Assembly (NCBI RefSeq): GCF_900091435.1
Contig: NZ_FMCS01000017.1
Coordinates: 1-64,000 of the forward strand
Direction: 5' to 3'
Origin: Micromonospora chaiyaphumensis
GTDB lineage: Bacteria; Actinomycetota; Actinomycetes; Mycobacteriales; Micromonosporaceae
DNA: 64,000 nucleotides
A program made the translations under genes and the position numbers. Each line of letters starts with the position of its first letter. Position 1 is the first letter of the stretch. This document shows positions 1 to 64,000 of this stretch, piece after piece. The notes beneath the pieces are model-generated. The model searched no databases, was not told where the DNA came from, and saw only the letters and a program-made list of their open reading frames with translations.

Positions 1-481
1 AGGCCGAGACCTGCACGGTCTGCGCGGCCTCGGTCAGCGGCATGTCCTGCCAGCCGTCGACCTGCTTCAGGCCCTTCAGGAAGGCCAGGGTCGAGTACTC
101 GGGGTCGGTGATCTGCTCCGGCGTGCCCCAACCCGAGCTCGGGCGCTGCTGGAACAGGCCCAGCGAGTCGTGATCGTTCTTGTCGCCGAGGTGGCCGAGG
201 TTCTCCAGCTTCGACTCCTGCAGCGACGTGGCGATCGAGATGACCGCGGCCCGCTCCGGCAGACCGGCCTTCTTCGTCGCCGCGATGATCGCCTTCGCGT
301 TCGCGGTCTGCTCACCGTTCAGGTCGATCTTCGACTGAGCGCCCTGCACCGTCGCGACCGCGACCGGCCTGCCCTCGACGGGGCGGGCGTCGGCGTGAGC
401 GGCGACCGGACCGGCGAACACGCCACCGGTGAAAGCCAGACCAGCAATACCCAGCACGCTCTTACGCAGCATCGAGTTCAT
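1..481 (-). CDS. Secreted lysozyme-fold-like protein, C-terminus cut by window edge
   Basis: The first 160 codons of a secreted protein; its 3' end lies before base 1. The ATG at 481-479 is preceded by AAGGAG at good distance. Residues 1-32 (MNSMLRKSVLGIAGLAFTGG onward, ending AHA-DA) form a typical Sec signal peptide. The mature part has an Ala/Glu-rich helix followed by ISIATSLQESKLENLG, then DSLGLFQQRPSSGWGTPEQI, a block found in many actinobacterial secreted proteins of the lysozyme/transglycosylase-like fold, with a Glu in QESKL where such enzymes carry the catalytic acid. Inferred role: cell-wall associated glycosidase or a relative; activity is not proven by the fragment. It is divergent from the epimerase gene across a 720-bp spacer. 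Confidence 0.7.
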   Translation of the reverse strand, partial: MNSMLRKSVLGIAGLAFTGGVFAGPVAAHADARPVEGRPVAVATVQGAQSKIDLNGEQTANAKAIIAATKKAGLPERAAVISIATSLQESKLENLGHLGDKNDHDSLGLFQQRPSSGWGTPEQITDPEYSTLAFLKGLKQVDGWQDMPLTEAAQTVQVSA

Positions 482-502
482 GACAAAGCTCCTTGGGGGT
501 TG

Positions 503-533
503 GCGCACACGCCGATGGGGGTCGGCCGTGCGC
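503..533 (-). promoter_or_regulatory. Stem-loop in the leader of the secreted lysozyme-like gene
   Basis: GCGCAC at 503-508 pairs with GTGCGC at 528-533, and GCCGA at 511-515 pairs with TCGGC at 522-526, leaving a short G-rich loop. It lies just upstream of the AAGGAG ribosome site of the gene starting at 481, so it would be in the 5' leader. Function is unknown; I could not match it to a known riboswitch core. Confidence 0.4.
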
Positions 534-611
534 AAGCACCGTCAGGCGCTCAAAGAAAGTCTTGGGGGATCATCCAGCGCGCGGGGCTTAGGCCTCTTCG
601 TCGCGCCGGGA

Positions 612-782
612 CCATGTACAACGACCGGCGGCCCACCATCATTCCGGGCCCGGCACACCCACCTTGATTGGCGGGGCGGTTCCCGGAGGGGCCGGTCACC
701 CCGCTGGGCGGGGCGCCTTCCTCGGTCGTGCACCGGGTACAACGACCCCCGCCCACCCACCATTCCACCGCCGGGGTGCCAC
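612..782. repeat. Two diverged copies of a roughly 50-bp intergenic repeat
   Basis: GTACAACGACC occurs at 616-626 and again at 737-747, each followed by a GCCCACC block and CATTCC, then a C/G-rich tail. The copies are 121 bp apart and clearly related though not identical. No convincing ORF runs through them in the expected codon pattern. This belongs to the 720-bp spacer (482-1201), which otherwise holds the second repeat family at 795-1020. Confidence 0.5.
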
Positions 783-794
783 CGGTCACCCCCA

Positions 795-1020
795 CGAAAC
801 GGACACACCGCCCAGATCACGACGGTCGGTGGAACACCATGGGTGGATCCGGGCCCCGGAGACACCCACAGCGTTCCACTCACCGCCCGAGGGACGGCGC
901 GAAACGGACAATCCGCCGGGGCTCAGACCGGTCGGTGGAACGGTGTGGAGGTATCCCGGCCGCGGAGACCTCCATGGCGTTCCACTTAGCCGCCGGGTGA
1001 TGGCAGGCAACGGACATTCC
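795..1020. repeat. Tandem 106-bp repeats, each carrying a long hairpin
   Basis: AACGGACA recurs at 798-805, 903-910 and 1009-1016; GGTCGGTGGAAC at 824-835 and 930-941; GCGTTCCACT at 871-880 and 977-986, so the period is 105-106 bp. Each full unit is a hairpin: outer stem GTGGAAC/GTTCCAC in both, inner stem TGGGTG (840-845)/CACCCA (863-868) in the first but TGGAGGT (946-952)/ACCTCCA (968-974) in the second. The inner arms changed sequence but kept pairing. The third unit is only the left end. No protein explains it. Confidence 0.65.
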
Positions 1021-1201
1021 TCGCGCCACCCCGCGATGGGACGTGATCGACACCAGGTCGCCGGGATGGCGGTGACCACGCATGCGGGACACCGCCACCT
1101 CGGCGAGGTGGAGTGGATCAAGGCTCGGCTTCTGCCGTCGGCAGATCCGCTCACCGTGAACATCGCTCACGGAAGGGCGCCGGCGGGGCAGGGTGGGACG
1201 C

Positions 1202-2203
1202 ATGAGAGTTCTGATGCTGGGCGGTACGGGATTCGTCGGTGGGGCCGTGGTGACAGAGGCGGTGCGCCGCGGCTGGTCGGTGACGGTGTTCAACCGGGGG
1301 CTGCACGGCAGCGCGCCCGAGGGCGTACACCGGTTGCGGGGTGACCGCACAGCGCCGGACGGGCTGGCGGCCCTCGCCGGCGGCGAGTGGGACCTGGTGG
1401 TCGACACCTGGGACGGCGCGCCCCGGGCGGTCCGTGACGCGGCGCGCGCCCTGGCCGGCGCCGTGCCGCACTACGTCTACGTCTCCAGCGGCTCGGTCTA
1501 CGCGCCGCCGGTCGGGCTGGGCACCGCCGAGGACGCGCCGGTCTTCGAGGCCGGGGCGGACGCGGGTGACGGGGACTACCCGCAGAACAAGGCGGGCGGG
1601 GAGCGGGCCGCCGTGGAGGTGTTCGGCGACCGGGCGCTGCTGGTGCGGGCCGGGCTGATCCTCGGGCCGGGCGAGGACATCGGGCGGCTGCCCTGGTGGC
1701 TGCACCGCGTCGCCCGGGGCGGGGAGGTGCTGGCTCCCGGCCCGCGCGACCTGCCGGTGCAGTACGTCGACGCGCGGGACCTGGCGATCTGGTTGCTGGA
1801 CCGGGGGAGTGAGGGCGCCGGTGGGGCGTACAACGTGGTCAGTCGGACCGGGCACACGACGATGGGTGAGCTGCTCGACGCGGCCGTGGCGGTGACCGGC
1901 GCGGACGCGACGCTGCGCTGGACGGACCCGGACGCGCTCCTGGCGGCGGGCGTCGAGCCGTGGAACGACCTGCCGATCTGGATCCCGCTCGGGCACGAGT
2001 ACCGCTGGTTGCAGGAGCGGGACGTCGAGCGGGCCCACGCCGCGGGCCTGGCCTGCCGGCCGGCGGCCGAGACGGTCGCGGACACGTGGCGCTGGCTGCG
2101 CGAGGTGGGCCAGGTGCCGGCCCGGGCGGGACGTCCGGCGCGGGCGCCGGTCGGCCTGGCCCCGGAGCGGGAGGCGGCCCTCCTGGCCGCCCTGCGGGCC
2201 TGA
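1202..2203 (+). CDS. NAD-dependent epimerase/dehydratase family protein
   Basis: A 333-residue extended-SDR protein. It opens MRVLMLGGTGFVGG, the Rossmann GxxGxxG dinucleotide-binding motif, and has YVSSGSVYA near residue 95 and YPQNKAGGE near residue 125; the latter replaces the usual catalytic YxxxK with Y-P-Q-N-K, so the Tyr-Lys pair is kept. A GTG at 1193 is also in frame, but the ATG at 1202 places the nucleotide-binding beta strand directly at the N-terminus as in homologues. The C-terminal half binds the substrate and is not diagnostic, so the sugar-nucleotide or other substrate is unknown. It stands alone, convergent with the next gene. Confidence 0.8.
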   Translation: MRVLMLGGTGFVGGAVVTEAVRRGWSVTVFNRGLHGSAPEGVHRLRGDRTAPDGLAALAGGEWDLVVDTWDGAPRAVRDAARALAGAVPHYVYVSSGSVYAPPVGLGTAEDAPVFEAGADAGDGDYPQNKAGGERAAVEVFGDRALLVRAGLILGPGEDIGRLPWWLHRVARGGEVLAPGPRDLPVQYVDARDLAIWLLDRGSEGAGGAYNVVSRTGHTTMGELLDAAVAVTGADATLRWTDPDALLAAGVEPWNDLPIWIPLGHEYRWLQERDVERAHAAGLACRPAAETVADTWRWLREVGQVPARAGRPARAPVGLAPEREAALLAALRA

Positions 2204-2274
2204 CCACCGGCAACGAAGACCGGCGACGACGCCCGACGACGACGGGCGATGCCGACCGGCGCGACCGCCGGCCG

Positions 2275-3246
2275 TCAGCGCACCACGGGCAGGTCGAGCA
2301 CGGCGTCGACCGGCCGGCGCGGGGTGGTGCGGCCGGGCTGGCCGTACCCGATCCGCATCACCATCTGCGGTGTGCCGAACCGGCCCAGGGACAGCCGCAG
2401 CGCCTCCCGCGCCCCGGGCACCTCGATCGGCTGGGAGAGCATCGACACGGCCAGGCCGGCGTCGGTCGCGGTGAGCAGCACCCGTTGCAGGGCCTGCCCG
2501 GCGACGATCTGGTCGGTGGCGGTGTTGCCGGTCGAGCCGAGCACGGCGACCAGCGGTTCCGGCTCGAAGTCCCGGCCGGGGGCGCGGTTGCGGCCGCCGA
2601 AGCCGCGCTGCGGCAGCAGGTCCTGCGGTTCGCTCTGCGGCCCGCCCGCGGCGGCCGGCACGCCGTCGGGGGACGGCTCGGAGCGGATCCACCGGGTCCG
2701 CTCGGTGACGTACGCGGAGTCACGCTCCAGCACCCGGTGCGCGCTGCGGGCGATCTCGGCGAAGGCGTTGACGGCCGTGGTGCCGATGACGAGTTCCAGC
2801 CAGCACTGCTCGGCGCGGGCGGCCTCGACGAGGCGCCAGCGCGCGTCGGCGGGGACCGGATCGGGCCAGAAGGGCGCGCGGTTGCTGAACCGGCGGGCGA
2901 TGGCGCGGTGCAGGCTCTGCTCGGCCGGGGTGGGCCGGCGCGGCACGTCGGGGACGAGCCGCGCCACCACGTCCGGGTCGCCGGGGTACGGGCGGAGCCG
3001 CACCGTGGCCGGTGTGCCCGCCGTGGCGAGGGCCAGCCGCAGGTTGCACAGGGCCGCCCCGCAGGCGATCCGGGTGCCCCAGCCGCTCGGGTCGCTGGCG
3101 GGCAGCCGGCGCCGCGGGTCGACGGCGAGTTCGATCCCGCCGTCGACGAGGCGGAACCGCCACGGCTGGGTGTTGTGCAGCGACGGCGCGCGCACCGCGT
3201 CCGCGGCGGCTTTTCGCAGCTGGTCGACCGTGTAGCCCGTGGTCAT
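2275..3246 (-). CDS. Acg-type FMN nitroreductase-fold protein (copy 1)
   Basis: A 323-residue member of the Acg/Rv3127-like branch of the nitroreductase family, FMN-binding proteins typical of DosR regulons in actinobacteria. The signature APSLHNTQPWRF stands at residues 17-28; GTRIACGAAL and the late block LGRFGTPQMVMRIGYGQ match the family. The start ATG at 3246 has a GGAGGGAGCC ribosome site; an in-frame GTG 16 codons upstream lacks one. It is divergent from the response regulator gene, and the 183-bp spacer carries three copies of the shared box described separately. Acg proteins are proposed to sequester FMN rather than turn over substrate; catalytic activity here is unknown. Confidence 0.85.
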   Translation of the reverse strand: MTTGYTVDQLRKAAADAVRAPSLHNTQPWRFRLVDGGIELAVDPRRRLPASDPSGWGTRIACGAALCNLRLALATAGTPATVRLRPYPGDPDVVARLVPDVPRRPTPAEQSLHRAIARRFSNRAPFWPDPVPADARWRLVEAARAEQCWLELVIGTTAVNAFAEIARSAHRVLERDSAYVTERTRWIRSEPSPDGVPAAAGGPQSEPQDLLPQRGFGGRNRAPGRDFEPEPLVAVLGSTGNTATDQIVAGQALQRVLLTATDAGLAVSMLSQPIEVPGAREALRLSLGRFGTPQMVMRIGYGQPGRTTPRRPVDAVLDLPVVR

Positions 3247-3322
3247 GGCTGGCTCCCTCCGTGCGGGCCGCCCTGCCGGCCGGTCCGTCTCCACCGTCCG
3301 TCACCGGGTGGGGCGGCGAGCA

Positions 3323-3336
3323 GGGCCGGAGGTCCC
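3323..3336. promoter_or_regulatory. DosR-like box upstream of nitroreductase copy 1
   Basis: GGGCCGGAGGTCCC, an imperfect 14-bp palindrome, lies about 77 bp upstream of the nitroreductase start at 3246. The complement reads GGGACCTCCGGCCC. It matches the boxes at 3380 and 10425 at 13 of 14 positions and has the length and GGGAC...CCC frame of the mycobacterial DosR site. Binding is inferred. Confidence 0.6.
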
Positions 3337-3379
3337 CACCTGGGCGGGTCCGTCTGCCCGCCGCGGCCGCGTGCCGGTC

Positions 3380-3411
3380 GGGACCTTCGGCCCGTGCGGG
3401 ACCTCCGGGCG
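3380..3411. promoter_or_regulatory. Tandem DosR-like boxes before the response regulator gene
   Basis: GGGACCTTCGGCCC at 3380-3393 and a weaker GGGACCTCCGGGCG at 3398-3411 are spaced 18 bp start to start, so roughly two helical turns. They end 18 bp before the ATG of the DosR-like gene at 3430 and also face the divergent nitroreductase gene. Autoregulation and shared control are inferred from the repetition of this box at other promoters of the block. Confidence 0.6.
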
Positions 3412-3429
3412 GGAGGGTAGAAAGGACGG

Positions 3430-4068
3430 ATGATCCGGGTGTTCCTGCTCGACGACCACGAGGTCGTCCGTCGTGGCCTTGCCGACCTGCTGCAGAGCAG
3501 CGGCGACATCGAGGTGGTCGGCGAGTCCGGCTCGGCGCAGGAGGCGTCCCGCCGCATCCCGGCGCTCCGCCCCGACGTGGCGATCCTCGACGCCCGGCTG
3601 CCCGACGGCAACGGCATCGACGTGTGCCGGGACATCCGCGCCGTGGACTCGTCGATCAAGGGACTGATCCTCACCTCGTACGAGGACGACGAGGCGCTCT
3701 TCGCGGCGATCATGGCCGGTGCCGCCGGTTACGTGCTCAAGCAGATCCGCGGCACCGACCTGGTGGACGCGGTCCGGCGGGTGGCGGCCGGGCAGTCCCT
3801 GCTCGACCCGGCGATCACCACCCGGGTGCTGGAGCGGATCCGCAGCGGCGTCGAGCAGCCGCGCGAGCTGAAGTCCCTCACCGAGCAGGAGCGGCGGATC
3901 CTGGAGTACGTGGCCGAGGGGCTCACCAACCGGGAGATCGCGGGCAGGATGTTCCTCGCCGAGAAGACGGTGAAGAACTACGTCTCCAGCGTGCTGGCCA
4001 AGCTCGGCCTGGAGCGGCGTACGCAGGCCGCGGTGCTGGCCACCCGGCTGCTCGGCAAGAGCCACTGA
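3430..4068 (+). CDS. dosR: DosR/DevR-like NarL-family response regulator
   Basis: A 212-residue protein with an N-terminal receiver domain and C-terminal LuxR helix-turn-helix. Acidic residues D8, D9 and the phosphoacceptor D54 (VAILDARLPDGNG) are present, as are the Ser/Thr of LILTSYEDDEA and K104 of GYVLKQI. The DNA-binding part contains LTEQERRILEYVAEGLTN and FLAEKTVKNYVSSVLAKLG, very close to mycobacterial DosR. The start has AAAGGA at the right distance. It faces nitroreductase copy 1 divergently and the cognate sensor kinase convergently. Known family role: activates hypoxia/NO dormancy genes. Orthology is inferred from sequence recall and context, strongly supported by both. Confidence 0.9.
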   Translation: MIRVFLLDDHEVVRRGLADLLQSSGDIEVVGESGSAQEASRRIPALRPDVAILDARLPDGNGIDVCRDIRAVDSSIKGLILTSYEDDEALFAAIMAGAAGYVLKQIRGTDLVDAVRRVAAGQSLLDPAITTRVLERIRSGVEQPRELKSLTEQERRILEYVAEGLTNREIAGRMFLAEKTVKNYVSSVLAKLGLERRTQAAVLATRLLGKSH

Positions 4069-4070
4069 GT

Positions 4071-4087
4071 CCGGGCGTCCCGCCCGG
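4071..4087. terminator. Short GC stem-loop between dosR-like and sensor kinase genes
   Basis: CCGGGCG (4071-4077) pairs with CGCCCGG (4081-4087) around a 3-nt loop, immediately between the two convergent stop codons. No T tract follows. Plausible shared terminator. Confidence 0.45.
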
Positions 4088-5837
<1,750 letters not shown>

Positions 5838-5854
5838 GCCGGGCCGAAGATCCG

Positions 5855-6862
5855 TCAGGAGAGCTGGCCGCGCACCGCCGACGTGTCGACGGTCTGCGCG
5901 ACGTCCAGCCGCGGGGTGTGCGGGGGGCCGGCGTGCGTCGGGTCGGCCAGACCGAGGCGCATCGAGATGTACGGGAAGCCGAGGCCGGACAGCATCTGCC
6001 GGAGCGTCTGGCGGGTGCTGTCGACCTCGACCACGCCGGAGAGCGGCACCAGGGAGACGCCGTGCCGGGTGGCGGTGAGCCAGGCGGCGGAGAGCGCCTC
6101 GCCGGCGCGCAGCCAGCTGTCCGGCTCGTCCTCGGTGCCCCAGAGGATCCCGTAGACGGCGGCCCGGTCGTGCCCCTCACCCACCGGCAGCGTGCCGTAG
6201 CCGAAGTCGCGGGCCGGAACGGTGGTCTCCGGAGCCCGCTCCGGCACGACCTCCGGCGGCAGCCCGGTGCCGGCGCGGGCCCGGCTGGTCCAGTACGCCA
6301 GCTCCTCCAGCAGGTCCGGGCTGTCCCTCTCGACGGCGGCCGCCTGCTGGGCGGCGGCGGCCAGCTCGATCTTCTGGTCGTCGTCCAGCACCTGCAGGTT
6401 GACGCCCTCCCGGGTGGCCGCCCGGTCGATCTCGCCCAGCACGGAGGTCGGGATCGGCTCGTCGCTGACCGGCCGGCGGTCGGTGTGGCGGACCTGCATG
6501 CACTGCACCGTGCGCATGGCGTCCGGGTCCGCGCCGGTGGGCTTGAACCCGGTCAGCCGGGCGACCAGATCGGGCTGGCCGGGGTCGGGCACGCGCTCCA
6601 CCACCGGGGTCCAGCCCTCGGCGGCCAGCGCCACCCGGGCGTGGTGCAGCGCGACGCCGCAGCTCAGCACCAGCAGCCGGCCCTCCGGGTCCAGGACGCT
6701 GAGGTGCCGCTCCCGGACCACGCGCAGCTCCAGCGTGTCGGGCAACACCGTCCAGTGCCACGGCTGCGTGTTGTGCACCGAGGGAGCATGGCCGGCCATT
6801 CCGGCGGCCTCCGCGAGGGCGGTGGTCAGCGGGCGGTCCGTGGCCGGCTTCTCGTGGCTCAT
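5855..6862 (-). CDS. Acg-type FMN nitroreductase-fold protein (copy 2)
   Basis: A 335-residue paralogue of the protein at 2275-3246. It has the family signature APSVHNTQPWHW at residues 26-37, VLSCGVALHHARVAL, and a C-terminal LRQMLSGLGFPYISMRLGLA. The ATG at 6862 is preceded by GGAAGG. It lies upstream of the kinase gene on the same strand, separated by the hairpin at 5807-5837, and has its own spacer of 196 bp with a divergent version of the shared box at 6983-6996. As with other Acg-like proteins, FMN binding is likely but the substrate is unknown; family membership is clear, enzymatic role is not. Confidence 0.85.
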   Translation of the reverse strand: MSHEKPATDRPLTTALAEAAGMAGHAPSVHNTQPWHWTVLPDTLELRVVRERHLSVLDPEGRLLVLSCGVALHHARVALAAEGWTPVVERVPDPGQPDLVARLTGFKPTGADPDAMRTVQCMQVRHTDRRPVSDEPIPTSVLGEIDRAATREGVNLQVLDDDQKIELAAAAQQAAAVERDSPDLLEELAYWTSRARAGTGLPPEVVPERAPETTVPARDFGYGTLPVGEGHDRAAVYGILWGTEDEPDSWLRAGEALSAAWLTATRHGVSLVPLSGVVEVDSTRQTLRQMLSGLGFPYISMRLGLADPTHAGPPHTPRLDVAQTVDTSAVRGQLS

Positions 6863-6982
6863 CGTCACGACCTTCCTGTCTCTCCCCATCGTGCCCCACG
6901 CCCGGGTCACCCGGGTGGGGTTGCCCGCTCCATCCTCGGCCATGTCCGCGGTGGTCGCACGCGTCCGACGTCCCGCGCGCAC

Positions 6983-6996
6983 GGGCCCTTCGACCC
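6983..6996. promoter_or_regulatory. Degenerate DosR-like box upstream of nitroreductase copy 2
   Basis: GGGCCCTTCGACCC keeps both arms of the box (GGGCC...CCC) but differs in the centre; it matches the stronger boxes at about 10 of 14 positions. It lies about 120 bp before the start at 6862. The weakest of the set, reported because its position fits. Confidence 0.4.
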
Positions 6997-7058
6997 GTCG
7001 GATCACCCAGGTCTGCCCTACCCGGGCCGCTGCGACGCGGAGACGGCCGCGGGCCAGC

Positions 7059-7925
7059 TCAGCGTTCGCGGACCACCGCGACCGGGCACTGGGCGTGCTG
7101 GATGAGTTGCTGGCTGACCGAGCCGAGCAGCATCCCGCGCAGCCCGCCCCGGCCCCGGCTGCCCACGACCACGAGCTGGGCCGACCGGCTCTCCTCGACC
7201 AGCAGCGCGGCGGGGCTGCCCGGGTTGGCCACCACCTCGACCGGCACGTCCGGGAAGGCCTCCCGCCAGGGGACCAGGTCCGCCTCGGCGGCGGCCCGCT
7301 CGGTGGCGGCGGCCTCCTCCGGGTCGAAGCCCGGCGGCACCCGCCCCTCGCCGGGCGGCTCCCAGACCCGCAGCGCTCGCAGGGGCACGTCCCGCTGGGC
7401 GGCACGCTCGACGGCGAAGCCGAGCGCCTGCACCGACGACGGGGAGCCGTCCGTGCCGACGACCACCGGACCGGACGTGGCCGGCCGGCCGTCCCGGACC
7501 ACGATCACCGGGCAGTGCGCGTGCGCCGTGACGCTGACGGCGGTGGAGCCGGTGAGCAGCCCGGCGAAGCCGCCGTGGCCCCGGCTGCCGAGCACCAGCA
7601 TCCCCGCCTCGGCGGAGCGCTCCTGGAGGACCAGCGCGGGCGGGCCGTCGAAGACCTCGCCGTGCACGGTCAGCCCCGGCCGGTCCGCGGCGGCGTCCGC
7701 CGCCGCCCGGCGGACCAGGTCCTCGACCTGCCGCCGGGCGGTCTCGTCGGGCCAGACGCCGGGCGCCACGCCGGGACCGATCCAGCCGGCCACGGTCAGC
7801 CACTCGAAGACGTACGCCAGCCGGACCGGCCGGCCCGAGCGGCCCGCCTCGTCCAGCGCCCAGTTCAGGGCCACCGTCGCGTCGGCGGAGCCGTCGTAGC
7901 CGACCAGGATCTCCTCGCCGTTCAT
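7059..7925 (-). CDS. Tandem universal stress protein (USP)
   Basis: A 288-residue protein with two USP domains. Each ends with the ATP-binding pattern G-x2-G-x9-G-[S/T]: [19 protein letters not shown] in the first and [18 protein letters not shown] in the second, each followed by CPVIVVR or CPVAVVR. The ATG at 7925 overlaps the phosphoketolase stop by ATGA, so the two genes are translationally coupled. USPs of this two-domain ATP-binding type accumulate under hypoxia and stasis in mycobacteria, which fits the surrounding DosRS-like block. The exact cellular partner is unknown. Confidence 0.88.
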
Positions 7926-10324
7926 GCCCCGCTCCGCACGGCCGGGTCGGTCTCCCGGATCCAGCGCCACTCGGCGACCCGGGGGTCGTCCTCGCCGTGC
8001 TGCCGGGTGTAGTCGCGGCAGGACTGCCGGAGGTCCACCATCTCCTGGCGCAGGTGGGCGGCGCGCGAGCGCAGCCCGGGCAGCCGGTCGATGACGTCGA
8101 TGACCAGGTGGAAGCGGTCGAGGTCGTTGAGCATCACCATGTCGAACGGCGTGGTGGTGGTGCCCTCCTCCTTGTAGCCGCGCACGTGGAGGTTGTCGTG
8201 GTTGGTCCGGCGGTAGGTGAGCCGGTGGATCAGCCACGGGTAGCCGTGGTAGGCGAAGATGACCGGCTTGTCGCGGGTGAAGATGGTGTCGAACTCGCTG
8301 TCCGGCAGGCCGTGCGGGTGCTCCGACGGCGGTTGCAGGCGCATCAGGTCGACCACGTTGACGAGCCGGACCTTGAGGTCGGGCAGGTGCTGGCGGAGCA
8401 GGTCGGCCGCCGCGAGCGTCTCCAGGGTCGGCACGTCGCCGGCGCAGGCGAGCACGACGTCGGGCTCGCTGCCGTCGTCGGTGCTGGCCCAGTCCCAGAT
8501 GCCCAGGCCGCGGCGGGTGTGCTGGATGGCCTCCTCCATGGTCAGCCAGTTGGGCGCCGGCTGCTTCCCGGCCACCACCACGTTGATGTAGTGCCGGCTG
8601 CGCAGGCAGTGGTCCATGGTGGAGAGCAGGGTGTTGCCGTCCGGCGGCAGGTAGACCCGCACCACCTCGGCCTTCTTGTTGACCACGTGGTCGATGAAGC
8701 CCGGGTCCTGGTGCGAGAAGCCGTTGTGGTCCTGCCGCCAGACGTGACTGGAGAGCAGGTAGTTCAGCGACGCCACCGGCGCGCGCCACGGGATCTGACG
8801 GGTCACCTTGAGCCACTTGGCGTGCTGGTTGACCATCGAGTCGACGATGTGGATGAACGCCTCGTAGCTGGTGAAGATGCCGTGCCGGCCGGTCAGCAGG
8901 TAGCCCTCCAGCCAGCCCTGGCACAGGTGCTCGGAGAGCACCTCCATGACCCGGCCGTCGGGGGACAGGTGGTCGTCGCCGGGGAGCCGGCTGCCGACGA
9001 ATGCCCGGTCGGTGACCTCGAAGACGGCACTGAGCCGGTTCGAGGCGACCTCGTCGGGGCCGAACAGGCGGAACGTCTCCGGGTTGCGGGTGATCACGTC
9101 GCGGACCCAGGGGCCCAGCGCGCCGGTGGCGCCCGCCATCGGCGTGCCCGGTTCCTTGACGTCGACCGCGTAGTCACGGAAGTCCGGCAGCTCCAGGTCG
9201 CGCAGCAGCCGGCCGCCGTTGGCCACCGGGTTGGCGCTCATCCGCCGGTCGCCGGTGGGTGGCAGGTTTGCCAGGTCGGGGACCGGCGCGCCGGTGGCGT
9301 CGAACAGTTCCTCCGGCCGGTAGCTGCGCAGCCAGCGCTCCAGCTCGGCCAGGTGCGCCGGGTTGTCGCGTACCCCGTCGATGGGCACCTGGTGGGCGCG
9401 GAAGGTGCCCTCGACCTGCTTGCCGTCGACGTCCGCCGGGCCGGTCCAGCCCTTCGGCGTACGGAGGATGATCATCGGCCAGCGGGGGCGCTCGACCTCG
9501 CCCCCCGTGCGGGCCCGGCGCTGGATCTCGGCGATCTCGTCGACCACCCGGTCCAGGGTGGCGGCGAGGGTCTGGTGCACCCGGGCCGGGTCGTCGCCCT
9601 CGACGACGTACGGCTGGTAGCCGAAGCCGCGCATCTGGTCGAGCAGGTCCTCGGCGGGGATCCGGTCGAGCACCGTCGGATTGGCGATCTTGTAGCCGTT
9701 GAGGTGCAGGATCGGCAGCACCGCCCCGTCCCGGGCCGGGTTGAGGAAGACGTTGGACAGCCAGCTCCCGGCCAGCGGCCCGGTCTCCGCCTCGCCGTCG
9801 CCGATCACGCAGGCGACCAGCAGGTCCGGGTTGTCGAACGCGGCGCCGTACGCGTGGCTCAGCGCGTATCCCAGCTCGCCGCCCTCGTGGATCGAACCCG
9901 GCACCTCCGGCGCCACGTGGCTGGGGATGCCGCCGGGGAAGGAGAACTGGCGGAACAGCCGCTGCATGCCGGTCTCGTCGCGGGCGATGTGGTGGTAGAG
10001 CTCGCTGTAGGTGCCCTCCAGCCACGTGTTGGCCACCAGGGCGGGGCCGCCGTGGCCCGGGCCGGTGACGAAGATGGCGGATAGGTCCCGGCCGACGATG
10101 ATCCGGTTGAGGTGCGTGTAGAGGAGGTTGAGGCCGGGGCTGGTGCCCCAGTGCCCGAGCAGTCGGGGCTTGATGTGCTCGGGCTTCAGCGGCTCACGCA
10201 GCAGCGGGTTGTCGAGCAGGTAGATCTGCCCGACGGTGAGGTAGTTGGCCGCCCGCCAGTAGGCGTCGAGCCGGCGCAGCTCGTCCTCGGTCAGTGGGCT
10301 GTGCAGGTCCAGAGCGGTGTCCAT
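7922..10324 (-). CDS. xfp: Phosphoketolase (xylulose-5-P/fructose-6-P)
   Basis: An 800-residue thiamine diphosphate enzyme, full length for the family. It cleaves xylulose 5-phosphate, and in many members fructose 6-phosphate, with phosphate to acetyl phosphate plus a triose or tetrose phosphate. Visible family blocks are [18 protein letters not shown] (57-74), [10 protein letters not shown] (about 89), [25 protein letters not shown], the ThDP/metal-binding [16 protein letters not shown], and [12 protein letters not shown]. The start ATG at 10324 has GAGAGG before it. It heads a two-gene unit with the downstream USP and has a near-perfect shared box about 100 bp upstream, suggesting hypoxic induction to supply acetyl phosphate and ATP without respiration; that regulation is inferred. 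Confidence 0.95.
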
Positions 10325-10424
10325 GCTGCGTTAGCCTCTCGCGGCTCGGGGTCTTCTGCCACCCGGGAGCGGATCGGCCGCCCCCGGCACGTCCAGCCTC
10401 GTCCCTCGGCCGGCGCGTCGATCA

Positions 10425-10438
10425 GGGCCGTAGGTCCC
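10425..10438. promoter_or_regulatory. DosR-like box upstream of phosphoketolase-USP unit
   Basis: GGGCCGTAGGTCCC differs from the box at 3323 at one position and from the reverse complement of that at 3380 at one position, all in the central degenerate base. It lies about 100 bp upstream of the phosphoketolase start. Good evidence that these promoters share a regulator. Confidence 0.6.
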
Positions 10439-10452
10439 GGACCGGGCGGGCG

Positions 10453-11286
10453 TCATGACCCGTCCTCGTCGTCGGGGTCGAGTCCACGGACGACGATCAC
10501 CGGGGCCGGCGAGTGATAGAGCAGCGTCTGGCTGACCGCGCCCAGCATGCCCCGCAGCGGCTCGTCACCGCGCGCCCCGACCAGCGCCACCTGTGCCGAG
10601 CGGGACTGTTCCAGCAGGACGGCACCGGGATCGCCGCTGATCGTGTGGCACTCGACGGCCACCCCGGGATGCCGGGCACCGTACCGGGAGACGGCCTCGT
10701 CGAGCAGGCCGTCGTCGCCGTCGGGGTGGTGGCTGGGCTCCGTCACCCGGATGGCGAGCAGCCGGGTGCCGCGGCTCTCGGCGCAGTCGAAGGCGTACGC
10801 CAGGGTGGCGTGCGAACTCTCCGACCCGTCGAAGCCGACCAGCAGGGGCCCCTGCGGGGGCGGCTCGATCCGGGCCACCAGCACCGGGCAGCCGGCCCGG
10901 GCGGCGAGCTGCACGGCCGGCACGTCGGCGGGTACGCAGGACGCGCAGCCGGCCATGCCGCCGTCGCCGACCGCCAGCAGGAACGCCGAGTCGGAGGCGC
11001 GGACCAGCCCCTCGATCGGGTCGCCCTCGACGATCTCGTCGGTGACCGGCAACCCCGGCGCGGCCTCGGCGGCCACCCGCCCGGCCTTCTCCAGCAGCTC
11101 CTCGGCGGCCGCACGCGGGCCGCTCACCGAGAACGACTCCAGGGCTGCCGCCCAGTTGAAGGCGTGCAGCAGGTGCAGCGGCCGGTCGTGCGCGGCGGCC
11201 TCACCGGCGGCCGTCCGGACCACCTCGAGGTCCTCCGCCGAGCTGCCCACGCCGACCACCACCGCGCCATGGGTGGGTGCGGGCAT
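10453..11286 (-). CDS. Tandem universal stress protein (second copy)
   Basis: A 277-residue two-domain USP. The N-terminal domain begins GAVVVGVGSSAEDLEVV and is degenerate at its ATP loop (LLAVGDGGMAGCASCVPADV); the C-terminal domain keeps a better USP pattern, LLVGFDGSESSHATLAYA and VGARGDEPLRGMLGAVSQTL. The ATG at 11286 has a GAGGTGAG site. It is upstream of and codirectional with the phosphoketolase gene but separated by 128 bp containing the shared box, so probably a separate transcript. Only a GGGACC half-site is seen upstream of this gene (near 11345). Role inferred: stress or dormancy protein. Confidence 0.82.
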   Translation of the reverse strand: MPAPTHGAVVVGVGSSAEDLEVVRTAAGEAAAHDRPLHLLHAFNWAAALESFSVSGPRAAAEELLEKAGRVAAEAAPGLPVTDEIVEGDPIEGLVRASDSAFLLAVGDGGMAGCASCVPADVPAVQLAARAGCPVLVARIEPPPQGPLLVGFDGSESSHATLAYAFDCAESRGTRLLAIRVTEPSHHPDGDDGLLDEAVSRYGARHPGVAVECHTISGDPGAVLLEQSRSAQVALVGARGDEPLRGMLGAVSQTLLYHSPAPVIVVRGLDPDDEDGS

Positions 11287-11381
11287 CCCGGCTCACCTCC
11301 CGACCGCGCTCTCCTCACCCACGGTAGTCGTGCGGGTGTCCGCCGGGACCCGGTCGGCGGAACTGGCGTCGACGGGAGGGA

Positions 11382-12182
11382 TCAGCGTGGGCTGGGCAGG
11401 GCCGGGTGGACGCGGACGACCACGGCCGTGGCGTTGTCCTCGCCGCCCTCGGCCAGGCTCGCGGCGAGCAGGGCCGCCGCGGTCCGGGCGGGGTCGCGGC
11501 GCGCCGCCAGCAGGTCGCGCAGCCGGTGGTAGCCGAGCTGGTCGCTCACCCCGTCAGTGCAAAGCAGCCAGGTGTCGCCGCTGCGCAGCGGCACGGCGAG
11601 CAGGTCCGGCTCGGGCTTGTCCGGGTGGCCGACGTAGCGCAGCAGCTGGTAGCGGGCCCGGGCGGCCTCCGGCGAGTCGGGCGGCCACCAGCCGTGCAGC
11701 AGGCCGAGCCAGGCCATGCTGTGGTCGACGGTCACCAGTTCGAGCAGCCCGTCGCGCAGCCGGTACGCCCGTGAGTCGCCGAGCTGGACCAGCCAGCCCT
11801 GCCCGCCGTCGGGCTCGGCGACCAGGGCGGTGAGGGTGCAGCCGGTCAGCCCGGCCAGTCCCGCCCCGGCCCGGCGTACCCGGAGCTGGGTCTCGGTCGT
11901 GGCGGCGCGCAGCCGGGCGGCGTCGACGGCCGGCCAGCCGGCGCGGACCTGCGCCACGAAGGTGGTCATGGCGGTGGTGCCGGCGACCCGGCTGCCCTCG
12001 CCGTCGCCCATGCCGTCGGCGACCGCGGCCAGCGGCAGCTCCGGGTCGACGTGCAGGACGTCGAAGTTCTCCGCGTAGCGGTGCCCGACCACGCTGCCCC
12101 CGGCGATCTCCAGGGTGAGCCGGCCGACGGTCAGCCGGCGGGTGGCCTGGACCGGCTGGTCCAGCGGGCGGCGGCGGAACAC
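11382..12182 (-). CDS. PP2C-family serine/threonine phosphatase
   Basis: A PP2C/PPM metal-dependent phosphatase of about 266 residues. Metal-binding motifs are in order: RYAENFD, AAVADGMGDGEG, GCTLTAL, WLVQLGDSRAYRL, LCTDGVSDQLG and GGEDNATAVVV. The frame stays open to a TTG at 12275, but GTG at 12182 gives a sensible N-terminus; neither has a clear ribosome site, so the start is uncertain. No membrane or regulatory domain is seen. It is divergent from the HTH/Clp_N pair, with twin palindromes in the spacer that may control both directions. Substrate kinase unknown. Confidence 0.85.
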   Translation of the reverse strand: MFRRRPLDQPVQATRRLTVGRLTLEIAGGSVVGHRYAENFDVLHVDPELPLAAVADGMGDGEGSRVAGTTAMTTFVAQVRAGWPAVDAARLRAATTETQLRVRRAGAGLAGLTGCTLTALVAEPDGGQGWLVQLGDSRAYRLRDGLLELVTVDHSMAWLGLLHGWWPPDSPEAARARYQLLRYVGHPDKPEPDLLAVPLRSGDTWLLCTDGVSDQLGYHRLRDLLAARRDPARTAAALLAASLAEGGEDNATAVVVRVHPALPSPR

Positions 12183-12240
12183 CAGCGGACCGTAACACCG
12201 GTCGGGGTCGCGGCTCGGCAGGTCGCGGTGACGTGTCGGA

Positions 12241-12286
12241 TTGTCAACCGGGGTTGACAAAGGGCCTTCCGTCAACCAAAGTTGAC
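12241..12286. promoter_or_regulatory. Twin palindromic operators between PP2C and HTH genes
   Basis: TTGTCAACC-GG-GGTTGACAA (12241-12260) is a perfect palindrome with a 2-bp centre; GTCAAC-CAAA-GTTGAC (12271-12286) is a second, centre to centre about 28 bp away. The second ends 3 bp before the ATG at 12290, so bound protein would block transcription start. Both contain TTGACA-like hexamers that can serve as -35 elements. The adjacent small HTH protein is the natural candidate ligand. Confidence 0.65.
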
Positions 12287-12289
12287 AAC

Positions 12290-12526
12290 ATGAGTCAGGC
12301 GACGGAACTCGCGGCGGCGGCCGGCAGCACCGACCCGAAGGTCGGGCTGCGGGCGGTGCTCGCCCTGCGCCGGCTGCTCGAACGGCTGGAGGTGGTCCAG
12401 GTGGACAACGCCCGACGGCAGGGCTGGTCCTGGCAGGAGATCGCCGACGCCCTCGAGGTCAGCCGGCAGGCGGTCCACAAGAAGCACGCCGGGCGACCGG
12501 CGGTCCGCGGAAGCTGGGAGGCGTGA
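12290..12526 (+). CDS. Small helix-turn-helix DNA-binding protein
   Basis: A 78-residue protein. The C-terminal half carries a helix-turn-helix, GWSWQEIADALEVSRQAVHK, resembling sigma-70 region 4 or phage-type HTHs; the N-terminal half is Ala/Leu-rich helix (LRAVLALRRLLERLEVVQ). The start is placed at the ATG directly after the palindrome at 12271-12286, leaving essentially no leader. The stop overlaps the start of the Clp_N gene by one base (TGATG), so the two are coupled. Family members of this size sit upstream of Clp_N genes in other actinobacteria. Inferred role: autorepressor or regulator of the operon. Confidence 0.8.
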   Translation: MSQATELAAAAGSTDPKVGLRAVLALRRLLERLEVVQVDNARRQGWSWQEIADALEVSRQAVHKKHAGRPAVRGSWEA

Positions 12527-13101
12527 TGTTCGAACGGTTCACCGACCGGGCCCGCGCGGTGGTGCACCACGCGGTCGACGAGGCGCGCACCGAGGGCCGG
12601 CGCCCGGTCGGCACGGAACACCTGCTGCTCGGCGTGCTCGCCGACGGCGACAACCTGGCCGTCCGGGTGCTCTCGGCCGGCGGCATCCGGGCCGAGGACC
12701 TGCGCGCCGCCGTGGCCCGGCACACCGCGCACGGTGTCGACGGCCTCGGCGCGGCGGACGCGGCGGCGCTGCGCGAGATCGGCATCGACCTCGCCGCGAT
12801 CGTCGCGCGGATCGAGGAGTCCTTCGGCCCGGACGCGCTGCGCGAAGCGGCCCCGGCGCCCCGCCGGTGGTGGGGTCGCCGCCCCGACAGCGGCCGGTTC
12901 TCCCCCCGCGCCAAGAAGGTGCTGGAGCTGTCCCTGCGGGAGGCGCTGCGGCTGCGCCACCGCCACATCGGCACCGAGCACATCCTGCTCGGGCTGCTGC
13001 GGGAGGGCAACGGGCTGGCCGCGCTCGTGCTCACCGAGGCCGGTGCGGACCTCGACGACCTGCGCCGCCGGGTCGAGGCGGCGCTGCGCACGGCGGCCTG
13101 A
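12526..13101 (+). CDS. Clp_N-domain protein lacking an ATPase domain
   Basis: A 191-residue protein built of two ClpA/ClpC N-terminal repeats: residues about 1-70 (MFERFTDRARAVVHHAVDEA, GTEHLLLGVL) and about 115-190 (SPRAKKVLELSLREALRLRH, GTEHILLGLLREG), joined by a linker RRWWGRRPDSGR. There is no AAA+ module, so it is not an unfoldase; Clp_N domains bind adaptors and substrates and such stand-alone proteins may act as adaptors, decoys or stress sensors. GGGAGG precedes the ATG at 12526; an in-frame GTG three bases earlier is also possible. Coupled to the upstream HTH gene. Confidence 0.85.
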   Translation: MFERFTDRARAVVHHAVDEARTEGRRPVGTEHLLLGVLADGDNLAVRVLSAGGIRAEDLRAAVARHTAHGVDGLGAADAAALREIGIDLAAIVARIEESFGPDALREAAPAPRRWWGRRPDSGRFSPRAKKVLELSLREALRLRHRHIGTEHILLGLLREGNGLAALVLTEAGADLDDLRRRVEAALRTAA

Positions 13102-13216
13102 GCGGCCCGGCCGGCCGCCGCCACGGGTCCGGCAGCGGATCAAACCTGTTTGCGGTCCTCGCAACGTCGGCCGGTGTCGGGTCGCTGAGCCGCCCCGCTT
13201 GCTGCACACTTGCGCC

Positions 13217-14224
13217 GTGGACGGTGGAGACGAGAAGAGCCCGTTGACCGCGGACAACCCCGCACCACGCTCGGCCGTGGTGGTCAACCCGACCAAGGTG
13301 ACCGATCTCGACAGGTTCCGCCGGACGGTGGACGGCGCCCTCACGGCCGCCGGCTGGCCCGCGCCGGCCTGGTACGAGACCACGGCGGAGGACCCGGGCC
13401 GGGGCCAGACCGAGGCGGCCGTCGAGGCCGGCGCCGAGGTGGTCTTCGCCTGCGGCGGCGACGGCACCGTGATGGCCTGCGTGACCGCGCTCGCCGGCAC
13501 CGACGTGGCGCTCGCCGTGCTGCCCCAGGGCACCGGCAACCTGCTCGCCGCCAACCTCGGCCTCTCCGGCGACCTCGCCGCCGGGCTGGAGGTCGCCGTC
13601 GAGCGCGGCGTACGCCGGCTCGACGTGGGCGCGGTCGGCGACCGGTGCTTCGCCGTGATGGCCGGGATGGGCTTCGACGCGCAGATGCTCGACTCCACCT
13701 CCGAGACGACCAAGAAGCGGTTCGGCTGGCCGGCCTACGTGGTGGGGGCGGCCAAGCACCTGCGGGACCGGCCCATGCGGGTCTCGATCCGCATCGACGG
13801 CGGGCCGTCGCTGCGCCGGCGCGCCCGTTCGGTCCTGGTCGGCAACGTCGGCCGGCTCCAGGGCGGGGTACGCCTGCTCACCGACGCCGAGCCGGACGAC
13901 GGCTGGCTCGACGTGGCGGTGCTGACCCCGCGGACGCTCGGTCACTGGCTCGCCCTCGGCTGGGCGGTGCTGCGGCGGCGGGGCAGCGTGCCCCGGATGG
14001 AGGTGTTCCGGGCCCGGAAGGTCGAGATCACCAGCAACCGGGCCCAGCCCCGGCAGCTCGACGGCGACCTCATCGAGCCGGGCCGGTCCCTGAAGATCGA
14101 GATCCGGCCCGAGTCGCTCTGGCTCTGCGTGCCGCGGCCGGCGCGCCACCCCGACCTGTCCGTCGACGCCGACGCGGCCGCCGAGCGCGGCGAGCGGCTG
14201 GTCGAGGAGGCCCGGCATGAGTAG
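13217..14224 (+). CDS. Diacylglycerol kinase-family lipid kinase
   Basis: A 335-residue protein with the DAGK catalytic domain: VVVNPTKV (21-28), the ATP-binding GGDGT at 80-84, and PQGTGN at 103-108, followed by the C-terminal beta-sandwich (VLVGNVGRLQGGVRLL, DGWLDVAVL, QLDGDLIEPG). Family members phosphorylate diacylglycerol or related lipids, including sphingosine and undecaprenol; the exact substrate cannot be read. The start is GTG at 13217; no ribosome site is obvious and it may be leaderless. The stop overlaps the next start by 8 nt (ATGAGTAG), so it forms a unit with the BrkB-like gene. Confidence 0.85.
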   Translation: MDGGDEKSPLTADNPAPRSAVVVNPTKVTDLDRFRRTVDGALTAAGWPAPAWYETTAEDPGRGQTEAAVEAGAEVVFACGGDGTVMACVTALAGTDVALAVLPQGTGNLLAANLGLSGDLAAGLEVAVERGVRRLDVGAVGDRCFAVMAGMGFDAQMLDSTSETTKKRFGWPAYVVGAAKHLRDRPMRVSIRIDGGPSLRRRARSVLVGNVGRLQGGVRLLTDAEPDDGWLDVAVLTPRTLGHWLALGWAVLRRRGSVPRMEVFRARKVEITSNRAQPRQLDGDLIEPGRSLKIEIRPESLWLCVPRPARHPDLSVDADAAAERGERLVEEARHE

Positions 14225-15218
14225 CACCAAACTGGTCCCCGAGACCCGGCTGATGGCGAAGGAGGAGCTCTCCGCCGACGACGCCTGGCACACCCTGCGC
14301 CGCCACGGCGGCTGGCACCTGCTCCGGGACGCCTTCATCCGGTTCCGCTACGGCGACGGCTTCAGCCACTCGCGGGCCCTCGCGCTGCAGCTCTGCCTCG
14401 CCGTGGTGCCGTTCCTCATCGCGCTCACCGGCCTGATCACCGACCTCGGCGTCGACGAGGGCGGCAAGGTGGTCGCCGACACCGTGCTGGCGATCACCCC
14501 GGGCCAGAGCGAGTCGATGGTGCAGGAGCTGCTGGCGGACACCGAGCGCACCGAGGACGCCGGTGAGCTGGCGCTGACCCTCGGCCTGCTGACCGGCCTC
14601 GTGGCGCTCACCACCACGATGGCGCAGATCGAGCGGGGCGCGAACCGGATCTACGGCGTCGAGCGGGACCGCCCGGCCCTCTTCAAATACCTGCGGGCCG
14701 CGGTCCTCGCGCTGGTCGCCGGCGTGCCCGCGCTGGCCGGGTTCCTGATCCTCGTCGGCGGCCGGGCCATGGGCGACTCGGTCCGGCGGCACTACGAGTG
14801 GGGCGACCTCGCCCACGGCGCCTGGGACGTGGTCCGCTGGCCGCTCAGCCTCGGCCTGACCGTGCTCGCCGTGGCGGTGCTGTTCCGGCACGCGCCCCGG
14901 CGTAACCAGCCCGGACTGTCCTGGCTCTTCTTCGGCGCCGGCATCGCCACCGCGCTCTGGTGGCTGGCCAGCCTGCTGCTCGCCGCCTACGTGAAGTACA
15001 GCGGCGGATTCGGGCAGACGTACGGCGCACTGACCGGCATGATGGCCCTGCTGATCTGGGCCAACCTGACCGGGATGGCGCTCTTCGGCGGGCTGGCGTT
15101 CGCCGCCCAGTTGGAGGCCATGCGGATCGGGGTGGAGGAGCCCGCCCAGCCCGACCTCTGGGAGCCGGAGGCCGAGCGCGAGGAACTCCTCGACACCGGC
15201 GACATGACCGCCCTCTGA
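14217..15218 (+). CDS. YihY/BrkB-family integral membrane protein
   Basis: A 333-residue protein with about six hydrophobic segments and the family blocks FSHSRALALQLCLAVVPF, EIERGANRIYGVERDRPALF-like QIERGANRIYG, and a C-terminal LLIWANLTGMALFGGLAFAA. An amphipathic, charged N-terminal stretch (LRRHGGWHLLRDAFIRFRYG) precedes the first helix. The family is widespread in the inner membrane and not well understood; older annotation as ribonuclease BN is not supported. It overlaps the lipid kinase gene by 8 nt and is followed by the PAP2 gene, so a role around membrane lipids is a reasonable but unproven inference. Confidence 0.85.
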   Translation: MSSTKLVPETRLMAKEELSADDAWHTLRRHGGWHLLRDAFIRFRYGDGFSHSRALALQLCLAVVPFLIALTGLITDLGVDEGGKVVADTVLAITPGQSESMVQELLADTERTEDAGELALTLGLLTGLVALTTTMAQIERGANRIYGVERDRPALFKYLRAAVLALVAGVPALAGFLILVGGRAMGDSVRRHYEWGDLAHGAWDVVRWPLSLGLTVLAVAVLFRHAPRRNQPGLSWLFFGAGIATALWWLASLLLAAYVKYSGGFGQTYGALTGMMALLIWANLTGMALFGGLAFAAQLEAMRIGVEEPAQPDLWEPEAEREELLDTGDMTAL

Positions 15219-15296
15219 CGTCGCACCGGCCTCCGGCGTGTACGCGGAGTCCGAATCGGGTACCGCACGCCTCGCAGCAGACGAGGGAGGTGCGGG

Positions 15297-16787
15297 GTGA
15301 CCGCGGTCAAGGAGGCGACGCGCCGCCCGCTCGGCCATTTCGCCGAGCGGAGCCTGGCGGGCCTGCTCGTCGTGGCCGGCGCGGGAGTCGGTTTCGGCGT
15401 GCTGCTCATGCTCGTCCGGTTCCACTGGGGCCCGCTCTACCGGGCCGACCACGAGGCGGCCGAATGGTTCAACCACCTCGTGGCGCCGCACCACCCGCTG
15501 GTCACCGTGCTCCAGGCGGTCACCGACCTGGGCGGGCGGCCGGTGCTCATCTGGCTGGTCACCATCGCGGTGGTCGGCCTGCTGATCCGCCGCCAGTCCC
15601 GGCTGGCCGTCTACCTGATCATCACCGGGGCGGGCGGGCTGATCCTCGACCCGTCGCTCAAGGCGCTGGTGGGCCGGCTGCGCCCGGTCGTGGACGTGCC
15701 GGTGGCCCACGCACCCGGCAACAGCTTCCCGAGCGGCCACGCGCTCGGCTCGTTCGTCGCGTACGGGGCGCTGCTGCTGGTGTTCCTGCCGGCCGTGGCG
15801 CCGCGCTGGCGCAAGCCGGCCATCGCCGTCGCCGGCCTGCTGGTCGTCCTCATCGGGCTGACCCGGATCGCGCTGGGCGTGCACTTCGTCTCGGACGTGC
15901 TGGGCGGCTGGCTGCTCGGCGCGGCCTGGCTGGGCGTGACGGCGTACGCCTTCCGGCTGTGGCGGCGCGAGCGCGGCCGGCCGGTGCCGCCGCTCACCGA
16001 GGGCCTGGAGCCCGAGGCGGGGGAGGAGATCACGCCCGCCCCGGCCGAGGAGCACGTGCTGGAGCACCCCCGCTCGTCCGTGGCCGAGCTGCTGGTGGGC
16101 TGGGTGCTCGTGTTCGGCGCCCTCTACGCCTTCGGCATGTACGTCAGCTACCACGCCAAGGGCACGATCTTCGACACCCTGGACACGGAGGTGCCGCAGT
16201 GGTTCGCCGACCGGCGTACCGACGCGCTCACCGACCTGAGCTGGTGGTGGAGCAAATTCGGTGACACCCACGCCATCCTGCTGGTCTCGCTGGTGTTCTG
16301 CCCGATCGTGCTGGCGATCTGGAAGCGGTGGCGGCCGGTGCTCTTCGTGGTGCTGGCGATGTTCGGGGAGCTGAGCCTGTTCCTGGCGACGGCCCGGGTG
16401 GTGGAGCGGCCCCGCCCGCCGGTGGAGAACCTGGACGGGCAGATGCCCACCTCGTCCTTCCCGTCCGGGCACATCGCGGCGACCATCTGCCTGTGGACCG
16501 CCATGGCGATCATCGTGCTGCCGCGCACCGACCGCTGGTGGCGCTGGCTCTTCGTGGCCATGGCCGTGATCATGCCGGTCGGGGTGGCCACCTCCCGGAT
16601 GTACCGGGGCATGCACCACCCGACGGACTTCATGGGCGCGATCCTGCTCGGCGCGCTCTGGCTCACGCTGCTCTGGTGGGTGGTCCGGCCGAACGCGGAC
16701 GTGCGCCAGGGCAACCGGCCGGCCATCGAGTCGGAGCAGGTGCACGAGCTCGACGACGAGCTGGCGAAGGCCGGCCGGGAGGACTGA
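15297..16787 (+). CDS. Double PAP2 (phosphatidic acid phosphatase) membrane protein
   Basis: A 496-residue protein made of two PAP2 superfamily domains in tandem, each with several membrane helices. First domain: KALVGRLRP (122-130), FPSGH (144-148), TRIALGVHFVSD (189-200). Second domain: ARVVERPRPP (366-375), FPSGH (388-392), SRMYRGMHHPTD (433-444). The second lacks the lysine of the KxxxxxxRP motif at normal spacing, while both catalytic His residues remain. A Glu/Pro-rich linker (about 230-258) joins the two. GTG start with GGGAGG at good spacing. Such enzymes dephosphorylate lipid phosphates such as phosphatidate or undecaprenyl diphosphate; next to a lipid kinase, opposing activities are plausible. 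Confidence 0.87.
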   Translation: MTAVKEATRRPLGHFAERSLAGLLVVAGAGVGFGVLLMLVRFHWGPLYRADHEAAEWFNHLVAPHHPLVTVLQAVTDLGGRPVLIWLVTIAVVGLLIRRQSRLAVYLIITGAGGLILDPSLKALVGRLRPVVDVPVAHAPGNSFPSGHALGSFVAYGALLLVFLPAVAPRWRKPAIAVAGLLVVLIGLTRIALGVHFVSDVLGGWLLGAAWLGVTAYAFRLWRRERGRPVPPLTEGLEPEAGEEITPAPAEEHVLEHPRSSVAELLVGWVLVFGALYAFGMYVSYHAKGTIFDTLDTEVPQWFADRRTDALTDLSWWWSKFGDTHAILLVSLVFCPIVLAIWKRWRPVLFVVLAMFGELSLFLATARVVERPRPPVENLDGQMPTSSFPSGHIAATICLWTAMAIIVLPRTDRWWRWLFVAMAVIMPVGVATSRMYRGMHHPTDFMGAILLGALWLTLLWWVVRPNADVRQGNRPAIESEQVHELDDELAKAGRED

Positions 16788-16797
16788 TCGGGCGCCG

Positions 16798-17601
16798 ATG
16801 CTGCGGGCGATGACCTGGAACATCCGGACCGGCGGGCGGGACCGCGACGGCACCGACCGCCGGGACCGGATCGCCGCCGTGGTCGCCGACCAGCGCCCCG
16901 ACCTGCTGGCCCTCCAGGAGCTGCGCGGCCTGGACTCCGACGGCGGGCTCGCCGAGCTGGCGGAGCGGGTGGGCATGGCGCCGCACCTGGCCCGGTCCTG
17001 TTTCGGGCAGCCCGTGGCGGTGCTGGTCCGCCCGCCGCTGCGGGTGCTGCGGGCGAGCCGGGTGCGCCGCCCGTTCCACCACGCCGCCGCGCGCGTCGAG
17101 GTGGCCACCGCGGCCGGCCCGCTGACCGTGTTCAGCACCCACCTGAACCCGTACTCGGGCGGGCGGCGGCGGATGGAGGCCGACTGGCTGGCGGCGGCCG
17201 TGCGGCGGACCGGGGGCGACCTCGCCCTGCTCGCCGGTGACCTGAACACCCTGGAGCCGGCTGTCGACCACACCGCCCGGCTGGCCGGCCTCGCCCCCCT
17301 CTACCGGCGGCGGCACGTGCGCCGCGACGGCCGTACCGTCGACACCCGCGCGGTGGCCCGGCTGCTCGACGCGGGCCTGGTCGACCTCTGGCCGCGCGCC
17401 GGCGGCGGCGAGCCGGCCGGGCTGACCGTGCCGACCCGGCACGGCGGGGCGGAGTTCGCCGGGATGCGGCTGGACTACCTGCTCGCCACCCCGGCGCTGG
17501 CCGCGACCGCCCGCGCGGTCCGGGTGGTCCGCGGCGGCGACGCGGACAGCGCCTCCGACCACTACCCGGTCGTCGCCGACCTGGCGCTGGCGCCCGGCTG
17601 A
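16798..17601 (+). CDS. Endonuclease/exonuclease/phosphatase-family protein
   Basis: A 267-residue protein of the EEP fold (DNase I, APE1, sphingomyelinase and inositol phosphatase relatives). Family motifs in order: MTWNIRTGG (5-13), LLALQELRG (36-44) with metal-binding Glu, FSTHLNPYSGG, LLAGDLNT, LDYLLATP and the C-terminal ASDHYPVVADL with catalytic Asp-His. No signal peptide or membrane anchor is evident. It starts 10 bp after the PAP2 stop and so probably belongs to the same transcript as the lipid kinase, BrkB-like and PAP2 genes. Substrate may be nucleic acid or a phospholipid headgroup; context weakly favours the latter. Confidence 0.82.
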   Translation: MLRAMTWNIRTGGRDRDGTDRRDRIAAVVADQRPDLLALQELRGLDSDGGLAELAERVGMAPHLARSCFGQPVAVLVRPPLRVLRASRVRRPFHHAAARVEVATAAGPLTVFSTHLNPYSGGRRRMEADWLAAAVRRTGGDLALLAGDLNTLEPAVDHTARLAGLAPLYRRRHVRRDGRTVDTRAVARLLDAGLVDLWPRAGGGEPAGLTVPTRHGGAEFAGMRLDYLLATPALAATARAVRVVRGGDADSASDHYPVVADLALAPG

Positions 17602-17627
17602 CCCCGCACTGTCCGACGGCGCCCGGT

Positions 17628-17747
17628 TCAGACGAGCAGGTTCAGCAGCACGGTCAGGACGACCGACGCGACGATCGAGAAGAGGATCATCAGCAGGCAG
17701 CCGAGGCCGCCGCCGACGGGCCGGATCTCCGTGTTTCCGATGCGCAT
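17628..17747 (-). CDS. Small single-span membrane protein (39 aa)
   Basis: A 39-residue ORF: MRIGNTEIRPVGGGLGCLLM followed by a hydrophobic run ILFSIVASVVLTVLLNLLV to the stop. One membrane helix is predicted from about residue 16 to the end, with a short polar N-terminus. An AAGGTGAG ribosome site precedes the ATG, overlapping the stop of the upstream hydrolase gene, 4 bp away, so it is likely translated as the last gene of the LLM-hydrolase unit. No family assigned. Good initiation signals and clean codon use support reality despite the size. Confidence 0.65.
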   Translation of the reverse strand: MRIGNTEIRPVGGGLGCLLMILFSIVASVVLTVLLNLLV

Positions 17748-17751
17748 GGAC

Positions 17752-18597
17752 TCACCTTCGCAGGACGGGCGCCAGCAGGTCGCGGATCGCGTCGGCGACC
17801 TGGCCGGGCGCGGTGGTGGCCACGTTGTGCGCGGCGCCCGGCACGGCGGCCGTCCGGGCGTCCGGCACCAGGCGGGCCGCCTCCGCGCGCCAGCCGGCCG
17901 GGACGACGGTGTCGCGGGTGCCGGTCAGCACCAGAGTCGGCGCGGTGACCCGCACCAGGTCCGCCTCGATCGTGTTGCGCACCGAGTGGGACAGGGTGGC
18001 GAACACCCGCCACGGGCGGGCGTCGAGGACGTCGCGCAGCAGGATCGGCGCCTGCCACTTCGCCTCCCACAGCGTGTCCAGCAGCCACCGGCCGATCTGG
18101 CCGCGCCGGGAACGGGCGGCCGGGTCGCTGGTCGGGCCGGCCAGCACCAGCGCCCGGACCAGGTCCGGGCGGCGGGCGGCGAGCGCCGCGACCACCTCCG
18201 CGCCGAACGAGTGGCCGAGCAGGCAGACCGGCCCCAACCGGTACGCGGCCAGCCACTCCGCCAGGAACGCGGCGTGCCGGGCCACGTCGTACGCCGTGCC
18301 CGGCCGCTCGGTGAGCCCGAAACCGGGCAGGTCCGGCACGTACACCGGGTGGGTGGCCGACAGGGCCACCGCCAGCGGGGTGAGGTAGCGGTGCGAGACG
18401 GCGAGGCCGTGCACCAGGACCACGGGCGGCCCGTCGCCGCCCGGGTCCGCCGCCCGGCGGGTGTGCGTACGCAGGCCGTCGATCAGCCGGAACTCGCTGG
18501 TGAGGCCGGCGGCCGGGCGGGGTGCGGCCAGGGCCAGCCGCAGCTCCGCCGGCCCGAAGCGCCCCGGTGGCGAGGGCCGGACGGCGGGACCGGTCAC
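17752..18597 (-). CDS. Alpha/beta hydrolase
   Basis: A 281-residue alpha/beta-hydrolase-fold protein. PVVLVHGLAVSH supplies the oxyanion HG motif, LLGHSFGAEVV the nucleophile elbow (G-x-S-x-G), TGTRDTVVP the acid region and PGAAHNVATTAP the catalytic His. The first 40 residues are Pro/Ala-rich and variable. Start GTG at 18597 overlaps the stop of the upstream LLM gene (GTGA). The substrate is not predictable: family includes esterases, C-C hydrolases and haloperoxidases. Context with an F420-type oxidoreductase hints at a small oxidation/hydrolysis unit but nothing more specific. Confidence 0.83.
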   Translation of the reverse strand: MTGPAVRPSPPGRFGPAELRLALAAPRPAAGLTSEFRLIDGLRTHTRRAADPGGDGPPVVLVHGLAVSHRYLTPLAVALSATHPVYVPDLPGFGLTERPGTAYDVARHAAFLAEWLAAYRLGPVCLLGHSFGAEVVAALAARRPDLVRALVLAGPTSDPAARSRRGQIGRWLLDTLWEAKWQAPILLRDVLDARPWRVFATLSHSVRNTIEADLVRVTAPTLVLTGTRDTVVPAGWRAEAARLVPDARTAAVPGAAHNVATTAPGQVADAIRDLLAPVLRR

Positions 18598-19556
18598 AGC
18601 TCGCGGAGCCGGGGCAGCAGCTCCTCCTGCGCCCAGTCCAGGAACATCGGCTGGCTGTCCGCGCCGACCTGGACCAGCGCCACATGGGTGAACCCGGCGT
18701 CGACGAACTTCTTGAACGCCTCGACGTGCCGGTCCACGTCCGGCCCGCAGGGGATCCCCTCGGCCACGTCCTCCTCGCGGACGAACTGGGTGGCCGCGGC
18801 GAAGGCGTCCGGGCCGGGCAGGTCGGCGTTGACCTTCCAGCCCAGGCCGAACCAGCGGAACTGGTCGTGCACGATCTTGCGGCACTCGGCCTCGTCCGGG
18901 CCGTAGCAGATGGCCACCTGCCCGTAGCGGGGCCGGCCCGCGCCGCCGGCCTCCTCGTACATCTCGACCAGGTGCGGCAGCGGGTCGGTGGCGATCATGG
19001 CGTCGGCGTAGTCGGCGGCGAGGGTGGCGGACTGCCGGCCGGAGGCGGCCACGGCCATCGGCACCGGGCGTTCCGGCCGGTCCCAGACGTAGGCGTCGGG
19101 CACGTCGAAGTGGTTGCCGGAGAACGTCAGCGTCTCGCCGTTGAGCAGGGGCCGGATGATCTGGAGCGCCTCCTCGAACATCTCGTGCCGCTGCTGCACG
19201 TGCGGCCACCCGCCCACCACGTGCTCGTTGAGGTTCTCGCCGGCGCCCAGGCCGAGGGTGAACCGCCCGTCCGACAGCACCCCGATCGTGCTGGCCTTCT
19301 GCGCCACCACGGCCGGGTGGTAGCGCCGGATCGGGCAGGTCACGAAGGACATCAGCTCGGCCCGGCTGGTGGCGTGCGCGACCGCACCGAGCACCGACCA
19401 CGCGTACGGGGAGTGGCCCTGCGAGTCCAACCAGGGGTAGTAGTGGTCGGACATCACGAGGTGGTCGAAGCCGGCGGCCTCGGCGCGGACGGCGTGGTCG
19501 ACCAGCTGCTTGGGGCCGGCCTGTTCGCACATGAGGGTGTAGCCGACGTTGACCAT
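18594..19556 (-). CDS. F420-dependent LLM-class oxidoreductase
   Basis: A 320-residue luciferase-like monooxygenase-fold protein of the F420-dependent glucose-6-phosphate dehydrogenase-like branch. Blocks typical of that branch: AGFDHLVMSDHYYPW, SFVTCPIRRYHPAVVAQKAS, RFTLGLGAGENLNEHVVGG and PMAVAASGRQSATLAA. The cofactor would be F420, consistent with an actinobacterium; the substrate is unknown and close relatives are often annotated only by family. ATG at 19556 with AAGGAG. It heads a three-gene unit with the hydrolase and small membrane protein and is divergent from the mannanase gene. Confidence 0.85.
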   Translation of the reverse strand: MVNVGYTLMCEQAGPKQLVDHAVRAEAAGFDHLVMSDHYYPWLDSQGHSPYAWSVLGAVAHATSRAELMSFVTCPIRRYHPAVVAQKASTIGVLSDGRFTLGLGAGENLNEHVVGGWPHVQQRHEMFEEALQIIRPLLNGETLTFSGNHFDVPDAYVWDRPERPVPMAVAASGRQSATLAADYADAMIATDPLPHLVEMYEEAGGAGRPRYGQVAICYGPDEAECRKIVHDQFRWFGLGWKVNADLPGPDAFAAATQFVREEDVAEGIPCGPDVDRHVEAFKKFVDAGFTHVALVQVGADSQPMFLDWAQEELLPRLREL

Positions 19557-19672
19557 GGCACAGCTCCTTCCGGGCGGATCGTCCTCGGATACCCCGCGCA
19601 GCGGCGGTCAACCCTGGTGTCCGCTTCGGCGGCCGCCGTCTTGACGCGGGTGCGGATGCTGCCGGCAGTCGG

Positions 19673-19797
19673 GCTTAACCGGTTCAGACTCCGGTGGCGC
19701 ACCATCCTGTGGTGGGGATGACCGCCCCTGCGGCGGCCCATGGCGACATGGGTCGGCGCAGGGCGCCGCCCCGAACGGCCGCTCTGCTTAACCGGTT
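19673..19797. promoter_or_regulatory. Paired LacI-type operator candidates before the mannanase gene
   Basis: GCTTAACCGGTT occurs twice, at 19673-19684 and 19786-19797, 113 bp apart. The core AACCGGTT is a perfect palindrome with the central CG typical of LacI/GalR-family operators. The 379-bp spacer (19557-19935) between the LLM and mannanase genes otherwise holds nothing I can assign. Looping between two sites is possible. No LacI-type regulator gene is in the window. Confidence 0.5.
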
Positions 19798-19935
19798 GCC
19801 TTCCGCGATCCATCGCCCTACGCTGATGCCTGCGTCCGCCGGGAGTCGGGCGGCGGCTGCCGGGCTCAGCCGCCACGCCCCTCGTCACCATCACCGCACC
19901 CCTTGGGCACGGGGCAGACCTCCCTGAGGACAGCC

Positions 19936-21303
19936 ATGAAGAAACTGCTCTCCGTCGCGGGCGCCGCCCTGCTGACGGTCCTCGCCGCCGTCTTCGCCTT
20001 CGGGCAGCCGGCCCACGCCGCCGCCGGCTTCTCCGTCGCGAACGGCCGGCTCTACGACGCCAACGGCACCGAGTTCGTCATGCGTGGGGTCAACCACGCG
20101 CACACCTGGTACGCGCAGCAGACCACCTCGTTCGCCAACATCAAGGCGCTGGGCGCGAACACGGTCCGGGTGGTGCTGGCCAGCGGCGACCGCTGGCCGA
20201 AGAACAGCGCGGCCGACGTCGCCAACGTCATCTCGCTCTGCAAGGCCAACCGGCTCATCTGCGTCCTGGAGGTGCACGACACCACCGGGTACGGCGAGCA
20301 GAGCGGCGCCATCACCCTGGACCGGGCGGTCGACTACTGGCTCAGCGTTGCCAGCGCGCTCCAGGGCCAGGAGAAGTACGTCATCGTCAACATCGGCAAC
20401 GAGCCGTACGGCAACCAGGGCTACGGCACCTGGGCCACCGACACGGCCAACGCGGTCAAGCGGCTGCGGGCCGGCGGCCTGACCCACACGATCATGGTGG
20501 ATGCCCCGAACTGGGGCCAGGACTGGTCGTTCACCATGCGCGACAATGCCGCGTCGGTCTTCGCCGCCGACCCGCAGAAGAACACCGTCTTCTCGATCCA
20601 CATGTACGGCGTCTTCGACACCGCCGCCGAGATCACCGACTACCTGGGCCGGTTCCGCACCGCGCGGCTGCCCATCGTGGTCGGCGAGTTCGGCTTCAAC
20701 CACTCCGACGGCAACCCCGACGAGGACACCATCCTGGCGTACAGCCAGGCCAACGGGATCGGCTACCTCGGCTGGTCGTGGAGCGGCAACGGCGGCGGCG
20801 TCGAGTACCTCGACATGGTCACCAACTTCGACCCGAACCAGTTGACCACCTGGGGTCAGCGGATCTTCAACGGCGCCAACGGCATCAAGGCCACCGCCCG
20901 GGAGGCCTCGGTCTACGCCGGCACGTCGCCGAGCCCGACCACCAGCCCGACGACCAGCCCGAGCCCGACGACCAGCCCGACCGGCGGCCCCACCCCACCG
21001 CCGGCCGGCTGCACCGCCGTCTACACAATCGTCAACTCCTGGCAGGGCGGCTTCCAGGGCGAGGTCAAGGTGACGGCCGGCGCCGCCGTGATCAGCGGCT
21101 GGACGACGAAGTGGACGTTCGCCAACGGCCAGACCGTCAGCCAGTCCTGGAACGCCGCGGTCAGCGGCAGCGGCGCCGCGTACACCGCGCGCAACGTGGA
21201 CTGGAACGGCCGGCTCGGCGCCGGCGCCAGCACCTCGTTCGGCTTCCTCGGAACCTGGAACGGCAGCAACGCGATCCCCGCGGTGACCTGCACCGCGAGC
21301 TGA
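19936..21303 (+). CDS. Secreted GH5 endo-beta-1,4-mannanase with CBM2
   Basis: A 455-residue secreted enzyme. Signal peptide about 1-28 (MKKLLSVAGAALLTVLAAVF, ending AHA). GH5 domain about 31-325 with GVNHAHTWY, the acid/base Glu156 in NIGNEP and nucleophile Glu251 in VVGEFGFNHSDG; the run VHDTTGYGEQSG and VDAPNWGQDWS match streptomycete mannanases (subfamily 8), so mannan rather than cellulose is the likely substrate. A Ser/Pro/Thr linker (about 331-357) leads to a CBM2 (about 359-455), which normally binds cellulose or xylan, bounded by two Cys. ATG 19936 follows GAGGA. Two LacI-type operator candidates lie upstream. Confidence 0.9.
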   Translation: MKKLLSVAGAALLTVLAAVFAFGQPAHAAAGFSVANGRLYDANGTEFVMRGVNHAHTWYAQQTTSFANIKALGANTVRVVLASGDRWPKNSAADVANVISLCKANRLICVLEVHDTTGYGEQSGAITLDRAVDYWLSVASALQGQEKYVIVNIGNEPYGNQGYGTWATDTANAVKRLRAGGLTHTIMVDAPNWGQDWSFTMRDNAASVFAADPQKNTVFSIHMYGVFDTAAEITDYLGRFRTARLPIVVGEFGFNHSDGNPDEDTILAYSQANGIGYLGWSWSGNGGGVEYLDMVTNFDPNQLTTWGQRIFNGANGIKATAREASVYAGTSPSPTTSPTTSPSPTTSPTGGPTPPPAGCTAVYTIVNSWQGGFQGEVKVTAGAAVISGWTTKWTFANGQTVSQSWNAAVSGSGAAYTARNVDWNGRLGAGASTSFGFLGTWNGSNAIPAVTCTAS

Positions 21304-21311
21304 GCACGACC

Positions 21312-21341
21312 GGTGGCCGGGTCCGCGCGGACCCGGCCACC
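21312..21341 (+). terminator. Terminator-like palindrome after the mannanase gene
   Basis: GGTGGCCGGGTCCGC (21312-21326) is followed directly by its exact inverse complement (21327-21341), forming a 13-bp stem with a 4-nt loop starting 9 bp after the stop codon. No T tract, as is usual in high-GC actinobacteria. Confidence 0.7.
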
Positions 21342-21446
21342 ACCCCTGAACCACCACCTCCCCGTCCTGGTCGGCGAGGAGCAGGGCGATCATGCTGGCG
21401 GCGCTCCTCGCCGGTGTCGGCCTCGGCCGGGTCGTGCACTGAGCGA

Positions 21447-21968
21447 TCAGCGCAGGGCGTGGAGGGTCAGCGCGGCCAGCGAGGGCGCGTCGACGATCTC
21501 GCCGGCCAGCACCATGGACCGGATCTCCGCGTCGGTGAACCGCCGGTGCACCATGTCCTGTTCGGTCACCTCCCGGTCCGGTTCACCCTCGACCAGCCCC
21601 GTCGCCAGGTAGACGTCGAAGCCCTGGGTCGAGAACCCGTACGCCTCGAAGAGGTGCCCGAGGTGGGTGACCGTCTCGGCGCGCAGCCCGGTCTCCTCCG
21701 CCAGTTCCCGGCGGGCCAGGTCGGCGGTGCTGCCGCCGGCTCCGCGTCCCCAGCTGCCCTGCGGGAACTCCCACGCCCGCCGGCCCACCGGGTAACGAAA
21801 CTGCTCCACCAGCCAGAAGCCCTCGGCCCAGCGGGGCAGCACCAGGGCGAAGTCCGGCTTCTCGACCACCCCATAGATGCCCGTCGAGCCGTCCGGCCGC
21901 CGGACGCGATCCTCCCGCACGGTCATCCAGGGGTTGGTGTAGACGGTCCGGCTGTCCAGGCGCTCCAT
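21447..21968 (-). CDS. Nudix hydrolase (ADP-ribose pyrophosphatase-like)
   Basis: A 173-residue Nudix-fold protein. The Nudix box reads GGSTADLARRELAEETGL: the REL-x-EE core is intact, but the first Glu of the consensus GX5EX7REUXEE is Gly. EFPQGSW and an N-terminal YTNPWMTVREDRVRRPDG resemble the ADP-ribose/nucleoside-diphosphate-sugar branch. ATG at 21968 is chosen; an in-frame GTG lies one codon upstream. It ends beside the mannanase terminator and its own upstream neighbour is the sigma factor gene on the same strand, 31 bp away. Substrate not assignable; hydrolysis of a nucleoside diphosphate linked to X is the family activity. Confidence 0.83.
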   Translation of the reverse strand: MERLDSRTVYTNPWMTVREDRVRRPDGSTGIYGVVEKPDFALVLPRWAEGFWLVEQFRYPVGRRAWEFPQGSWGRGAGGSTADLARRELAEETGLRAETVTHLGHLFEAYGFSTQGFDVYLATGLVEGEPDREVTEQDMVHRRFTDAEIRSMVLAGEIVDAPSLAALTLHALR

Positions 21969-21999
21969 CACATGATGATCCCAGCCGGGACCGCGTCGG

Positions 22000-23190
22000 T
22001 CAGCCCCCGCTCGCCAGCCGGGCCGCGCGCATGAGCAGGTAGTCGTGTTCGGGGCGGCTCGTGGTGCGGCCGGCGGCGGCCCGGTAGTGCCGCGCGGCCG
22101 CGTCCCGGTCGCCGGCCATCTCGTGCAGGTGCGCCCGGGCCGCGTCGAGCCGGTGGTGCTCGGTCAGCCGGGGGTCGGCGGCCAGCGCCTCCAGGGCGGC
22201 CAGCCCGGCGGCCGGACCGTGCACCATCGCGGTCGCGACCGCCCGGTTGAGCGACACCACGGGGCTTCCGGTCAGTCGGTCCAGCACCCCGTAGAGGGCG
22301 AGGATCTGCGGCCAGTCGGTCCGCTCCGCGGTCGGTGCCTCGTCGTGCAGGGCGGCGATGGCGGCCTGGAGCTGGTAGGGCCCGACGGGCCCCCGGGCCA
22401 TGGCCCGGGTGACCAGGGCGGTCCCCTCGGCGATCGCGGCGGCGTCCCACCGGGAGCGGTCCTGCTCGGCCAGGGAGATCAGCTCGCCGGACGCGCCGGT
22501 CCGGGCGGCGGCCCGGGCCTCGGTGAGCAGCATCAGGGCGAGCAGCCCGGCCACCTCGCTGTCGTCGGGCAGCAGCGCGTGCATGGCGCGGGTCAGCCGG
22601 ATGGCCTCCTCGGAGAGGTCGACCCGGCGCAGGTCGTCACCGAGGCTCGCGGTGTGCCCCTCGGTGAAGATCAGGTAGAGCACGTGCAGGACGGCGGCCA
22701 GCCGGGCCTGCCGTTCGTCCTCGGCCGGCATCCGGAACGGCAGGCCGGAGGACCTGATGCGCTGCTTGGCCCGGCTGATCCGCTGCGCCATCGTGGCCTC
22801 GGGGACGAGGAAGGCGCGGGCGATCTCGGCGGTGCTGAGCCCACCGACCGCGCGCAGGGTCAGCGCGATCGCGGACGGCGTGGACAGCGTCGGGTGGCAG
22901 CAGAGGAAGAGCAGCACCAGGGTGTCGTCCCGGTCCGCGGTCAGCGGTTCGTCGGCGGCCGGCGCGGTCCGCCGGTCGTCACCACCGCGCCGGGCGGCCC
23001 GGTCCTCCCGGTCGCGGCGGGCCGCCTCGCCGCGGACCAGCTCGATCATCCGCCGGTACGCGACCTGGACGAGCCAGCCGCGCGGATTGTCCGGCAGCCC
23101 TTCGGCGGGCCACTGGGTGGCCGCGGCCAGCAGGGCCTCCTGCACCGCGTCCTCGGCCGTGGCGAAGTCGCCGAACCGGCGGGCGAGCAC
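22000..23190 (-). CDS. ECF sigma factor with C-terminal TPR-like extension (ECF42-like)
   Basis: An RNA polymerase sigma factor of at least 396 residues. Region 2 is seen in FATAEDAVQEALLAAATQWP and DNPRGWLVQVAYRRMIELVR, region 4 in LTLRAVGGLSTAEIARAFLV and EATMAQRISRAKQRI; the remaining 230 residues are an alpha-helical domain typical of ECF42 factors, which pair with DGPF/YCII proteins instead of anti-sigma factors. The YCII gene is directly upstream. Homologous sequence (DHTVEDLLRELAPQVLG) continues in frame upstream of the GTG at 23190 up to the YCII stop, with no ATG, GTG or TTG; the true start may be the CTG at 23253-23251. See findings. Confidence 0.85.
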   Translation of the reverse strand: MLARRFGDFATAEDAVQEALLAAATQWPAEGLPDNPRGWLVQVAYRRMIELVRGEAARRDREDRAARRGGDDRRTAPAADEPLTADRDDTLVLLFLCCHPTLSTPSAIALTLRAVGGLSTAEIARAFLVPEATMAQRISRAKQRIRSSGLPFRMPAEDERQARLAAVLHVLYLIFTEGHTASLGDDLRRVDLSEEAIRLTRAMHALLPDDSEVAGLLALMLLTEARAAARTGASGELISLAEQDRSRWDAAAIAEGTALVTRAMARGPVGPYQLQAAIAALHDEAPTAERTDWPQILALYGVLDRLTGSPVVSLNRAVATAMVHGPAAGLAALEALAADPRLTEHHRLDAARAHLHEMAGDRDAAARHYRAAAGRTTSRPEHDYLLMRAARLASGG

Positions 23191-23256
23191 GCCGAGGACC
23201 TGCGGCGCGAGTTCGCGCAGCAGGTCCTCGACGGTGTGGTCCGGTACGCCCAGGGG

Positions 23257-23658
23257 TCACAGCTCCTGCGGCGGCGCCGACATGACGGGGTGCACCTCGA
23301 TCGGCATGTTCAGCGGACGCCCGCCCGGCCCGGGCGCGGTGGAGATGTGTGCCGCGATCTCCACGGCCCGCTGCGGCGTCTCGCAGTCCACGATCCACCA
23401 GCCGGCCAGGAACTCCTTCGTCTCGGCGAACGGCCCCTCGGTGACCACCGGCGCGCCGTTCTCGCCGGCCCGGACGATCCGCGCCTGCTGCGGCCCGCCC
23501 AGACCCTCGCCCTGGACGAACTCCCCGTCGGCGACGAGCTTCGCGTTGACGTCCCCCATGAACCCGATGTGCGCCCGGATCTCCTCCGGCGTCCAGGTGT
23601 CGATCGAGGGGAAGTCGGTCCCGGCGGCGCTGAACTGCATCAGCAGCATGTACTTCAC
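23257..23658 (-). CDS. YCII/DGPF-domain protein, partner of the ECF sigma factor
   Basis: A 133-residue YCII-related protein: KYMLLMQFSAAG at the N-terminus, then VTEGPFAETKEFLAGWWIVD, the DGPF-family signature, and a C-terminal NMPIEVHPVMS. GTG at 23658 is preceded by GAGGAG; an 8-bp hairpin (AGCACCGA 23678-23685 / TCGGTGCT 23689-23696) lies in the leader. Its stop codon is in the same frame as the downstream sigma factor, so the two reading frames are separated only by that TGA. In ECF42 systems this protein is thought to be under sigma control; molecular function is unknown. Confidence 0.85.
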   Translation of the reverse strand: MKYMLLMQFSAAGTDFPSIDTWTPEEIRAHIGFMGDVNAKLVADGEFVQGEGLGGPQQARIVRAGENGAPVVTEGPFAETKEFLAGWWIVDCETPQRAVEIAAHISTAPGPGGRPLNMPIEVHPVMSAPPQEL

Positions 23659-23758
23659 GATTCGCTCCTCACGCCCGAGCACCGATTCTCGGTGCTTCCA
23701 CCCTCCGGTAGAAGCTGCCACCCCGCTTCTCGACATCCGTGGGGAAGAAATTTCCGCG

Positions 23759-24745
23759 TCAGCCGGTCGCGCAGGAGACGGTGGGCCAGGTCCGGTTGCC
23801 GTTGTGCTGGATGGTGACGCCGAAGGTGTTGCCGCCGCCGTTCGGCCGGGCGACCATCGTCTGGGCGTTGGGCCAGGTGGCGGTGGCGTTCCAGACGTTG
23901 ATGATCTTAGCGGGGGACGGCACGTTCATGGTGACCGTCCAGGTGCTGGCGCCGGACACGGTGACGGTGAGGTTGTAGCGGTCGCTCCACTGCTGCCCGG
24001 CCGAGAGCGTCGCGGTGCAACCGCTCCCGCCGCCACCGCCACCGCCACCGTCGGGCGCCACGGCGCGGCCGGTCACCGGCGAGATCATGCCGGCGCACAG
24101 GCCACGGCCGGCCAGCCCCTGGGCAATACGGGGGATCGCGGCCAGCGTGTTGGCGGGCCAGTCGTGCATGAGGATGACCTGGCCGTTGGTGAGCCGGGCG
24201 TTGGCCTGCACGATCGCGTCGACGCTCGCCCCGTTCCAGTCCTGCGAGTCGACGTCCCAGATGATCTGGGTCAGGCCGTACCTCGCCAGCACCGACTGCA
24301 CGGTCGAGTTGGTCTCACCGTACGGCGGGCGGAACAGCTTCGGCGTGCCGCCGCCGGCGTTGGCGATGGCCTGCTGGGTACGCGAGATCTCGGATTCGAT
24401 CTGCGCCTGGCCCAGCTGGGTCAGGTGCGGGTGGGTGTAGCTGTGGTTGGCGACCCACATCCCGGCGCTGACCTGCGCCCGCACCTGAGCCGGGTTGGCG
24501 GCCGCGTACTGGCCCTGGTTGAACATCGTGGCCCGCAGCCCGTTCTGCCGCAGCGCGGTGAGCAGGGCCGGGGTGTTGCTGGACGGGCCGTCGTCGAACG
24601 TCAGCCCGACGTACCCGTTACAGGCGGCGGCCCGGGCCGGGGCGGCCGTGACGGTGAGCGTGACGGCCAGGCAGCCCGCCGCGACCAGGGCGGCCGCGGC
24701 TAGTCCCGCGGCCAGGGATCGCGTCGACGGTGTTCTGCTCCACAT
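23759..24745 (-). CDS. Secreted CE4 polysaccharide deacetylase with CBM2-like domain
   Basis: A 328-residue secreted protein. Signal peptide about 1-39 ([20 protein letters not shown] ... ARA). The NodB/CE4 catalytic domain shows motif 1 [10 protein letters not shown], motif 2 HSYTHPHL, motif 3 RPPYGETN, motif 4 WDVDSQDW and motif 5 VILMHDW. A run of nine Gly plus Ser, encoded by an almost pure CCGCCA-type repeat near 24026-24050, links to a C-terminal CBM2-like domain (about 235-328). Closest in feel to streptomycete acetyl-xylan esterases; chitin or peptidoglycan deacetylase cannot be excluded. ATG 24745, with GAGGAGGG upstream. Confidence 0.88.
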
Positions 24746-24918
24746 GCGGCTGTGCCCTCCTCGTGGTGGTGGGTCGGCCGGACCTCACATCGATGGACGT
24801 CGAGGTCTGTCGGCGGCGCCAGTATTTGCCCGCCGTCGACACGGAGTCAAGAATTTCCGGAAGTGCGGCACGCGGCAGCGCACGCCACGGAGGTGAGCGA
24901 GCCCGATGCGGACGGCTC

Positions 24919-24952
24919 GGCGGCCGGAAGTTTCGAGTCCCTTCCGGCCGCC
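24919..24952 (-). terminator. Terminator-like hairpin after the alpha-galactosidase gene
   Basis: GGCGGCCGGAAG (24919-24930) and CTTCCGGCCGCC (24941-24952) form a perfect 12-bp stem with a 10-nt loop, 13 bp past the stop of the minus-strand alpha-galactosidase gene. The 220-bp spacer 24746-24965 holds nothing else assignable. Confidence 0.65.
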
Positions 24953-24965
24953 GCCTGAACCGCCC

Positions 24966-27161
24966 TCAGCCCGCCGCCGTGACCTCCAGCAGCAACGCCT
25001 GCTCGGGGTGCAGCGCGGGCAGTTGCACGCCGACCGACCCGAGCACGGACCCGCTCAGGGTCACCCCGGCGTCCGAGGCCAGCCAGGCCGGCGGAACCAG
25101 TTCCAGCAGGGCCGGCTCCGGCACCCCGGCCGGCGGCCGCACGCGGTAGCGCCGCGCCGGGTCCAGCCCCGGCAGCCGCACCGCGCCCGGCACCTGCGCC
25201 GCCGAGGTGGCCAGCCGCGAGACCGCGTACACGGCGTGGGAGCCGTCGTGGGCGACCACGCCGTGGGCCTGGACGGCCGGGTCCGGGTGGTCGACCCGGA
25301 CCACCCGGCCACCGTGCAGCAGCGGGCGGAGCCGCTTGTGCAGCGCCACCCAGGCGGCGAGCTCCGCCCGCTCGGCGGCGCCGATCCCGCTGATGTCCCA
25401 CTCGATGCCGTGGTGGCCGAAGAGTGCCGTGACCGCCCGGAAGCCCAGGTCGTGGACCCGGTGGGTGGTGTGCGAGCGCTCCGGTCCGATGTGGGTGCCG
25501 ATCAGCTCGGGCGGCAGCAGCAGGCCGGTCCAGCGCTGGATCGACAGCCGCTCCAGGGCGTCGTTGCAGTCGCTGGCCCACACCCGGTCGGTGCGGCGCA
25601 GGATCTCGAGGTCGACGCGGGCGCCGCCGGAGGAGCAGCTCTCGATCTCCACCTGCGGGTGCCGGGCGCGCAGGTCGTCGAGGAGCCGGTAGACGGCGAC
25701 GGTCTGCGCGTGCACGCCCGGCCGGCCGCCGTGCCCGGCCTCGGTGAGGTCCCGGTTGTGGTCCCACTTCAGGTACGCGATGCCGTCGTGCTCGCTCAGC
25801 ACCGCGTCCAGCCGGCCGAGCACGTGGGCGTACGCGTCCGGGTGCGCCAGGTCGAGCACCTGCTGGTGCCGCCACTCGGGCGGCAGCCGGTCGGGCGCCT
25901 GCAGCACCCAGTCCGGGTGGGCCCGGAACAGGTCCGAGTCCGGGTTGACCATCTCCGGCTCGACCCACAGACCGAACTGCATGCCGTGCTTGCGGACGTG
26001 GTCGATGAGCGGTTGCAGCCCGCCCGGCCAGACCTCGTCGTCCACCCACCAGTCGCCGAGCCCGGCCCGGTCGTGCCGCCGGCCGCGGAACCAGCCGTCG
26101 TCCAGGACGAAGCGTTCCACGCCCACCTCGGCGGCGCGGTCGGCGAGACCCTTCAGCCGGTCGAGGTCGTGGTCGAAGTAGACCGCCTCCCACACGTTCA
26201 ACGTCACCGGGCGCGGGCCGCGGGGGTGCTCCGGCCGGGCCCGCAGGTGGGTGTGCAGCACGTCGCTGAGCCCGTCCAGCCCGTCGGCGGAGTGCACCGC
26301 GTAGAGCAGGGGAGTGGCGTACTCCTCGCCCGGGCCGAGCAGCAGCTCGCCGGGGGCGAGCAGCTCACCGCCGCCCAGCGTGGCCTCGCCGGTCGGCCGG
26401 CGCTCGGCCACCGTGACGTGGTCGCCGCTCCACGCCGTGTGCACCGCCCACACCTCGCCGTGCCCGAAGCCGAACGCCGGGGTGCCGGCCACCAGCAGCA
26501 GGGTGGCGTCGTGGCCGGTCCGGCCGTGCCGCCCCTCGCGCACCCAGGCGCCCATCGGCCACGGGTGCCGCTGCGGCGCGCGCTCCCGGCACCAGCGCCC
26601 GGTCAGGTCGAGCAGCTCGGTGGCGACCGCCGGCACCGGCAGCACCGGCGTCAGCTCGCGTACCTCGTAGGGCCGGTCGCCGTCGTTGCGCAGCCGGTGC
26701 CGCACGGTGAGCAGCCCCGCCGGGGTCAGGGTGATCTCGACGGTCAGCGACAACCCGGCGCCCGGGTCCGCGGCCCGCACGGTCACCCGCGCGGCCCCGG
26801 CCCCGCCGCGGTCCCGCTCCTCGCCGGATACGCGCACCGCGTCCCCGCCACCGCCACGCGGGTCGTCGACGTCGATCGCGTCGAGGCGGAAGGCGGTCGA
26901 CCAGTCCCGGCCCTCCCGGTGCCCGGCCAGGCCGGGCCGGCCGCTCCAACCGGCGCTCGCCTCGGGTAGCAGCGACAGCACGGTCGGCGCGTCGAAGCTG
27001 CTCGGCACGACCGGCGGGACGGTGGCGTCGACCAGCGCGGGCAGGTCGTCGGCGGGCAGCGGTCCGAGGTCGGCGCCCCAGTGCACGACCCGGGGCAGGC
27101 CGGGGCCGCGCGCGTCGAGCACCAGGCTGGTCCGCGCGCGGCGCAGGTGGACGATGGTCAT
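24966..27161 (-). CDS. GH36 alpha-galactosidase
   Basis: A 731-residue cytoplasmic GH36 enzyme. The N-terminal beta-sandwich (1-300) is followed by the (beta/alpha)8 barrel with LNVWEAVYFDHD, FVLDDGWF, GLWVEPEMVNPDSDLF, the nucleophile Asp467 in YLKWDHNRD and the acid/base Asp531 in WASDCNDALER, then SHTTHRVHDLGFRA and a C-terminal beta domain. It removes terminal alpha-1,6-galactose from melibiose, raffinose or galactomanno-oligosaccharides. No signal peptide, so it acts on imported sugar. Its ATG at 27161 overlaps the stop of the upstream permease (ATGA), making it the last gene of the importer operon. Confidence 0.93.
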   Translation of the reverse strand: MTIVHLRRARTSLVLDARGPGLPRVVHWGADLGPLPADDLPALVDATVPPVVPSSFDAPTVLSLLPEASAGWSGRPGLAGHREGRDWSTAFRLDAIDVDDPRGGGGDAVRVSGEERDRGGAGAARVTVRAADPGAGLSLTVEITLTPAGLLTVRHRLRNDGDRPYEVRELTPVLPVPAVATELLDLTGRWCRERAPQRHPWPMGAWVREGRHGRTGHDATLLLVAGTPAFGFGHGEVWAVHTAWSGDHVTVAERRPTGEATLGGGELLAPGELLLGPGEEYATPLLYAVHSADGLDGLSDVLHTHLRARPEHPRGPRPVTLNVWEAVYFDHDLDRLKGLADRAAEVGVERFVLDDGWFRGRRHDRAGLGDWWVDDEVWPGGLQPLIDHVRKHGMQFGLWVEPEMVNPDSDLFRAHPDWVLQAPDRLPPEWRHQQVLDLAHPDAYAHVLGRLDAVLSEHDGIAYLKWDHNRDLTEAGHGGRPGVHAQTVAVYRLLDDLRARHPQVEIESCSSGGARVDLEILRRTDRVWASDCNDALERLSIQRWTGLLLPPELIGTHIGPERSHTTHRVHDLGFRAVTALFGHHGIEWDISGIGAAERAELAAWVALHKRLRPLLHGGRVVRVDHPDPAVQAHGVVAHDGSHAVYAVSRLATSAAQVPGAVRLPGLDPARRYRVRPPAGVPEPALLELVPPAWLASDAGVTLSGSVLGSVGVQLPALHPEQALLLEVTAAG

Positions 27162-28069
27162 CCCTTGCTGGCTCCCAGGGTGAGGCCCCGGACGAACTGC
27201 TTCTGCAGGAGGAAGAAGATCACCAGGGTGGGGATGGCGACCAGCACGGAGCCGGCCGAGACGAGGTTGTTGTCGGTGAAGAACTCGCCGCGGAGGTTGT
27301 TCAGCGAGCTGGTCACCGGGAACTTGTCGCCGGTGCGCATGAGCACGGTGGCCCAGAAGAACTCGTTGTAGATCCAGGTCACCTCCAGCGTCGCGAGCGC
27401 GGCCAGGGCCGGCCGGCACAGCGGCATGGTCACCTGCCAGTACTGCCGCCAGACGCTGGCTCCGTCCACCATGGCCGCCTCGTACAGCTCGTGGGGCAGG
27501 GCCTTCATGTAGTTGCTCAGCACGAAGACGCAGAAGCCGCACTGGAAGGCGACGTTGACCAGGATCAGCCCCCAGTAGCTGTCGTAGAGCAGCTCCGAGT
27601 CGCTCATCCAGGCCGGCAGCGGGATCTCGGTGAACATCCGGAACAGCGGGATGAGCAGGGCCTGCTGCGGCAGCAGGTTCGCCGCGGTGAAGAGGCCCAG
27701 CAGGACGATGTTGAGCTTCCAGCTGAACCGGGCGATGACGAACGCCACGCAGGAGGCCAGGAAGAGGGTCAGCAGCACCGCCGGGACGGTGATGTAGACC
27801 GAGTTGAGGAAGTGCTTGCCGAACTCGGCGGTCTGCCACGCGGTGACGTAGTTGTCGAGGGTCCAGCCACCGAACGAGACGTAGCCGTGGGTGGCGGTGT
27901 ACTCGTACGAGCGGAGCGAGGTCAGCACCGCCCAGAGGATCGGGAAGAGCCAGCCGATCGCCACCGCGGCGAGGAAGACGTGCAGGACCACCCGGGCGGG
28001 CCGCAGCGGCCGGCGGCGGGCGTGCGGCGCCGCGGTGTCCGGTTCACGGGTCAGGGTCGCGCTGCTCAT
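27158..28069 (-). CDS. Carbohydrate ABC transporter permease (MalG-like)
   Basis: A 303-residue inner-membrane permease with six hydrophobic segments. The cytoplasmic coupling loop EAAMVDGASVWRQYWQVTMP matches the EAA motif of CUT1 sugar importers. The N-terminus is basic (RRRPLRPARVV) before the first helix. It overlaps the other permease gene and the alpha-galactosidase gene by ATGA at each end. No ATPase gene is present in the operon, which is normal for CUT1 systems that share a common MsiK-like ATPase elsewhere. Confidence 0.92.
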   Translation of the reverse strand: MSSATLTREPDTAAPHARRRPLRPARVVLHVFLAAVAIGWLFPILWAVLTSLRSYEYTATHGYVSFGGWTLDNYVTAWQTAEFGKHFLNSVYITVPAVLLTLFLASCVAFVIARFSWKLNIVLLGLFTAANLLPQQALLIPLFRMFTEIPLPAWMSDSELLYDSYWGLILVNVAFQCGFCVFVLSNYMKALPHELYEAAMVDGASVWRQYWQVTMPLCRPALAALATLEVTWIYNEFFWATVLMRTGDKFPVTSSLNNLRGEFFTDNNLVSAGSVLVAIPTLVIFFLLQKQFVRGLTLGASKG

Positions 28070-29022
28070 CGCCGGTCCTCCCGCATCACGGTGAACAGGT
28101 ACAGGGTGATGAAGACCAGGGAGACGACCAGCATGATCGTCGCGAGGGCCGAGCCGAAGCCGATCCGGCTGGCCTCGCCCACCACGTTGGCCGTGACCAG
28201 CGCGGAGATCAGTTCCAGCCCGTTGCGCCCCTTGTTGATGACCCAGACCAGGTCGAATGCGCGCAGCGACTCGATCACCGTCACCACCAGCACGATGATG
28301 TTGATGGGTCGCAGCACCGGGAAGACGACGCGGAAGAAGGTGCTGACCTCCGACGAGCCGTCCACGGCCGCGGCCTCGCGCAGGGACGGGTCGACGCCCT
28401 TCAGACCGGCCAGGTAGAGCAGCATGATGTAGCCGACATGCCGCCAGCCGGCTGCGAAGAGCACGGCCCAGATGTTGACGTTCGGGTCGCCGTACCAGTC
28501 GGTCTGGGTGCCGAGCAGCGCGTTGAGCAGGCCCTGGTCGCGGCTGTAGATGAGCTGCCAGACGAAGCCGATCAGCGCCAGCGAGAGCACCACCGGCAGG
28601 TAGAGCGCGGTCTGGTAGAACCGGCTGCCGCGCAGTTCCTTGTCGAGCAGCACGGCGAGGAACATCCCGAACGGAGTGGCGACCACGAAGAGGGCGGCCA
28701 GCCAGAGCAGATTGTTCTGGATCGCCGGCCCGAACGGCGGGTAGATGTTCACCACGTCGTCGTAGTTCTTGAGGCCGACCCAGTCGATGTCGGCGAGCGG
28801 ACCGATGCCGTCCCAGTTGGTGCCGGAGAGCGCCACGGTGGCCAGCGCCGGTAGCCAGACCAGGGCCACCACGAGCAGCAGCGGCACGAGCACCATCAGC
28901 GTGATCACCACGCGGTCGGTGCCGGACAGGAGCCGTAGCCGGCGGCCGCGACCACGCGGTGCGGTGGTCGCGGCCGGTGGCGGCACGGCGCGGTCCGCTT
29001 GGACCAGGGGCAGGTCGGACAC
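28066..29022 (-). CDS. Carbohydrate ABC transporter permease (MalF-like)
   Basis: A 318-residue permease with six transmembrane segments and the EAA loop REAAAVDGSSEVSTFFRVVFP. After a charged N-terminal tail (RGRGRRLRLLSGTDR) the first helix is VVITLMVLVPLLLVVALVW. It is the first of the two permeases, 22 bp downstream of the solute-binding protein gene and overlapping the MalG-like gene by 4 nt. Together they would form the channel for the sugar bound by the lipoprotein at 29045-30376. Confidence 0.92.
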   Translation of the reverse strand: MSDLPLVQADRAVPPPAATTAPRGRGRRLRLLSGTDRVVITLMVLVPLLLVVALVWLPALATVALSGTNWDGIGPLADIDWVGLKNYDDVVNIYPPFGPAIQNNLLWLAALFVVATPFGMFLAVLLDKELRGSRFYQTALYLPVVLSLALIGFVWQLIYSRDQGLLNALLGTQTDWYGDPNVNIWAVLFAAGWRHVGYIMLLYLAGLKGVDPSLREAAAVDGSSEVSTFFRVVFPVLRPINIIVLVVTVIESLRAFDLVWVINKGRNGLELISALVTANVVGEASRIGFGSALATIMLVVSLVFITLYLFTVMREDRR

Positions 29023-29044
29023 GATGTCCTCCCCCTTTCCGCCG

Positions 29045-30376
29045 TCAGCTGGTGAAGATGGACTTCTTCTGGTTCTCGATGCTGGTGAGCAGGCCGCTGA
29101 TGTCCTTCGGGTCCTTGATGAACTGCTGCAGCGCCGGGATCATCACGGTCGAGGCGAAGTCGGGCCGGGTGTCCCGGTCGAGGAACTGGGCGATCTCGGT
29201 GGCGGACCCCACCAGCTCGGCGGCCTTCTTCTTCAGCGCGGTGTAGCCGCTGGTGTCGCCGCCGGTGTTAGCCACCAGAGTGCCGGGGTCGCCCTTCACC
29301 ATGATGTTCGCGGCGTCGACGCCACCGATGTACTCCAGCAGCTTCTTGGCGTTGGCCTCGGACTTCGGCTTCCGGGCCATCATGTAACCGTCGATCGGCG
29401 CGTCCAGGGCCTTGGCCCCGATGGTCGAGTCGATCTCGGGGAAGGTGAAGAAGTCGATGTCGTCCTGCTCGTTCTCGTTGAACTGCTGGGCGACGAAGAG
29501 GCCGAGCAGGTACATGCCGCTCTTCTTCTGCTGCAGCGACTGGGCCGCCTCCTGCCAGGTCCGGCCCAGGGAGTCCGGCTGGTGCAGCGGCAGCAGCCCG
29601 GCCCAGGTGTCGAAGACCTTCTTCACCTTGTCGGAGGTCCACGCCTCCTTGCCGGCCATCAGGTCGACGTGGAACTGGTAGCCGTTGATCCGCAGGTTGA
29701 GGATGTCGAAGGTGCCCATCGCCGGCCAGCCGTCCTTGTCGGCGAAGGCGATCGGGTTGAGGCCGTCCTTCTTCATCTGCGCGCCGAGTGAGTTGAAGTC
29801 GTCGAGCGTCTTCGGCACCTGGTAGCCGCGCTGCTGCCACACCGACTTGCGGTAGAAGACCGCCCACGGGTAGTAGGAGGCCGGCACGAAGTACTGCTTG
29901 CCGTCGTCGCCGGTCGACGCCTTCTTGAAGGCGTCGGAGAACCCGGAGAGCTTGCCCCAGACGTCGCTGACGTCGCCGGCCAGGCCCTTGGCCGCGAAGA
30001 ACCGCATCCGGTAGCCGGCGAACCAGGTGAAGACGTCGTCCGGCTTGCCCTGCAGGTAGTTGTTGATGTTCTCCTGGAACGTGTTGTGGTCGACCGTGTT
30101 GATGTTGACGGTGACCCCCGACTTGCTCTGGAAGCCGGCCGCCAGCTTGGCGAGGACGTCCTTCGGGGTCGGGTCCGAGGCGTTCGAGCCGACCGACACG
30201 GTCTTCGACCCGGCGCCGGAGTCGGAGTCGGAATCGCCGCAGCCGGCGAGCAGTCCCGTGCCGAGCAGCGCGCCCGCGCCGGCCGCGCCGGCGAGCAGTG
30301 AGCGGCGGTTCAGGCCGGCGACGGACGGGGGTACGAGCCGGGCGAGGTACTCGGCTTCGGTACGTGGACGGGACAT
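29045..30376 (-). CDS. Sugar ABC transporter substrate-binding lipoprotein
   Basis: A 443-residue family 1 extracellular solute-binding protein. The N-terminus carries a twin-arginine-like LNRRSLLAGAAGAGALLG and a lipobox LLAGC, so a Tat-exported lipoprotein is likely; the mature protein starts CGDSDSDSGAG. Conserved parts include GVTVNINTVDHNTFQENI, FTWFAGYRMRFFAAKG and YYPWAVFYRKSVW. A textbook AGGAGG stands before the ATG at 30376. Ligand unknown; with GH36 and GH42 genes around it, galactosides are the best guess. It is the first gene of the importer operon and faces the beta-galactosidase gene divergently. Confidence 0.92.
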   Translation of the reverse strand: MSRPRTEAEYLARLVPPSVAGLNRRSLLAGAAGAGALLGTGLLAGCGDSDSDSGAGSKTVSVGSNASDPTPKDVLAKLAAGFQSKSGVTVNINTVDHNTFQENINNYLQGKPDDVFTWFAGYRMRFFAAKGLAGDVSDVWGKLSGFSDAFKKASTGDDGKQYFVPASYYPWAVFYRKSVWQQRGYQVPKTLDDFNSLGAQMKKDGLNPIAFADKDGWPAMGTFDILNLRINGYQFHVDLMAGKEAWTSDKVKKVFDTWAGLLPLHQPDSLGRTWQEAAQSLQQKKSGMYLLGLFVAQQFNENEQDDIDFFTFPEIDSTIGAKALDAPIDGYMMARKPKSEANAKKLLEYIGGVDAANIMVKGDPGTLVANTGGDTSGYTALKKKAAELVGSATEIAQFLDRDTRPDFASTVMIPALQQFIKDPKDISGLLTSIENQKKSIFTS

Positions 30377-30437
30377 TGTTCCTCCTGCGTGGAAGAGGTG
30401 CGCTGCGCCCAAGGGCCGTGATTGGTGGCGGGGATCG

Positions 30438-30624
30438 GTGTTCGTGGCGGCCGGCGTAGATCCACCGTGAATCCACATGTCCGAACACAAACAGCCGGTG
30501 GCGGTTGAAGCTACCCCTTGGTTCGGCGCTGTCAAGAGGGCAGAAGGACAGCGATAACCCAGTTGTGACACGGGGAAGCGACGGTAAACGTTGGAATTTC
30601 TGTCGATGTTGGAAAGTGTTGACT
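30438..30624. promoter_or_regulatory. Divergent promoter region with candidate DeoR-type operators
   Basis: The 279-bp spacer between importer and beta-galactosidase genes is relatively AT-rich. GTGTTCG (30438-30444) is inverted as CGAACAC (30482-30488). GTTGGAA is repeated directly at 30590-30596 and 30608-30614 (18 bp apart), just before TTGACT (30619-30624), a -35-like hexamer placed suitably for the gene at 30656. The DeoR-family regulator encoded at 32700 is the likely ligand of one of these. Confidence 0.45.
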
Positions 30625-30655
30625 TGGGTGCCGTTCGGGGGCACCCTCTGCTCTC

Positions 30656-32659
30656 ATGCGGAACTGGCACGGCGAGCGGATCTGGTACGGCGCCGACTAC
30701 AACCCGGAGCAGTGGCCCGAGGAGACCTGGGCCGAGGACGTCGAGCTGATGCGCCGCGCCGGGGTCAACCTCGTCTCGGTCGGGATCTTCTCCTGGGCCC
30801 TGCTCGAACCCGCTCCCGGCCGCTTCGAGTTCGGCTGGCTGGATCGGGCGCTCGACCTGCTGCACGACGGCGGGATCAACGTCGACCTGGCCACCGCCAC
30901 CGCCAGCCCGCCACCGTGGTTGGCCCACCGCCACCCGGAGACACTGCCCCGCCGCGCCGACGGCACGATCCTCTGGCCCGGCGGTCGGCAGGCGTACTGC
31001 CCCAGCTCGCCGGTGTTCCGGGAGCGGTCGCTCGCCCTCGTCGAGGCCGTCGCCGGCCGGTACGCCGACCACCCGGCCGTCGTCATGTGGCACGTCTCCA
31101 ACGAACTGGGCTGCCACAACGTGCACTGCTACTGCGACGTCAGCGCCGAGGCGTTCCGCCGCTGGCTCCGCGAGCGCTACGGCGACCTGGACGCGCTCAA
31201 CGCCGCCTGGGGCACCGCGTTCTGGAGCCAGCGCTACCACGACTGGGCCGAGGTCAACCCGCCGCGCAGCGCACCCACCTTCGCCAACCCCACCCAGCAG
31301 TTGGACTTCCTGCGCTTCTCCTCCGACGAGCAGCGCGCCCAACTGCGCGCCGAGCGCGAGGTGCTGACCCGGCTCACCACCCAGCCGGTCACCACGAACT
31401 TCATGATCGGCACGGGGATCAAGTACCTCGACTACCACTCCTGGGCCGCCGACGTGGACCTGGTCTCCAACGACCACTACCTCACCGCCGCCGACCCGCA
31501 GCCGCAACTCGGCCTGGCGCTGGCCGCCGACCACACCCGCGGCGTCGCCGGCGGTGACCCGTGGCTGCTCATGGAGCACTCCACCAGCGCGGTGAACTGG
31601 CAGCCGCGCAACGTCGCCAAGACCCCCGGCCAGCTGCGCCGCAACAGCCTCGCCCACGTGGCGCGCGGCGCCGACGGGGTGCTGTTCTTCCAGTGGCGGG
31701 CCTCCCGGGCCGGCGCGGAGAAGTTCCACTCCGCCCTGGTCCCGCACGCCGGCCCGGACACCAAGGTGTTCCGCGAGGTCTGCCGGCTCGGCGCCGACCT
31801 CCAGGCCCTCGCCGAGGTGCGCGGCAGCCGGGTCGATGCCGACGTGGCGATCCTCTTCGACTACGAGGCCTGGTGGGGCGCCGAACTCGACTCCCACCCC
31901 AGCGTCGACGTCACCTACGCCGACCGGCTCACCGCGCTGCACGGCGCGCTCTGGCGGGCCGGGGTCACCGCCGACGTGGTGCACCCGTCCACCGACCTGT
32001 CCCGCTACCGGCTGGTCCTGGTGCCCACCCTCTACCTGGTCCGCGACGCCGACGCCGACGCGCTGCGCCGCTACGTCGAGGCGGGCGGGAGCGCACTCGT
32101 GACCTACTTCAGCGGCATCGTCGACGAGCACGACCACATCCGGCTCGGCGGCTACCCGGGCGCCTTCCGCGACCTGCTCGGCGTGCGTACCGAGGAGTTC
32201 TTCCCGCTCCGGGCGGGCGAGTCGGTCCGCCTGGACGACGGCGCCACCGCCGACGTGTGGACCGAGTGGCTGCACGCCGAGGGCGCCGAGGTGCTCGCCG
32301 CGTACGCCGACGGGCCGCTGCCCGGGGTGCCGGCGCTGACCCGGCAGGCGGTGGGCGCGGGCGCGGCGTGGTACCTCGGCACCCGGCTCGACGACGCCGG
32401 CACCGACCGGCTGGTCGCCCGGCTGCTCACCGAGGCCGGCGTCCGCCCGGCGGCCACCGCGCCGGAGGGCGTCGAGGTGGTCCGCCGCCGGTCCGGCGAC
32501 CGGAGCTGGCTGTTCGTCATCAACCACACCGACACCGAGGCCCGGCTGGCGGTCGCCGGCGCCGAACTGCTCGGCGGCGGCCGGTGCGACGGCGAACTGG
32601 TGGTCTCGGCGGGGGAGGTGGCGGTGGTCCGCGAGGAGACTCGGGCCCGTCCCGCGTGA
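30656..32659 (+). CDS. GH42 beta-galactosidase
   Basis: A 667-residue cytoplasmic GH42 enzyme. Acid/base Glu150 is in MWHVSNELGC and nucleophile Glu307 in WLLMEHSTSAVNW. Cys115, Cys153, Cys158 and Cys160 reproduce the four-Cys metal site of subfamily A enzymes. The N-terminus IWYGADYNPEQWPE and domain B trimerisation fold VDADVAILFDYEAWWG are typical. No signal peptide. No Shine-Dalgarno precedes the ATG at 30656, and a TTGACT hexamer lies about 31 bp upstream, so a leaderless or near-leaderless transcript is possible. It would hydrolyse beta-galactosides brought in by the adjacent importer. Confidence 0.93.
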   Translation: MRNWHGERIWYGADYNPEQWPEETWAEDVELMRRAGVNLVSVGIFSWALLEPAPGRFEFGWLDRALDLLHDGGINVDLATATASPPPWLAHRHPETLPRRADGTILWPGGRQAYCPSSPVFRERSLALVEAVAGRYADHPAVVMWHVSNELGCHNVHCYCDVSAEAFRRWLRERYGDLDALNAAWGTAFWSQRYHDWAEVNPPRSAPTFANPTQQLDFLRFSSDEQRAQLRAEREVLTRLTTQPVTTNFMIGTGIKYLDYHSWAADVDLVSNDHYLTAADPQPQLGLALAADHTRGVAGGDPWLLMEHSTSAVNWQPRNVAKTPGQLRRNSLAHVARGADGVLFFQWRASRAGAEKFHSALVPHAGPDTKVFREVCRLGADLQALAEVRGSRVDADVAILFDYEAWWGAELDSHPSVDVTYADRLTALHGALWRAGVTADVVHPSTDLSRYRLVLVPTLYLVRDADADALRRYVEAGGSALVTYFSGIVDEHDHIRLGGYPGAFRDLLGVRTEEFFPLRAGESVRLDDGATADVWTEWLHAEGAEVLAAYADGPLPGVPALTRQAVGAGAAWYLGTRLDDAGTDRLVARLLTEAGVRPAATAPEGVEVVRRRSGDRSWLFVINHTDTEARLAVAGAELLGGGRCDGELVVSAGEVAVVREETRARPA

Positions 32660-32699
32660 TGCCGCGTACCGTGCCGCCCGCGCGCCTGAAGGAGGTCTG

Positions 32700-33476
32700 A
32701 TGCTCGCCCAGCAACGGCAGAGCGCCATCCTGGAGCTGATCCGCCAGCGCGGCGGCGTCCGGGTCAGCCACCTGGTCAGCCGCTTCGGGGTGTCGGACAT
32801 GACCATCCGGCGGGACCTGGAGGTGCTCGCCGAGCGCGGCCTGGTCGACAAGGTCCACGGGGGAGCGACGCTGGCCGGTCCCGGCTCGGCCGAGGAGCCG
32901 GGCTTCGCGGCCAAGTCGATCCGGCAGCAGGCCGAGAAGCGGGCCATCGTCGAACGGGCCGCCGGCCTGGTCGAGCCCGGCATGGCGATCGCGCTGTCCG
33001 CCGGCACCACCACCGCCGCCCTGGCCGCGCGGCTGGCCGACGTGCGGGGGCTGACCGTGGTCACCAACTCGATCCCGGTCGCCGACGCCCTCTACCAGAA
33101 CCCGCGCGCCGACCAGACGGTCGTGCTCACCGGCGGTATCCGTACGCCGTCGGACGCGCTGACCGGGCCGGTGGCCGAGGCGGCCATCGCCGCGCTCAAC
33201 GTCGACCTGCTCTTCCTGGGCGTGCACGGGATGAGCCCGCGTACCGGGTTCACCACCCCGAACCTGCTGGAGGCGGCCGTCAACCGGCGGCTGATCGGCG
33301 CGGCCCGGCGGCTCGTGGTGCTCGCCGACCACACCAAGTGGGAGACCATCGGCATCGCCACCATCGCCCCGCTGGAGGACGCCGACCTGCTCATCACCGA
33401 CAGCGGGCTGCCGCCGGAGGGGCGCCGGCAGATCGGCGAGCAGGTCGGCGAACTGATCGTGGTCGACGTCGACTGA
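32700..33476 (+). CDS. DeoR/GlpR-family transcriptional regulator
   Basis: A 258-residue sugar-phosphate-responsive repressor. N-terminal winged helix: RQSAILELIRQRGGVRVSHL, FGVSDMTIRRDLEVLAERGL, then VHGGA. The C-terminal DeoR sensor domain shows ALSAGTTTAALA, VVTNSIPVADAL, VVLTGGIR and DLLFLGVHGM. AAGGAGG precedes the ATG. It follows the beta-galactosidase gene on the same strand by 40 bp, so it is likely the local regulator of both the galactosidase and the importer operon; the effector sugar phosphate cannot be read. Confidence 0.9.
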   Translation: MLAQQRQSAILELIRQRGGVRVSHLVSRFGVSDMTIRRDLEVLAERGLVDKVHGGATLAGPGSAEEPGFAAKSIRQQAEKRAIVERAAGLVEPGMAIALSAGTTTAALAARLADVRGLTVVTNSIPVADALYQNPRADQTVVLTGGIRTPSDALTGPVAEAAIAALNVDLLFLGVHGMSPRTGFTTPNLLEAAVNRRLIGAARRLVVLADHTKWETIGIATIAPLEDADLLITDSGLPPEGRRQIGEQVGELIVVDVD

Positions 33477-33525
33477 CCACCGCCGCTTTCAGCCACTTCA
33501 CAGCCGCCCAGGTTAGGGTGCCCTT

Positions 33526-33550
33526 GGCGCGCTCCACGGTGGAGCGCGCC
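33526..33550. promoter_or_regulatory. Perfect 11-bp hairpin in front of the Spo0M-like gene
   Basis: GGCGCGCTCCA (33526-33536) and TGGAGCGCGCC (33540-33550) are exact inverse complements around CGG. It lies 22 bp before the Spo0M-like start and 50 bp after the DeoR stop, so it may be the DeoR terminator, a leader structure or an operator. Confidence 0.5.
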
Positions 33551-33571
33551 GACGGTGGGAGCGGAGTGGCG

Positions 33572-34516
33572 ATGGTCTTCAAGAAGATGCTGAGCGCGTT
33601 CGGCGTGGGCGGCCCGAGCGTCGACACGGTGCTGACCAACCCCAACACCCGGCCGGGCCTGACCCTGGACGGGCACGTGAACCTGGTCGGCGGCGACGCG
33701 CCGGCGAGCATCGAGCAGATCACCGTCGGCCTGGTCACCCGGGTCGAGATCGAGGGCGGCGACCACGAGTACGCGGGCGTCATGGAGTTCCACCGGATGC
33801 CGGTGAGCGGCGCGCTGCAGCTGGCGCCGAAGCAGCAGCTGTCCATCCCGTTCCAGCTCCCGGTGCCGTGGGAGACCCCGGTCACCGACGTGTACGGCCA
33901 GCGGCTGCACGGCATGACCATGGGCCTGCGGACCGAGCTGGCGGTGGCCCGGGCCGTGGACAAGTCCGACCTGGACCAGGTGGCCGTGCACCCGCTGCCG
34001 ATCCACGAGCGCATCCTCGACGCCTTCCAGGCGCTCGGCTTCCGCTTCAAGCACGCCGACCTGGAGCGCGGCCACATCCGCGGGGTGCAGCAGACGCTGC
34101 CGTTCTACCAGGAGATCGAGTTCTTCGCCGCGCCGCAGTACGCCCCGGTGACCACCGAGGTCGAGCTGACGTTCGTCACCAGCCAGCACGGCGTCGAGGT
34201 GATCCTGGAGTGCGACAAGCGCGGCGGTTTCCTCACCCCCGGGCACGACGCCTTCGGTCGTTACTCCGTCCCGCACAGCGACGCCGGCCGCACCGACTGG
34301 GTACAGGTGGTCGACGGCTGGCTGCGCGAGACCACGTCGCGCTACGGCAACCTGCGCGCGCACGGCTTCGGCGCCCCGCACGGGCACCACGGCCACCGCG
34401 GCCCGGGCATGGGCGGCATGGTGGCGGGCGCCGCGCTCGGCGTGGCGGGCGGCCTGGTCGCCGGTGAGCTGATCGAGGACGCCTTCGAGGGGGACTTCGG
34501 CGACTTCGGCGAGTGA
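33572..34516 (+). CDS. spo0M: Spo0M (SpoOM) family protein
   Basis: A 314-residue protein with the arrestin-like Spo0M domain (about 1-240): MVFKKMLSAFGVGGPSVDTV, TRPGLTLDGHVNLVGGDAPA, LSIPFQLPVPWETPVT, RTELAVARAVDKSDLD and VTTEVELTFVTSQHGVEVILE. A C-terminal tail has a His/Gly-rich segment (HGHHGHRGPGMGGM) and a short Gly/Ala hydrophobic patch with an acidic end. In Bacillus, Spo0M affects sporulation through an unclear mechanism; in actinobacteria the family is common. ATG 33572 is used; GTG at 33566 is an alternative. Followed by a strong bidirectional terminator. Confidence 0.9.
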   Translation: MVFKKMLSAFGVGGPSVDTVLTNPNTRPGLTLDGHVNLVGGDAPASIEQITVGLVTRVEIEGGDHEYAGVMEFHRMPVSGALQLAPKQQLSIPFQLPVPWETPVTDVYGQRLHGMTMGLRTELAVARAVDKSDLDQVAVHPLPIHERILDAFQALGFRFKHADLERGHIRGVQQTLPFYQEIEFFAAPQYAPVTTEVELTFVTSQHGVEVILECDKRGGFLTPGHDAFGRYSVPHSDAGRTDWVQVVDGWLRETTSRYGNLRAHGFGAPHGHHGHRGPGMGGMVAGAALGVAGGLVAGELIEDAFEGDFGDFGE

Positions 34517-34524
34517 CGGCACAC

Positions 34525-34560
34525 GACGATGCCCCCGGGGTCATCCCCGGGGGCATCGTC
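34525..34560. terminator. Strong bidirectional terminator
   Basis: GACGATGCCCCCGGGG (34525-34540) and its exact inverse complement (34545-34560) form a 16-bp stem around TCAT, between the convergent Spo0M-like gene and the small membrane protein gene. Confidence 0.85.
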
Positions 34561-34579
34561 GTCTCAGGAGTGGCTCCGG

Positions 34580-34957
34580 TCAGTGCCGGGCCTTGCGCTC
34601 CTCACCGCTGCGGAAGTTGCTTCCGGCCTTGGCCAGACCGCGGCTGCCCAGGTAACCGATGGTCAGCAGCGTGATGAAGAACCAGGCCTGCGGCGCGCGG
34701 AAGATGTCCACGCCCACCGAGTTCTTGCCGACCAGGTAGGACGCCACCAGCACGGCCGCCACGGACGCGACATAGACCCAGAATTCGGTCGTCGCGAACG
34801 ACGGCTTGGTCTCCGTGCCGGGCGACTGGATCGCCTGCCGCTGACCGTCGTGCATCATCGGCATCGGGCGCGTCGGCGTCTCCTGCATCGCGGCCCGGTT
34901 GGACATGTCCTGTGCCGGCCGGTTCATCGGCCGGGCGGATGCAGCCTGCGTGCTCAT
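34580..34957 (-). CDS. Small two-span membrane protein
   Basis: A 125-residue protein. The first 55 residues are polar, Met/Pro/Gln-rich and probably disordered (MSNRAAMQETPTRPMPMMHD); two hydrophobic segments follow, FWVYVASVAAVLVASYLVG and FFITLLTIGYLGSRGLA, then a basic C-terminus. A GAGGAGG site precedes the ATG at 34957. I do not recognise a named family. It stands alone between the terminator and a 311-bp spacer. Confidence 0.75.
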   Translation of the reverse strand: MSTQAASARPMNRPAQDMSNRAAMQETPTRPMPMMHDGQRQAIQSPGTETKPSFATTEFWVYVASVAAVLVASYLVGKNSVGVDIFRAPQAWFFITLLTIGYLGSRGLAKAGSNFRSGEERKARH

Positions 34958-35268
34958 CTGTCCTCCTCAGGATTGATGAGTCGTTCTCTGCATACCTCCC
35001 GCCCCGCTGCCGCAGGTCGGCCACGGCGCGGTTCGCGCACTGTGGCGGGGGCACCCTCCGTCTACCCCCGGCCCCGAGCCGGTAACGCCCGGTCCCGGCC
35101 GAATAGGAGTGGCCGCCGGGGGTCACCCTGCGACCGCCCGGCAACCGGACATCCGGGCACGGACCCGGCACGCTCACGGCCGGTCGGATCGCGGAGCCGA
35201 GCCCCGGTTTCAGCCGCCGGGCGACGGGCACGCAAGGAGGATCCCGAGAAATCTGCGAGGTGGTTCAC
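34958..35268. other. 311-bp intergenic spacer, no feature seen
   Basis: Divergent spacer between the small membrane protein gene and the disordered protein gene. It has G- and C-runs and should hold both promoters, but I see no clear -35/-10 pair, operator or hairpin in it. Confidence 0.4.
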
Positions 35269-35691
35269 GTGCGTGAGGACGACATGCGGCAGCAGGCCGC
35301 CCGGCGGGCCGAGGAGCGGGTCGCCGGCGGCGTCTACGGCGAGGGCGCGCTCGACGAGGTCACCGTGCCGCAGACCGACGTGCTGCGGGTCATCCAGGAG
35401 GAGGACCCGGACGACCCGGCGCACGCCCCGGTCGACCCGAACGTGTTGCGCGACGGCGGCCCGACCCGGGGCCAGGGCGCGGTCACCACGACCGGCGGCA
35501 CCGCCGGCCCGGCCAGCGCCCGGCGGCTGGCCCGCCAACCGGAGCAGCACCGGGGCACCGTGGCGCCGACCACCACGGGCGACGCCACCACCGGTGGCCT
35601 GAGCACTCCGGCCGGCGGCTCCACGAGCGACGCCTCGTCGTCCGGCAGCCAGGTCGGCAACTTCACCAACGACCAGGCCAACCCGGGCTGA
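35269..35691 (+). CDS. Hypothetical disordered hydrophilic protein
   Basis: About 140 residues, highly hydrophilic, no hydrophobic core. An acidic N-terminal part (MRQQAARRAEERVAGGVYGE, ALDEVTVPQTDVLRVIQEED) is followed by Thr/Gly/Ser-rich low-complexity sequence (AVTTTGGTAGPAS, PTTTGDATTGGLS) ending NDQANPG. The GTG at 35269 has GAGGTGG at normal spacing; GTG at 35260 is in frame but poorly placed. No family recognised. Codon pattern is that of a real gene. Confidence 0.65.
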   Translation: MREDDMRQQAARRAEERVAGGVYGEGALDEVTVPQTDVLRVIQEEDPDDPAHAPVDPNVLRDGGPTRGQGAVTTTGGTAGPASARRLARQPEQHRGTVAPTTTGDATTGGLSTPAGGSTSDASSSGSQVGNFTNDQANPG

Positions 35692-35704
35692 CCCGGAGCA
35701 GGGA

Positions 35705-35732
35705 AAGGGGGGCGGCGCACGCCGCCCCCCTT
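35705..35732 (+). terminator. Rho-independent-like terminator
   Basis: AAGGGGGGCGGC (35705-35716) and GCCGCCCCCCTT (35721-35732) form a perfect 12-bp stem with a 4-nt loop and end in TTCTCG, 14 bp after the stop of the disordered protein gene. Confidence 0.8.
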
Positions 35733-35740
35733 CTCGTCGC

Positions 35741-35801
35741 GTCGATCATGAAGTTGACGGCACGAACGGAGATCCACATCGCCGCCAAGCTCATGATCGA
35801 C
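35741..35801. repeat. 61-bp imperfect palindrome, probable dispersed intergenic repeat
   Basis: GTCGATCATGA (35741-35751) is exactly inverted as TCATGATCGAC (35791-35801); the inner parts, AGTTGACGGC and GCCGCCAAGC, also pair with a few mismatches. It lies between convergent genes. The sequence resembles a palindromic repeat I associate with Micromonospora intergenic regions; only one copy is in this window, so the dispersed nature is from recall, not observed. Confidence 0.5.
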
Positions 35802-35822
35802 AAGGAGGGTGGGTCGGGTGGG

Positions 35823-38117
35823 TCAGGTGGTGCGGAGGATGCCTAGGCGCTGGGTGGCGCGGGTCAGGGCCACGTAGAGGTCGCTGTTGCCGCGCGGGGA
35901 CTCGGCGACGATCCGGTCCGGGTCCACCACCAGCACCGAGTCGAACTCCAGGCCCTTGGCCTGCTCGGTGGTGAGCACCACGACCCGGTTCGCCAGCTCC
36001 GGCTGCTCGCCGACGGTCGCCTCCGGCAGCGCGGCGACGACCGCCGCCCCCAGCTCGTCCACCCGGCCGCCCGGCACGATGACGCCCAGCCGGCCGTCGG
36101 CCAGCCCGGCCGCCTCCCGGGCCGTGGCCTCGACCAGCTCGGCCGCGAGCCGGTCCGCCGGAACGGTACGGTCCCACGGCGGTACGCCGCTGGCGCGTAC
36201 CGAGCGGGGTGGGCGCAGCGCCGGGTCGATCTCGGCGAGCACCCCGGCGGCGACCGCCATGATCTCGGCCGGGGTGCGGTAGCTGACGGTCAGCTCCTCC
36301 AGCCGCCACCGGTCCGCCACGTACGGCGCCAGCGCCTCCTGCCAGGACGGCGTGCCGGCGAGCGCGCCGGTCTGCGCCACGTCCCCGACGATGGTCATCG
36401 ACCGGCTCGGGCACCGGCGCATCAGCAGCCGCCAGGCCATCGGCGACAGCTCCTGCGCCTCGTCGACGATCACGTGCCCGAAGGCCCAGGTCCGGTCGGC
36501 GGCGGCGCGCTGCGCGGTGGTGAGGTTGTCGATCTCCTCCTGCCGCTCGGAGAGCCGGTCGGCGTCGATGAGGTCGGTGACGCCGAGGATCTCGCCGCCG
36601 TCCGCCTCGTCCTCCACGTCGATCGAGCGGGAACCGCGCCAGATCTCCAGCACGCCCTCGGCGTACTCCCGTTCCAGGGCGCGGATCCGCTCCCGGCGGG
36701 CCGCGGCGGCGCGCTCGTCCTCGCCGAGCAGCTCGGCGGCCTCGTCCAGCAGGGGCACGTCGGCCGGCGTCCAGCCGCCCGGCTCCCGGTGCAGCGCGGC
36801 CCGCTCGGCGTCGGTGAGCATCGGCGCGGCGGCGGCGATCCGCTCCGGCGACTCGAACAGGTCGGCGAGCAGCCGCTGCGGGGTGAGCACCGGCCACAGC
36901 TCGTCCAGCGCGGCCTGGATCTCCGGCTCGTCGCGCAACTCCCGGCGGATCTCGGCGCGGTCGGCCTCGGACAGCAGGTTCTCGCCGCCGAGCGGGTCGG
37001 CGCCGATCCGCTCGGCCACCTGGTCGGCGAGCGCGTGCACGATCTCGATGTCGAACAGCGCCCGGGCCAGGTTGTGCGGGCGGCCCGTGCGGCGGACCCG
37101 GTCCCGGGCCTGGCGCACGGTCTCCGGGTCGAGGGTGAGGACCTCCCGCTGCGGCAGTTCGATCTCCAGCGGCTCGTCCGGCACCCACTGCCGGTCGCGG
37201 ACGGCGCTGGCCAGCACCTCGGCCAGCACGCCGCGCCCCTTCAGCGCCGCGGTCTCCGCCGGCTCGGTGCGGCGGGCGTGCACGCCGGGGAACAGGTCGG
37301 CCTGGGTACGCAGCAGCACGCCGGTCTCGGCCAGCGCCGGCAGCACCTGGGAGATGTAGCGCAGGAAGGTGGCGTTCGGGCCGACCAGCAGCACGCCCCG
37401 GGTGGAGAGCTGCTGCCGGTGCGTGTAGAGCAGGTACGCGGCCCGGTGCAGCGCCACCGCGGTCTTGCCGGTGCCCGGCCCGCCCTGCACCACCATGACG
37501 CCCGGGAGTTCGGCCCGGATGATCCGGTCCTGCTCGGCCTGGATGGTCTCGACGATGTCGCGCATCCGCCCGGTACGCCCGGCGTTCAGCGCGGCGAGCA
37601 GCGACGCCTCGCCGGTCACCTCCTCGTGGGCGGTGGGGGAGGCGGCGGCGATGTCCAGCACCTCGTCGTTGAGCCCGGTGACCTTCCGCTCCCGGGTACG
37701 CAGGTGCCGGCGCCGGCGCACGCCCTGCGGATTGGCGGCGGTCGCCAGATAGAAGGCGCGCGCCGCCGGGGCGCGCCAGTCCATCAGCAGCGGGTCGTAG
37801 TCGCCCGAGGTGTCGAAGATGCCGATCCGGCCGATGTACCGGCACGAGTCGTCGTCGCCGTCGAGGCGGCCGAAGCAGAGGCCGTTCTCCACCGCGGAGA
37901 ACTGCTCGACCTGGTCGGCGTACATCCGCACGGTGTGGTCGCGCTGCGACCGGGCCTGCTGCGTGCCGCCGGTGGCGCGCAGCTCCTCGGTGAGCCGCCG
38001 GGCCGCCTGGTCCCGCATGCCGTCCAGCCGGTCGTAGAGCATCGAGACGTACTTCTGCTCGTGACCGATCTCGTCGTCCTGGTGCAGCTCACCCGACACG
38101 TCGGAGTGCGTTGACAA
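35823..38117 (-). CDS. helD: HelD-type UvrD/Rep-like ATPase acting on RNA polymerase
   Basis: A 764-residue SF1 helicase-like protein. N-terminal coiled arm (LYDRLDGMRDQAARRLTEEL), HelD signature YIGRIGIFD and DPLLMDWRAP, Walker A QGGPGTGKTAVAL (211-223), Walker B VIVDEAQELSPMAWR, TIVGDVAQ, SYRTPAEIM and a C-terminal TTEQAKGLEFDSVLVV with YVALTRATQRL. HelD proteins dislodge stalled RNA polymerase and, in some actinobacteria, protect it from rifamycins; I see no obvious rifamycin-associated element upstream. The start is TTG at 38117 with GAGGAG seven bases away; no nearer ATG or GTG is as well placed. The leader carries a hairpin at 38146-38170. Confidence 0.9.
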   Translation of the reverse strand: MSTHSDVSGELHQDDEIGHEQKYVSMLYDRLDGMRDQAARRLTEELRATGGTQQARSQRDHTVRMYADQVEQFSAVENGLCFGRLDGDDDSCRYIGRIGIFDTSGDYDPLLMDWRAPAARAFYLATAANPQGVRRRRHLRTRERKVTGLNDEVLDIAAASPTAHEEVTGEASLLAALNAGRTGRMRDIVETIQAEQDRIIRAELPGVMVVQGGPGTGKTAVALHRAAYLLYTHRQQLSTRGVLLVGPNATFLRYISQVLPALAETGVLLRTQADLFPGVHARRTEPAETAALKGRGVLAEVLASAVRDRQWVPDEPLEIELPQREVLTLDPETVRQARDRVRRTGRPHNLARALFDIEIVHALADQVAERIGADPLGGENLLSEADRAEIRRELRDEPEIQAALDELWPVLTPQRLLADLFESPERIAAAAPMLTDAERAALHREPGGWTPADVPLLDEAAELLGEDERAAAARRERIRALEREYAEGVLEIWRGSRSIDVEDEADGGEILGVTDLIDADRLSERQEEIDNLTTAQRAAADRTWAFGHVIVDEAQELSPMAWRLLMRRCPSRSMTIVGDVAQTGALAGTPSWQEALAPYVADRWRLEELTVSYRTPAEIMAVAAGVLAEIDPALRPPRSVRASGVPPWDRTVPADRLAAELVEATAREAAGLADGRLGVIVPGGRVDELGAAVVAALPEATVGEQPELANRVVVLTTEQAKGLEFDSVLVVDPDRIVAESPRGNSDLYVALTRATQRLGILRTT

Positions 38118-38145
38118 GCCGGCTCCTCATGGCTAAAATTGCGGC

Positions 38146-38175
38146 AGGAATGGCTCAACGAGCCATTCCTTTTTG
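38146..38175. promoter_or_regulatory. Hairpin with T tract in the helD leader
   Basis: AGGAATGGCTC (38146-38156) pairs exactly with GAGCCATTCCT (38160-38170) around a 3-nt loop and is followed on the plus strand by TTTTT. Read on the plus strand it is a perfect intrinsic terminator, yet no plus-strand gene ends here; on the minus strand it lies 29 bp before the helD TTG start. The surrounding stretch is strikingly AT-rich for this chromosome. Confidence 0.6.
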
Positions 38176-38270
38176 TGTTTGAACTGAGAAAGATACCGCG
38201 CGGCAGGCCGCCGGACCAAGCCCGGCCGGCCGCCCGCGACCACGTCACACCGCAGGCTCGCACACGAAAG

Positions 38271-38304
38271 CGGGGCCCGGCCGGCACACGCCGACCGGAC
38301 CCCG
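38271..38304 (-). terminator. Terminator of the LolA-like gene
   Basis: CGGGGCCCGGCCGGC (38271-38285) and GCCGACCGGACCCCG (38290-38304) pair fully in minus-strand RNA, with two G-U pairs, around a 4-nt loop, 17 bp after the stop of the minus-strand gene. CTTTCG follows on that strand. The wobble pairs fit transcription on the minus strand. Confidence 0.7.
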
Positions 38305-38321
38305 ACGGGGCCGCTCCGAGC

Positions 38322-39440
38322 TCAGCCCTTCGCCGCCTGGTACAGCCGCTCGGGCCGCACGAGACCGGCCAGCACCCGGCCGTCGTCGGTGAGCAGCACG
38401 CTGAACAGCCTGCCGGTGAGCAGCCGGCCGCTGCCCCAGTCGCCGCTCACCCGCTCCAGCCCGCCGAGCACCTTCGCCATCATCTCCGCGTCCGGTCCGG
38501 CCGCCTCGCCCGGCTTCGCACCGGGCGCGCCGGCCGCTCCCGCCGTGTCGAGCTTCGCGACCAGCACGGTGGTCCAGCCGGTCCCGACCGTACGCACGTC
38601 CGGCCCGTCCCCGCCCCGCCGGGGACGCTGCTTGTCGGCCGGTCCGCGCGCGTCACCCGCCGGCTCCTCCTTGACCGTCACGCCGGGCGGCGGGTTGAAC
38701 CGGAACTGGTCGGCGTCCGGGGTACGGAAGTCGACCTGGGTGAACGCCACCTGGAACGCCGGCTCGTCCTTGCCGTCCGCGAGCACCTCGAAGCGCAGCG
38801 GCACGTGCTCCTTCGCGTCCAGCGCGATCCGCACCTGGTGCACCAGCGAGTCCCGGTCGCGCGGGGTCAGCACCAGCTCGTACACGCTGCGGCCGGCGAC
38901 GGTGGCGGAGCGGCCGACGGTGACCGCGGTGCTCGGGTCGATCGCCTCGAGCGCCCAGTCGGCGGCGTCGGCCGGCGTGGCCGGCGCGGACTCGAGGTCC
39001 TTCGCGTCCGCCGGCAGCGTCCGATGGGACGCGGTGTTGGCCCGGCTGTCCCAGCTCCAGACGTCCCGCCCGTTGCGCAGCAGGTCCCGCTCGCCCAGCG
39101 TGTCGACCAGGGCGAGCCGCTGCCGCTCCGGGCCGGCGTACCAGACCCGCAGGGTGTGGGTGCCGCTGACCAGGCTGGCCAGCTCGTTACCGGCGGCCTG
39201 CCCGACCAGCCCGGCGATCGGCGGCAGCCCGAGGTCGGCCCGCTGCACGACGGTGCCGGAGAGCCCGTCGAGGCGGGACGTCCGCAGGTCCTCCAGGAGC
39301 TGGGCGGCGGTCCGCGGCGGCAGCGCCGGGTCGGCCCCGGCGGCGAACGTGCCGACGGCCGCACCGCCCCCGATCACGGCGACCCCCGCGGTCACCGGGA
39401 CCAGCCAGCGGAGCACGGCGCGGTTCTTCAGTACGGACAT
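38322..39440 (-). CDS. LolA/RseB-like lipoprotein-carrier-fold secreted protein
   Basis: A 372-residue protein with a membrane-anchoring or signal segment near the N-terminus (RWLVPVTAGVAVIGGGAAVG) and a beta-rich domain typical of the LolA/RseB/LppX lipid-binding fold: GLSGTVVQRADLGLP, HTLRVWYAGPERQRLALVD, GRDVWSWDSRANTASH, YELVLTPRDRDSLVHQVRIA, VPLRFEVLADG and DQFRFNPPPGV. The ATG at 39440 follows AGGAGG. It is divergent from a two-component system, the usual neighbourhood for such proteins in actinobacteria, suggesting an envelope-sensing role. Whether it carries a lipid or modulates the sensor kinase is unknown. Confidence 0.82.
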   Translation of the reverse strand: MSVLKNRAVLRWLVPVTAGVAVIGGGAAVGTFAAGADPALPPRTAAQLLEDLRTSRLDGLSGTVVQRADLGLPPIAGLVGQAAGNELASLVSGTHTLRVWYAGPERQRLALVDTLGERDLLRNGRDVWSWDSRANTASHRTLPADAKDLESAPATPADAADWALEAIDPSTAVTVGRSATVAGRSVYELVLTPRDRDSLVHQVRIALDAKEHVPLRFEVLADGKDEPAFQVAFTQVDFRTPDADQFRFNPPPGVTVKEEPAGDARGPADKQRPRRGGDGPDVRTVGTGWTTVLVAKLDTAGAAGAPGAKPGEAAGPDAEMMAKVLGGLERVSGDWGSGRLLTGRLFSVLLTDDGRVLAGLVRPERLYQAAKG

Positions 39441-39536
39441 GGTGTGCACCTCCTGACGGTAGATGCTGCACCAGGGCCGCTGTGAGGACGCTGAGCAGAT
39501 TCCCTAGGGGGTGTCACCGGGTGGCACCCTTGACCC

Positions 39537-40193
39537 GTGCGGGTGCTGGTGGTGGAGGACGAGACGCGGCTGGCCGCGTCGCTGCGGCGGGGCCTGCAGG
39601 CGGAGGGCTTCGTGGTGGACGTCGAGGCCACCGGCCCCGGCGGGCTGGACGCCGCCCGGCACGGCGACTACGACGCGATGATCCTCGACGTGATGCTGCC
39701 CGGCCTCTCCGGCTACGAGGTGGTGCGCCGGCTGCGCGCCGAGGAGCGCTGGCTGCCGGTGCTGATGCTCTCGGCCAAGGACGGCGAGTACGACCAGGCC
39801 GACGGTCTGGACTGCGGGGCCGACGACTACCTCACCAAGCCCTTCTCGTACGTGGTGCTGCTGGCCCGGTTGCGGGCGCTGCTGCGCCGCGGCGCGCCGG
39901 AGCGCCCGGCCGTGCTCGCGGTCGGCGACCTGCGCCTGGACCCGGCGCGCCGGCGGGTGACCCGGGCCGACGCCGAGGTGGCCCTGACCGCCCGCGAGTA
40001 CGCCCTGCTCGCCTACCTGATGCGCCGCCCCGGCGAGGTGGTCTCCAAGACCGAGCTGCTGGACCACGTCTGGGACGCCGCGGTGGAGACGGCACCGAAC
40101 GCGGTCGAGGTCTATGTCGGCTACCTGCGCCGCAAGATCGGCCGGGACCGGCTGGAGACGGTCCGGGGCGCCGGCTACCGGCTGGCCACATGA
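39537..40193 (+). CDS. OmpR-family response regulator
   Basis: A 218-residue regulator with receiver domain (acidic E7, D8, phosphoacceptor D51 in MILDVMLPGLSG, K102 in LTKPFSY) and an OmpR winged helix (LTAREYALLAYLMRRPGEVV, VEVYVGYLRRKIG, ETVRGAGYRLA). GTG start at 39537 without visible ribosome site, so leaderless translation is possible. It overlaps the downstream kinase by ATGA and faces the LolA-like gene across 96 bp. The pair probably controls that gene in response to envelope stress; this is inference. Confidence 0.92.
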   Translation: MRVLVVEDETRLAASLRRGLQAEGFVVDVEATGPGGLDAARHGDYDAMILDVMLPGLSGYEVVRRLRAEERWLPVLMLSAKDGEYDQADGLDCGADDYLTKPFSYVVLLARLRALLRRGAPERPAVLAVGDLRLDPARRRVTRADAEVALTAREYALLAYLMRRPGEVVSKTELLDHVWDAAVETAPNAVEVYVGYLRRKIGRDRLETVRGAGYRLAT

Positions 40194-41641
40194 GGCGCCG
40201 GCTCAGGGCGCTCCTGCCCAACCTCGGGCTGCGGTCCCGGCTGCTCGCGCTCGGGGTGCTCGGCCTGGTCGTCGGGTTCGCGCTCGGCGGGGCGCTGCTG
40301 CTCGGCGCGCTCGGGTGGACGTTGCAGCGCTCCGTCGACGACGAGGCCCTCCGCACCGCGGACGCCGTCGCGCTGCTGGCCACGGAGGACGCCCTGCCCG
40401 ATCCGCTGCCGGTGGCCGGCGGGCAGCTCCGCGTCCAGGTGATCGACGGTCAGGGCCGGATCCGCGCGGCCTCCATCGACGCCGACCGGCTGGTGCCGAT
40501 GCTCGGCGCCGACCAGCTGCGCGCCGGACAGCGGCAGCGGCTCGTGGTGGACGGGCGGCGGGTCGGTCTGACCGGGCCGGTCCGGGTGGTGGCCGTGCCG
40601 GCGGGCACACCCGACGAGCCGCTCACCGTGCTGGTGGCCAAGTCGATGTCCGACGTACGGCACAGCCTGCACGTGGTCCGGAACCTGCTGCTGGTCGGCT
40701 TCCCGCTGCTGGTGGCCGGGCTGGCCGTGGTGGCCTGGCGGGTGGTGGGGGCGACCCTGCGCCCGGTGGAGGCGCTGCGCAGCGGTGCCGCCGAGATCAC
40801 CGGCCGGGCCGGGGCGGAACGCCTGCCCGTGCCGGCCGGCCGGGACGAGATCCAGCGGCTGGCGGTCACACTCAACGACATGCTGGACCGGCTGGCCGCG
40901 TCCCGGGACCGGCAGCGGGCGTTCGTCGCCGACGCCGCGCACGAGCTGCGCAGCCCGGTCACCAACATGCGCACCGAGCTGGAGGTGGCCCGCCGGCTGG
41001 GTGCGGGGACGGACTGGCCGGCGGTGGCGGAGAACCTGCTCGCCGACACCGAGCGGCTCAGCCGGCTCGTCGCCGACCTGCTGCTGCTGGCCCGCCTCGA
41101 CGAGCAGGCCGCCCGGCCGGACGGTTCAGCGCCGCACGCCGTCGGCCCGGTGGAGCTGGGCGAGCTGCTGCGCGGGGTGGCCGAGCGCTACCCGTCCCCG
41201 CCGCTGCGCCACGAGCCGCCGCCCGGCCCGCTGTGGACCGAGGGGGATCCGGGGGAGCTGCGCCGGGTGCTGGTCAACCTCGTGGAGAACGGGCTGCGGC
41301 ACGCGCACGGCGAGGTGCGGCTGGCGGTCACCGGCCCGCACACCGGCCCGCCGGTGCCCCGGCAGCGGGCCGGCTCGGCGTACCACCTGGTCACGGTGAC
41401 CGATGACGGGCCGGGCATCCCGGCGGCGGACCGGGAGCGGGTCTTCGCCCGCTTCACCCGGCTGGACGACGCCCGGGCGCGCGATGCCGGCGGCGCGGGC
41501 CTCGGCCTGGCCATCGTGCGGGAGCTGGTCCGCCGGGCCGGTGGCGCCGTCGAGCTGGCCGACGCCGCGCCGGGGACGGCGGCGCCGGGGCTGCGGGTGA
41601 CGGTACGGCTGCCCGCGCTGGCCGACCCGGACGTGGACTGA
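40190..41641 (+). CDS. Membrane sensor histidine kinase
   Basis: A 483-residue kinase. Two membrane segments (about 18-43, LLALGVLGLVVGFALGGALL, and about 160-182, LLLVGFPLLVAGLAVVAWRV) flank an extracytoplasmic domain of about 115 residues; then HAMP, HisKA with FVADAAHELRSPVTNMR (His about residue 249), and HATPase with LVNLVENGLRHA, DDGPGIP and GGAGLGLAIV. Start ATG overlaps the regulator stop by 4 nt. Convergent with the membrane hydrolase gene, only 6 bp apart. The signal sensed is unknown. Confidence 0.92.
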   Translation: MRRRLRALLPNLGLRSRLLALGVLGLVVGFALGGALLLGALGWTLQRSVDDEALRTADAVALLATEDALPDPLPVAGGQLRVQVIDGQGRIRAASIDADRLVPMLGADQLRAGQRQRLVVDGRRVGLTGPVRVVAVPAGTPDEPLTVLVAKSMSDVRHSLHVVRNLLLVGFPLLVAGLAVVAWRVVGATLRPVEALRSGAAEITGRAGAERLPVPAGRDEIQRLAVTLNDMLDRLAASRDRQRAFVADAAHELRSPVTNMRTELEVARRLGAGTDWPAVAENLLADTERLSRLVADLLLLARLDEQAARPDGSAPHAVGPVELGELLRGVAERYPSPPLRHEPPPGPLWTEGDPGELRRVLVNLVENGLRHAHGEVRLAVTGPHTGPPVPRQRAGSAYHLVTVTDDGPGIPAADRERVFARFTRLDDARARDAGGAGLGLAIVRELVRRAGGAVELADAAPGTAAPGLRVTVRLPALADPDVD

Positions 41642-41647
41642 CCGCCG

Positions 41648-43903
41648 TCAGCGGATCCGGTCGGCGAGGTCCCGCACGGCGGTCCGGTACGGCGTCTGCG
41701 TGTGGTACGGCCAGTGCCGTTCGAGCGGCGGGGGCACGGTGTCGGCCGGGTCGATCGCCAGGCTGACCGGATCGCGGAGCCGGATGTCGACGGACCCGGC
41801 CCCGGGGACGTCACACGCCGCCGGCCCGTGATCCGGCCGGGGGAAGACGGGACCACCGACGGGGTCGGTGTCCCGCCACAGGTTGCGCCACCGCCAGTCG
41901 AGCCGGTCGCCCAGCTCGCAGAGCGTCTCCCGGCCGAGGTAGGCGGGATAGAGGCGGGTGTAGAGCCGGCTGAGCGGACAGCCGTGGGTCAGCAGCGCCA
42001 CCCGGCGCAGGGCGTCCGGCGGCAGTTGCAGGATCGTGGCCGCGGCCAGGACCGAGCCGTGGCTGTGGCCCGAGATGATCACCTTGCCGCGCGCGCCGAG
42101 CGCGGACACCCGCCGGGCGAGTTCGGGGACGGCCCGGGCCGCGTAGCAGGGTGGCGCGAAGGGATGGACGGTACGGGGCCAGAAGTCCCCCAGGTCCCAC
42201 AGGGCGGCCACGGTGCGGCGCGTCTCCGCCGACCGGTAGGAGCGGAAGGCCAGGATCATGAGGCCGATGACGAGCAGGCTGATGAGCCAGACCCCGCCGT
42301 CGGTGACGTAGGCGGTCAGCAGCGTGGTCTCCGCCGGGTCCCGGCTGAGCCGGGCGACGAGCTGGGTGGGCCCGACCCCGATCAGGTCGAACGCGATGGT
42401 GGCCAGCCCCAGCGAGGACATCACGAAGAACGTGACGAGGATCGGGCCCAGCTCGTCGGTCACGTGGGAGCGGGCGATGGTCTCCCGGACGACGTCGCGC
42501 CGGGACATGGCCCCGGCGGCCACGTGCGGGTAGTCCCGCGCGACGATCCCGGCGGCCCGGCGCCGCCTCCGCCGCCGGCCGACCACGAGCGTGATCGAGG
42601 CGGCCCCGGTGGCGATGAGCAGGGCGGCCAGGCCGGCCAGCGCGGCCCACCAGTAGGCGACCGGAGGGTCCAGGGGAGCGATGCCCGGGGGGTCCGGCCA
42701 GATCGGGCCGGGGAGGGCGCCGCGGTCGAGGAAGTCGGCGACCCGGAAGACCAGGGTTGCGGCGAAGGCACCCGCGACCGTCACCGAGGCCGCCGCCACG
42801 ACGGGCATGCCGAGCCCGCCGAGGACCGTCCGGTTCCCGGTCGTCCGCGGCGCCACCGTGACGAGGGCCAGCACCACCAGCAGGATGCCCTGCGCCCCGA
42901 GCAGGGCACCGACCGCGCCCTCGTAGCCCGGCAGCTGACCGGGCGGGGACCGGACGTCGCGCGACAGGGCGGCGTAGCCGAGGCTCAACGCGCTCAGGCC
43001 GAGGGTGGCCGCCGACAGCGGGCGCAACACGCGGCGGACCCGCCGCCGGGTGGCCGGGACGGGCAGGCAGAGCAGCACCGTCGCGTACCCGATCAGGCCG
43101 GTGGCGGCGGCGAACAGCACCAGCCCGGCGGCACCGTCCGGTGCGGAGATCCCGGCGAGCAGGCTGGCGTCCAGCGTGCCGGCGCCGATCGCCACGTGGA
43201 TCTGGCGCAGCCAGGCGGGCGTCCGCTCGTCGTCCCAGAATCCCGGCACGTCGAGGCGGTCGGGCGCCCGGGCGGCCTCCGGGTGCGGCTGGGGCGGGCG
43301 GAATCCCTCGAGGGCCCGCGTCGACCGCGCGCCGAGGCCCCAGACGGCGCGCAACGCGACCAGCGGGACGAGGGCCAGCAGGGCCAGCCGGGGGCCGGTC
43401 GGCAGGTCGCCCAGCCAGGACAGGTAGGGGCGGTTCGCGCGGCATCCGTCGTAGGGCACGCACTGCCAGCCGACCAGGTCCAGCGTCACGCCGATGACGG
43501 AGAGCACGAAGGCGGCGGTCAGCGTCCCGGCGAGCAGGCGGCACAGCACCCGGAACAGGCGGGACCGGCCGGTGGCGGCCGGGCGCAGCCGGACCGCCAG
43601 GTTGCTCAGCATGAACGGCAGCAGCAACAGCATGGACGCGGTCCGCACCGCGGCGCCGGCGGTCAGCGCACCCCAGCGGTACGCCTCGACGGCGATCCCG
43701 GGGGTGGCCCCGCCGGCCGCACCGGCCCCCGGCCGGGGCCGGTAGAAGCCCGCGTGGCTGTCACCGGCGACCCGGTCCACGATCGGATGGTCCAGGATCT
43801 TCTCCGCGGTCCCGCCGGACACCCCGTGCACTCTCAGCTCGACGGCTTCGCCCTCCGGTGCTGTGCCCACGCCGACAGGGTCACAGACCCGTGGCGGGCT
43901 CAC
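41648..43903 (-). CDS. Multi-pass membrane protein with C-terminal alpha/beta-hydrolase motif
   Basis: Up to 751 residues. The N-terminus VELRVHGVSGGTAEKILDHP looks like the first strand and HG loop of a hydrolase; then about eleven hydrophobic segments fill residues 80-570; the C-terminal 170 residues contain KVIISGHSHGSVLAAATILQ, a GxSxG nucleophile elbow, followed by LTHGCPLSRLYTRLYPAY. A hydrolase core therefore appears split by a large membrane insert. Similar proteins exist in actinobacteria without known function. GTG at 43903 is taken; GTG at 43870 is equally possible. It follows the TPR/membrane gene by 34 bp on the same strand. Confidence 0.75.
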   Translation of the reverse strand: MSPPRVCDPVGVGTAPEGEAVELRVHGVSGGTAEKILDHPIVDRVAGDSHAGFYRPRPGAGAAGGATPGIAVEAYRWGALTAGAAVRTASMLLLLPFMLSNLAVRLRPAATGRSRLFRVLCRLLAGTLTAAFVLSVIGVTLDLVGWQCVPYDGCRANRPYLSWLGDLPTGPRLALLALVPLVALRAVWGLGARSTRALEGFRPPQPHPEAARAPDRLDVPGFWDDERTPAWLRQIHVAIGAGTLDASLLAGISAPDGAAGLVLFAAATGLIGYATVLLCLPVPATRRRVRRVLRPLSAATLGLSALSLGYAALSRDVRSPPGQLPGYEGAVGALLGAQGILLVVLALVTVAPRTTGNRTVLGGLGMPVVAAASVTVAGAFAATLVFRVADFLDRGALPGPIWPDPPGIAPLDPPVAYWWAALAGLAALLIATGAASITLVVGRRRRRRRAAGIVARDYPHVAAGAMSRRDVVRETIARSHVTDELGPILVTFFVMSSLGLATIAFDLIGVGPTQLVARLSRDPAETTLLTAYVTDGGVWLISLLVIGLMILAFRSYRSAETRRTVAALWDLGDFWPRTVHPFAPPCYAARAVPELARRVSALGARGKVIISGHSHGSVLAAATILQLPPDALRRVALLTHGCPLSRLYTRLYPAYLGRETLCELGDRLDWRWRNLWRDTDPVGGPVFPRPDHGPAACDVPGAGSVDIRLRDPVSLAIDPADTVPPPLERHWPYHTQTPYRTAVRDLADRIR

Positions 43904-43937
43904 CGCCGATACGGCACAAACGGCGGCGGACCGGCGG

Positions 43938-45533
43938 TCAGCGGCGTCGCTTCGTGCAGACCGGGCCGGTCCGGGCGACGGTGTCGGTGGACCAGACCAG
44001 CGCGACGGTGAAGCAGTAGTCGGTGGTGCGGTCGAGGCCGTAGGCGATGTAGTCGACCGAGCCGGCGGGCAGGGTCAGGAAGGTGCGCTGGGGCTGCCCG
44101 GAGCGGCCCCCGGCGACCACCACCGGCCCCTCGGCCCCGGCCGGGTAGGTCCAGCTCAGCACGATGCTGTCCCGCCGGTCGGTGAGGGTGAGCCGCCCGG
44201 GCGGGGTGCCGGGGGAGGCGGCCGGTGCGGCGCTCGACGGGCCGGCGGTGGGGCCGGCCGAGGAGGCGCGGCCGGTCGGCGCGGGCCCGGGGGTGTCCCG
44301 CCGGTCGTCCACCCGGGACACCCCGGCGATCACGGCGATGACGCCGAGCAGCAACGCCACCACCACCCCGGCCACGACCAGCGGCAACCAGGGCGTGGCC
44401 CGGCGCTCGGCGGCGGGGGGCCGGGGCACGTGCACCGGCAGGTAGGGCGACGGCGCCTCGGGTCCGCCGCCCCGCACCTCGCGTACGCCCGCGGGTTCGG
44501 AGTCGGCCAGCCCGACCACGGTCGGGGGCAGCGCACTCTCGCCGGGCCGCCAGGGTTCCTCGGCCGGCTCGTCCGGCGGCCACGGGTAGTCCGCGAACGC
44601 CTCGTCGTCGGCCTCGAGCGGGGTGCGGGGGGTCGGCACGTGGGCGGTCTCGGCCCGGTCCGGCGGGCGGTAGAGCGGCGTCTCGACCGGGTCGTCCAGC
44701 GTCGGCGGCTGGTAGGGCGGCAGGTCGGGCGGCCCCTCGGCGGGCGGGGGGACGCTGCCGTGGTGCGTGCCGGGGTCACCGAGGTCGTCCGGCTCGACCG
44801 GCCGCCGGGCGGCCGGCACCACCGGAGGCTCGGCCGCGTCGCAGACGTGGTCCGGGTCGGCGGCGGCCCGGGCCAGCCCGGCGACCTGCCCGGCCAGCGG
44901 ATCGTCGGCGGCCAGGTGCTCCCGGCACAGCTCCTCGGCGAGCGTGAGGTGCTCGTGGGACTCGGCGTAGCGGCCGCAGTCGCGTTCCATGGCGCCGAGC
45001 TTGGCCAGCATCTTGATGCCGCTGGGGTGGCCGTCGCCGTAGACCTCGCGGTGCAGCTCCCAGGCGTCCTGCAACCGGTCGCGGGCCACGTCGCACTGGC
45101 CGCGGGCGTATTCCACGGTGGCCAGGTCGGCGTGGGCGGCCAGCACCCGCTGCGACTCCGGCCCGTCGCGGGCCGTCAGCTCGATGATGACGTCGGAGTA
45201 GAGCCGGGCGGCGCGGGCGTCGCTGCCGACCCGGTGCAGCACCGCGGCCAGGGTCGCGGCGGCGGTGACGGTGCGTTCGTCGGAGCGCCCGAACAGCCGG
45301 GTGGTCGCCGCGTACGCGAACGCCGCCCAGCCGCGCGCGGAGTGCGGCTCGCCGAGCGCCACGAGCACCCGGGCCTGGAGGCCGGCGGCCTCGGCCAGCT
45401 CGGCGGAGGCGTTGGCGGGGCGGGGATCGGCGTCGCTCAGCGCGTCGGCGAGCAGTCGCTGGGCACCGGCGAGGTCGCCTTCGGACACCAGGTGGTGCGC
45501 CTGGACAGTCAGGTCAGCGAAGCCGGAGGACAC
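43938..45533 (-). CDS. TPR protein with membrane span and FN3-like extracellular domain
   Basis: About 531 residues. Residues 1-220 are helical tetratricopeptide-like repeats (LVSEGDLAGAQRLLADAL, AARLYSDVIIELTARDG, ARDRLQDAWELHREVYGDGH). A Pro/Glu-rich disordered stretch (225-375) leads to one membrane helix WLPLVVAGVVVALLLGVIAV (about 383-402), a Pro/Ser/Thr linker and a C-terminal domain of about 90 residues with RDSIVLSWTYPAGAEGPVVV and DYIAYGLDRTTDYCFTVALV, which reads like fibronectin type III. Start is GTG at 45533. Topology puts TPRs inside and FN3 outside. Function unknown; a sensing or scaffold role is only a guess. Confidence 0.75.
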   Translation of the reverse strand: MSSGFADLTVQAHHLVSEGDLAGAQRLLADALSDADPRPANASAELAEAAGLQARVLVALGEPHSARGWAAFAYAATTRLFGRSDERTVTAAATLAAVLHRVGSDARAARLYSDVIIELTARDGPESQRVLAAHADLATVEYARGQCDVARDRLQDAWELHREVYGDGHPSGIKMLAKLGAMERDCGRYAESHEHLTLAEELCREHLAADDPLAGQVAGLARAAADPDHVCDAAEPPVVPAARRPVEPDDLGDPGTHHGSVPPPAEGPPDLPPYQPPTLDDPVETPLYRPPDRAETAHVPTPRTPLEADDEAFADYPWPPDEPAEEPWRPGESALPPTVVGLADSEPAGVREVRGGGPEAPSPYLPVHVPRPPAAERRATPWLPLVVAGVVVALLLGVIAVIAGVSRVDDRRDTPGPAPTGRASSAGPTAGPSSAAPAASPGTPPGRLTLTDRRDSIVLSWTYPAGAEGPVVVAGGRSGQPQRTFLTLPAGSVDYIAYGLDRTTDYCFTVALVWSTDTVARTGPVCTKRRR

Positions 45534-45581
45534 GCCCCATCGTGCTCATCCGGCGACGGTAAGTACAACCCCCGCAGTGGA

Positions 45582-46043
45582 TCAGTTTGGTCGCGATCCG
45601 GTCAGGTGCTCGGCCAGCGTCTCGCTGATCCGCCGCAGCTGGTCCACCTGCGCCGGGCTGAGCGCGTCGAACAGGTGCCGGCGTACCCCGGCGACGTGGC
45701 CGGGCGCGGCGGCGGCCAGGGTGGCGAAGCCGTCGTCGGTGAGCACGGCGAGCTGGCCGCGCCGGTCGGTGGGGCACTCCTCCCGGCGGATCCAGCCGGC
45801 GGCCTCCAGGCGTGCGGCGGCGTGCGAGAGCCGGCTGCGGGAGGAGCCGGTGGCGTCGGCCAGGTCGCTCATCCGCAGCCGCCGGTCGGGGGCCTCGGAG
45901 AGCCGGACCAGGATCTCGTAGTACGCGTGCGGCATCCCGGCGTCGCGTTGCAGCTCGCGGTCGAGGGTGTCCATCAGCGCCCGGGAGGCGGTGAGGAACG
46001 CCCGCCAGGTCCGCTGCTCGTCGGGGTCCAGCCACCGGGTCAT
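45582..46043 (-). CDS. MarR-family transcriptional regulator
   Basis: About 153 residues, starting MTRWLDPDEQRTWRAF. Winged helix: MPHAYYEILVRLSEAPDRRL, MSDLADATGSSRSRLSHAAA, RLEAAGWIRREECPTDRRGQ with the DRRG wing motif. In-frame ATGs at 46052 and 46055 are possible earlier starts; no ribosome site distinguishes them. It is divergent from the VOC-family gene, with an operator-like palindrome at 46064-46082 in between, so it likely represses both. Inducer unknown. Confidence 0.87.
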   Translation of the reverse strand: MTRWLDPDEQRTWRAFLTASRALMDTLDRELQRDAGMPHAYYEILVRLSEAPDRRLRMSDLADATGSSRSRLSHAAARLEAAGWIRREECPTDRRGQLAVLTDDGFATLAAAAPGHVAGVRRHLFDALSPAQVDQLRRISETLAEHLTGSRPN

Positions 46044-46063
46044 GACGGCCATCATAGCGCGTG

Positions 46064-46082
46064 TTGTTGAACGCTCAACCAA
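46064..46082. promoter_or_regulatory. MarR operator candidate
   Basis: TTGTTGAACGCTCAACCAA is an imperfect palindrome with arms GTTGA and TCAAC around ACGC. It lies between the divergent MarR and VOC genes, 21 bp from each coding start, as expected for a MarR operator. Confidence 0.6.
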
Positions 46083-46102
46083 ATCGCGCTACCGTCGGTG
46101 TC

Positions 46103-46624
46103 ATGGGAATCCACCGCCTCAACCACGCCGTCCTCTACGTCCGTGACCTCGACCGCAGCGTCGCCTTCTACCGCGACGTGCTCGGCTTCCGCCCGGTGTC
46201 GATGACGCCGGACGGCTTCCGCGGGGCCGCGTTCCTCCAGGCCCCCGACTCCACCAACGACCACGACCTCGGGCTGTTCGAGATCGGCGCGGCCGCCGGT
46301 CCCTCCGCCGCGGGCCGGGCCACCGTCGGCCTCTACCACCTCGCCTGGGAGCTGGACACCCTGGACGAGCTGGGTGCCACCGCCGAGCGCCTGGCCGCCG
46401 CCGACGCCCTGGTGGGCGCCTCGGACCACGGGACCACCAAGAGCCTCTACGGCCGCGACCCCGACGGGCTGGAGTTCGAGATCGTCTGGATCGTCCCGGC
46501 CGACCTGCTCGACGACGCGGCCCTGGCCGCCCGCAAGCGGATCGGCCCGCTCGACCTCGACCGCGAGCGGCAGCGCTACGGCGGCCAGACCCGCGGCGGT
46601 GTGGGCATCTCCATTCCCGCCTGA
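46103..46624 (+). CDS. VOC-family (glyoxalase/extradiol dioxygenase-like) protein
   Basis: A 173-residue vicinal-oxygen-chelate protein: IHRLNHAVLYVRDLDRSVAF supplies the first metal-binding His, TVGLYHLAWELDTLDEL the second, and LYGRDPDGLEFEIVW the terminal Glu. Such proteins are glyoxalases, dioxygenases or antibiotic-binding proteins; the two paired beta-alpha-beta modules are seen but the reaction is not assignable. ATG at 46103 has no Shine-Dalgarno and may be leaderless. Divergent from MarR, which likely controls it; MarR/VOC pairs often respond to electrophiles or quinones. Confidence 0.83.
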   Translation: MGIHRLNHAVLYVRDLDRSVAFYRDVLGFRPVSMTPDGFRGAAFLQAPDSTNDHDLGLFEIGAAAGPSAAGRATVGLYHLAWELDTLDELGATAERLAAADALVGASDHGTTKSLYGRDPDGLEFEIVWIVPADLLDDAALAARKRIGPLDLDRERQRYGGQTRGGVGISIPA

Positions 46625-46649
46625 CGGCGCATTGCGGTAGAACGGCAGC

Positions 46650-47558
46650 ATGTCGACCGACGCCGTCCTGCGCGAACTGCTCGTCCGGCAACTCGACCAC
46701 TGGTTGCCCGCCGCGCTGCACCGTGCGCGGCGGGCCACCCTGGCTCTCGCGTACGCCGGGGGCGACGCCGCCGGCGCGGAGGCCGCGCTGCGGGTGGTGG
46801 CCGAGTTCGCCGACCGGCTGCGCGGCCGGCGGCTGACCGTGCTGGTGATCGCCGGCGGCGGTGAGGACCTGCCGGCGCGCCTGGGCGCGGCCGAGGCCGC
46901 CCTGCCGGCGGACGTCGCCGTGCACGTGGTGCCGGGGCGGCCGGACCGGCTGCCGGTGGCGCTCAAGGCGGCCGGCGCGGCCGGCGCCCCGCTGTTCACC
47001 GTGGTCGACGGCGGGGAGCCCGACCGGGCCCTGCTGGCCGCCGCCGCGTCCGGCCGCCCGGCCGAGGTGCTGCTGGTGACCGCGCCCGGCCGGTCGCTGC
47101 GCCCGGCGCTCACCGGGGCCGGCTTCCCGCTGGTCACCGAGGTCGAGCTGGTGCCGGCCGACGGCGGGCCGGCCCGGCTGCTCGGCTACGCCACCGGCTC
47201 CGACCGCGGCCTGGAAGCGGTCAAGGACGCCCTCTGGGCGGTCGACGAGTACGCCGGGGTGCGCTACCGCGACCCGGCCGACCCGGCGGGGCGGTTGCTC
47301 GACATCAGCCTCGACCCGGAACCCGGCCCGCTGCGCCGCGAGCTGCTGGCCGAACTCGCCCGTTCCGGCCCGCGCACGGTGACCGAGCTGCGCCGCTTCG
47401 CCGCCACCTCGACGGTCTACCGGGCCGCCGACGCCAACCGGGCGCTCGCCTCGCTGCTCGCCGCCGGCGCGGTGACCCGCGACCCCGGGCACGGCCGCCT
47501 CGGCGGCGACGTGCTGATCAGCGCCGCGTCGGGCGGGGCCGCTGGGTCATCTGCCTGA
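46650..47558 (+). CDS. Uncharacterised protein with C-terminal winged-helix-like domain
   Basis: A 302-residue protein I cannot name. The first 190 residues alternate beta strands and helices in a Rossmann-like way (RRLTVLVIAGGGEDLPARLG, DVAVHVVPGRPDRLP, APLFTVVDGGEPDRALLAA, AEVLLVTAPG). The last 85 residues (LRRELLAELARSGPRTVTEL, FAATSTVYRAADANRALASL, AGAVTRDPGHGRLGG) read as a winged helix-turn-helix. The layout recalls three-Cys-motif partner proteins, but I cannot confirm it. Its 3' end overlaps the convergent potassium channel gene by 41 nt. No anchor or signal peptide. Confidence 0.7.
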   Translation: MSTDAVLRELLVRQLDHWLPAALHRARRATLALAYAGGDAAGAEAALRVVAEFADRLRGRRLTVLVIAGGGEDLPARLGAAEAALPADVAVHVVPGRPDRLPVALKAAGAAGAPLFTVVDGGEPDRALLAAAASGRPAEVLLVTAPGRSLRPALTGAGFPLVTEVELVPADGGPARLLGYATGSDRGLEAVKDALWAVDEYAGVRYRDPADPAGRLLDISLDPEPGPLRRELLAELARSGPRTVTELRRFAATSTVYRAADANRALASLLAAGAVTRDPGHGRLGGDVLISAASGGAAGSSA

Positions 47559-48042
47559 CCACGATGGACGCCCCGGTGGCGAGCACCCCGATGCTGAACA
47601 CCATCTGCGCGCTGACCACCACCCGAGCGATCTGCCCCTCGGCGTTGACGTCGCCGTAGCCGATGGTGGTCAGCGTGGCGAGCGCGAAGTAGAGCGCGTC
47701 GATCCGGGTGTGCAGGCCGTGGAACTCACCCGGACGGCTGTTCGCCACCACGTGGTCGGCGAGGGCGAAGACCAGCAGGCCCGCGATCAGGGCGACGGCG
47801 AGGCGGAGCAGCGCGCGGGTCTCCGCGTCGCCGGTCGGCTGGGTGGTGGCGAGCTGGCGGCGTACCTGGCCGGTGACCAGGAACGCGACAACGAGCACCA
47901 GGACGAGGGTGCCGGCGGAGCGCAGGGCCAGCCGCAGGCCGTTCGGGTCCGGCTCGACGGGGACCACGAAGTAGGCGAGCAGCAGCAGCGCGACGGCCGC
48001 CGCGGCCCGCCGCCGCTCCCGCCGGAAGGACTGGTCCGCCAC
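47518..48042 (-). CDS. Two-pore-type potassium channel family protein
   Basis: About 174 residues with four hydrophobic segments and the selectivity filter ALATLTTIGYGDVNAEGQ between the last two, as in Ion_trans_2 (KcsA-like pore) proteins. Segments: VALLLLAYFVVP, AGTLVLVLVVAFLVTG, LAVALIAGLLVFALADHVV, and VVSAQMVFSIGVLATGASIVV. No RCK/TrkA domain is attached. GTG at 48042 is taken with a GGAG about nine bases upstream; other in-frame starts lie further up. Likely K+ conductance in the membrane; the gating signal is unknown. Its 3' end overlaps the plus-strand gene at 46650-47558. Confidence 0.83.
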   Translation of the reverse strand: MADQSFRRERRRAAAAVALLLLAYFVVPVEPDPNGLRLALRSAGTLVLVLVVAFLVTGQVRRQLATTQPTGDAETRALLRLAVALIAGLLVFALADHVVANSRPGEFHGLHTRIDALYFALATLTTIGYGDVNAEGQIARVVVSAQMVFSIGVLATGASIVVRQMTQRPRPTRR

Positions 48043-48151
48043 ACCGCGATTCTCCGTCGTGACGACGGTCCCGTCGGGGGAACGACGAAGCCCGCCCGGA
48101 CGCCGAGCGGGGTGCCGGTGAACCACCGGCACCCCGCGCGACCTCGGGACG

Positions 48152-48331
48152 TCACGCCCGGGACTTGTCCTGCTTCCAGGAGAGCGGCCCCGGCAGGTCC
48201 ACGCGGTGGGCGCGGGACCGCGAGTTCCACGACCAGCGGCCGATCTTGATGCTCCACGAGGAGAAGCCGTTCTCGGTGAAGTTCAGGATCAGCGGGCCGT
48301 ACTTCTGTCGCTTGCGGAACACGATGCCCAT
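48152..48331 (-). CDS. DUF4236-like small protein
   Basis: A 59-residue protein: MGIVFRKRQKYGPLILNFTE followed by NGFSSWSIKIGRWSWNSRSR and a basic tail ending KQDKSRA. The pattern of FRKR-x-GP-x-x-LNF-(S/T)-x-x-G is that of DUF4236 proteins. The ATG at 48331 has a GAGGAG ribosome site. Function unknown for the whole family. It is codirectional with the potassium channel gene, 109 bp upstream of it. The spacer 48332-48577 upstream contains no other feature I can assign beyond an AT-richer stretch near 48440-48540 that likely holds promoters. Confidence 0.8.
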   Translation of the reverse strand: MGIVFRKRQKYGPLILNFTENGFSSWSIKIGRWSWNSRSRAHRVDLPGPLSWKQDKSRA

Positions 48332-48577
48332 GGCGGGCTCCTCTCGTCGTCCTCCCTGCGTCTGCGGCATCGAACATGCCCAAAAGGGCGGTTCACGAAA
48401 CCCGGTCGGATCCGGTCTGGACGGTGCCCGTCCCACCCGTCACAATCTCTATCCAACGGGTAGGTGTTAAGGGGCGGTAAATGCTGGTGGTGACGGGTGG
48501 TAACAAAGCCAGCGATGCAAGTCTCACTCTATGGAAGGGCATTGACCGGCGCGGAGAACGGTCGGCAGCATGAGGTC

Positions 48578-48655
48578 ATGTCGCAGCGGGACGAGCTTCT
48601 CCTCACCGCTCGCGTGCACGTCGACCTGGTCCGGCACGCGAGCGCGCTCTGTTGA
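48578..48655 (+). CDS. Putative sulfur-responsive leader peptide ending in Cys
   Basis: A 25-residue ORF, MSQRDELLLTARVHVDLVRH then ASALC and a stop. It matches the actinobacterial leader peptides with pattern LxAR-HVDLxR ending in one or more Cys that precede sulfur-assimilation operons; the only Cys codon (TGT) is directly before the TGA. The sulfonate-type operon begins 141 bp downstream. Known for the type: ribosome stalling at Cys codons during Cys starvation raises expression of the operon. No clear ribosome site; assignment rests on the pattern and position. Confidence 0.65.
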   Translation: MSQRDELLLTARVHVDLVRHASALC

Positions 48656-48796
48656 GCTGACCGCTTCCGGTCGTCACCACTTCTCCGCTCGTCCGCTCCC
48701 GTCGCCGGCGCATCGTGGCCCGGCCGGCAGCGGCGTGCACTCGCGCCCTCCGCGGGCCCTCGCCACCGCATCGTGGACAGATCAGGAGACCTCTCC

Positions 48797-49831
48797 ATGC
48801 CCTCCACCCGTCAGTCGCTTCGGCGTACCCTCGCCGCCGCCGTCACCCTGCTCGCCCTCACCGCCGCCACCGGCTGCGGCGCCGGCGCCGCAGCCGGCGG
48901 CAGGCAGACCACCGAGCTGCGCTACCAGGGCTCGGTCGGTCAGGTGACCCTCCCCGAACTCGCCGCCGACCTCGGCTACCTCGGCGACGTGAAGCTCAAC
49001 TGGATCGGCAACGTGACCGGTGGTCCGGCCGACATCCAGGCCACCGCCACCGGCCAGACCGACTTCGGCGGTGCCTTCAACGGCGCCATCGTCAAGCTCC
49101 AGGCCGCCAACGCCCCGATCACCGCCGTGGTCGCCTACTACGGCTCCGACGCGCAGACCTTCCAGGGCTACTACGTCCTCGACGACAGCCCGGTCCACGC
49201 CCCCCGCGACCTCATCGGCAAGAAGGTCGGCATGAACACCCTCGGCGCGCACGCCGAGGCGGTGCTCAAGACCTGGCTCACCAAGGGTGGCCTGACCCCC
49301 GCCGAGATCGCCAAGGTCGAGCTGGTCGCGCTGCCGCCGGTCAACATCGAGCAGTCGCTGCGGCAGAAGCAGATCGACGTGGCGGTGCTCGGCGGCGTGA
49401 TCCGCGACAAGGCCGTCGCCGCCGGCGGCGTCCGCACCGTCTTCACCGACTACGAGCTGCTCGGCGCGTTCAGCGGGGGCAGCTACGTCTTCCGGGACGA
49501 CTTCATCAAGCGCAACCCGGAGACCGTCCGGGCGTTCGTGAGCGGGGTGGGCAGGGCCATCGAGTGGGCCCGCACGCAGCCCCGGCAGACCGTCATCGCC
49601 CGGCTGGAGGCCATCATCGCCAAGCGCGGCCGCAACGAGGACCCGTCGCTGGTGACGTACTGGAAGTCCAGCGGCGTCGCCGGCAAGGGCGGTCTGATCA
49701 GCGACCGGGAGTTCACCACCTGGATCGACTGGCTGGCCGAGTCCGGCGAGCTCAAGGGGGACCGCCCGAAGCCCGCCGACCTCTACACCAACCGGTTCAA
49801 CCAGTTCGCCGCCGACGGGGGTGGCGCGTGA
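48797..49831 (+). CDS. Sulfonate/taurine-type ABC substrate-binding lipoprotein
   Basis: A 344-residue periplasmic-type binding protein of the NMT1/SsuA fold. Signal with lipobox-like AATGC at about residue 27 (LAAAVTLLALTAATGC). Family blocks: LPELAADLGYLGDVKLNWIG, TGQTDFGGAFNGAIVKLQAA, DLIGKKVGMNTLGAHAEAVL and LRQKQIDVAVLGGVIRDKA. ATG 48797 follows CAGGAGA. First gene of an operon with ATPase, permease, FMN monooxygenase, flavin reductase and nitroreductase. The operon layout and the Cys leader peptide favour an organosulfur ligand, but the ligand is inferred. Confidence 0.87.
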   Translation: MPSTRQSLRRTLAAAVTLLALTAATGCGAGAAAGGRQTTELRYQGSVGQVTLPELAADLGYLGDVKLNWIGNVTGGPADIQATATGQTDFGGAFNGAIVKLQAANAPITAVVAYYGSDAQTFQGYYVLDDSPVHAPRDLIGKKVGMNTLGAHAEAVLKTWLTKGGLTPAEIAKVELVALPPVNIEQSLRQKQIDVAVLGGVIRDKAVAAGGVRTVFTDYELLGAFSGGSYVFRDDFIKRNPETVRAFVSGVGRAIEWARTQPRQTVIARLEAIIAKRGRNEDPSLVTYWKSSGVAGKGGLISDREFTTWIDWLAESGELKGDRPKPADLYTNRFNQFAADGGGA

Positions 49832-50643
49832 GCACCGACAAGATCCTCTTCGACCGGGTGACGAAGGTCTTCCCGAGCCGGCGGGGCGGCGGCGCGGTCA
49901 CCGCGCTCGACGAGCTGACCCTCGGGGTACGCCCCGGCGAGTTCCTGGTCGTCGTCGGCCCCAGCGGCTGCGGCAAGTCCACCCTTCTCGACCTGCTCGG
50001 CGGGCTCGCCGCCCCCAGCGGCGGCCGGGTGCTGGTCGACGGCCGCCCGGTGACCGGGCCCGGCCTGGACCGGGGCATCGTCTTCCAGCAGTACGCGCTG
50101 CTGCCCTGGCGCACCGCCGCCGGCAACGTCGCGTTCGGACTGGAGGCCAAGGGCGTGCCGCGCGCCGACCGCGCCGACCTGATCGCCCACCACCTCGAGC
50201 TGGTCGGGCTGGCCGGGTTCGCCGACCGCTACCCGCACGAGCTGTCCGGCGGCATGAAGCAGCGGGTGGCCATCGCCCGCAGCCTCGCGTACGACCCGGA
50301 CGTGCTGCTCATGGACGAGCCGTTCGCGGCGCTCGACGCGCAGACCCGCGACTCGCTCCAGGACGAGCTGGTCCGGATCTGGCAGGCCACCGGCAAGACC
50401 GTCGTCTTCATCACCCACGGCATCGACGAGGCCGTCACCCTGGGCCGGCGGGTCGCCGTGATGACCTCCCGCCCCGGGCGGATCAAGGAGGTCATCGACA
50501 TCGAACTGGGCGACCGGGAGGCGCAGGAGGACCTGCGCTCCACCGACGCGTTCCGCCACCACCGACACCAGATCTGGACGCTGCTGCGCGACGAGGTGCG
50601 GGCCGCCCAGTCCGCCGTACGAGAGGAGGCCCGCGTTGGTTGA
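49828..50643 (+). CDS. ABC transporter ATP-binding protein (SsuB/TauB-like)
   Basis: A 271-residue ABC ATPase: Walker A GPSGCGKST (about 48-56), Q-loop QQYALLPWRTAAGNV, signature LSGGMKQRVAIARSL, Walker B VLLMDEPFAALD and switch His in VVFITHGIDEAV. Closest to the nitrate/sulfonate/taurine subfamily by the ALLPWRTAAGNV block. GTG start overlaps the binding-protein stop (GTGA). Supplies energy for the permease encoded next. Confidence 0.92.
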   Translation: MSTDKILFDRVTKVFPSRRGGGAVTALDELTLGVRPGEFLVVVGPSGCGKSTLLDLLGGLAAPSGGRVLVDGRPVTGPGLDRGIVFQQYALLPWRTAAGNVAFGLEAKGVPRADRADLIAHHLELVGLAGFADRYPHELSGGMKQRVAIARSLAYDPDVLLMDEPFAALDAQTRDSLQDELVRIWQATGKTVVFITHGIDEAVTLGRRVAVMTSRPGRIKEVIDIELGDREAQEDLRSTDAFRHHRHQIWTLLRDEVRAAQSAVREEARVG

Positions 50644-51496
50644 CATCGCCGAACGCCCCGCCCGCCCGGCGGCCCGGCCCGCCGTGCCCGCCGCGGTCCC
50701 CGCCGCCGCACCCGCCCTGCCCGGACGGCTGCTCGGGCTCGGCGGCCGGGCCCTGCACCGCAGCGTCGCACTGCTGGCCCTGGCCGCGGTCTGGGAGACC
50801 GCACCCCGGGTCGGGCTGGTCGACCGGGTCTTCCTGCCCCCGCTGTCCGAGGTGCTCACCGCCTGGTGGACGCTGCTGCGCACCGGGCAACTCGCCGACC
50901 ACGTCGGCGCCAGCCTGACCCGCTCGCTCACCGGGCTGGCCCTGGCCGTGGCCGCCGCCATCCCGCTCGGCCTGCTGATCGGCTGGTACCGGCCCCTGGC
51001 CGACCTGCTCAGCCCGCTGCTGGAGGTGTTCCGCAACACCGCCGCGCTCGCGCTGCTGCCGGTCTTCGTGCTCATCCTCGGGCTGGGCGAGACCTCCAAG
51101 ATCGCTCTGGTGGTCTACGCCTGCTCCTGGCCGATCCTGCTGAACACCATCGCCGGGGTGAAGGGCGTGGACCCGCTGCTGGTGCGCTCGGCCCGCTCGA
51201 TGGGGCTCAACCACCTGCGGCTGTTCCAGAAGGTGATCCTGCCGGCGGCCGTGCCGACCATCTTCACGGGCGTCCGGCTCGCCGGGGCGTACTCGATCCT
51301 CGTGCTGGTCGCGGCCGAGATGGTCGGCGCGAAGGCCGGCCTCGGCTACCTCATCAACTACGCGCAGTACAACTTCGCGATCCCCGACATGTACGCCGGG
51401 ATCATCACGATCTCCGCCATCGGCCTGGTCGTCAACCAGCTCCTCGTCGCCGGGGAACGCCGTTTCTCCACCTGGCGCGTCGACGTCACCGCCTGA
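50636..51496 (+). CDS. ABC transporter permease (SsuC/TauC-like)
   Basis: A 286-residue permease with about six hydrophobic segments. The coupling loop is VDPLLVRSARSMGLNHLRLF, and LPAAVPTIFTGVRLAGAYSI and AEMVGAKAGLGYLINYAQ are the strong C-terminal blocks of the sulfonate/nitrate/taurine permease family. TTG at 50636 is used, with GAGAGGAGG six bases before it; the N-terminal 40 residues are an Ala/Pro-rich tail. The gene overlaps the ATPase gene by 8 nt. Confidence 0.9.
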   Translation: MVDIAERPARPAARPAVPAAVPAAAPALPGRLLGLGGRALHRSVALLALAAVWETAPRVGLVDRVFLPPLSEVLTAWWTLLRTGQLADHVGASLTRSLTGLALAVAAAIPLGLLIGWYRPLADLLSPLLEVFRNTAALALLPVFVLILGLGETSKIALVVYACSWPILLNTIAGVKGVDPLLVRSARSMGLNHLRLFQKVILPAAVPTIFTGVRLAGAYSILVLVAAEMVGAKAGLGYLINYAQYNFAIPDMYAGIITISAIGLVVNQLLVAGERRFSTWRVDVTA

Positions 51497-51507
51497 GAGG
51501 AAACCCC

Positions 51508-52842
51508 ATGTCCCGAACCCTGCACCTCAACGCGTTCCTGATGGGTGTCGGCCACCATGAGGCGGCCTGGCGGCACCCGCGCACCGACCCGCGCCGGGTC
51601 GCCGACGTCACGCACTTCCAGGAGCTGGCCCGGATCGCCGAGCGCGGCACCCTCGACTCGGTGTTCCTGGCCGACGGGCTCGCCGTCGGCCCGGCCGTCC
51701 GGCACAACATCCAGGCGGTCTTCGAGCCGCTCACCCTGCTGGCCGCGCTGGCGACCGTCACCGAGCACATCGGCCTGATCGCCACCGCGTCCACCACCTA
51801 CAACGAGCCGTTCAACCTGGCCCGGAAGTTCGCCTCGCTGGACCACCTCAGCGGCGGCCGGGCCGGCTGGAACATCGTCACCTCGGCGCAGGCCCGGGAG
51901 GCCCGCAACTTCAACCTGGACGACCACCCGGCGCACGCCGAGCGGTACCGCCGGGCCGCCGAGTTCGTCGACGTGGCGATCAAGCTCTGGGACAGCTGGG
52001 AGGACGACGCGCTGGTCCTCGACGCCGCGGCCGGCATCTTCGCCGACACCGACCGGGTGCACGAGATCGCGCACGCCGGCGAGCGGTTCCGGGTGCACGG
52101 CCCCCTGAACACCCCCCGCCCGCCGCAGGGCCGGCCGCTGCTGGTGCAGGCCGGCTCGTCCACCGACGGCATCGCGTTCGCGGCCCGCTACGCCGAGGCC
52201 GTCTTCACCGCCCAGCAGACCCTCGCCGACGGCCAGGCCTTCTACGCCGAACTGCGGCGGGCCACCGCCGCCGCCGGCCGCGACCCCGACGGGGTGAAGG
52301 TGCTGCCCGGTATCGCGCCGGTGATCGGGGGTACGGAGTCCGAAGCCCGTGCCCTCGCCGACGAACTGGAGGCGCTGATCGTGCCCGAGCACGCCCTCGC
52401 CCAGCTCTCCGGCATGACCGGTCTCGATCTCACCGGCCTGCCGCTGGACGGGCCGCTGCCCGACCTGCCCGACGTCACCGCGGTGCAGTCCCACCAGAGC
52501 CGCTACCAGCTCGTCGTCGACCTGGCCCGGCGGGAGCAGCTCACCATCCGGCAGCTCATCGGCCGGCTCGGCGGCGGCCGCGGGCACCGCGTCGTCGCCG
52601 GTACCCCCGAGCAGATCGCCGACCAGATCGAGCTCTGGTTCACCCAGGGCGCCGCCGACGGCTTCAACGTCATGCCACCCCTGCTGCCCCACGGACTGGA
52701 GGCCTTCGTGGACCACGTCGTACCGCTGCTGCGCAGGCGCGGGCTGTTCCGGCACGAGTACACCGGCCGCACCCTGCGCGAGCACTACGGGCTGCCCCGC
52801 CCGGCCAGCACCTGGGCCGACCGCGAGCTGGTGACCGCGTGA
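51508..52842 (+). CDS. FMN-dependent LLM monooxygenase (NtaA/SnaA/DszA-like)
   Basis: A 444-residue bacterial luciferase-fold monooxygenase of the two-component, reduced-FMN-using subfamily. Blocks: LHLNAFLMGVGHHEAAWRHP, LDSVFLADGLAVGP, TASTTYNEPFNLARKFASLD, SGGRAGWNIVTSAQAREARN, FRVHGPLNTPRPPQGRPLLV and the C-terminal VVAGTPEQIADQIELWFTQG with ADGFNVMPP. Members oxidise sulfones, sulfonates, nitrilotriacetate or pristinamycin precursors. The reduced flavin should come from the flavin reductase encoded next, whose GTG overlaps this stop. In this operon C-S bond cleavage is the likely job; the precise substrate is unknown. Confidence 0.9.
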   Translation: MSRTLHLNAFLMGVGHHEAAWRHPRTDPRRVADVTHFQELARIAERGTLDSVFLADGLAVGPAVRHNIQAVFEPLTLLAALATVTEHIGLIATASTTYNEPFNLARKFASLDHLSGGRAGWNIVTSAQAREARNFNLDDHPAHAERYRRAAEFVDVAIKLWDSWEDDALVLDAAAGIFADTDRVHEIAHAGERFRVHGPLNTPRPPQGRPLLVQAGSSTDGIAFAARYAEAVFTAQQTLADGQAFYAELRRATAAAGRDPDGVKVLPGIAPVIGGTESEARALADELEALIVPEHALAQLSGMTGLDLTGLPLDGPLPDLPDVTAVQSHQSRYQLVVDLARREQLTIRQLIGRLGGGRGHRVVAGTPEQIADQIELWFTQGAADGFNVMPPLLPHGLEAFVDHVVPLLRRRGLFRHEYTGRTLREHYGLPRPASTWADRELVTA

Positions 52843-53402
52843 CCACCGTGGACCGCCCCGGGGCCGGCACCGTCGAGCTGCGCCCGGTCGACGCCGACAC
52901 GTTCCGCGGCCTGCTGCGCCGGCAGGCCTCCACGGTCACCGTGGTCACCACCCCCGGCCTGCACGTCGGCCGGCGCCTGCCGTCGCTGCCGCCGGCCGGC
53001 TTCACCGCCACCTCGTTCACGTCGGTGTCGCTGGACCCGCCGCTGGTGTCGTTCTGCCTCGGCCGCGAGTCGTCGAGCTGGCCGACCGTGGAACGGGCCG
53101 AGCACGTGGCCGTGCACCTGCTCGCCTCCGGGCAGCAGGAGGTCGCCAGGATCTTCGCCACCAGCGGCATCGACCGGTTCGCCGCCCACCCCGGCTGGGA
53201 GGCCGGCCCGTTCGGGGTGCCGCTCATCGCCGACGCCCTGGCCGTGCTGCTCTGCCGGGTGGTCCGCCGGGTCGAGGCCGGCGACCACACCCTCGTGCTC
53301 GCCGAACCCCTGGCGCTCGGCGCGGGCGAGGACGGTGACCCGCTGGTGCACCACCGCGGCGGCTACACCACCACGCTCGGCGCCTGGCCGGAGACGTGGT
53401 GA
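52839..53402 (+). CDS. Flavin reductase family protein
   Basis: A 187-residue FMN-binding split-barrel reductase: TFRGLLRRQASTVTVVTTPG, GFTATSFTSVSLDPPLVSFC, SSSWPTVERAEHVAVHLLAS and a late GDPLVHHRGGYTTT, the DPL-x-x-(H/Y)RG-(G/R)Y motif of HpaC/SsuE-like NAD(P)H:flavin reductases. It would supply reduced FMN to the monooxygenase upstream. GTG 52839 overlaps the monooxygenase stop and its own stop overlaps the nitroreductase start, so these three enzymes are tightly coupled. Confidence 0.88.
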   Translation: MTTVDRPGAGTVELRPVDADTFRGLLRRQASTVTVVTTPGLHVGRRLPSLPPAGFTATSFTSVSLDPPLVSFCLGRESSSWPTVERAEHVAVHLLASGQQEVARIFATSGIDRFAAHPGWEAGPFGVPLIADALAVLLCRVVRRVEAGDHTLVLAEPLALGAGEDGDPLVHHRGGYTTTLGAWPETW

Positions 53403-54010
53403 GCGCGGCCGCCACCGACCTGCTCGCGCTCGACCGGGCCGCCCAGGACCTGCTGTTCCGGGCGGCCCGCACGGCCAACACGTTCACCGACGAACCGGTC
53501 GACGAGGAGCAGGTGCGGGCCATCCACGACCTGGTCCGCACCGGCCCGACCGCGATGAACGCCCAGCCGCTGCGGGTGCTGCTGCTGCGCTCGGCGGCGG
53601 CCCGGGCCCGGCTGCTGCCGTACCTCAGCGCCGGCAACCGGGACAAGACGGCGAGCGCGCCGCTGACCGCGGTGCTCGCCGCCGACGTCGACTGGCACGA
53701 CCGGCTGCCCGAGCTGTTCCCGCACCGGCCCGGCGCGCGGGACTGGTTCACCGGCGACCCGGCCGGCCGGGAGGCCCAGGCCCGGCTCAACGCCGCGCTC
53801 CAGATCGGCTACCTGCTCATCGGGGTACGCGCCGCCGGGCTGGCCGCCGGCCCGATGGCCGGGTTCGACACGGCCGGGGTGGAGCGGGAGTTCTTCCCGG
53901 ACGGCCGGCACCGGGTGCTGCTGCTCATGAACATCGGCCGGCCGGGGCCGGACGCCTGGCGGGAGCGGCTGCCCCGGCTCGACTACGCCGAGGTGGTCCG
54001 CACCCTCTGA
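53399..54010 (+). CDS. Nitroreductase-family protein (RutE-like)
   Basis: A 203-residue FMN nitroreductase-fold protein resembling malonic semialdehyde reductase RutE: AARTANTFTDEPVDEEQVRA, LVRTGPTAMNAQPLRVLLL, RLNAALQIGYLLIGVRAAGL and AAGPMAGFDTAGVEREFFPD. In pyrimidine degradation RutE reduces an aldehyde; here, behind a monooxygenase and flavin reductase that release aldehydes or carbonyl compounds, it may reduce such a product. GTG at 53399 overlaps the previous stop (GTGA); GTG one codon earlier is possible. Last gene of the operon, convergent with the Rrf2 gene 4 bp away. Confidence 0.86.
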   Translation: MSAAATDLLALDRAAQDLLFRAARTANTFTDEPVDEEQVRAIHDLVRTGPTAMNAQPLRVLLLRSAAARARLLPYLSAGNRDKTASAPLTAVLAADVDWHDRLPELFPHRPGARDWFTGDPAGREAQARLNAALQIGYLLIGVRAAGLAAGPMAGFDTAGVEREFFPDGRHRVLLLMNIGRPGPDAWRERLPRLDYAEVVRTL

Positions 54011-54014
54011 GGCG

Positions 54015-54470
54015 TCAGCGGGGCTCCCAGGCGTCGGGGCGGGCGATCAGCTTGCGCACGTGGCCGGGGAGCTTCCCGCTGGCCATCTCGGCCAGGCTCA
54101 CCTCGTCGACCACCTGCCGGACGGCGGCGCGGACGGCCACCCAGAGGCGGGGCAGGTTCTCGGCCGCGCCCTCGTACTGCGTCTCCTCGGGGCGCAGCCC
54201 GCGGACCCCGGCGAGGGGGCCGTCGACGGCGCGCAGGATCTGCCCGATGGTGACGTCCCGCGGCGGCCGGGCCAGGGTGTAGCCGCCCTCGGCGCCGCGC
54301 TGGGCGCGGACGATCCCGGCCCGGCGCAGGTCCGCGAGGACCGCCTCGAGGAACTTGCGGGGCATGTCCTGCTCGGCCGCGATGGCCTGGGTGGACAGCA
54401 GGGTGGGGTACGCGGTCGCCAGGCTCAGGGCCGCCCGGACCGCGTAGTCACCGCGCGCGGAGATCTGCAC
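54015..54470 (-). CDS. Rrf2-family transcriptional regulator without Fe-S cysteines
   Basis: A 151-residue Rrf2 protein: MQISARGDYAVRAALSLATA, the winged helix STQAIAAEQDMPRKFLEAVL, ADLRRAGIVRAQRGAEGGY and LARPPRDVTIGQILRAVDG. There is no cysteine in the chain, so it cannot bind an Fe-S cluster like IscR or NsrR; this resembles CymR-type members that regulate sulfur metabolism by protein-protein contact. GTG at 54470. It is 7 bp downstream of the AraC-type gene on the same strand and convergent with the sulfonate-type operon; control of that operon is a reasonable inference. Confidence 0.87.
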   Translation of the reverse strand: MQISARGDYAVRAALSLATAYPTLLSTQAIAAEQDMPRKFLEAVLADLRRAGIVRAQRGAEGGYTLARPPRDVTIGQILRAVDGPLAGVRGLRPEETQYEGAAENLPRLWVAVRAAVRQVVDEVSLAEMASGKLPGHVRKLIARPDAWEPR

Positions 54471-54477
54471 AGTGCCA

Positions 54478-55392
54478 TCATGCCCGGCCGGCGGGCGCGG
54501 GGGAGTCGGCGGGAGGGCGAGGGCGCACCATGCGGACGGGCAGGGGTTGCTCCCGGGCGGCCCGGAACGCCCCCGGGCTCACCCCGACCTCGCGGGTGAA
54601 GAAGCGACCGAAGTTGGTCGGCTCGGGGAAGCCGAGCCGCCGGCCGATCCGGGCGATCGGCTCGTCGGTGGCGGCGAGCAGCCGGCTGGCCTGCAACGCC
54701 ACCCGCTCGTCGATCACCTGCTTGGCGCTGCGGCCGGTCACCGCCAGGCAGGCCCGGGTCAGGGTACGCACCGAGCAGCCGAGCTGGGCGGCGTAGTCCT
54801 CCACCCGGCGGGTGTGCCGGTAGCCGCGCTCGACCTCCCGGCACAGCCGCCGGAAGGTCTCCGTCTCGGCCCGCGGCGTCTCCCGCTCCCCGGCGGCCGG
54901 CAGCAGGCTCAGCCGCAGCAGCAGCACGGCGAGCTGGTGGCGCAGCAGCGCCGCCGCGGCCGGGACACCGGCGTGCCGGCCGGCGTCGACCGCCAGCTGG
55001 GTCACCTCGCTGATCACCGCGTCCTCGTCCTCGCCGGCGAGCTGCCGGTAGGCCGGCACCGCGTCCGGGTCGACGTCCAGGCCGCGCAGCGTCTCCGGGC
55101 CCCAGCGCACCAACGTCGCGTCGAGCTGCGGGCCGAGGCACCGCAGCACCTGACCGGGGCGGGCCCGCAGCAGCGTGCCCGGGCGGCAGGGCAGCGCGCG
55201 GAAATCCAGCTCGGCGCTGCCGTGACCGTGGGTGACCAGGATCAGCAGGTCGGCGTCGAGGAGGACGGGCCGGGACCAGCCGGACGCGCGTGCCAGGTCG
55301 GCGAGCGCACCGGTGACGATCCCGTCGGCGTCGACGCGCGGCGTCGACCGGTCGGTGCGGGTGGCCGGGGAGGGCTGACCGGTAGTGACCAT
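54478..55392 (-). CDS. AraC-family transcriptional regulator
   Basis: About 304 residues. N-terminal cupin-like sensing domain (SRPVLLDADLLILVTHGHGS, FRALPCRPGTLLRARPGQVL) similar to AraC_binding regulators; C-terminal double helix-turn-helix: RRVEDYAAQLGCSVRTLTRA, CLAVTGRSAKQVIDERVALQ, then EPIARIGRRLGFPEPTNFGR and FTREVGVSPGAFRAARE. ATG at 55392 chosen; a longer in-frame start lies upstream. Divergent from the SDR gene, so probably its activator, with a 12-bp palindrome in between. Followed at 7 bp by the Rrf2 gene. Ligand not known. Confidence 0.87.
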   Translation of the reverse strand: MVTTGQPSPATRTDRSTPRVDADGIVTGALADLARASGWSRPVLLDADLLILVTHGHGSAELDFRALPCRPGTLLRARPGQVLRCLGPQLDATLVRWGPETLRGLDVDPDAVPAYRQLAGEDEDAVISEVTQLAVDAGRHAGVPAAAALLRHQLAVLLLRLSLLPAAGERETPRAETETFRRLCREVERGYRHTRRVEDYAAQLGCSVRTLTRACLAVTGRSAKQVIDERVALQASRLLAATDEPIARIGRRLGFPEPTNFGRFFTREVGVSPGAFRAAREQPLPVRMVRPRPPADSPAPAGRA

Positions 55393-55477
55393 CGTCCCGA
55401 CGGTAACCGGCCGGTGCGCACCTTGCATCTCGACGGTTTCGGCCGGTCTTGTCGGCACTGAGCTGGGACGGTTAGGT

Positions 55478-55489
55478 TACCGATCGGTA
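55478..55489. promoter_or_regulatory. Perfect palindrome TACCGATCGGTA
   Basis: A 12-bp perfect palindrome in the 151-bp spacer between AraC-type and SDR genes, 55 bp before the SDR start. It looks like a TetR-family half-site pair rather than an AraC site; no TetR gene is nearby. Confidence 0.45.
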
Positions 55490-55543
55490 GTGCCCGGGTC
55501 GCCCGACCGGCCCGCGGCCCCGCACACCGGCGATGGGATGGGC

Positions 55544-56320
55544 ATGACGGATCTGTTCTCGGTCGAAGGCAAGACGGTGCTGGTCACCGGCGGCTCACGG
55601 GGGATCGGCCTGATGATCGCCCAGGGCTTCGTCCGGGCCGGCGCCAAGGTCATCATCTCCTCGCGCAAGGCCGACGTCTGCGAGGCCGTGGCCGAGGAAC
55701 TCTCCGCCGAGGGGCACTGCGAGGCGATCCCCGCCGACCTGGGCCACGACGAGGGTGCGATCGGGCTGGCGCAGGCCGTGCGGGAGCGCACCGACCGGCT
55801 CGACGTCCTCGTGAACAATGCCGGCGCCACCTGGGGCGCGCCGCTGGAGGCGTACCCGGAGGCCGCGTTCGACAAGCTCTGGGCGGTCAACGTCAAGGCC
55901 GTCTTCCGGCTCACCACCGCGCTGCTGCCCGCACTGCGCGCAGCCGCCGGCCCCGACGACCCGGCCCGCGTGATCAACATCGGCTCGATCGACGGGATCC
56001 GGGTGCCGTGGATGGAGGTGTACGCCTACTCGGCGACCAAGGCGGCCGTGCACATGCTGACCCGCAGCCTCGCCCACCAGCTCGCCGGCGAGCAGATCAC
56101 GGTCAACGCGATCGCGCCGGGGCCGTTCGAGAGCAAGATGATGGCGTTCGCGCTGGACGACCCGGCCTCCCGGTCGGCCATCGAGCAGCAGGTGCCGCTG
56201 GGCCGGATCGGGCGCCCCGAGGACATGGCGGGCACGGCGATCTACCTGTCGTCGCGCGCGGGCGCGTACCTGACCGGGGCGGTCATCCCGGTCGACGGTG
56301 GGATCACCACGCACGGCTGA
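55544..56320 (+). CDS. SDR-family oxidoreductase
   Basis: A 258-residue classical short-chain dehydrogenase: VLVTGGSRGIGLMIAQ (TGxxxGxG), NNAGATWG (NNAG), INIGSIDG with catalytic Ser and YAYSATKAAVHMLTRSLA with YxxxK. The C-terminal QVPLGRIGRPEDMAGTAIYL and LTGAVIPVDGGITTHG are usual. Family comparison suggests a fatty-acid or 3-oxoacyl-type reductase, but the substrate is unresolved. ATG 55544 or, two codons earlier, 55538. Ends at a strong bidirectional terminator. Confidence 0.9.
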   Translation: MTDLFSVEGKTVLVTGGSRGIGLMIAQGFVRAGAKVIISSRKADVCEAVAEELSAEGHCEAIPADLGHDEGAIGLAQAVRERTDRLDVLVNNAGATWGAPLEAYPEAAFDKLWAVNVKAVFRLTTALLPALRAAAGPDDPARVINIGSIDGIRVPWMEVYAYSATKAAVHMLTRSLAHQLAGEQITVNAIAPGPFESKMMAFALDDPASRSAIEQQVPLGRIGRPEDMAGTAIYLSSRAGAYLTGAVIPVDGGITTHG

Positions 56321-56341
56321 CGCGTACCCCTGATTCGACGG

Positions 56342-56382
56342 CCCGGGGCCGCGCGGACTCGGCAGATCCGCGCGGCCCCGGG
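56342..56382. terminator. Strong bidirectional terminator
   Basis: CCCGGGGCCGCGCGGA (56342-56357) and its exact inverse complement (56367-56382) form a 16-bp stem with a 9-nt loop between the convergent SDR and SsgA-like genes. Confidence 0.82.
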
Positions 56383-56391
56383 TGTGTCGTG

Positions 56392-56823
56392 TCAGCGGCC
56401 GGCGAGCAGCCGGTTCACCGCGGTGTCGACGTCCAGGTGCTCGGCCTCGCGGCCGCGCGGGACGACGACGTAGGTCCGGCGCAGGAAGCGCACCAGCACG
56501 CTGCGCGGGACCTCGAAGAGGGCGTTGCCGTCCGGCGACGACAGCGCGAGCGCGACGAAGTCGCCGCGCGGGGTGGCCCACGGCCAGACCCGGACATCGC
56601 CGATGCCGGCCGGCTCGTCGAGGCCGGTGACCAGCAGTTCGCGGGCGAACGACCAGCTCACCGCCTCGCCGCCGGCGGATTCGGCGTGGAACAGGACATG
56701 GACCGCATACGGGTCAGCAGGGTCGTAACGCAGACTGGCACGCACCGGCAAGGCGGTGGCGTCAGGCGCGACGAGCCTTAGCGACGTCTCGACCTCTACG
56801 GTCGTCGGTCGAATGACACTCAT
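56392..56823 (-). CDS. SsgA-family sporulation/cell division regulator (SsgB-like)
   Basis: A 143-residue SsgA-like protein: ALPVRASLRYDPADPYAVHV (the LRYDxxDPYAV block), SWSFARELLVTGLDEPAGIG, GDVRVWPWATPRG, ALALSSPDGNALFEVP and a C-terminal VDTAVNRLLAGR. SALPs occur only in morphologically complex actinobacteria; SsgB positions FtsZ for sporulation septa. Sequence is closer to SsgB than to SsgA, but orthology is not certain. ATG 56823 with GGGGGAGA upstream. Its 273-bp upstream spacer is shared with the PGPGW protein gene. Confidence 0.88.
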   Translation of the reverse strand: MSVIRPTTVEVETSLRLVAPDATALPVRASLRYDPADPYAVHVLFHAESAGGEAVSWSFARELLVTGLDEPAGIGDVRVWPWATPRGDFVALALSSPDGNALFEVPRSVLVRFLRRTYVVVPRGREAEHLDVDTAVNRLLAGR

Positions 56824-57096
56824 GGACGTTCTCCCCCCGGCACCGCTGCGGAACGCGCGTGTCCCGCTTTTCCCATACTCAGGTGCTGCTCCTGGCTACG
56901 CTCCGCCATACGCTGACTTCACCCAGTGGTGGGAAGGGGGTCGGAAAGCCTCCAAGAACGTGAAAATTCTTGTAGGATTTCCGCTTCCGCCCGATCCGCC
57001 ATCCCGCCCGGCAACGGGTGGTTCAGTCGTCGACTTACTCCGGTAACGTCCAGTCCTCAGCAGGGGTGACGGTCCCGGGCGACACTGGGGGTGGAA
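56824..57096. promoter_or_regulatory. Divergent spacer with an AT-rich promoter-like core
   Basis: Spacer between the SsgB-like and PGPGW genes. GTGAAAATTCTTGTAGGATTT around 56960-56980 is the most AT-rich stretch for several kilobases and holds a -10-like TAGGAT (56973-56978) for the rightward gene. On the other strand GAGTATGGG near 56875 could be the -10 of the SsgB-like gene. Both assignments are tentative. Confidence 0.35.
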
Positions 57097-57630
57097 ATGG
57101 TCACGAGGGGTTCCTCGGTGGAAGCGAGGACCACGGCCGGCCCACCGAAAGGTGCGGCCCGAGCAGCCAAAAGTCGGGGGTACGGGGTGCCTGTCGAAGG
57201 GGGTCCGGGGACCGCTCTCGCCCAGCGGCGCCGCGGCGGTTGGCGCGGCCGCGTGCACACCACCCTCGAACTGATCCGGGCCAACCCCACCGGCCGCATC
57301 GCCCTCAAGGTCTTCATCGGCCTGCTCGGCGCCATCGTCGTCACCGTCGGCCTCGCCCTGATCCCGCTGCCCGGCCCCGGCTGGCTGCTCGTGATCGCCG
57401 GCCTCGGCGTCTGGGCCGTCGAGTTCCACTGGGCCCGCCGGCTGCTCGCCTTCACCCGCCGCCACGTCAACGCGTGGACGCGCTGGGTGACCAGCCGGTC
57501 GCTGCCGGTCCGCTGCGCCCTGGGCGCCGTCGGGCTGGTGTTCGTGTCGGTCGTGGTGTGGCTGTCGCTCAAGTTCAGCCTCGGGATCGACCTCGTGGCG
57601 AGGGCGATGCACTACCTCGCGACGCACTGA
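57097..57630 (+). CDS. PGPGW-motif (TIGR02611-like) membrane protein
   Basis: A 177-residue membrane protein with a basic cytoplasmic N-terminus (AQRRRGGWRGRVHTTLELIR), a first span ALKVFIGLLGAIVVTVGLAL, the family motif IPLPGPGWLLVIAGLGVWAV, and a last span GAVGLVFVSVVVWLSLKFSL. Function unknown in the family. ATG 57097 follows GGGGGTGG; GTG at 57091 is in frame as an alternative. Ends at a terminator-like hairpin in front of the tRNA gene. Confidence 0.83.
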   Translation: MVTRGSSVEARTTAGPPKGAARAAKSRGYGVPVEGGPGTALAQRRRGGWRGRVHTTLELIRANPTGRIALKVFIGLLGAIVVTVGLALIPLPGPGWLLVIAGLGVWAVEFHWARRLLAFTRRHVNAWTRWVTSRSLPVRCALGAVGLVFVSVVVWLSLKFSLGIDLVARAMHYLATH

Positions 57631-57655
57631 GACCCGGTTTTTGGTCCGGGGTCTC
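57629..57655 (+). terminator. Terminator-like hairpin before the tRNA gene
   Basis: GAGACCC (57629-57635) pairs with GGGTCTC (57649-57655) with an inner CGG/CCG; the loop contains TTTTT. It overlaps the stop of the PGPGW gene. A -10-like TAGAGT (57663-57668) for the tRNA follows. Confidence 0.5.
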
Positions 57656-57680
57656 GATCAGGTAGAGTCATCGGCGCTGA

Positions 57681-57755
57681 GGGCGATTAGCTCAGCGGGA
57701 GAGCGCTTCGTTCACACCGAAGAGGTCACTGGTTCGATCCCAGTATCGCCCACCA
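57681..57755 (+). tRNA. tRNA-Val (anticodon CAC)
   Basis: A complete cloverleaf: acceptor GGGCGAT/ATCGCCC, D-arm TAGCTCAGCGGGAGAGC, anticodon stem CTTCG/CGAAG with 7-nt loop TTCACAC (anticodon CAC, reading GUG), variable loop AGGTC, T-arm with GGTTCGATCC, discriminator A and an encoded CCA at 57753-57755. A TAGAGT -10 element lies about 13 bp upstream, and a terminator hairpin follows. Confidence 0.95.
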
Positions 57756-57771
57756 TAGATATTCCCAGGTA

Positions 57772-57808
57772 GGAAGCCCGTCACCGGTTCGGTCGGTAAC
57801 GGGCTTCC
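57772..57808 (+). terminator. Terminator of the tRNA gene
   Basis: GGAAGCCCGT (57772-57781) pairs with ACGGGCTTCC (57799-57808); inner ACCG and CGGT can extend the stem. Located 17 bp after the tRNA end. Confidence 0.75.
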
Positions 57809-57823
57809 GCGCTGTTGCCCCTT

Positions 57824-57845
57824 AGATTGGGAGCAGATTGGGAGC
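57824..57845. repeat. Exact 11-bp tandem duplication beside tRNA-Val
   Basis: AGATTGGGAGC occurs back to back at 57824-57834 and 57835-57845, followed by AG. It sits between the tRNA terminator and the start of the less GC-rich segment. Such direct repeats can mark integration scars, but no integrase gene or second distant copy is visible in the window. The rest of the 233-bp spacer 57756-57988 shows nothing else. Confidence 0.5.
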
Positions 57846-57988
57846 AGGCGGTCCGGCTTAGGTGTCCCACCGCCGTCGGCCGCCCGGCGGCGGTACTGGT
57901 TACCGTTCCCGACCGCGCCGCCGGCTGATCGTGAAGCCGCAGGTGCCGCGACCGGCAGCCGCCTGACGACAGGGCGGCCCGCTCTGGC

Positions 57989-58780
57989 TCACCGGCGTGA
58001 CTGGCGGCCGTCGGTCCGGTGGGCCGCCCACTCGCCGGTCCACATCGCGAGGTCGTGTACCCAGCCCTGGGTGCTCTGCCGGGACTTCGCCGACCACTTC
58101 GATGCGTTCCTGGACGCGAAGTGGTCCAAGACCTCGCGGTCAGTCGCCGTCCATGCGGGAAACTGTGCTAGCCATTCTTCTGCCTGTTCGGCGCTGTGGC
58201 CGCTGCCGATCAGCCACTGGACGAGCAACGCGAGTTCGACCCATGGTGCGGCCTTGGTTGCCCACGCCCAATCGACGATCCGTAGGCCGTGTGTGGTCAC
58301 GATCAGGTTGGCCGGGTTGAGGTCGGAGTGGATGAGTGTCTCGCCGTCCATCGCCGGGTGCGCGAAGCCGAGCCGGGCTGTCGGGGTGAACCATGGCTCG
58401 CCTGGCGCGGGAGTCTCCTGAAGTGCCTTCAGCGTGACTGCGAGCAGATCGAGATCCGCGTTGCCGGGTGACAGGTCGGGGTGGGGACCGGCAAGATGCT
58501 CGGTCCCCACCACCAGCCAGCCATGGGACTCGAAGTGCCACAGAACTGCGGGTGGGTGCCGGTCGATGGCCCGGGTTGCCGCCAGCTCGTAGCGCAGTGA
58601 CCGAACGTTCAACTCTCCCAAGGCCGCCTTGACGAAGACCGGTCCGGCGGGCCCGGTGACCGTCGAGGCGATCTGCGCGTGGTTGCCACTGGGAGCCGGG
58701 GTTACGTCGAAGGCTCCGCCGATCCGTTCGGCGATCTCTGTCGTGACACTGTGAGGCAGAGCGGTCCAGTCGCTACGCAT
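57989..58780 (-). CDS. APH-family phosphotransferase (lanthipeptide locus)
   Basis: A 263-residue aminoglycoside-phosphotransferase-fold protein. Catalytic loop HSDLNPANLIV (151-161, Asp153), metal-binding IVDWAWATKAAPWVELALLV (Asp170), ATP-site Lys51 in VFVKAALGE. The chain is shorter than typical antibiotic kinases and has no diagnostic substrate residues. ATG at 58780 is preceded by AGAGAAG. It is the last gene in the leftward lanthipeptide-type operon, 14 bp after the small Cys-Cys-ending ORF. Could phosphorylate a peptide, a small molecule or serve as self-protection; unresolved. Confidence 0.85.
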   Translation of the reverse strand: MRSDWTALPHSVTTEIAERIGGAFDVTPAPSGNHAQIASTVTGPAGPVFVKAALGELNVRSLRYELAATRAIDRHPPAVLWHFESHGWLVVGTEHLAGPHPDLSPGNADLDLLAVTLKALQETPAPGEPWFTPTARLGFAHPAMDGETLIHSDLNPANLIVTTHGLRIVDWAWATKAAPWVELALLVQWLIGSGHSAEQAEEWLAQFPAWTATDREVLDHFASRNASKWSAKSRQSTQGWVHDLAMWTGEWAAHRTDGRQSRR

Positions 58781-58794
58781 CGTTCTCTTCTCTG

Positions 58795-59055
58795 CTACTT
58801 GCCGGGCTGAGGCGGGTTCGGCGGGCAGCAGGACTCGGCCTCACCACCCCAGAATTCCATGTCGACCCGGTAGCCGGTGTTGTGCAGCGCCGTGAGTGTG
58901 TAGGTGACGGCGGTGCCGTCCTGCATGGCCTCGGTCAGGATCGGCCGGTGGTGTACGTAGCGGCCCGCGATCTCCTTGCAGGCGGCGGTGTAGGGCTTAC
59001 TGATCTGCCTGAGTCGGTGCCATTGCGGCGGCTCTCGCGTCCTGGATTGCCGCAT
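58795..59055 (-). CDS. Small protein ending AESCCPPNPPQPGK
   Basis: An 86-residue ORF, ATG at 59055, overlapping the 3' end of the upstream gene by 59 nt. N-terminal part is basic (RTREPPQWHRLRQISKPYTA), then AACKEIAGRYVHHRPILTEA, a central TAVTYTLTALHNTGYRVDME and the tail FWGGEAESCCPPNPPQPGK. The tail has adjacent Cys in a Pro-rich context. A later in-frame ATG (MQDGTAVTYT) is an alternative start that avoids the overlap. No family recognised. Placement between the helical-repeat gene and the kinase gene in a tightly packed operon supports it being translated. Confidence 0.5.
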   Translation of the reverse strand: MRQSRTREPPQWHRLRQISKPYTAACKEIAGRYVHHRPILTEAMQDGTAVTYTLTALHNTGYRVDMEFWGGEAESCCPPNPPQPGK

Positions 59056-60127
59056 TGCTGACCGTCAGGGCCTGCAGCAGTCGCTCGTGAGCGGCGTTTG
59101 GCATGCCCCGGTCTGCCATACCAGATGTCTGCAGGATTTCGGCCAGCTTGGCTCTCGACGAGGCGTCGACGACGGTGAGGACGTCGCGGTGGTGCAGTAG
59201 GTCACGGGCAATGTAGGCGTCATCGGAGGTGAGGGCCTGATTGATCAGATCTGCGGCGAGGCACCGTACGTCAGGATGGTCCACGCCGACAGCGTCAAGG
59301 ACGGTGAGCCCGAGGCGGTTGTGAAAGACCGCACGACTGGGTGCGGACGTTAGCTGCCGATGACTGCGAAGCAGCTCGCCGAGCGCCATCCCTTCCGATT
59401 CGCCGGCCCCCTTGTTGCATAAGTAGGCCAGGCATAAGGTGACCGCTTCCTCCCATGGCTCCCCAGCGACGGTCTCGGCGATGAGCGAGCGCGCGCGTTC
59501 GATCTGGCCGGTGGTGGCGTGGGCGATGACCGCGACTTGGCGTCCGTCGAGCATCCGGTGCCCGATGCCATTGTTCTGCTGGAGGTGGTAGTGGGCTTCT
59601 CTCCAACGGCCGGCGGTGGTGAGTGCTCGAGCACCGTCGGCGAGGAGCACGGCCCACAGCCATTGCCGCACTTGACGATGGTCGTCCGCCGCTCGGGTTA
59701 GTCGGCTCGCCGGCAGGGGTTGGCCGTCGATCAGGGTGTCGGTGCGGGATGAGACAGCCTGGTAAAGATCGGTGAGGAGCCCGAGTGCGGCGTCGCCATT
59801 GCCGTCTCTGGTGTGCAGGCGGGCCAGGTTGACCAGTGGCTCCAGGGCATGCCGCGCGGCCTGCGCGGCCAAGGGGAGGGTTCGCAGGTACGCGGCCGCA
59901 TGCTGGTGGCACCACAGTCGGGCCAGCTCGGGCTGGCCACAGTCCGAGGCTATTAGCGCGGCCTGGTTGTAGACGGCAGACGCCGCGGCCAGATCGCTCG
60001 CCCGAGCCGCACGGTCGGCGAGGGCGCAGAGGTCGTTGACGCGGATGCTCAGCGCCTTGGCGGCGGGCCGCGGTCGAGCCACGAGGGGAAAGCGCCGCAG
60101 GGCCTGGCTGGTCGGGTCCATCCTCAT
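58997..60127 (-). CDS. Helical-repeat (TPR-like) protein of the lanthipeptide locus
   Basis: A 376-residue all-helical protein with tetratricopeptide-like repeats: LADRAARASDLAAASAVYNQ, AALIASDCGQPELARLWCHQ, LVNLARLHTRDGNGDAALGL, DGARALTTAGRWREAHYHLQ, ATTGQIERARSLIAETVAGE and RAKLAEILQTSGMADRG. No HTH is visible at the N-terminus, so it is not the usual XRE-TPR regulator although the repeats resemble those. ATG 60127 overlaps the methyltransferase stop (ATGA). Role unknown; a scaffold or regulator of the biosynthetic complex is possible. Codon use is looser than in the 1-57 kb part. Confidence 0.75.
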   Translation of the reverse strand: MRMDPTSQALRRFPLVARPRPAAKALSIRVNDLCALADRAARASDLAAASAVYNQAALIASDCGQPELARLWCHQHAAAYLRTLPLAAQAARHALEPLVNLARLHTRDGNGDAALGLLTDLYQAVSSRTDTLIDGQPLPASRLTRAADDHRQVRQWLWAVLLADGARALTTAGRWREAHYHLQQNNGIGHRMLDGRQVAVIAHATTGQIERARSLIAETVAGEPWEEAVTLCLAYLCNKGAGESEGMALGELLRSHRQLTSAPSRAVFHNRLGLTVLDAVGVDHPDVRCLAADLINQALTSDDAYIARDLLHHRDVLTVVDASSRAKLAEILQTSGMADRGMPNAAHERLLQALTVSNAAIQDARAAAMAPTQADQ

Positions 60128-62205
60128 TGCCAGGTGACGGTGATCGGGTGGTGCGGCCGGGGGAGGACGAAGTGTCCAGCCGAGGGATTCGCCTGGGCGG
60201 GCGCGTCGGGGATTTCGAAACGCACGGTCCGGGTGCGGTACTCGGCGTCCCAGACGCGGGTCTCGTCGGCGACCTGCTGGGCGAGGTCCTTGCCGGAGGG
60301 GCCGTGGCCGATGACGCCGACTTCGTACAGCTTGCCGCCGTCGCCGGTGGGTCGTGCTGGCCGGATGCTGAGGTATGCGAGGTCGGCGCCGCGGGTGGTC
60401 GCCATCGCGCCCCACGGAAACATGGGGGAGACGGCGTCGCGCTCGATGGCCTGGGGTGTGACGTTCATCCGCATGATGGCGTTGTCGAGACGGCAGGCGA
60501 GCCACAGGTCGAGCCACTCGTAGGGCACCATCGGTGGGAAGAGCACGCCGGTCCACATCTCGTGCCGCTCGCTCTCGAGTACACCGGCGAGTGCGGCCGC
60601 GTCGACGTCCTGGTCCTTGTGCACCTGCAGCGTCACGTCCTGCTCGCCGGTGAGGGTGACAAGGCGTCGGGCGTCGTCGCCGATGCCGCGCAGCGGCATG
60701 AAAACGGCCAGTTCACTGCCGACGTCGCGCCATCCACCCTCGTACCGTTCGAAGATGATCGAGCGGGACGCGGCGCCGCGCAGCCGCAGCGGCACGACTA
60801 GCCGGCCGTCCGGGGCCAGTTGCTCCAGCCACGCGGTGGGTGTCTCCCAAGCGCCGACGGTGGCGATGATCCGGTCGTAGGGTGCGTCGTCGGGGTGTCC
60901 GAGCGCGCCGTCGCCGCGGACGACCTGGACGTTGGCGACCCCGGCGGCGGCGAGGTGTTTGCGAGCCCCGTCGACGAGGTCATCGTCGAGGTCGATGGTG
61001 CTGACGCGTCCGGTTTCGCCGGCGATGGCGGCCAGGAGAGCGGCGTTGTAGCCGGTTCCGGCGCCGGCTTCCATGATGCGGTGGCCTGGTTGGGCGTCGA
61101 GCTGCTCGAGCATCATGGCCACGATCTGGGGCTGCGAGGCCGCGCTGATCGAGGTGCCGCAGCCGTCGGTCTTGGTGTAGACCGGTCTGTCGGCGTACGC
61201 CTGCTCCAGCGGCACGCCGGGCAGGAACAGATGCCGGGGAGTCGTCCGCATCGCGGCGTCGACCGTCGGTGTCCGGATGAAGTTTTCTGCCCGCAGCCGG
61301 TCGGTGAGCTCGGTACGCAGGTCGGCGGGTTCACGAAGCGCGGCCATCTGGTCGACGCTAGCGGCCGGCGGCGTGGGTTCTGTGGTGGACACGGTGCTCC
61401 TCCCTATGGGGTCGAAGACGTTTCTCACCGCCAGCGCGGCGAGGGCGGACTGGTCGCGTACGGACAGGCCCAGGCGGTTGGCGTGGAAGATGACGTGGTG
61501 GGCGATGACCGCCCGGGGGCCCCGTCGGAGGCGGCCGTGCCGTGCCAGGTCGGCGACGGCTTGACCGGCGGTTTCGAACGCGTCGAGCCATGCCCCGTAG
61601 CCCGCGAGCGGGCTGTCCGAGGCGGGATGGCTCGAACTCCGGATGTCCGCGGTCATGAGCCGGTTCATCGCTCGGTCGAGGTCCGCGGTGGCGCCGCTTT
61701 CGGCGGGCAGAGTAGGGGCGGGGCGTAGGTCTGCGACCTTGGCCCAGACGTCGCCCTGCTCGTACCAGTCCAGGCCGGCGCTACGCATCAGCACGCTGGA
61801 CAGCAGGATGGCGAGTTCGCGTCTGCCGAGCGCGGCCGGCTCGGCTAAGCCGGGTCCAAGGAGCAGCTGTCGGCTGTCCTGGTGGAAGAGGTCGTGGGCG
61901 ATGTGCATGCCGGCCGAGCCGCCGAAGGCCAGCGTCTCCGGCTCGTAGATGCTCGGGGTCCAGTTGACGATGCGGTCGTCGGCGGCGAGCGTCTCCAGCA
62001 GGTCCTCGACGACATGAGAGGTGGGGTCGTCGGCAATGTAGCGCCATCGCCACGACGGGTACTTGCGGACGTACCACCAGCCGTGCAGGACGCCGTCGTC
62101 CTGAGCGGCGGCCAGTGCTGGGGCGAGCACCGTGGTGGCGATGTGCTCAGCTGCGGTGGGGTTGGGGAACTCGACGGTGTACTGCCGCCAGTCACATGTC
62201 GACAT
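60124..62205 (-). CDS. SpaB_C-PIMT fusion methyltransferase (FxLD lanthipeptide type)
   Basis: A 693-residue fusion. Residues 1-265 form a thiopeptide-type/SpaB_C domain (WRQYTVEFPNPTAAEHIATT, LHGWWYVRKYPSWRWRYIAD, LLSSVLMRSAGLDWYEQGDV), the module that in LanB enzymes eliminates glutamate. Residues about 290-500 are a PIMT-like O-methyltransferase: HLFLPGVPLEQAYADRPVYT, SAASQPQIVAMMLEQLD, SAM motif RIMEAGAGTGYNAALLA (376-392). The C-terminal 190 residues are the extension seen in methyltransferases of FxLD systems. Relatives methylate Asp in lanthipeptides, giving aspartimide or isoaspartate. Start ATG at 62205; stop overlaps the next start. Confidence 0.88.
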   Translation of the reverse strand: MSTCDWRQYTVEFPNPTAAEHIATTVLAPALAAAQDDGVLHGWWYVRKYPSWRWRYIADDPTSHVVEDLLETLAADDRIVNWTPSIYEPETLAFGGSAGMHIAHDLFHQDSRQLLLGPGLAEPAALGRRELAILLSSVLMRSAGLDWYEQGDVWAKVADLRPAPTLPAESGATADLDRAMNRLMTADIRSSSHPASDSPLAGYGAWLDAFETAGQAVADLARHGRLRRGPRAVIAHHVIFHANRLGLSVRDQSALAALAVRNVFDPIGRSTVSTTEPTPPAASVDQMAALREPADLRTELTDRLRAENFIRTPTVDAAMRTTPRHLFLPGVPLEQAYADRPVYTKTDGCGTSISAASQPQIVAMMLEQLDAQPGHRIMEAGAGTGYNAALLAAIAGETGRVSTIDLDDDLVDGARKHLAAAGVANVQVVRGDGALGHPDDAPYDRIIATVGAWETPTAWLEQLAPDGRLVVPLRLRGAASRSIIFERYEGGWRDVGSELAVFMPLRGIGDDARRLVTLTGEQDVTLQVHKDQDVDAAALAGVLESERHEMWTGVLFPPMVPYEWLDLWLACRLDNAIMRMNVTPQAIERDAVSPMFPWGAMATTRGADLAYLSIRPARPTGDGGKLYEVGVIGHGPSGKDLAQQVADETRVWDAEYRTRTVRFEIPDAPAQANPSAGHFVLPRPHHPITVTWQ

Positions 62206-62221
62206 CAGTTCGGACTCCTCC

Positions 62222-63514
62222 TCATGTCACGGGATAGGTGGGTCGGGCGGTGATCAGACAGGAGTCCCAGGAGCTGACCGGCGTCGATGCGGTGCTGCAG
62301 GTTATGGCGGCCAGGGCCACTCCGGCGGCGCCTTCGAGCATCCCGGGGCCCGGTGCGGCGGCGACCAGGGCCACAGCCGTCCGTCGAGGGCCGGCACCAG
62401 TGGGGTCGATCATGCTGATCAGGTCGGGAACTCGGGCGTCAAGGCGGGCGGCTATGCCAGGGGGAGCGTCGGCGGCGACGCGGTGGGCGATGTGGGCGAG
62501 GCCGGCGTACCCGTGGCACAGCGACGGATCCGTCGTTGACGCCAACTGGCCCGGGTCGGTCAAGGCGCGGGCGAGCGCGTCCCCGGCAGTTGCGCGACGG
62601 ACCGGGTCACCGGTCGCGAGAGCAGCGAGCTGCTGCGCGTGCGCCAGGCCGGCGGTGCCGTAGCACCATGAGGGCCGTTGGGCTGCTGGCGTCGATGGGC
62701 GGTCTGCGCGTAGCTGCCCTCTGGTGATCCAGTACGGCCAGATTGGGCCGGTGCCGGTATCGCTGCGCCACCGGTCGAGCCAGGAGCAGACGGTTGCGAT
62801 GGCCTGGAGTTGCCCCGGTATGACGACACCCCGCAGAGCGGCGAGCGCGAGGAGGGCCAGTGGGCCGGCGATGCCGTGTGCCAGTCCGTTGTTGCTGTGG
62901 CCGTCGGGGAAGCGGGCGTCGGTGCGTCCGTTGGGGCCGCTGCCGGTCCACCAGCCTGGTAACACCTCGCCGTCGCGGTGCAGGGGAGCGGTCAGGCGGA
63001 CCAGATATTCGAGTACGGCGTGAAGTGCGTCGCCCGCGGATGGTCGGCGGAGCAGGTACGCCCCGATCCCGGCGAGCCCTCGGATGGCGTCGAACTCGGC
63101 GAGGGCCGGTAGCTCGCTGGCGTCGATGCGGGCGTGGGCGGCGGCCACGCGGCGCCGGGCATCGGCGGAGATCGCCCTGTCGAGGCCGTCGAGTGCGTGG
63201 GCGTAGACGCCGGGCTGGTGGGTGGCCGCGCAGGCGAGGACGTGTGCGAGTGCAGGTGCGCCGTGGAAGGGATGGCTGTCGGCACCCGCCGTAATCGGGC
63301 CGCCGGTAACGGCGGTCAGCCAATGATGGGCGCGCTGCCACGGTCTCAGCCCCGCCGCTGCCAGCTCGACGTGCAGCAGGGCGATCCCGGGCACGCCGAG
63401 GGCGAGCGACTGCCGCCACCAGGGCTGCTCGATCGGCAGGCTCGAATCGTCGGGATGGGCGAGCAGGTCGGCGACCGCGACGGCGAGTTCGTGGCTCTCG
63501 TATGCCGGGTTCAT
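62222..63514 (-). CDS. lanC: Lanthionine synthetase C-family protein (LanC)
   Basis: A 430-residue LanC cyclase. Zinc ligands Cys284 (PSWCYGTAGL), Cys333 and His334 (LCHGYAGLA) are present, and the catalytic His213 lies in NNGLAHGIAGPLALL. Other family blocks: LALGVPGIALLHVELAAAGL, EFDAIRGLAGIGAYLL, and GMLEGAAGVALAA near the C-terminus. It adds Cys thiols to dehydroalanine/dehydrobutyrine to form (methyl)lanthionine rings. ATG at 63514 overlaps the LanB stop by ATGA; 16 bp to the methyltransferase start. Class I system, together with the LanB fragment. Confidence 0.93.
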   Translation of the reverse strand: MNPAYESHELAVAVADLLAHPDDSSLPIEQPWWRQSLALGVPGIALLHVELAAAGLRPWQRAHHWLTAVTGGPITAGADSHPFHGAPALAHVLACAATHQPGVYAHALDGLDRAISADARRRVAAAHARIDASELPALAEFDAIRGLAGIGAYLLRRPSAGDALHAVLEYLVRLTAPLHRDGEVLPGWWTGSGPNGRTDARFPDGHSNNGLAHGIAGPLALLALAALRGVVIPGQLQAIATVCSWLDRWRSDTGTGPIWPYWITRGQLRADRPSTPAAQRPSWCYGTAGLAHAQQLAALATGDPVRRATAGDALARALTDPGQLASTTDPSLCHGYAGLAHIAHRVAADAPPGIAARLDARVPDLISMIDPTGAGPRRTAVALVAAAPGPGMLEGAAGVALAAITCSTASTPVSSWDSCLITARPTYPVT

Positions 63515-64000
63515 GGCCGGCTCCGGGCGAAGTAGGCCAAGGCGGCGGCTCGCGCGAGGTAGCGGCATTGGTCCTCGTCGTCGAAGTCGATACCGACAGC
63601 GCGGATGTAGTGGGCGTGCATGAGTGAGCCGAGGACGTCGTCGCTGTTGATGCCCTCGGCGTACGGTCCGGGTAGGTGGGTCCGGTAACCGGCGAGGGCG
63701 ACGTCGCGGCTCTTCCAGGCGTCGACGATGGCGGTGCCGCCGGCTACGGCGCGCAGCGCGGCCCAATCGTCGCCGGGGTGGGCGAGGCGGACGGCTTCGC
63801 GGAACAGCGGCCGCTCCACCGGTTGCGGCGCCGCCCCGGGTATGCGGTCGACCATCCAGCGCATGCCGGCCTCGACGCTGCCGGTGTACGCGATGGCGAT
63901 GGCGGCGATCTGCGCGGCGACGAGCGCCTGCCGGCTCGGGCGGACGGGTTGGCGCAGCTGTGTGAGGACGGCGTGGGAGTCGGCGATGAAGACCGCCTCG
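63511..64000 (-). CDS. lanB: Lantibiotic dehydratase (LanB), C-terminal part only
   Basis: The last 163 codons of a class I dehydratase; the gene continues beyond base 64000. Visible sequence starts EAVFIADSHAVLTQLRQPVR and includes VEAGMRWMVDRIP, EAVRLAHPGDDWAALRAVAG and the typical end HAHYIRAVGIDFDDEDQCRY with LARAAALAYFARSRP, all characteristic of the SpaB_C/elimination domain end of LanB proteins. Full LanB uses glutamyl-tRNA to dehydrate Ser/Thr of the precursor. Overlaps LanC by ATGA. The precursor gene is expected further right, outside the window. Confidence 0.85.
   Translation of the reverse strand, partial: EAVFIADSHAVLTQLRQPVRPSRQALVAAQIAAIAIAYTGSVEAGMRWMVDRIPGAAPQPVERPLFREAVRLAHPGDDWAALRAVAGGTAIVDAWKSRDVALAGYRTHLPGPYAEGINSDDVLGSLMHAHYIRAVGIDFDDEDQCRYLARAAALAYFARSRP

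Follow-up and report, generated by a model that had tools for sequence, protein, structure and literature searches.

The right-hand end of the window, by which we mean the whole stretch of 64,000 nucleotides analyzed, is, as judged from its genes, a class I FxLD lanthipeptide operon in the order LanA-LanB-LanC-[SpaB_C-PIMT]-HEL. The first-pass annotation had described the C terminus of a LanB, a LanC, and a SpaB_C-PIMT fusion in one operon, with further genes to the left, and all the genes that it described are present, on the minus strand and in the order it gave. The features, from right to left, are as follows.

63511-64000, minus strand: C-terminal (elimination) part of LanB (TIGR03891, 77.7 bits); the gene runs past the window end
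62222-63514, minus strand: LanC cyclase, 430 aa (PF05147, 131.8 bits)
60124-62205, minus strand: SpaB_C-PIMT fusion, LanS_A-type (TIGR03891, 157.5 bits, and TIGR04364, 458.8 bits, both above cut-off)
58997-60121, minus strand: HEL, a 374-aa predicted TPR-superhelix protein and fifth gene of the operon, matched in 79/80 loci
58998-59043, no strand: junction between the operon (right) and apparently native chromosome (left), where blastn similarity ends
58795-59055, minus strand: small CC ORF, outside the operon, an apparent 5'-truncated remnant of a chromosomal gene
57989-58780, minus strand: APH-like kinase (PF01636), outside the operon, on apparently native chromosome

The stop codon of LanB overlaps the start codon of LanC. 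A truncated LanB, which the first-pass annotation had named as a finding that would speak against its reading, is ruled out, since the gene is intact beyond the window (contig C18, 63511-66618; 1035 aa from the first start), with the glutamylation and elimination domains both there (PF04738, 705.8 bits; PF14028, 115.2 bits). The zinc site of LanC is intact, as had been proposed: its Cys and Cys-His motifs, which we take to be the zinc ligands after NisC, are identical in 42/42 aligned sequences.

A precursor had been expected to the right of position 64000, and the flanking 10 kb do contain a predicted one, a 52-aa ORF (C18, 66713-66871) beyond the window end that matches the NCBIfam model TIGR04363, "FxLD family lanthipeptide," with 52.2 bits against a cut-off of 30. 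Its FxLD leader motif reads FDLD, and its 17-residue core, TDDGCGSTCTACTTNVA, bears TDDGC, with the Asp in a TxDGC setting. This precursor and the TIGR04364 match of the fusion (458.8 bits) uphold the assignment to FxLD class I lanthipeptides with a PIMT-type methyltransferase.

For comparison we used 80 loci, out of 253 relatives of the SpaB_C-PIMT fusion. LanA is present in 74 of the 80, LanB in 76, LanC in 79, the fusion in 80, and HEL in 79. The T[DN]D[GN]C motif is found in 74/75 precursor ORFs from this set, with the Asp followed by Gly in 47 and Asn in 27, and the lone ORF that does not have it (L090) is a wrongly chosen frame. From the FxLD motif up to the core, the net charge amounts to -2 to -5 in 72/72 precursors counted. 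By its gene content, the set is an ordinary member of a known actinobacterial cluster family, predicted to make small peptides with sulfur bridges in which an aspartate is chemically shifted.

The SpaB_C-PIMT fusion

The fusion consists of an accessory SpaB_C domain (approximately residues 1-262) and a PIMT domain with a C-terminal extension (approximately residues 294-693). Its match to TIGR04364, "methyltransferase, FxLD system," is well above the cut-off of 320 bits and spans positions 2-394 of the 394 in the model. In a predicted structure of the protein (pLDDT 84.2, pTM 0.58), the part from residue ~290 matches PIMTs, with 1dl5 aligned over residues 296-693 (Z 27.6, rmsd 7.7). A passage of Lee et al. 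names 1dl5 as the structure for the C-terminal extension of the RiPP-associated PIMT clade, and both this alignment and the full-length TIGR04364 match indicate that the fused PIMT carries that extension.

Searched against the PDB as a single sequence, the SpaB_C domain alone gave no match; as a profile, it matched MibB (E 0.0005) and, more weakly, TsrE, NisB, and MadB. The predicted structure of this N-terminal part is most similar to LanB elimination domains (Z 18.6-19.8; MadB 19.8, NisB 18.9, MibB 18.7) and less so to the [4+2] aza-cyclases PbtD, TbtD, and TsrL (Z 15.6-16.8).

We take R784/R786, E823/R826, and H961 of NisB to be residues of the elimination domain and assume that R826 and H961 are essential for glutamate elimination. 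In the LanB of the operon, R818, R820, E860, R863, and H1001 align with R784, R786, E823, R826, and H961, respectively, and each is found in 39/39 sequences. The fused SpaB_C domain keeps the positions aligned to R786 and E823 (R55 and E90) in 42/42 sequences; at the position aligned to R784, 23 of these sequences have Arg, 17 have Pro, and 2 have Lys. In all 42, A/V/T are found at the position aligned to R826, and I/L/V at that aligned to H961, the latter correspondence coming from a low-identity alignment. Since the fused domain is without these two residues, presumably essential, and the LanB of the operon keeps both, the fused SpaB_C is unlikely to act as another glutamate lyase.

Two other readings of the domain have to be weighed. 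It might carry out different chemistry on dehydroamino acids, in the manner of thiopeptide [4+2] aza-cyclases, a reading consistent with the fold common to PbtD, TbtD, and TsrL and with an invariant residue set of its own, which includes H104, D110, R141, D146, E149, D152, W154, and H236. A non-elimination modification is also raised for such domains in a passage of Walker et al. (PMC7268733). The aza-cyclases nevertheless score below the LanB elimination domains in the structural comparison, and we regard this reading as rather unlikely. A supporting role beside LanB as a glutamate lyase, redundant or rate-enhancing, which the nearness of the fold to MadB, NisB, and MibB and the retention of R55 and E90 would allow, appears quite improbable in view of the substitutions at the R826- and H961-aligned positions, the presence of Arg at the R784-aligned position in only 23/42 sequences, and a full LanB with all the named residues already in the operon.

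HEL, a helical-repeat gene of the operon

The helical-repeat gene behind the fusion had been considered non-standard, which the comparison set contradicts, HEL being standard for this branch. A HEL match lies behind the fusion in 79 of the 80 loci, and the 80th locus stops 25 bases past the fusion. The alignment of 59 HEL sequences has 35 invariant columns, and on this conservation HEL is a conserved operon gene of the fused branch that belongs to the set. Partial matches at L068 and L106, and also at L055 (a contig end), point to a possible disruption of the gene in a few relatives.

Within one order, HEL also tracks the accessory domain across LanB/LanC/PIMT clusters, occurring in 16/29 clusters with an accessory SpaB_C as opposed to 0/10 without (Fisher p 0.002, a test that counts related genomes as independent). 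It is present in 6/6 clusters in which SpaB_C is fused, or 6/7 if the frame-broken L126 counts as fused, and a HEL match is missing from 13/23 clusters with a separate SpaB_C. These counts come from HMMs built from the fused branch, which a divergent LanB, LanC, or HEL may escape; inspection by eye of the downstream genes in L130, L132, L134, and L135, which have a separate SpaB_C but no HEL match, revealed nothing TPR-like. Wherever HEL is present in a typed LanB/LanC cluster, it immediately follows the SpaB_C or SpaB_C-PIMT gene. HEL may act beyond the lanthipeptide pathway, since it is also carried outside full clusters: away from any LanB, LanC, PIMT, or SpaB_C match at L160-L162, where its surroundings had no common theme, as a damaged copy alone at L173, and with SpaB_C only at L158.

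The AlphaFold2 model of HEL (pLDDT 93.9) is nearly all helix, and TPR chains dominate the structural comparison, with a best Z of 14.2. On its own, Foldseek found nothing at E <= 0.001. Pfam TPR models each match at most 6/59 HEL members (best E 4e-5), none of them matches the HEL of the window at E 0.01, and searches against PDB sequences and PHROGs each returned one chance-level match only. NprR (Z 13.8) and Rap proteins (Z 11.4-13.0) are tied with unrelated TPR proteins. The 58 positions conserved in at least 95% of the 59 sequences include 10 Arg, no Lys, and 5 Asp/Glu; a GxGxRMLDGRQ stretch is conserved, as are four Trp at the same level of at least 95%. As a whole, HEL is not basic (pI 6.95 in the window; median pI 6.4 and median net charge -4), so the idea that it binds an acidic leader draws on its conserved positions and not on its overall charge. 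HEL is most likely a peptide- or enzyme-binding adaptor.

In the 80 loci, we surveyed the genes lying up to 6 kb from the operon, using a simple gene caller and labeling the 22 commonest clusters by eye. A TPR-containing regulator occurs in 33 loci, with 31/33 of its genes upstream and oppositely oriented; an ATPase-like protein occurs in 31, with 29/31 of its genes upstream on the same strand; and an ABC-transporter-like cluster occurs in 8. No protease was recognized by eye among the 22 clusters. Elsewhere, away from LanB, two related loci have HEL next to genes labeled by eye as a CobW-type GTPase and a metal ABC transporter.

HEL might instead be a self-protection or peptide-sensing TPR protein that binds the mature peptide. 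Such a role would suit the high structural ranking of the peptide-binding Rap and NprR proteins (Z 11.4-13.8), the lack of a recognized exporter or protease in the 22 clusters other than the ABC-transporter-like one in 8 loci, and the occurrence of HEL alone at the three loci L160-L162. A Z of ~13 is, however, ordinary for helical repeats, and HEL lies directly behind SpaB_C or SpaB_C-PIMT in every typed LanB/LanC cluster that includes it and is found in 0/10 clusters without the accessory domain, which makes this role somewhat unlikely. That HEL is itself an enzyme is highly improbable: BhaC1, a TPR-domain FMN-dependent enzyme of a PEARL pathway (PMC9850906), offers a precedent, and the GxGxRMLDGRQ stretch and the four Trp are in keeping with it, but HEL has 374 aa whereas residues up to Lys654 are named for BhaC1 in passages of that paper, its model is almost all helix, and no Pfam enzyme match was found among the 59 members.

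The left border of the operon

The small CC protein and the kinase had been put forward as extra genes that may define a new subtype, which the comparison does not bear out. In the 80 cluster loci, the small CC ORF is found in none and the kinase in one, as a partial match of 60 residues, and the pair occurs with the same neighbors at Micromonospora loci without the operon. In blastn comparisons with eight such loci, similarity stops within 58818-59022, exactly at 59007 in five of them (L185-L188 and L196) and at 59022 (L189), 58998 (L190), and 58818 (L197, which is without the small gene) in the others; similarity to L039 on the operon side ends at 59043. Homologues of the small CC ORF elsewhere in Micromonospora are longer (ORFs of 139-203 aa, with starts set by a simple caller). 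By these comparisons, the small CC ORF is a 5'-truncated remnant at the junction and the kinase is native flanking chromosome, and neither defines a subtype.

That the two are real, locally acquired pathway genes is barely conceivable: they are closely spaced on the same strand, C12 contains a degenerate second copy with PIMT-HEL remnants beside a kinase fragment, the pair adjoins a standalone PIMT in G091 (L189), and L190 and L192 have a PIMT-like match within the same fetched stretch, but against this stand the 0/80 and 1/80 counts, the pair at operon-free loci with the same neighbors, the truncation of the small ORF at the junction, and 11/14 fetched kinase loci without a PIMT match above 45 bits. 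We also considered the small CC ORF as a pamtide precursor, which is unlikely, since these 11/14 loci, with the pair or the kinase, have no such match.

Proposed maturation and known systems

The best overall explanation of the locus, which we hold with good confidence, is a five-gene class I FxLD lanthipeptide operon that includes a probably non-lyase SpaB_C domain and HEL as a putative adaptor. In the proposed route, LanB (tRNA-Glu-dependent, by family) would dehydrate Ser and Thr residues of the core, and LanC would add the three Cys to form (methyl)lanthionines, the first ring probably joining Thr1 to Cys5 and closing over Asp-Asp-Gly. The fused PIMT domain would then methylate the second Asp of TDDGC, leading to a succinimide that would hydrolyze largely to isoaspartate, as reported for OlvS_A. 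The fused SpaB_C probably serves to hold the cyclized peptide or present it to the methyltransferase, or else carries out a different chemistry. HEL, its TPR-superhelix partner, would most likely act as a peptide- or enzyme-binding adaptor whose conserved Arg positions could hold the acidic leader. More tentatively, SpaB_C-PIMT and HEL may form a distinct module, acting on a peptide core conserved across several actinobacterial genera, in which a former lyase domain of LanB type and a dedicated TPR protein place a folded lanthipeptide for Asp methylation or for a modification new to lanthipeptides.

The analysis defines the complete five-gene set, with one gene beyond LanA, LanB, LanC, and the methyltransferase, raises, at the level of single residues, the question of the role of the extra SpaB_C domain, and drops the kinase and small CC protein from the candidate pathway genes. 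Passages of PMC7268733 and PMC13001092 already describe Asp-methyltransferases of lanthipeptide clusters as well as fusions of these with an additional domain resembling LanB elimination domains. As judged from sequence, what goes beyond the first-pass annotation is HEL as an operon member, the residue loss in SpaB_C, and the small CC ORF and kinase as native chromosome.

A passage of PMC13001092 ranks PIMT homologues first in frequency among the auxiliary enzymes of class I lanthipeptide clusters. The operon resembles OlvA/OlvBCS_A of the Streptomyces olivaceus "lanthimiditides," as these are described in passages of PMC13001092 and PMC10787088, in its full LanB, LanC, extended PIMT, FxLD leader, and TxDGC Asp. 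Again by description, what sets it apart from this characterized type is the accessory SpaB_C domain joined to the methyltransferase and the HEL gene behind this fusion. The same domain pair beside a full-length LanB is found in the LanB elimination-domain-PCMT fusions of Walker et al. 2020 (PMC7268733), whose relevant passages state the mature product of the characterized case to be unknown and say nothing of a TPR gene or of absent lyase residues. BhaC1/AmmC1 of the PEARL pathways (PMC9850906) likewise pair a TPR protein with LanB-like enzymes, and passages of that paper propose that the TPR cleft binds an acidic peptide; unlike HEL, to which we liken them by description alone, they are larger and have bound FMN. 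Finally, the fused SpaB_C has the fold of the thiopeptide [4+2] aza-cyclases TbtD, PbtD, and TsrL, but in contrast to these it is structurally nearer to LanB elimination domains.

A complete operon past the window end

The first-pass annotation had recognized an FxLD-type class I lanthipeptide locus and placed its precursor to the right of position 64000. This is confirmed by the remainder of contig C18, a contig of 100,919 bases whose first part (C18:1-64000) is the window, since the LanB dehydratase, within which the window ends, is complete, with N- and C-terminal Pfam domains both above cut-off by profile search, an upstream ORF scores 52.2 bits (cut-off 30) against TIGR04363 (FxLD family lanthipeptide), and the SpaB_C-PIMT fusion is above cut-off for both TIGR03891 and TIGR04364. 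The operon reads as follows.

C18 66713-66871, minus strand: LanA precursor ORF, 52 aa, MAISTTEQSTTADNEEFDLDVRLLEVADVAGLVNLTDDGCGSTCTACTTNVA, 94 bases upstream of LanB
C18 63511-66618, minus strand: LanB, 1035 aa
Between LanB and the fusion, minus strand: LanC cyclase
C18 60124-62205, minus strand: accessory SpaB_C domain fused to a PIMT methyltransferase domain
C18 58997-60121, minus strand: helical protein (HEL), 374 aa

TIGR04364 is matched above cut-off in 51 of the 298 genomes sampled from the same order, and the fusion has 253 relatives among named genomes, the nearest among the matches listed being that of Micromonospora globbae (88% identity). The best 80 of these 253, examined as loci, come from Micromonospora, Streptomyces, Kitasatospora, Frankia, Pseudofrankia, Actinomadura and Microbispora, among others. 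By tblastn with the window proteins, they contain LanA (74/80), LanB (76/80), LanC (79/80), the fusion (80/80) and HEL (79/80). The only locus without HEL (L103) stops 25 bases past the fusion, HEL matches are partial in L055 (at a contig end), L068 and L106, and some of the other misses are due to truncation of loci at contig ends. With starts assigned by script, the gap between fusion and HEL is 0-6 bases in 37 of the 79 loci and 71-102 bases in 40; in the remaining two, HEL overlaps the fusion by 10 bases or its match is only partial.

HEL and the accessory SpaB_C domain

HEL occurs in 23 of the 298 order genomes, in two of which only short fragments match, and in 5 of 396 phylum genomes, our own genome counted in each. 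The order genomes hold 80 TIGR04364 matches above cut-off, 75 of which are covered by 70 fetched loci; the five left out are G163:C15, G045:C15, G197:C6:56722, G091:C1:1851063 and a decayed copy on contig C12 of our own genome (G000:C12). Typing used HMMs derived from the 80 named-genome loci, and the 11 that were fetched after HEL had been seen there are all within the TIGR04364 list. LanB, LanC and PIMT occur together in 39 of the 70, and in these clusters HEL is present in 6/6 with SpaB_C fused to PIMT, 10/23 with a separate SpaB_C and 0/10 with no accessory SpaB_C (Fisher p 0.002 both for SpaB_C versus none and for fused versus separate, with related genomes treated as independent). L126 was typed as separate, its SpaB_C and PIMT being adjacent in different frames with a shortened PIMT match; if it is fused, that class becomes 6/7. 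The other 31 loci have no LanB and LanC by these HMMs, and one of them (L209) holds a degenerate SpaB_C-PIMT remnant and no HEL. Separate-type clusters with HEL are ordered PIMT-LanA-LanB-LanC-SpaB_C-HEL; HEL therefore follows SpaB_C even with PIMT at the opposite end. Among phylum loci, HEL is also present in three of the fused type (L180, L182, L183), in one of the separate type (L181) and in L159 (LanB-LanC-SpaB_C-HEL, without a full PIMT), all outside the counts because they were picked on the presence of HEL. A strict link is argued against by L160-L162, which carry HEL without any other operon gene, L173, with a damaged HEL alone, and L158, with SpaB_C-HEL only.

Several loci have additional features. 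In L161 and L162, from two related genomes, the HEL homologue adjoins a CobW-type GTPase and a metal ABC transporter (labeled by eye). The L182 (G320) cluster, at 7852-18635, combines a single LanB, LanC, SpaB_C and HEL with a run of three LanA-like ORFs and with three PIMT genes. In the L171 and L172 clusters, HEL is followed by an additional PIMT and by a LanC-like segment that covers roughly the final quarter of the profile.

As for the protein itself, an alignment of 59 HEL sequences has 35 invariant columns, and the structural model (pLDDT 93.9, pTM 0.90) is an almost all-helical superhelix. Foldseek returned no match to it at E 0.001 or below; when its candidates were aligned using VIA, the list was filled by TPR proteins (best Z 14.2; NprR 13.8, LGN 13.8, Rap up to 13.0), a likeness that may reflect no more than a shared arrangement. 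Seven Pfam TPR models each match 1 to 6 of the 59 members (best E 4e-5), and none matches the window HEL at E 0.01. No description of HEL was found in the open-access literature searched, including the accessible portions of PMC11002830 and PMC9850906, which is not proof of absence.

The chromosomal junction

The first-pass annotation had also counted a kinase and a small CC ORF as possible marks of a new subtype, a gene list that needs correction.

C18 58795-59055: small CC ORF, 86 codons
C18 57989-58780: APH-like kinase
C18 56392-56823: 143-aa ORF, presumably SsgA-like
G000:C12:351081-353698 (L006 8082-10699): diverged, decayed second copy, 88% DNA identity to C18 59016-61467

By tblastn, the small CC ORF is found in 0/80 of the operon loci and the kinase in 1/80, as a 60-residue partial match, and the pair occurs at operon-free loci, so that its exclusion from the operon is well supported. 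Among 61 Micromonospora genomes, the kinase has matches in 44, of which 13 (own included) are near full length at 70% identity or more, and the small ORF in 21. The kinase has the same neighbors as in the window, including the ORF at 56392-56823, in operon-free L186, L187 and L196; in L197, also operon-free, only the kinase of the pair is present, again with the window's neighbors. The ORF at 56392-56823 is thus a stable native-chromosome marker next to the operon. Of eight operon-free loci compared, five (L185-L188, L196) lose DNA similarity to the window at C18:59007 and the others at 59022 (L189), 58998 (L190) and 58818 (L197), and similarity to the M. globbae operon stops at 59043. The small ORF has five homologues that are longer, at 139-203 aa (starts by a simple caller), and the window ORF corresponds to just their C-terminal part. 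The operon thus abuts a normal gene of the chromosome and truncates it. Rearrangement is seen on the far side, where the equivalent of C18 70020-72946 is close to the small gene in L188 and L196 but immediately upstream of LanA in L054, with the opposite orientation relative to our genome. Complications are that the pair adjoins a standalone PIMT in L189, that a PIMT-like match lies within the same stretch as the kinase in L190 and L192, and that a kinase start fragment is present in the decayed C12 copy.

That copy has a PIMT without a SpaB_C domain (444 aa aligned, 85% identity) and a HEL interrupted by stops. Elsewhere on C12, 380731-382999 is 94% identical to C18 70014-72282; the genes of this stretch, which by eye resemble GPP34 and a permease, are found in relatives close to lanthipeptide or kinase loci. 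In L130 and L134, FxLD clusters without HEL are neighbored by genes that by eye resemble those for NUDIX proteins and nucleotidyltransferases, and because a matching stretch recurs near the C12 copy (L006 11708-12640, 89-90% identity), these surroundings suggest a common integration neighborhood.

The fused SpaB_C domain and the precursor core

The fusion was modeled with AlphaFold2 (mean pLDDT 84.2, pTM 0.58). Its N-terminal part resembles LanB elimination domains (MadB Z 19.8, NisB 18.9, MibB 18.7), with thiopeptide [4+2] enzymes slightly below (Z 15.6-16.8), and the protein from about residue 290 resembles PIMTs (Thermotoga 1dl5 over 296-693, Z 27.6, rmsd 7.7). In NisB, R784/R786, R826 and H961 are needed for glutamate elimination, and these residues were placed through PDB alignments. 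The operon's own LanB keeps R818, R820, E860, R863 and H1001, each in 39/39. The fused SpaB_C retains the R786 and E823 positions as R55 and E90 (42/42) and has Arg at the R784 position in 23/42, with A/V/T at the R826 position and I/L/V at the H961 position (both 42/42), the H961 position being assigned from a profile alignment of low identity. Since these last two positions are replaced, whereas LanB keeps both, the fused domain is probably not a second glutamate lyase. Walker et al. 2020 (PMC7268733) had already noted such SpaB_C-type domains and their PCMT fusion, and suggested a non-elimination modification for them. A non-lyase SpaB_C and HEL as a TPR partner are offered as two testable leads.

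Counting that of the window and those of 74 loci, there are 75 LanA ORFs. Of these, 74 contain T[DN]D[GN]C, the Asp being followed by Gly in 47 and Asn in 27, and the exception (L090) is a wrongly chosen frame; FxL[DN] is present in 73. The core is closely alike between genera, for example TDDGCGSTCTACTTNVA in 4 and TDDNCGSTCGACTTNVA in 17. A TxDGC motif is reported for PIMT-associated lanthipeptides in PMC10787088 and PMC13001092, and T[DN]D[GN]C agrees with it in position. By analogy, the second Asp of TDDGC would be methylated after cyclization, and the methylated Asp would form a succinimide that hydrolyzes mainly to isoaspartate, as those two sources review for OlvS_A.
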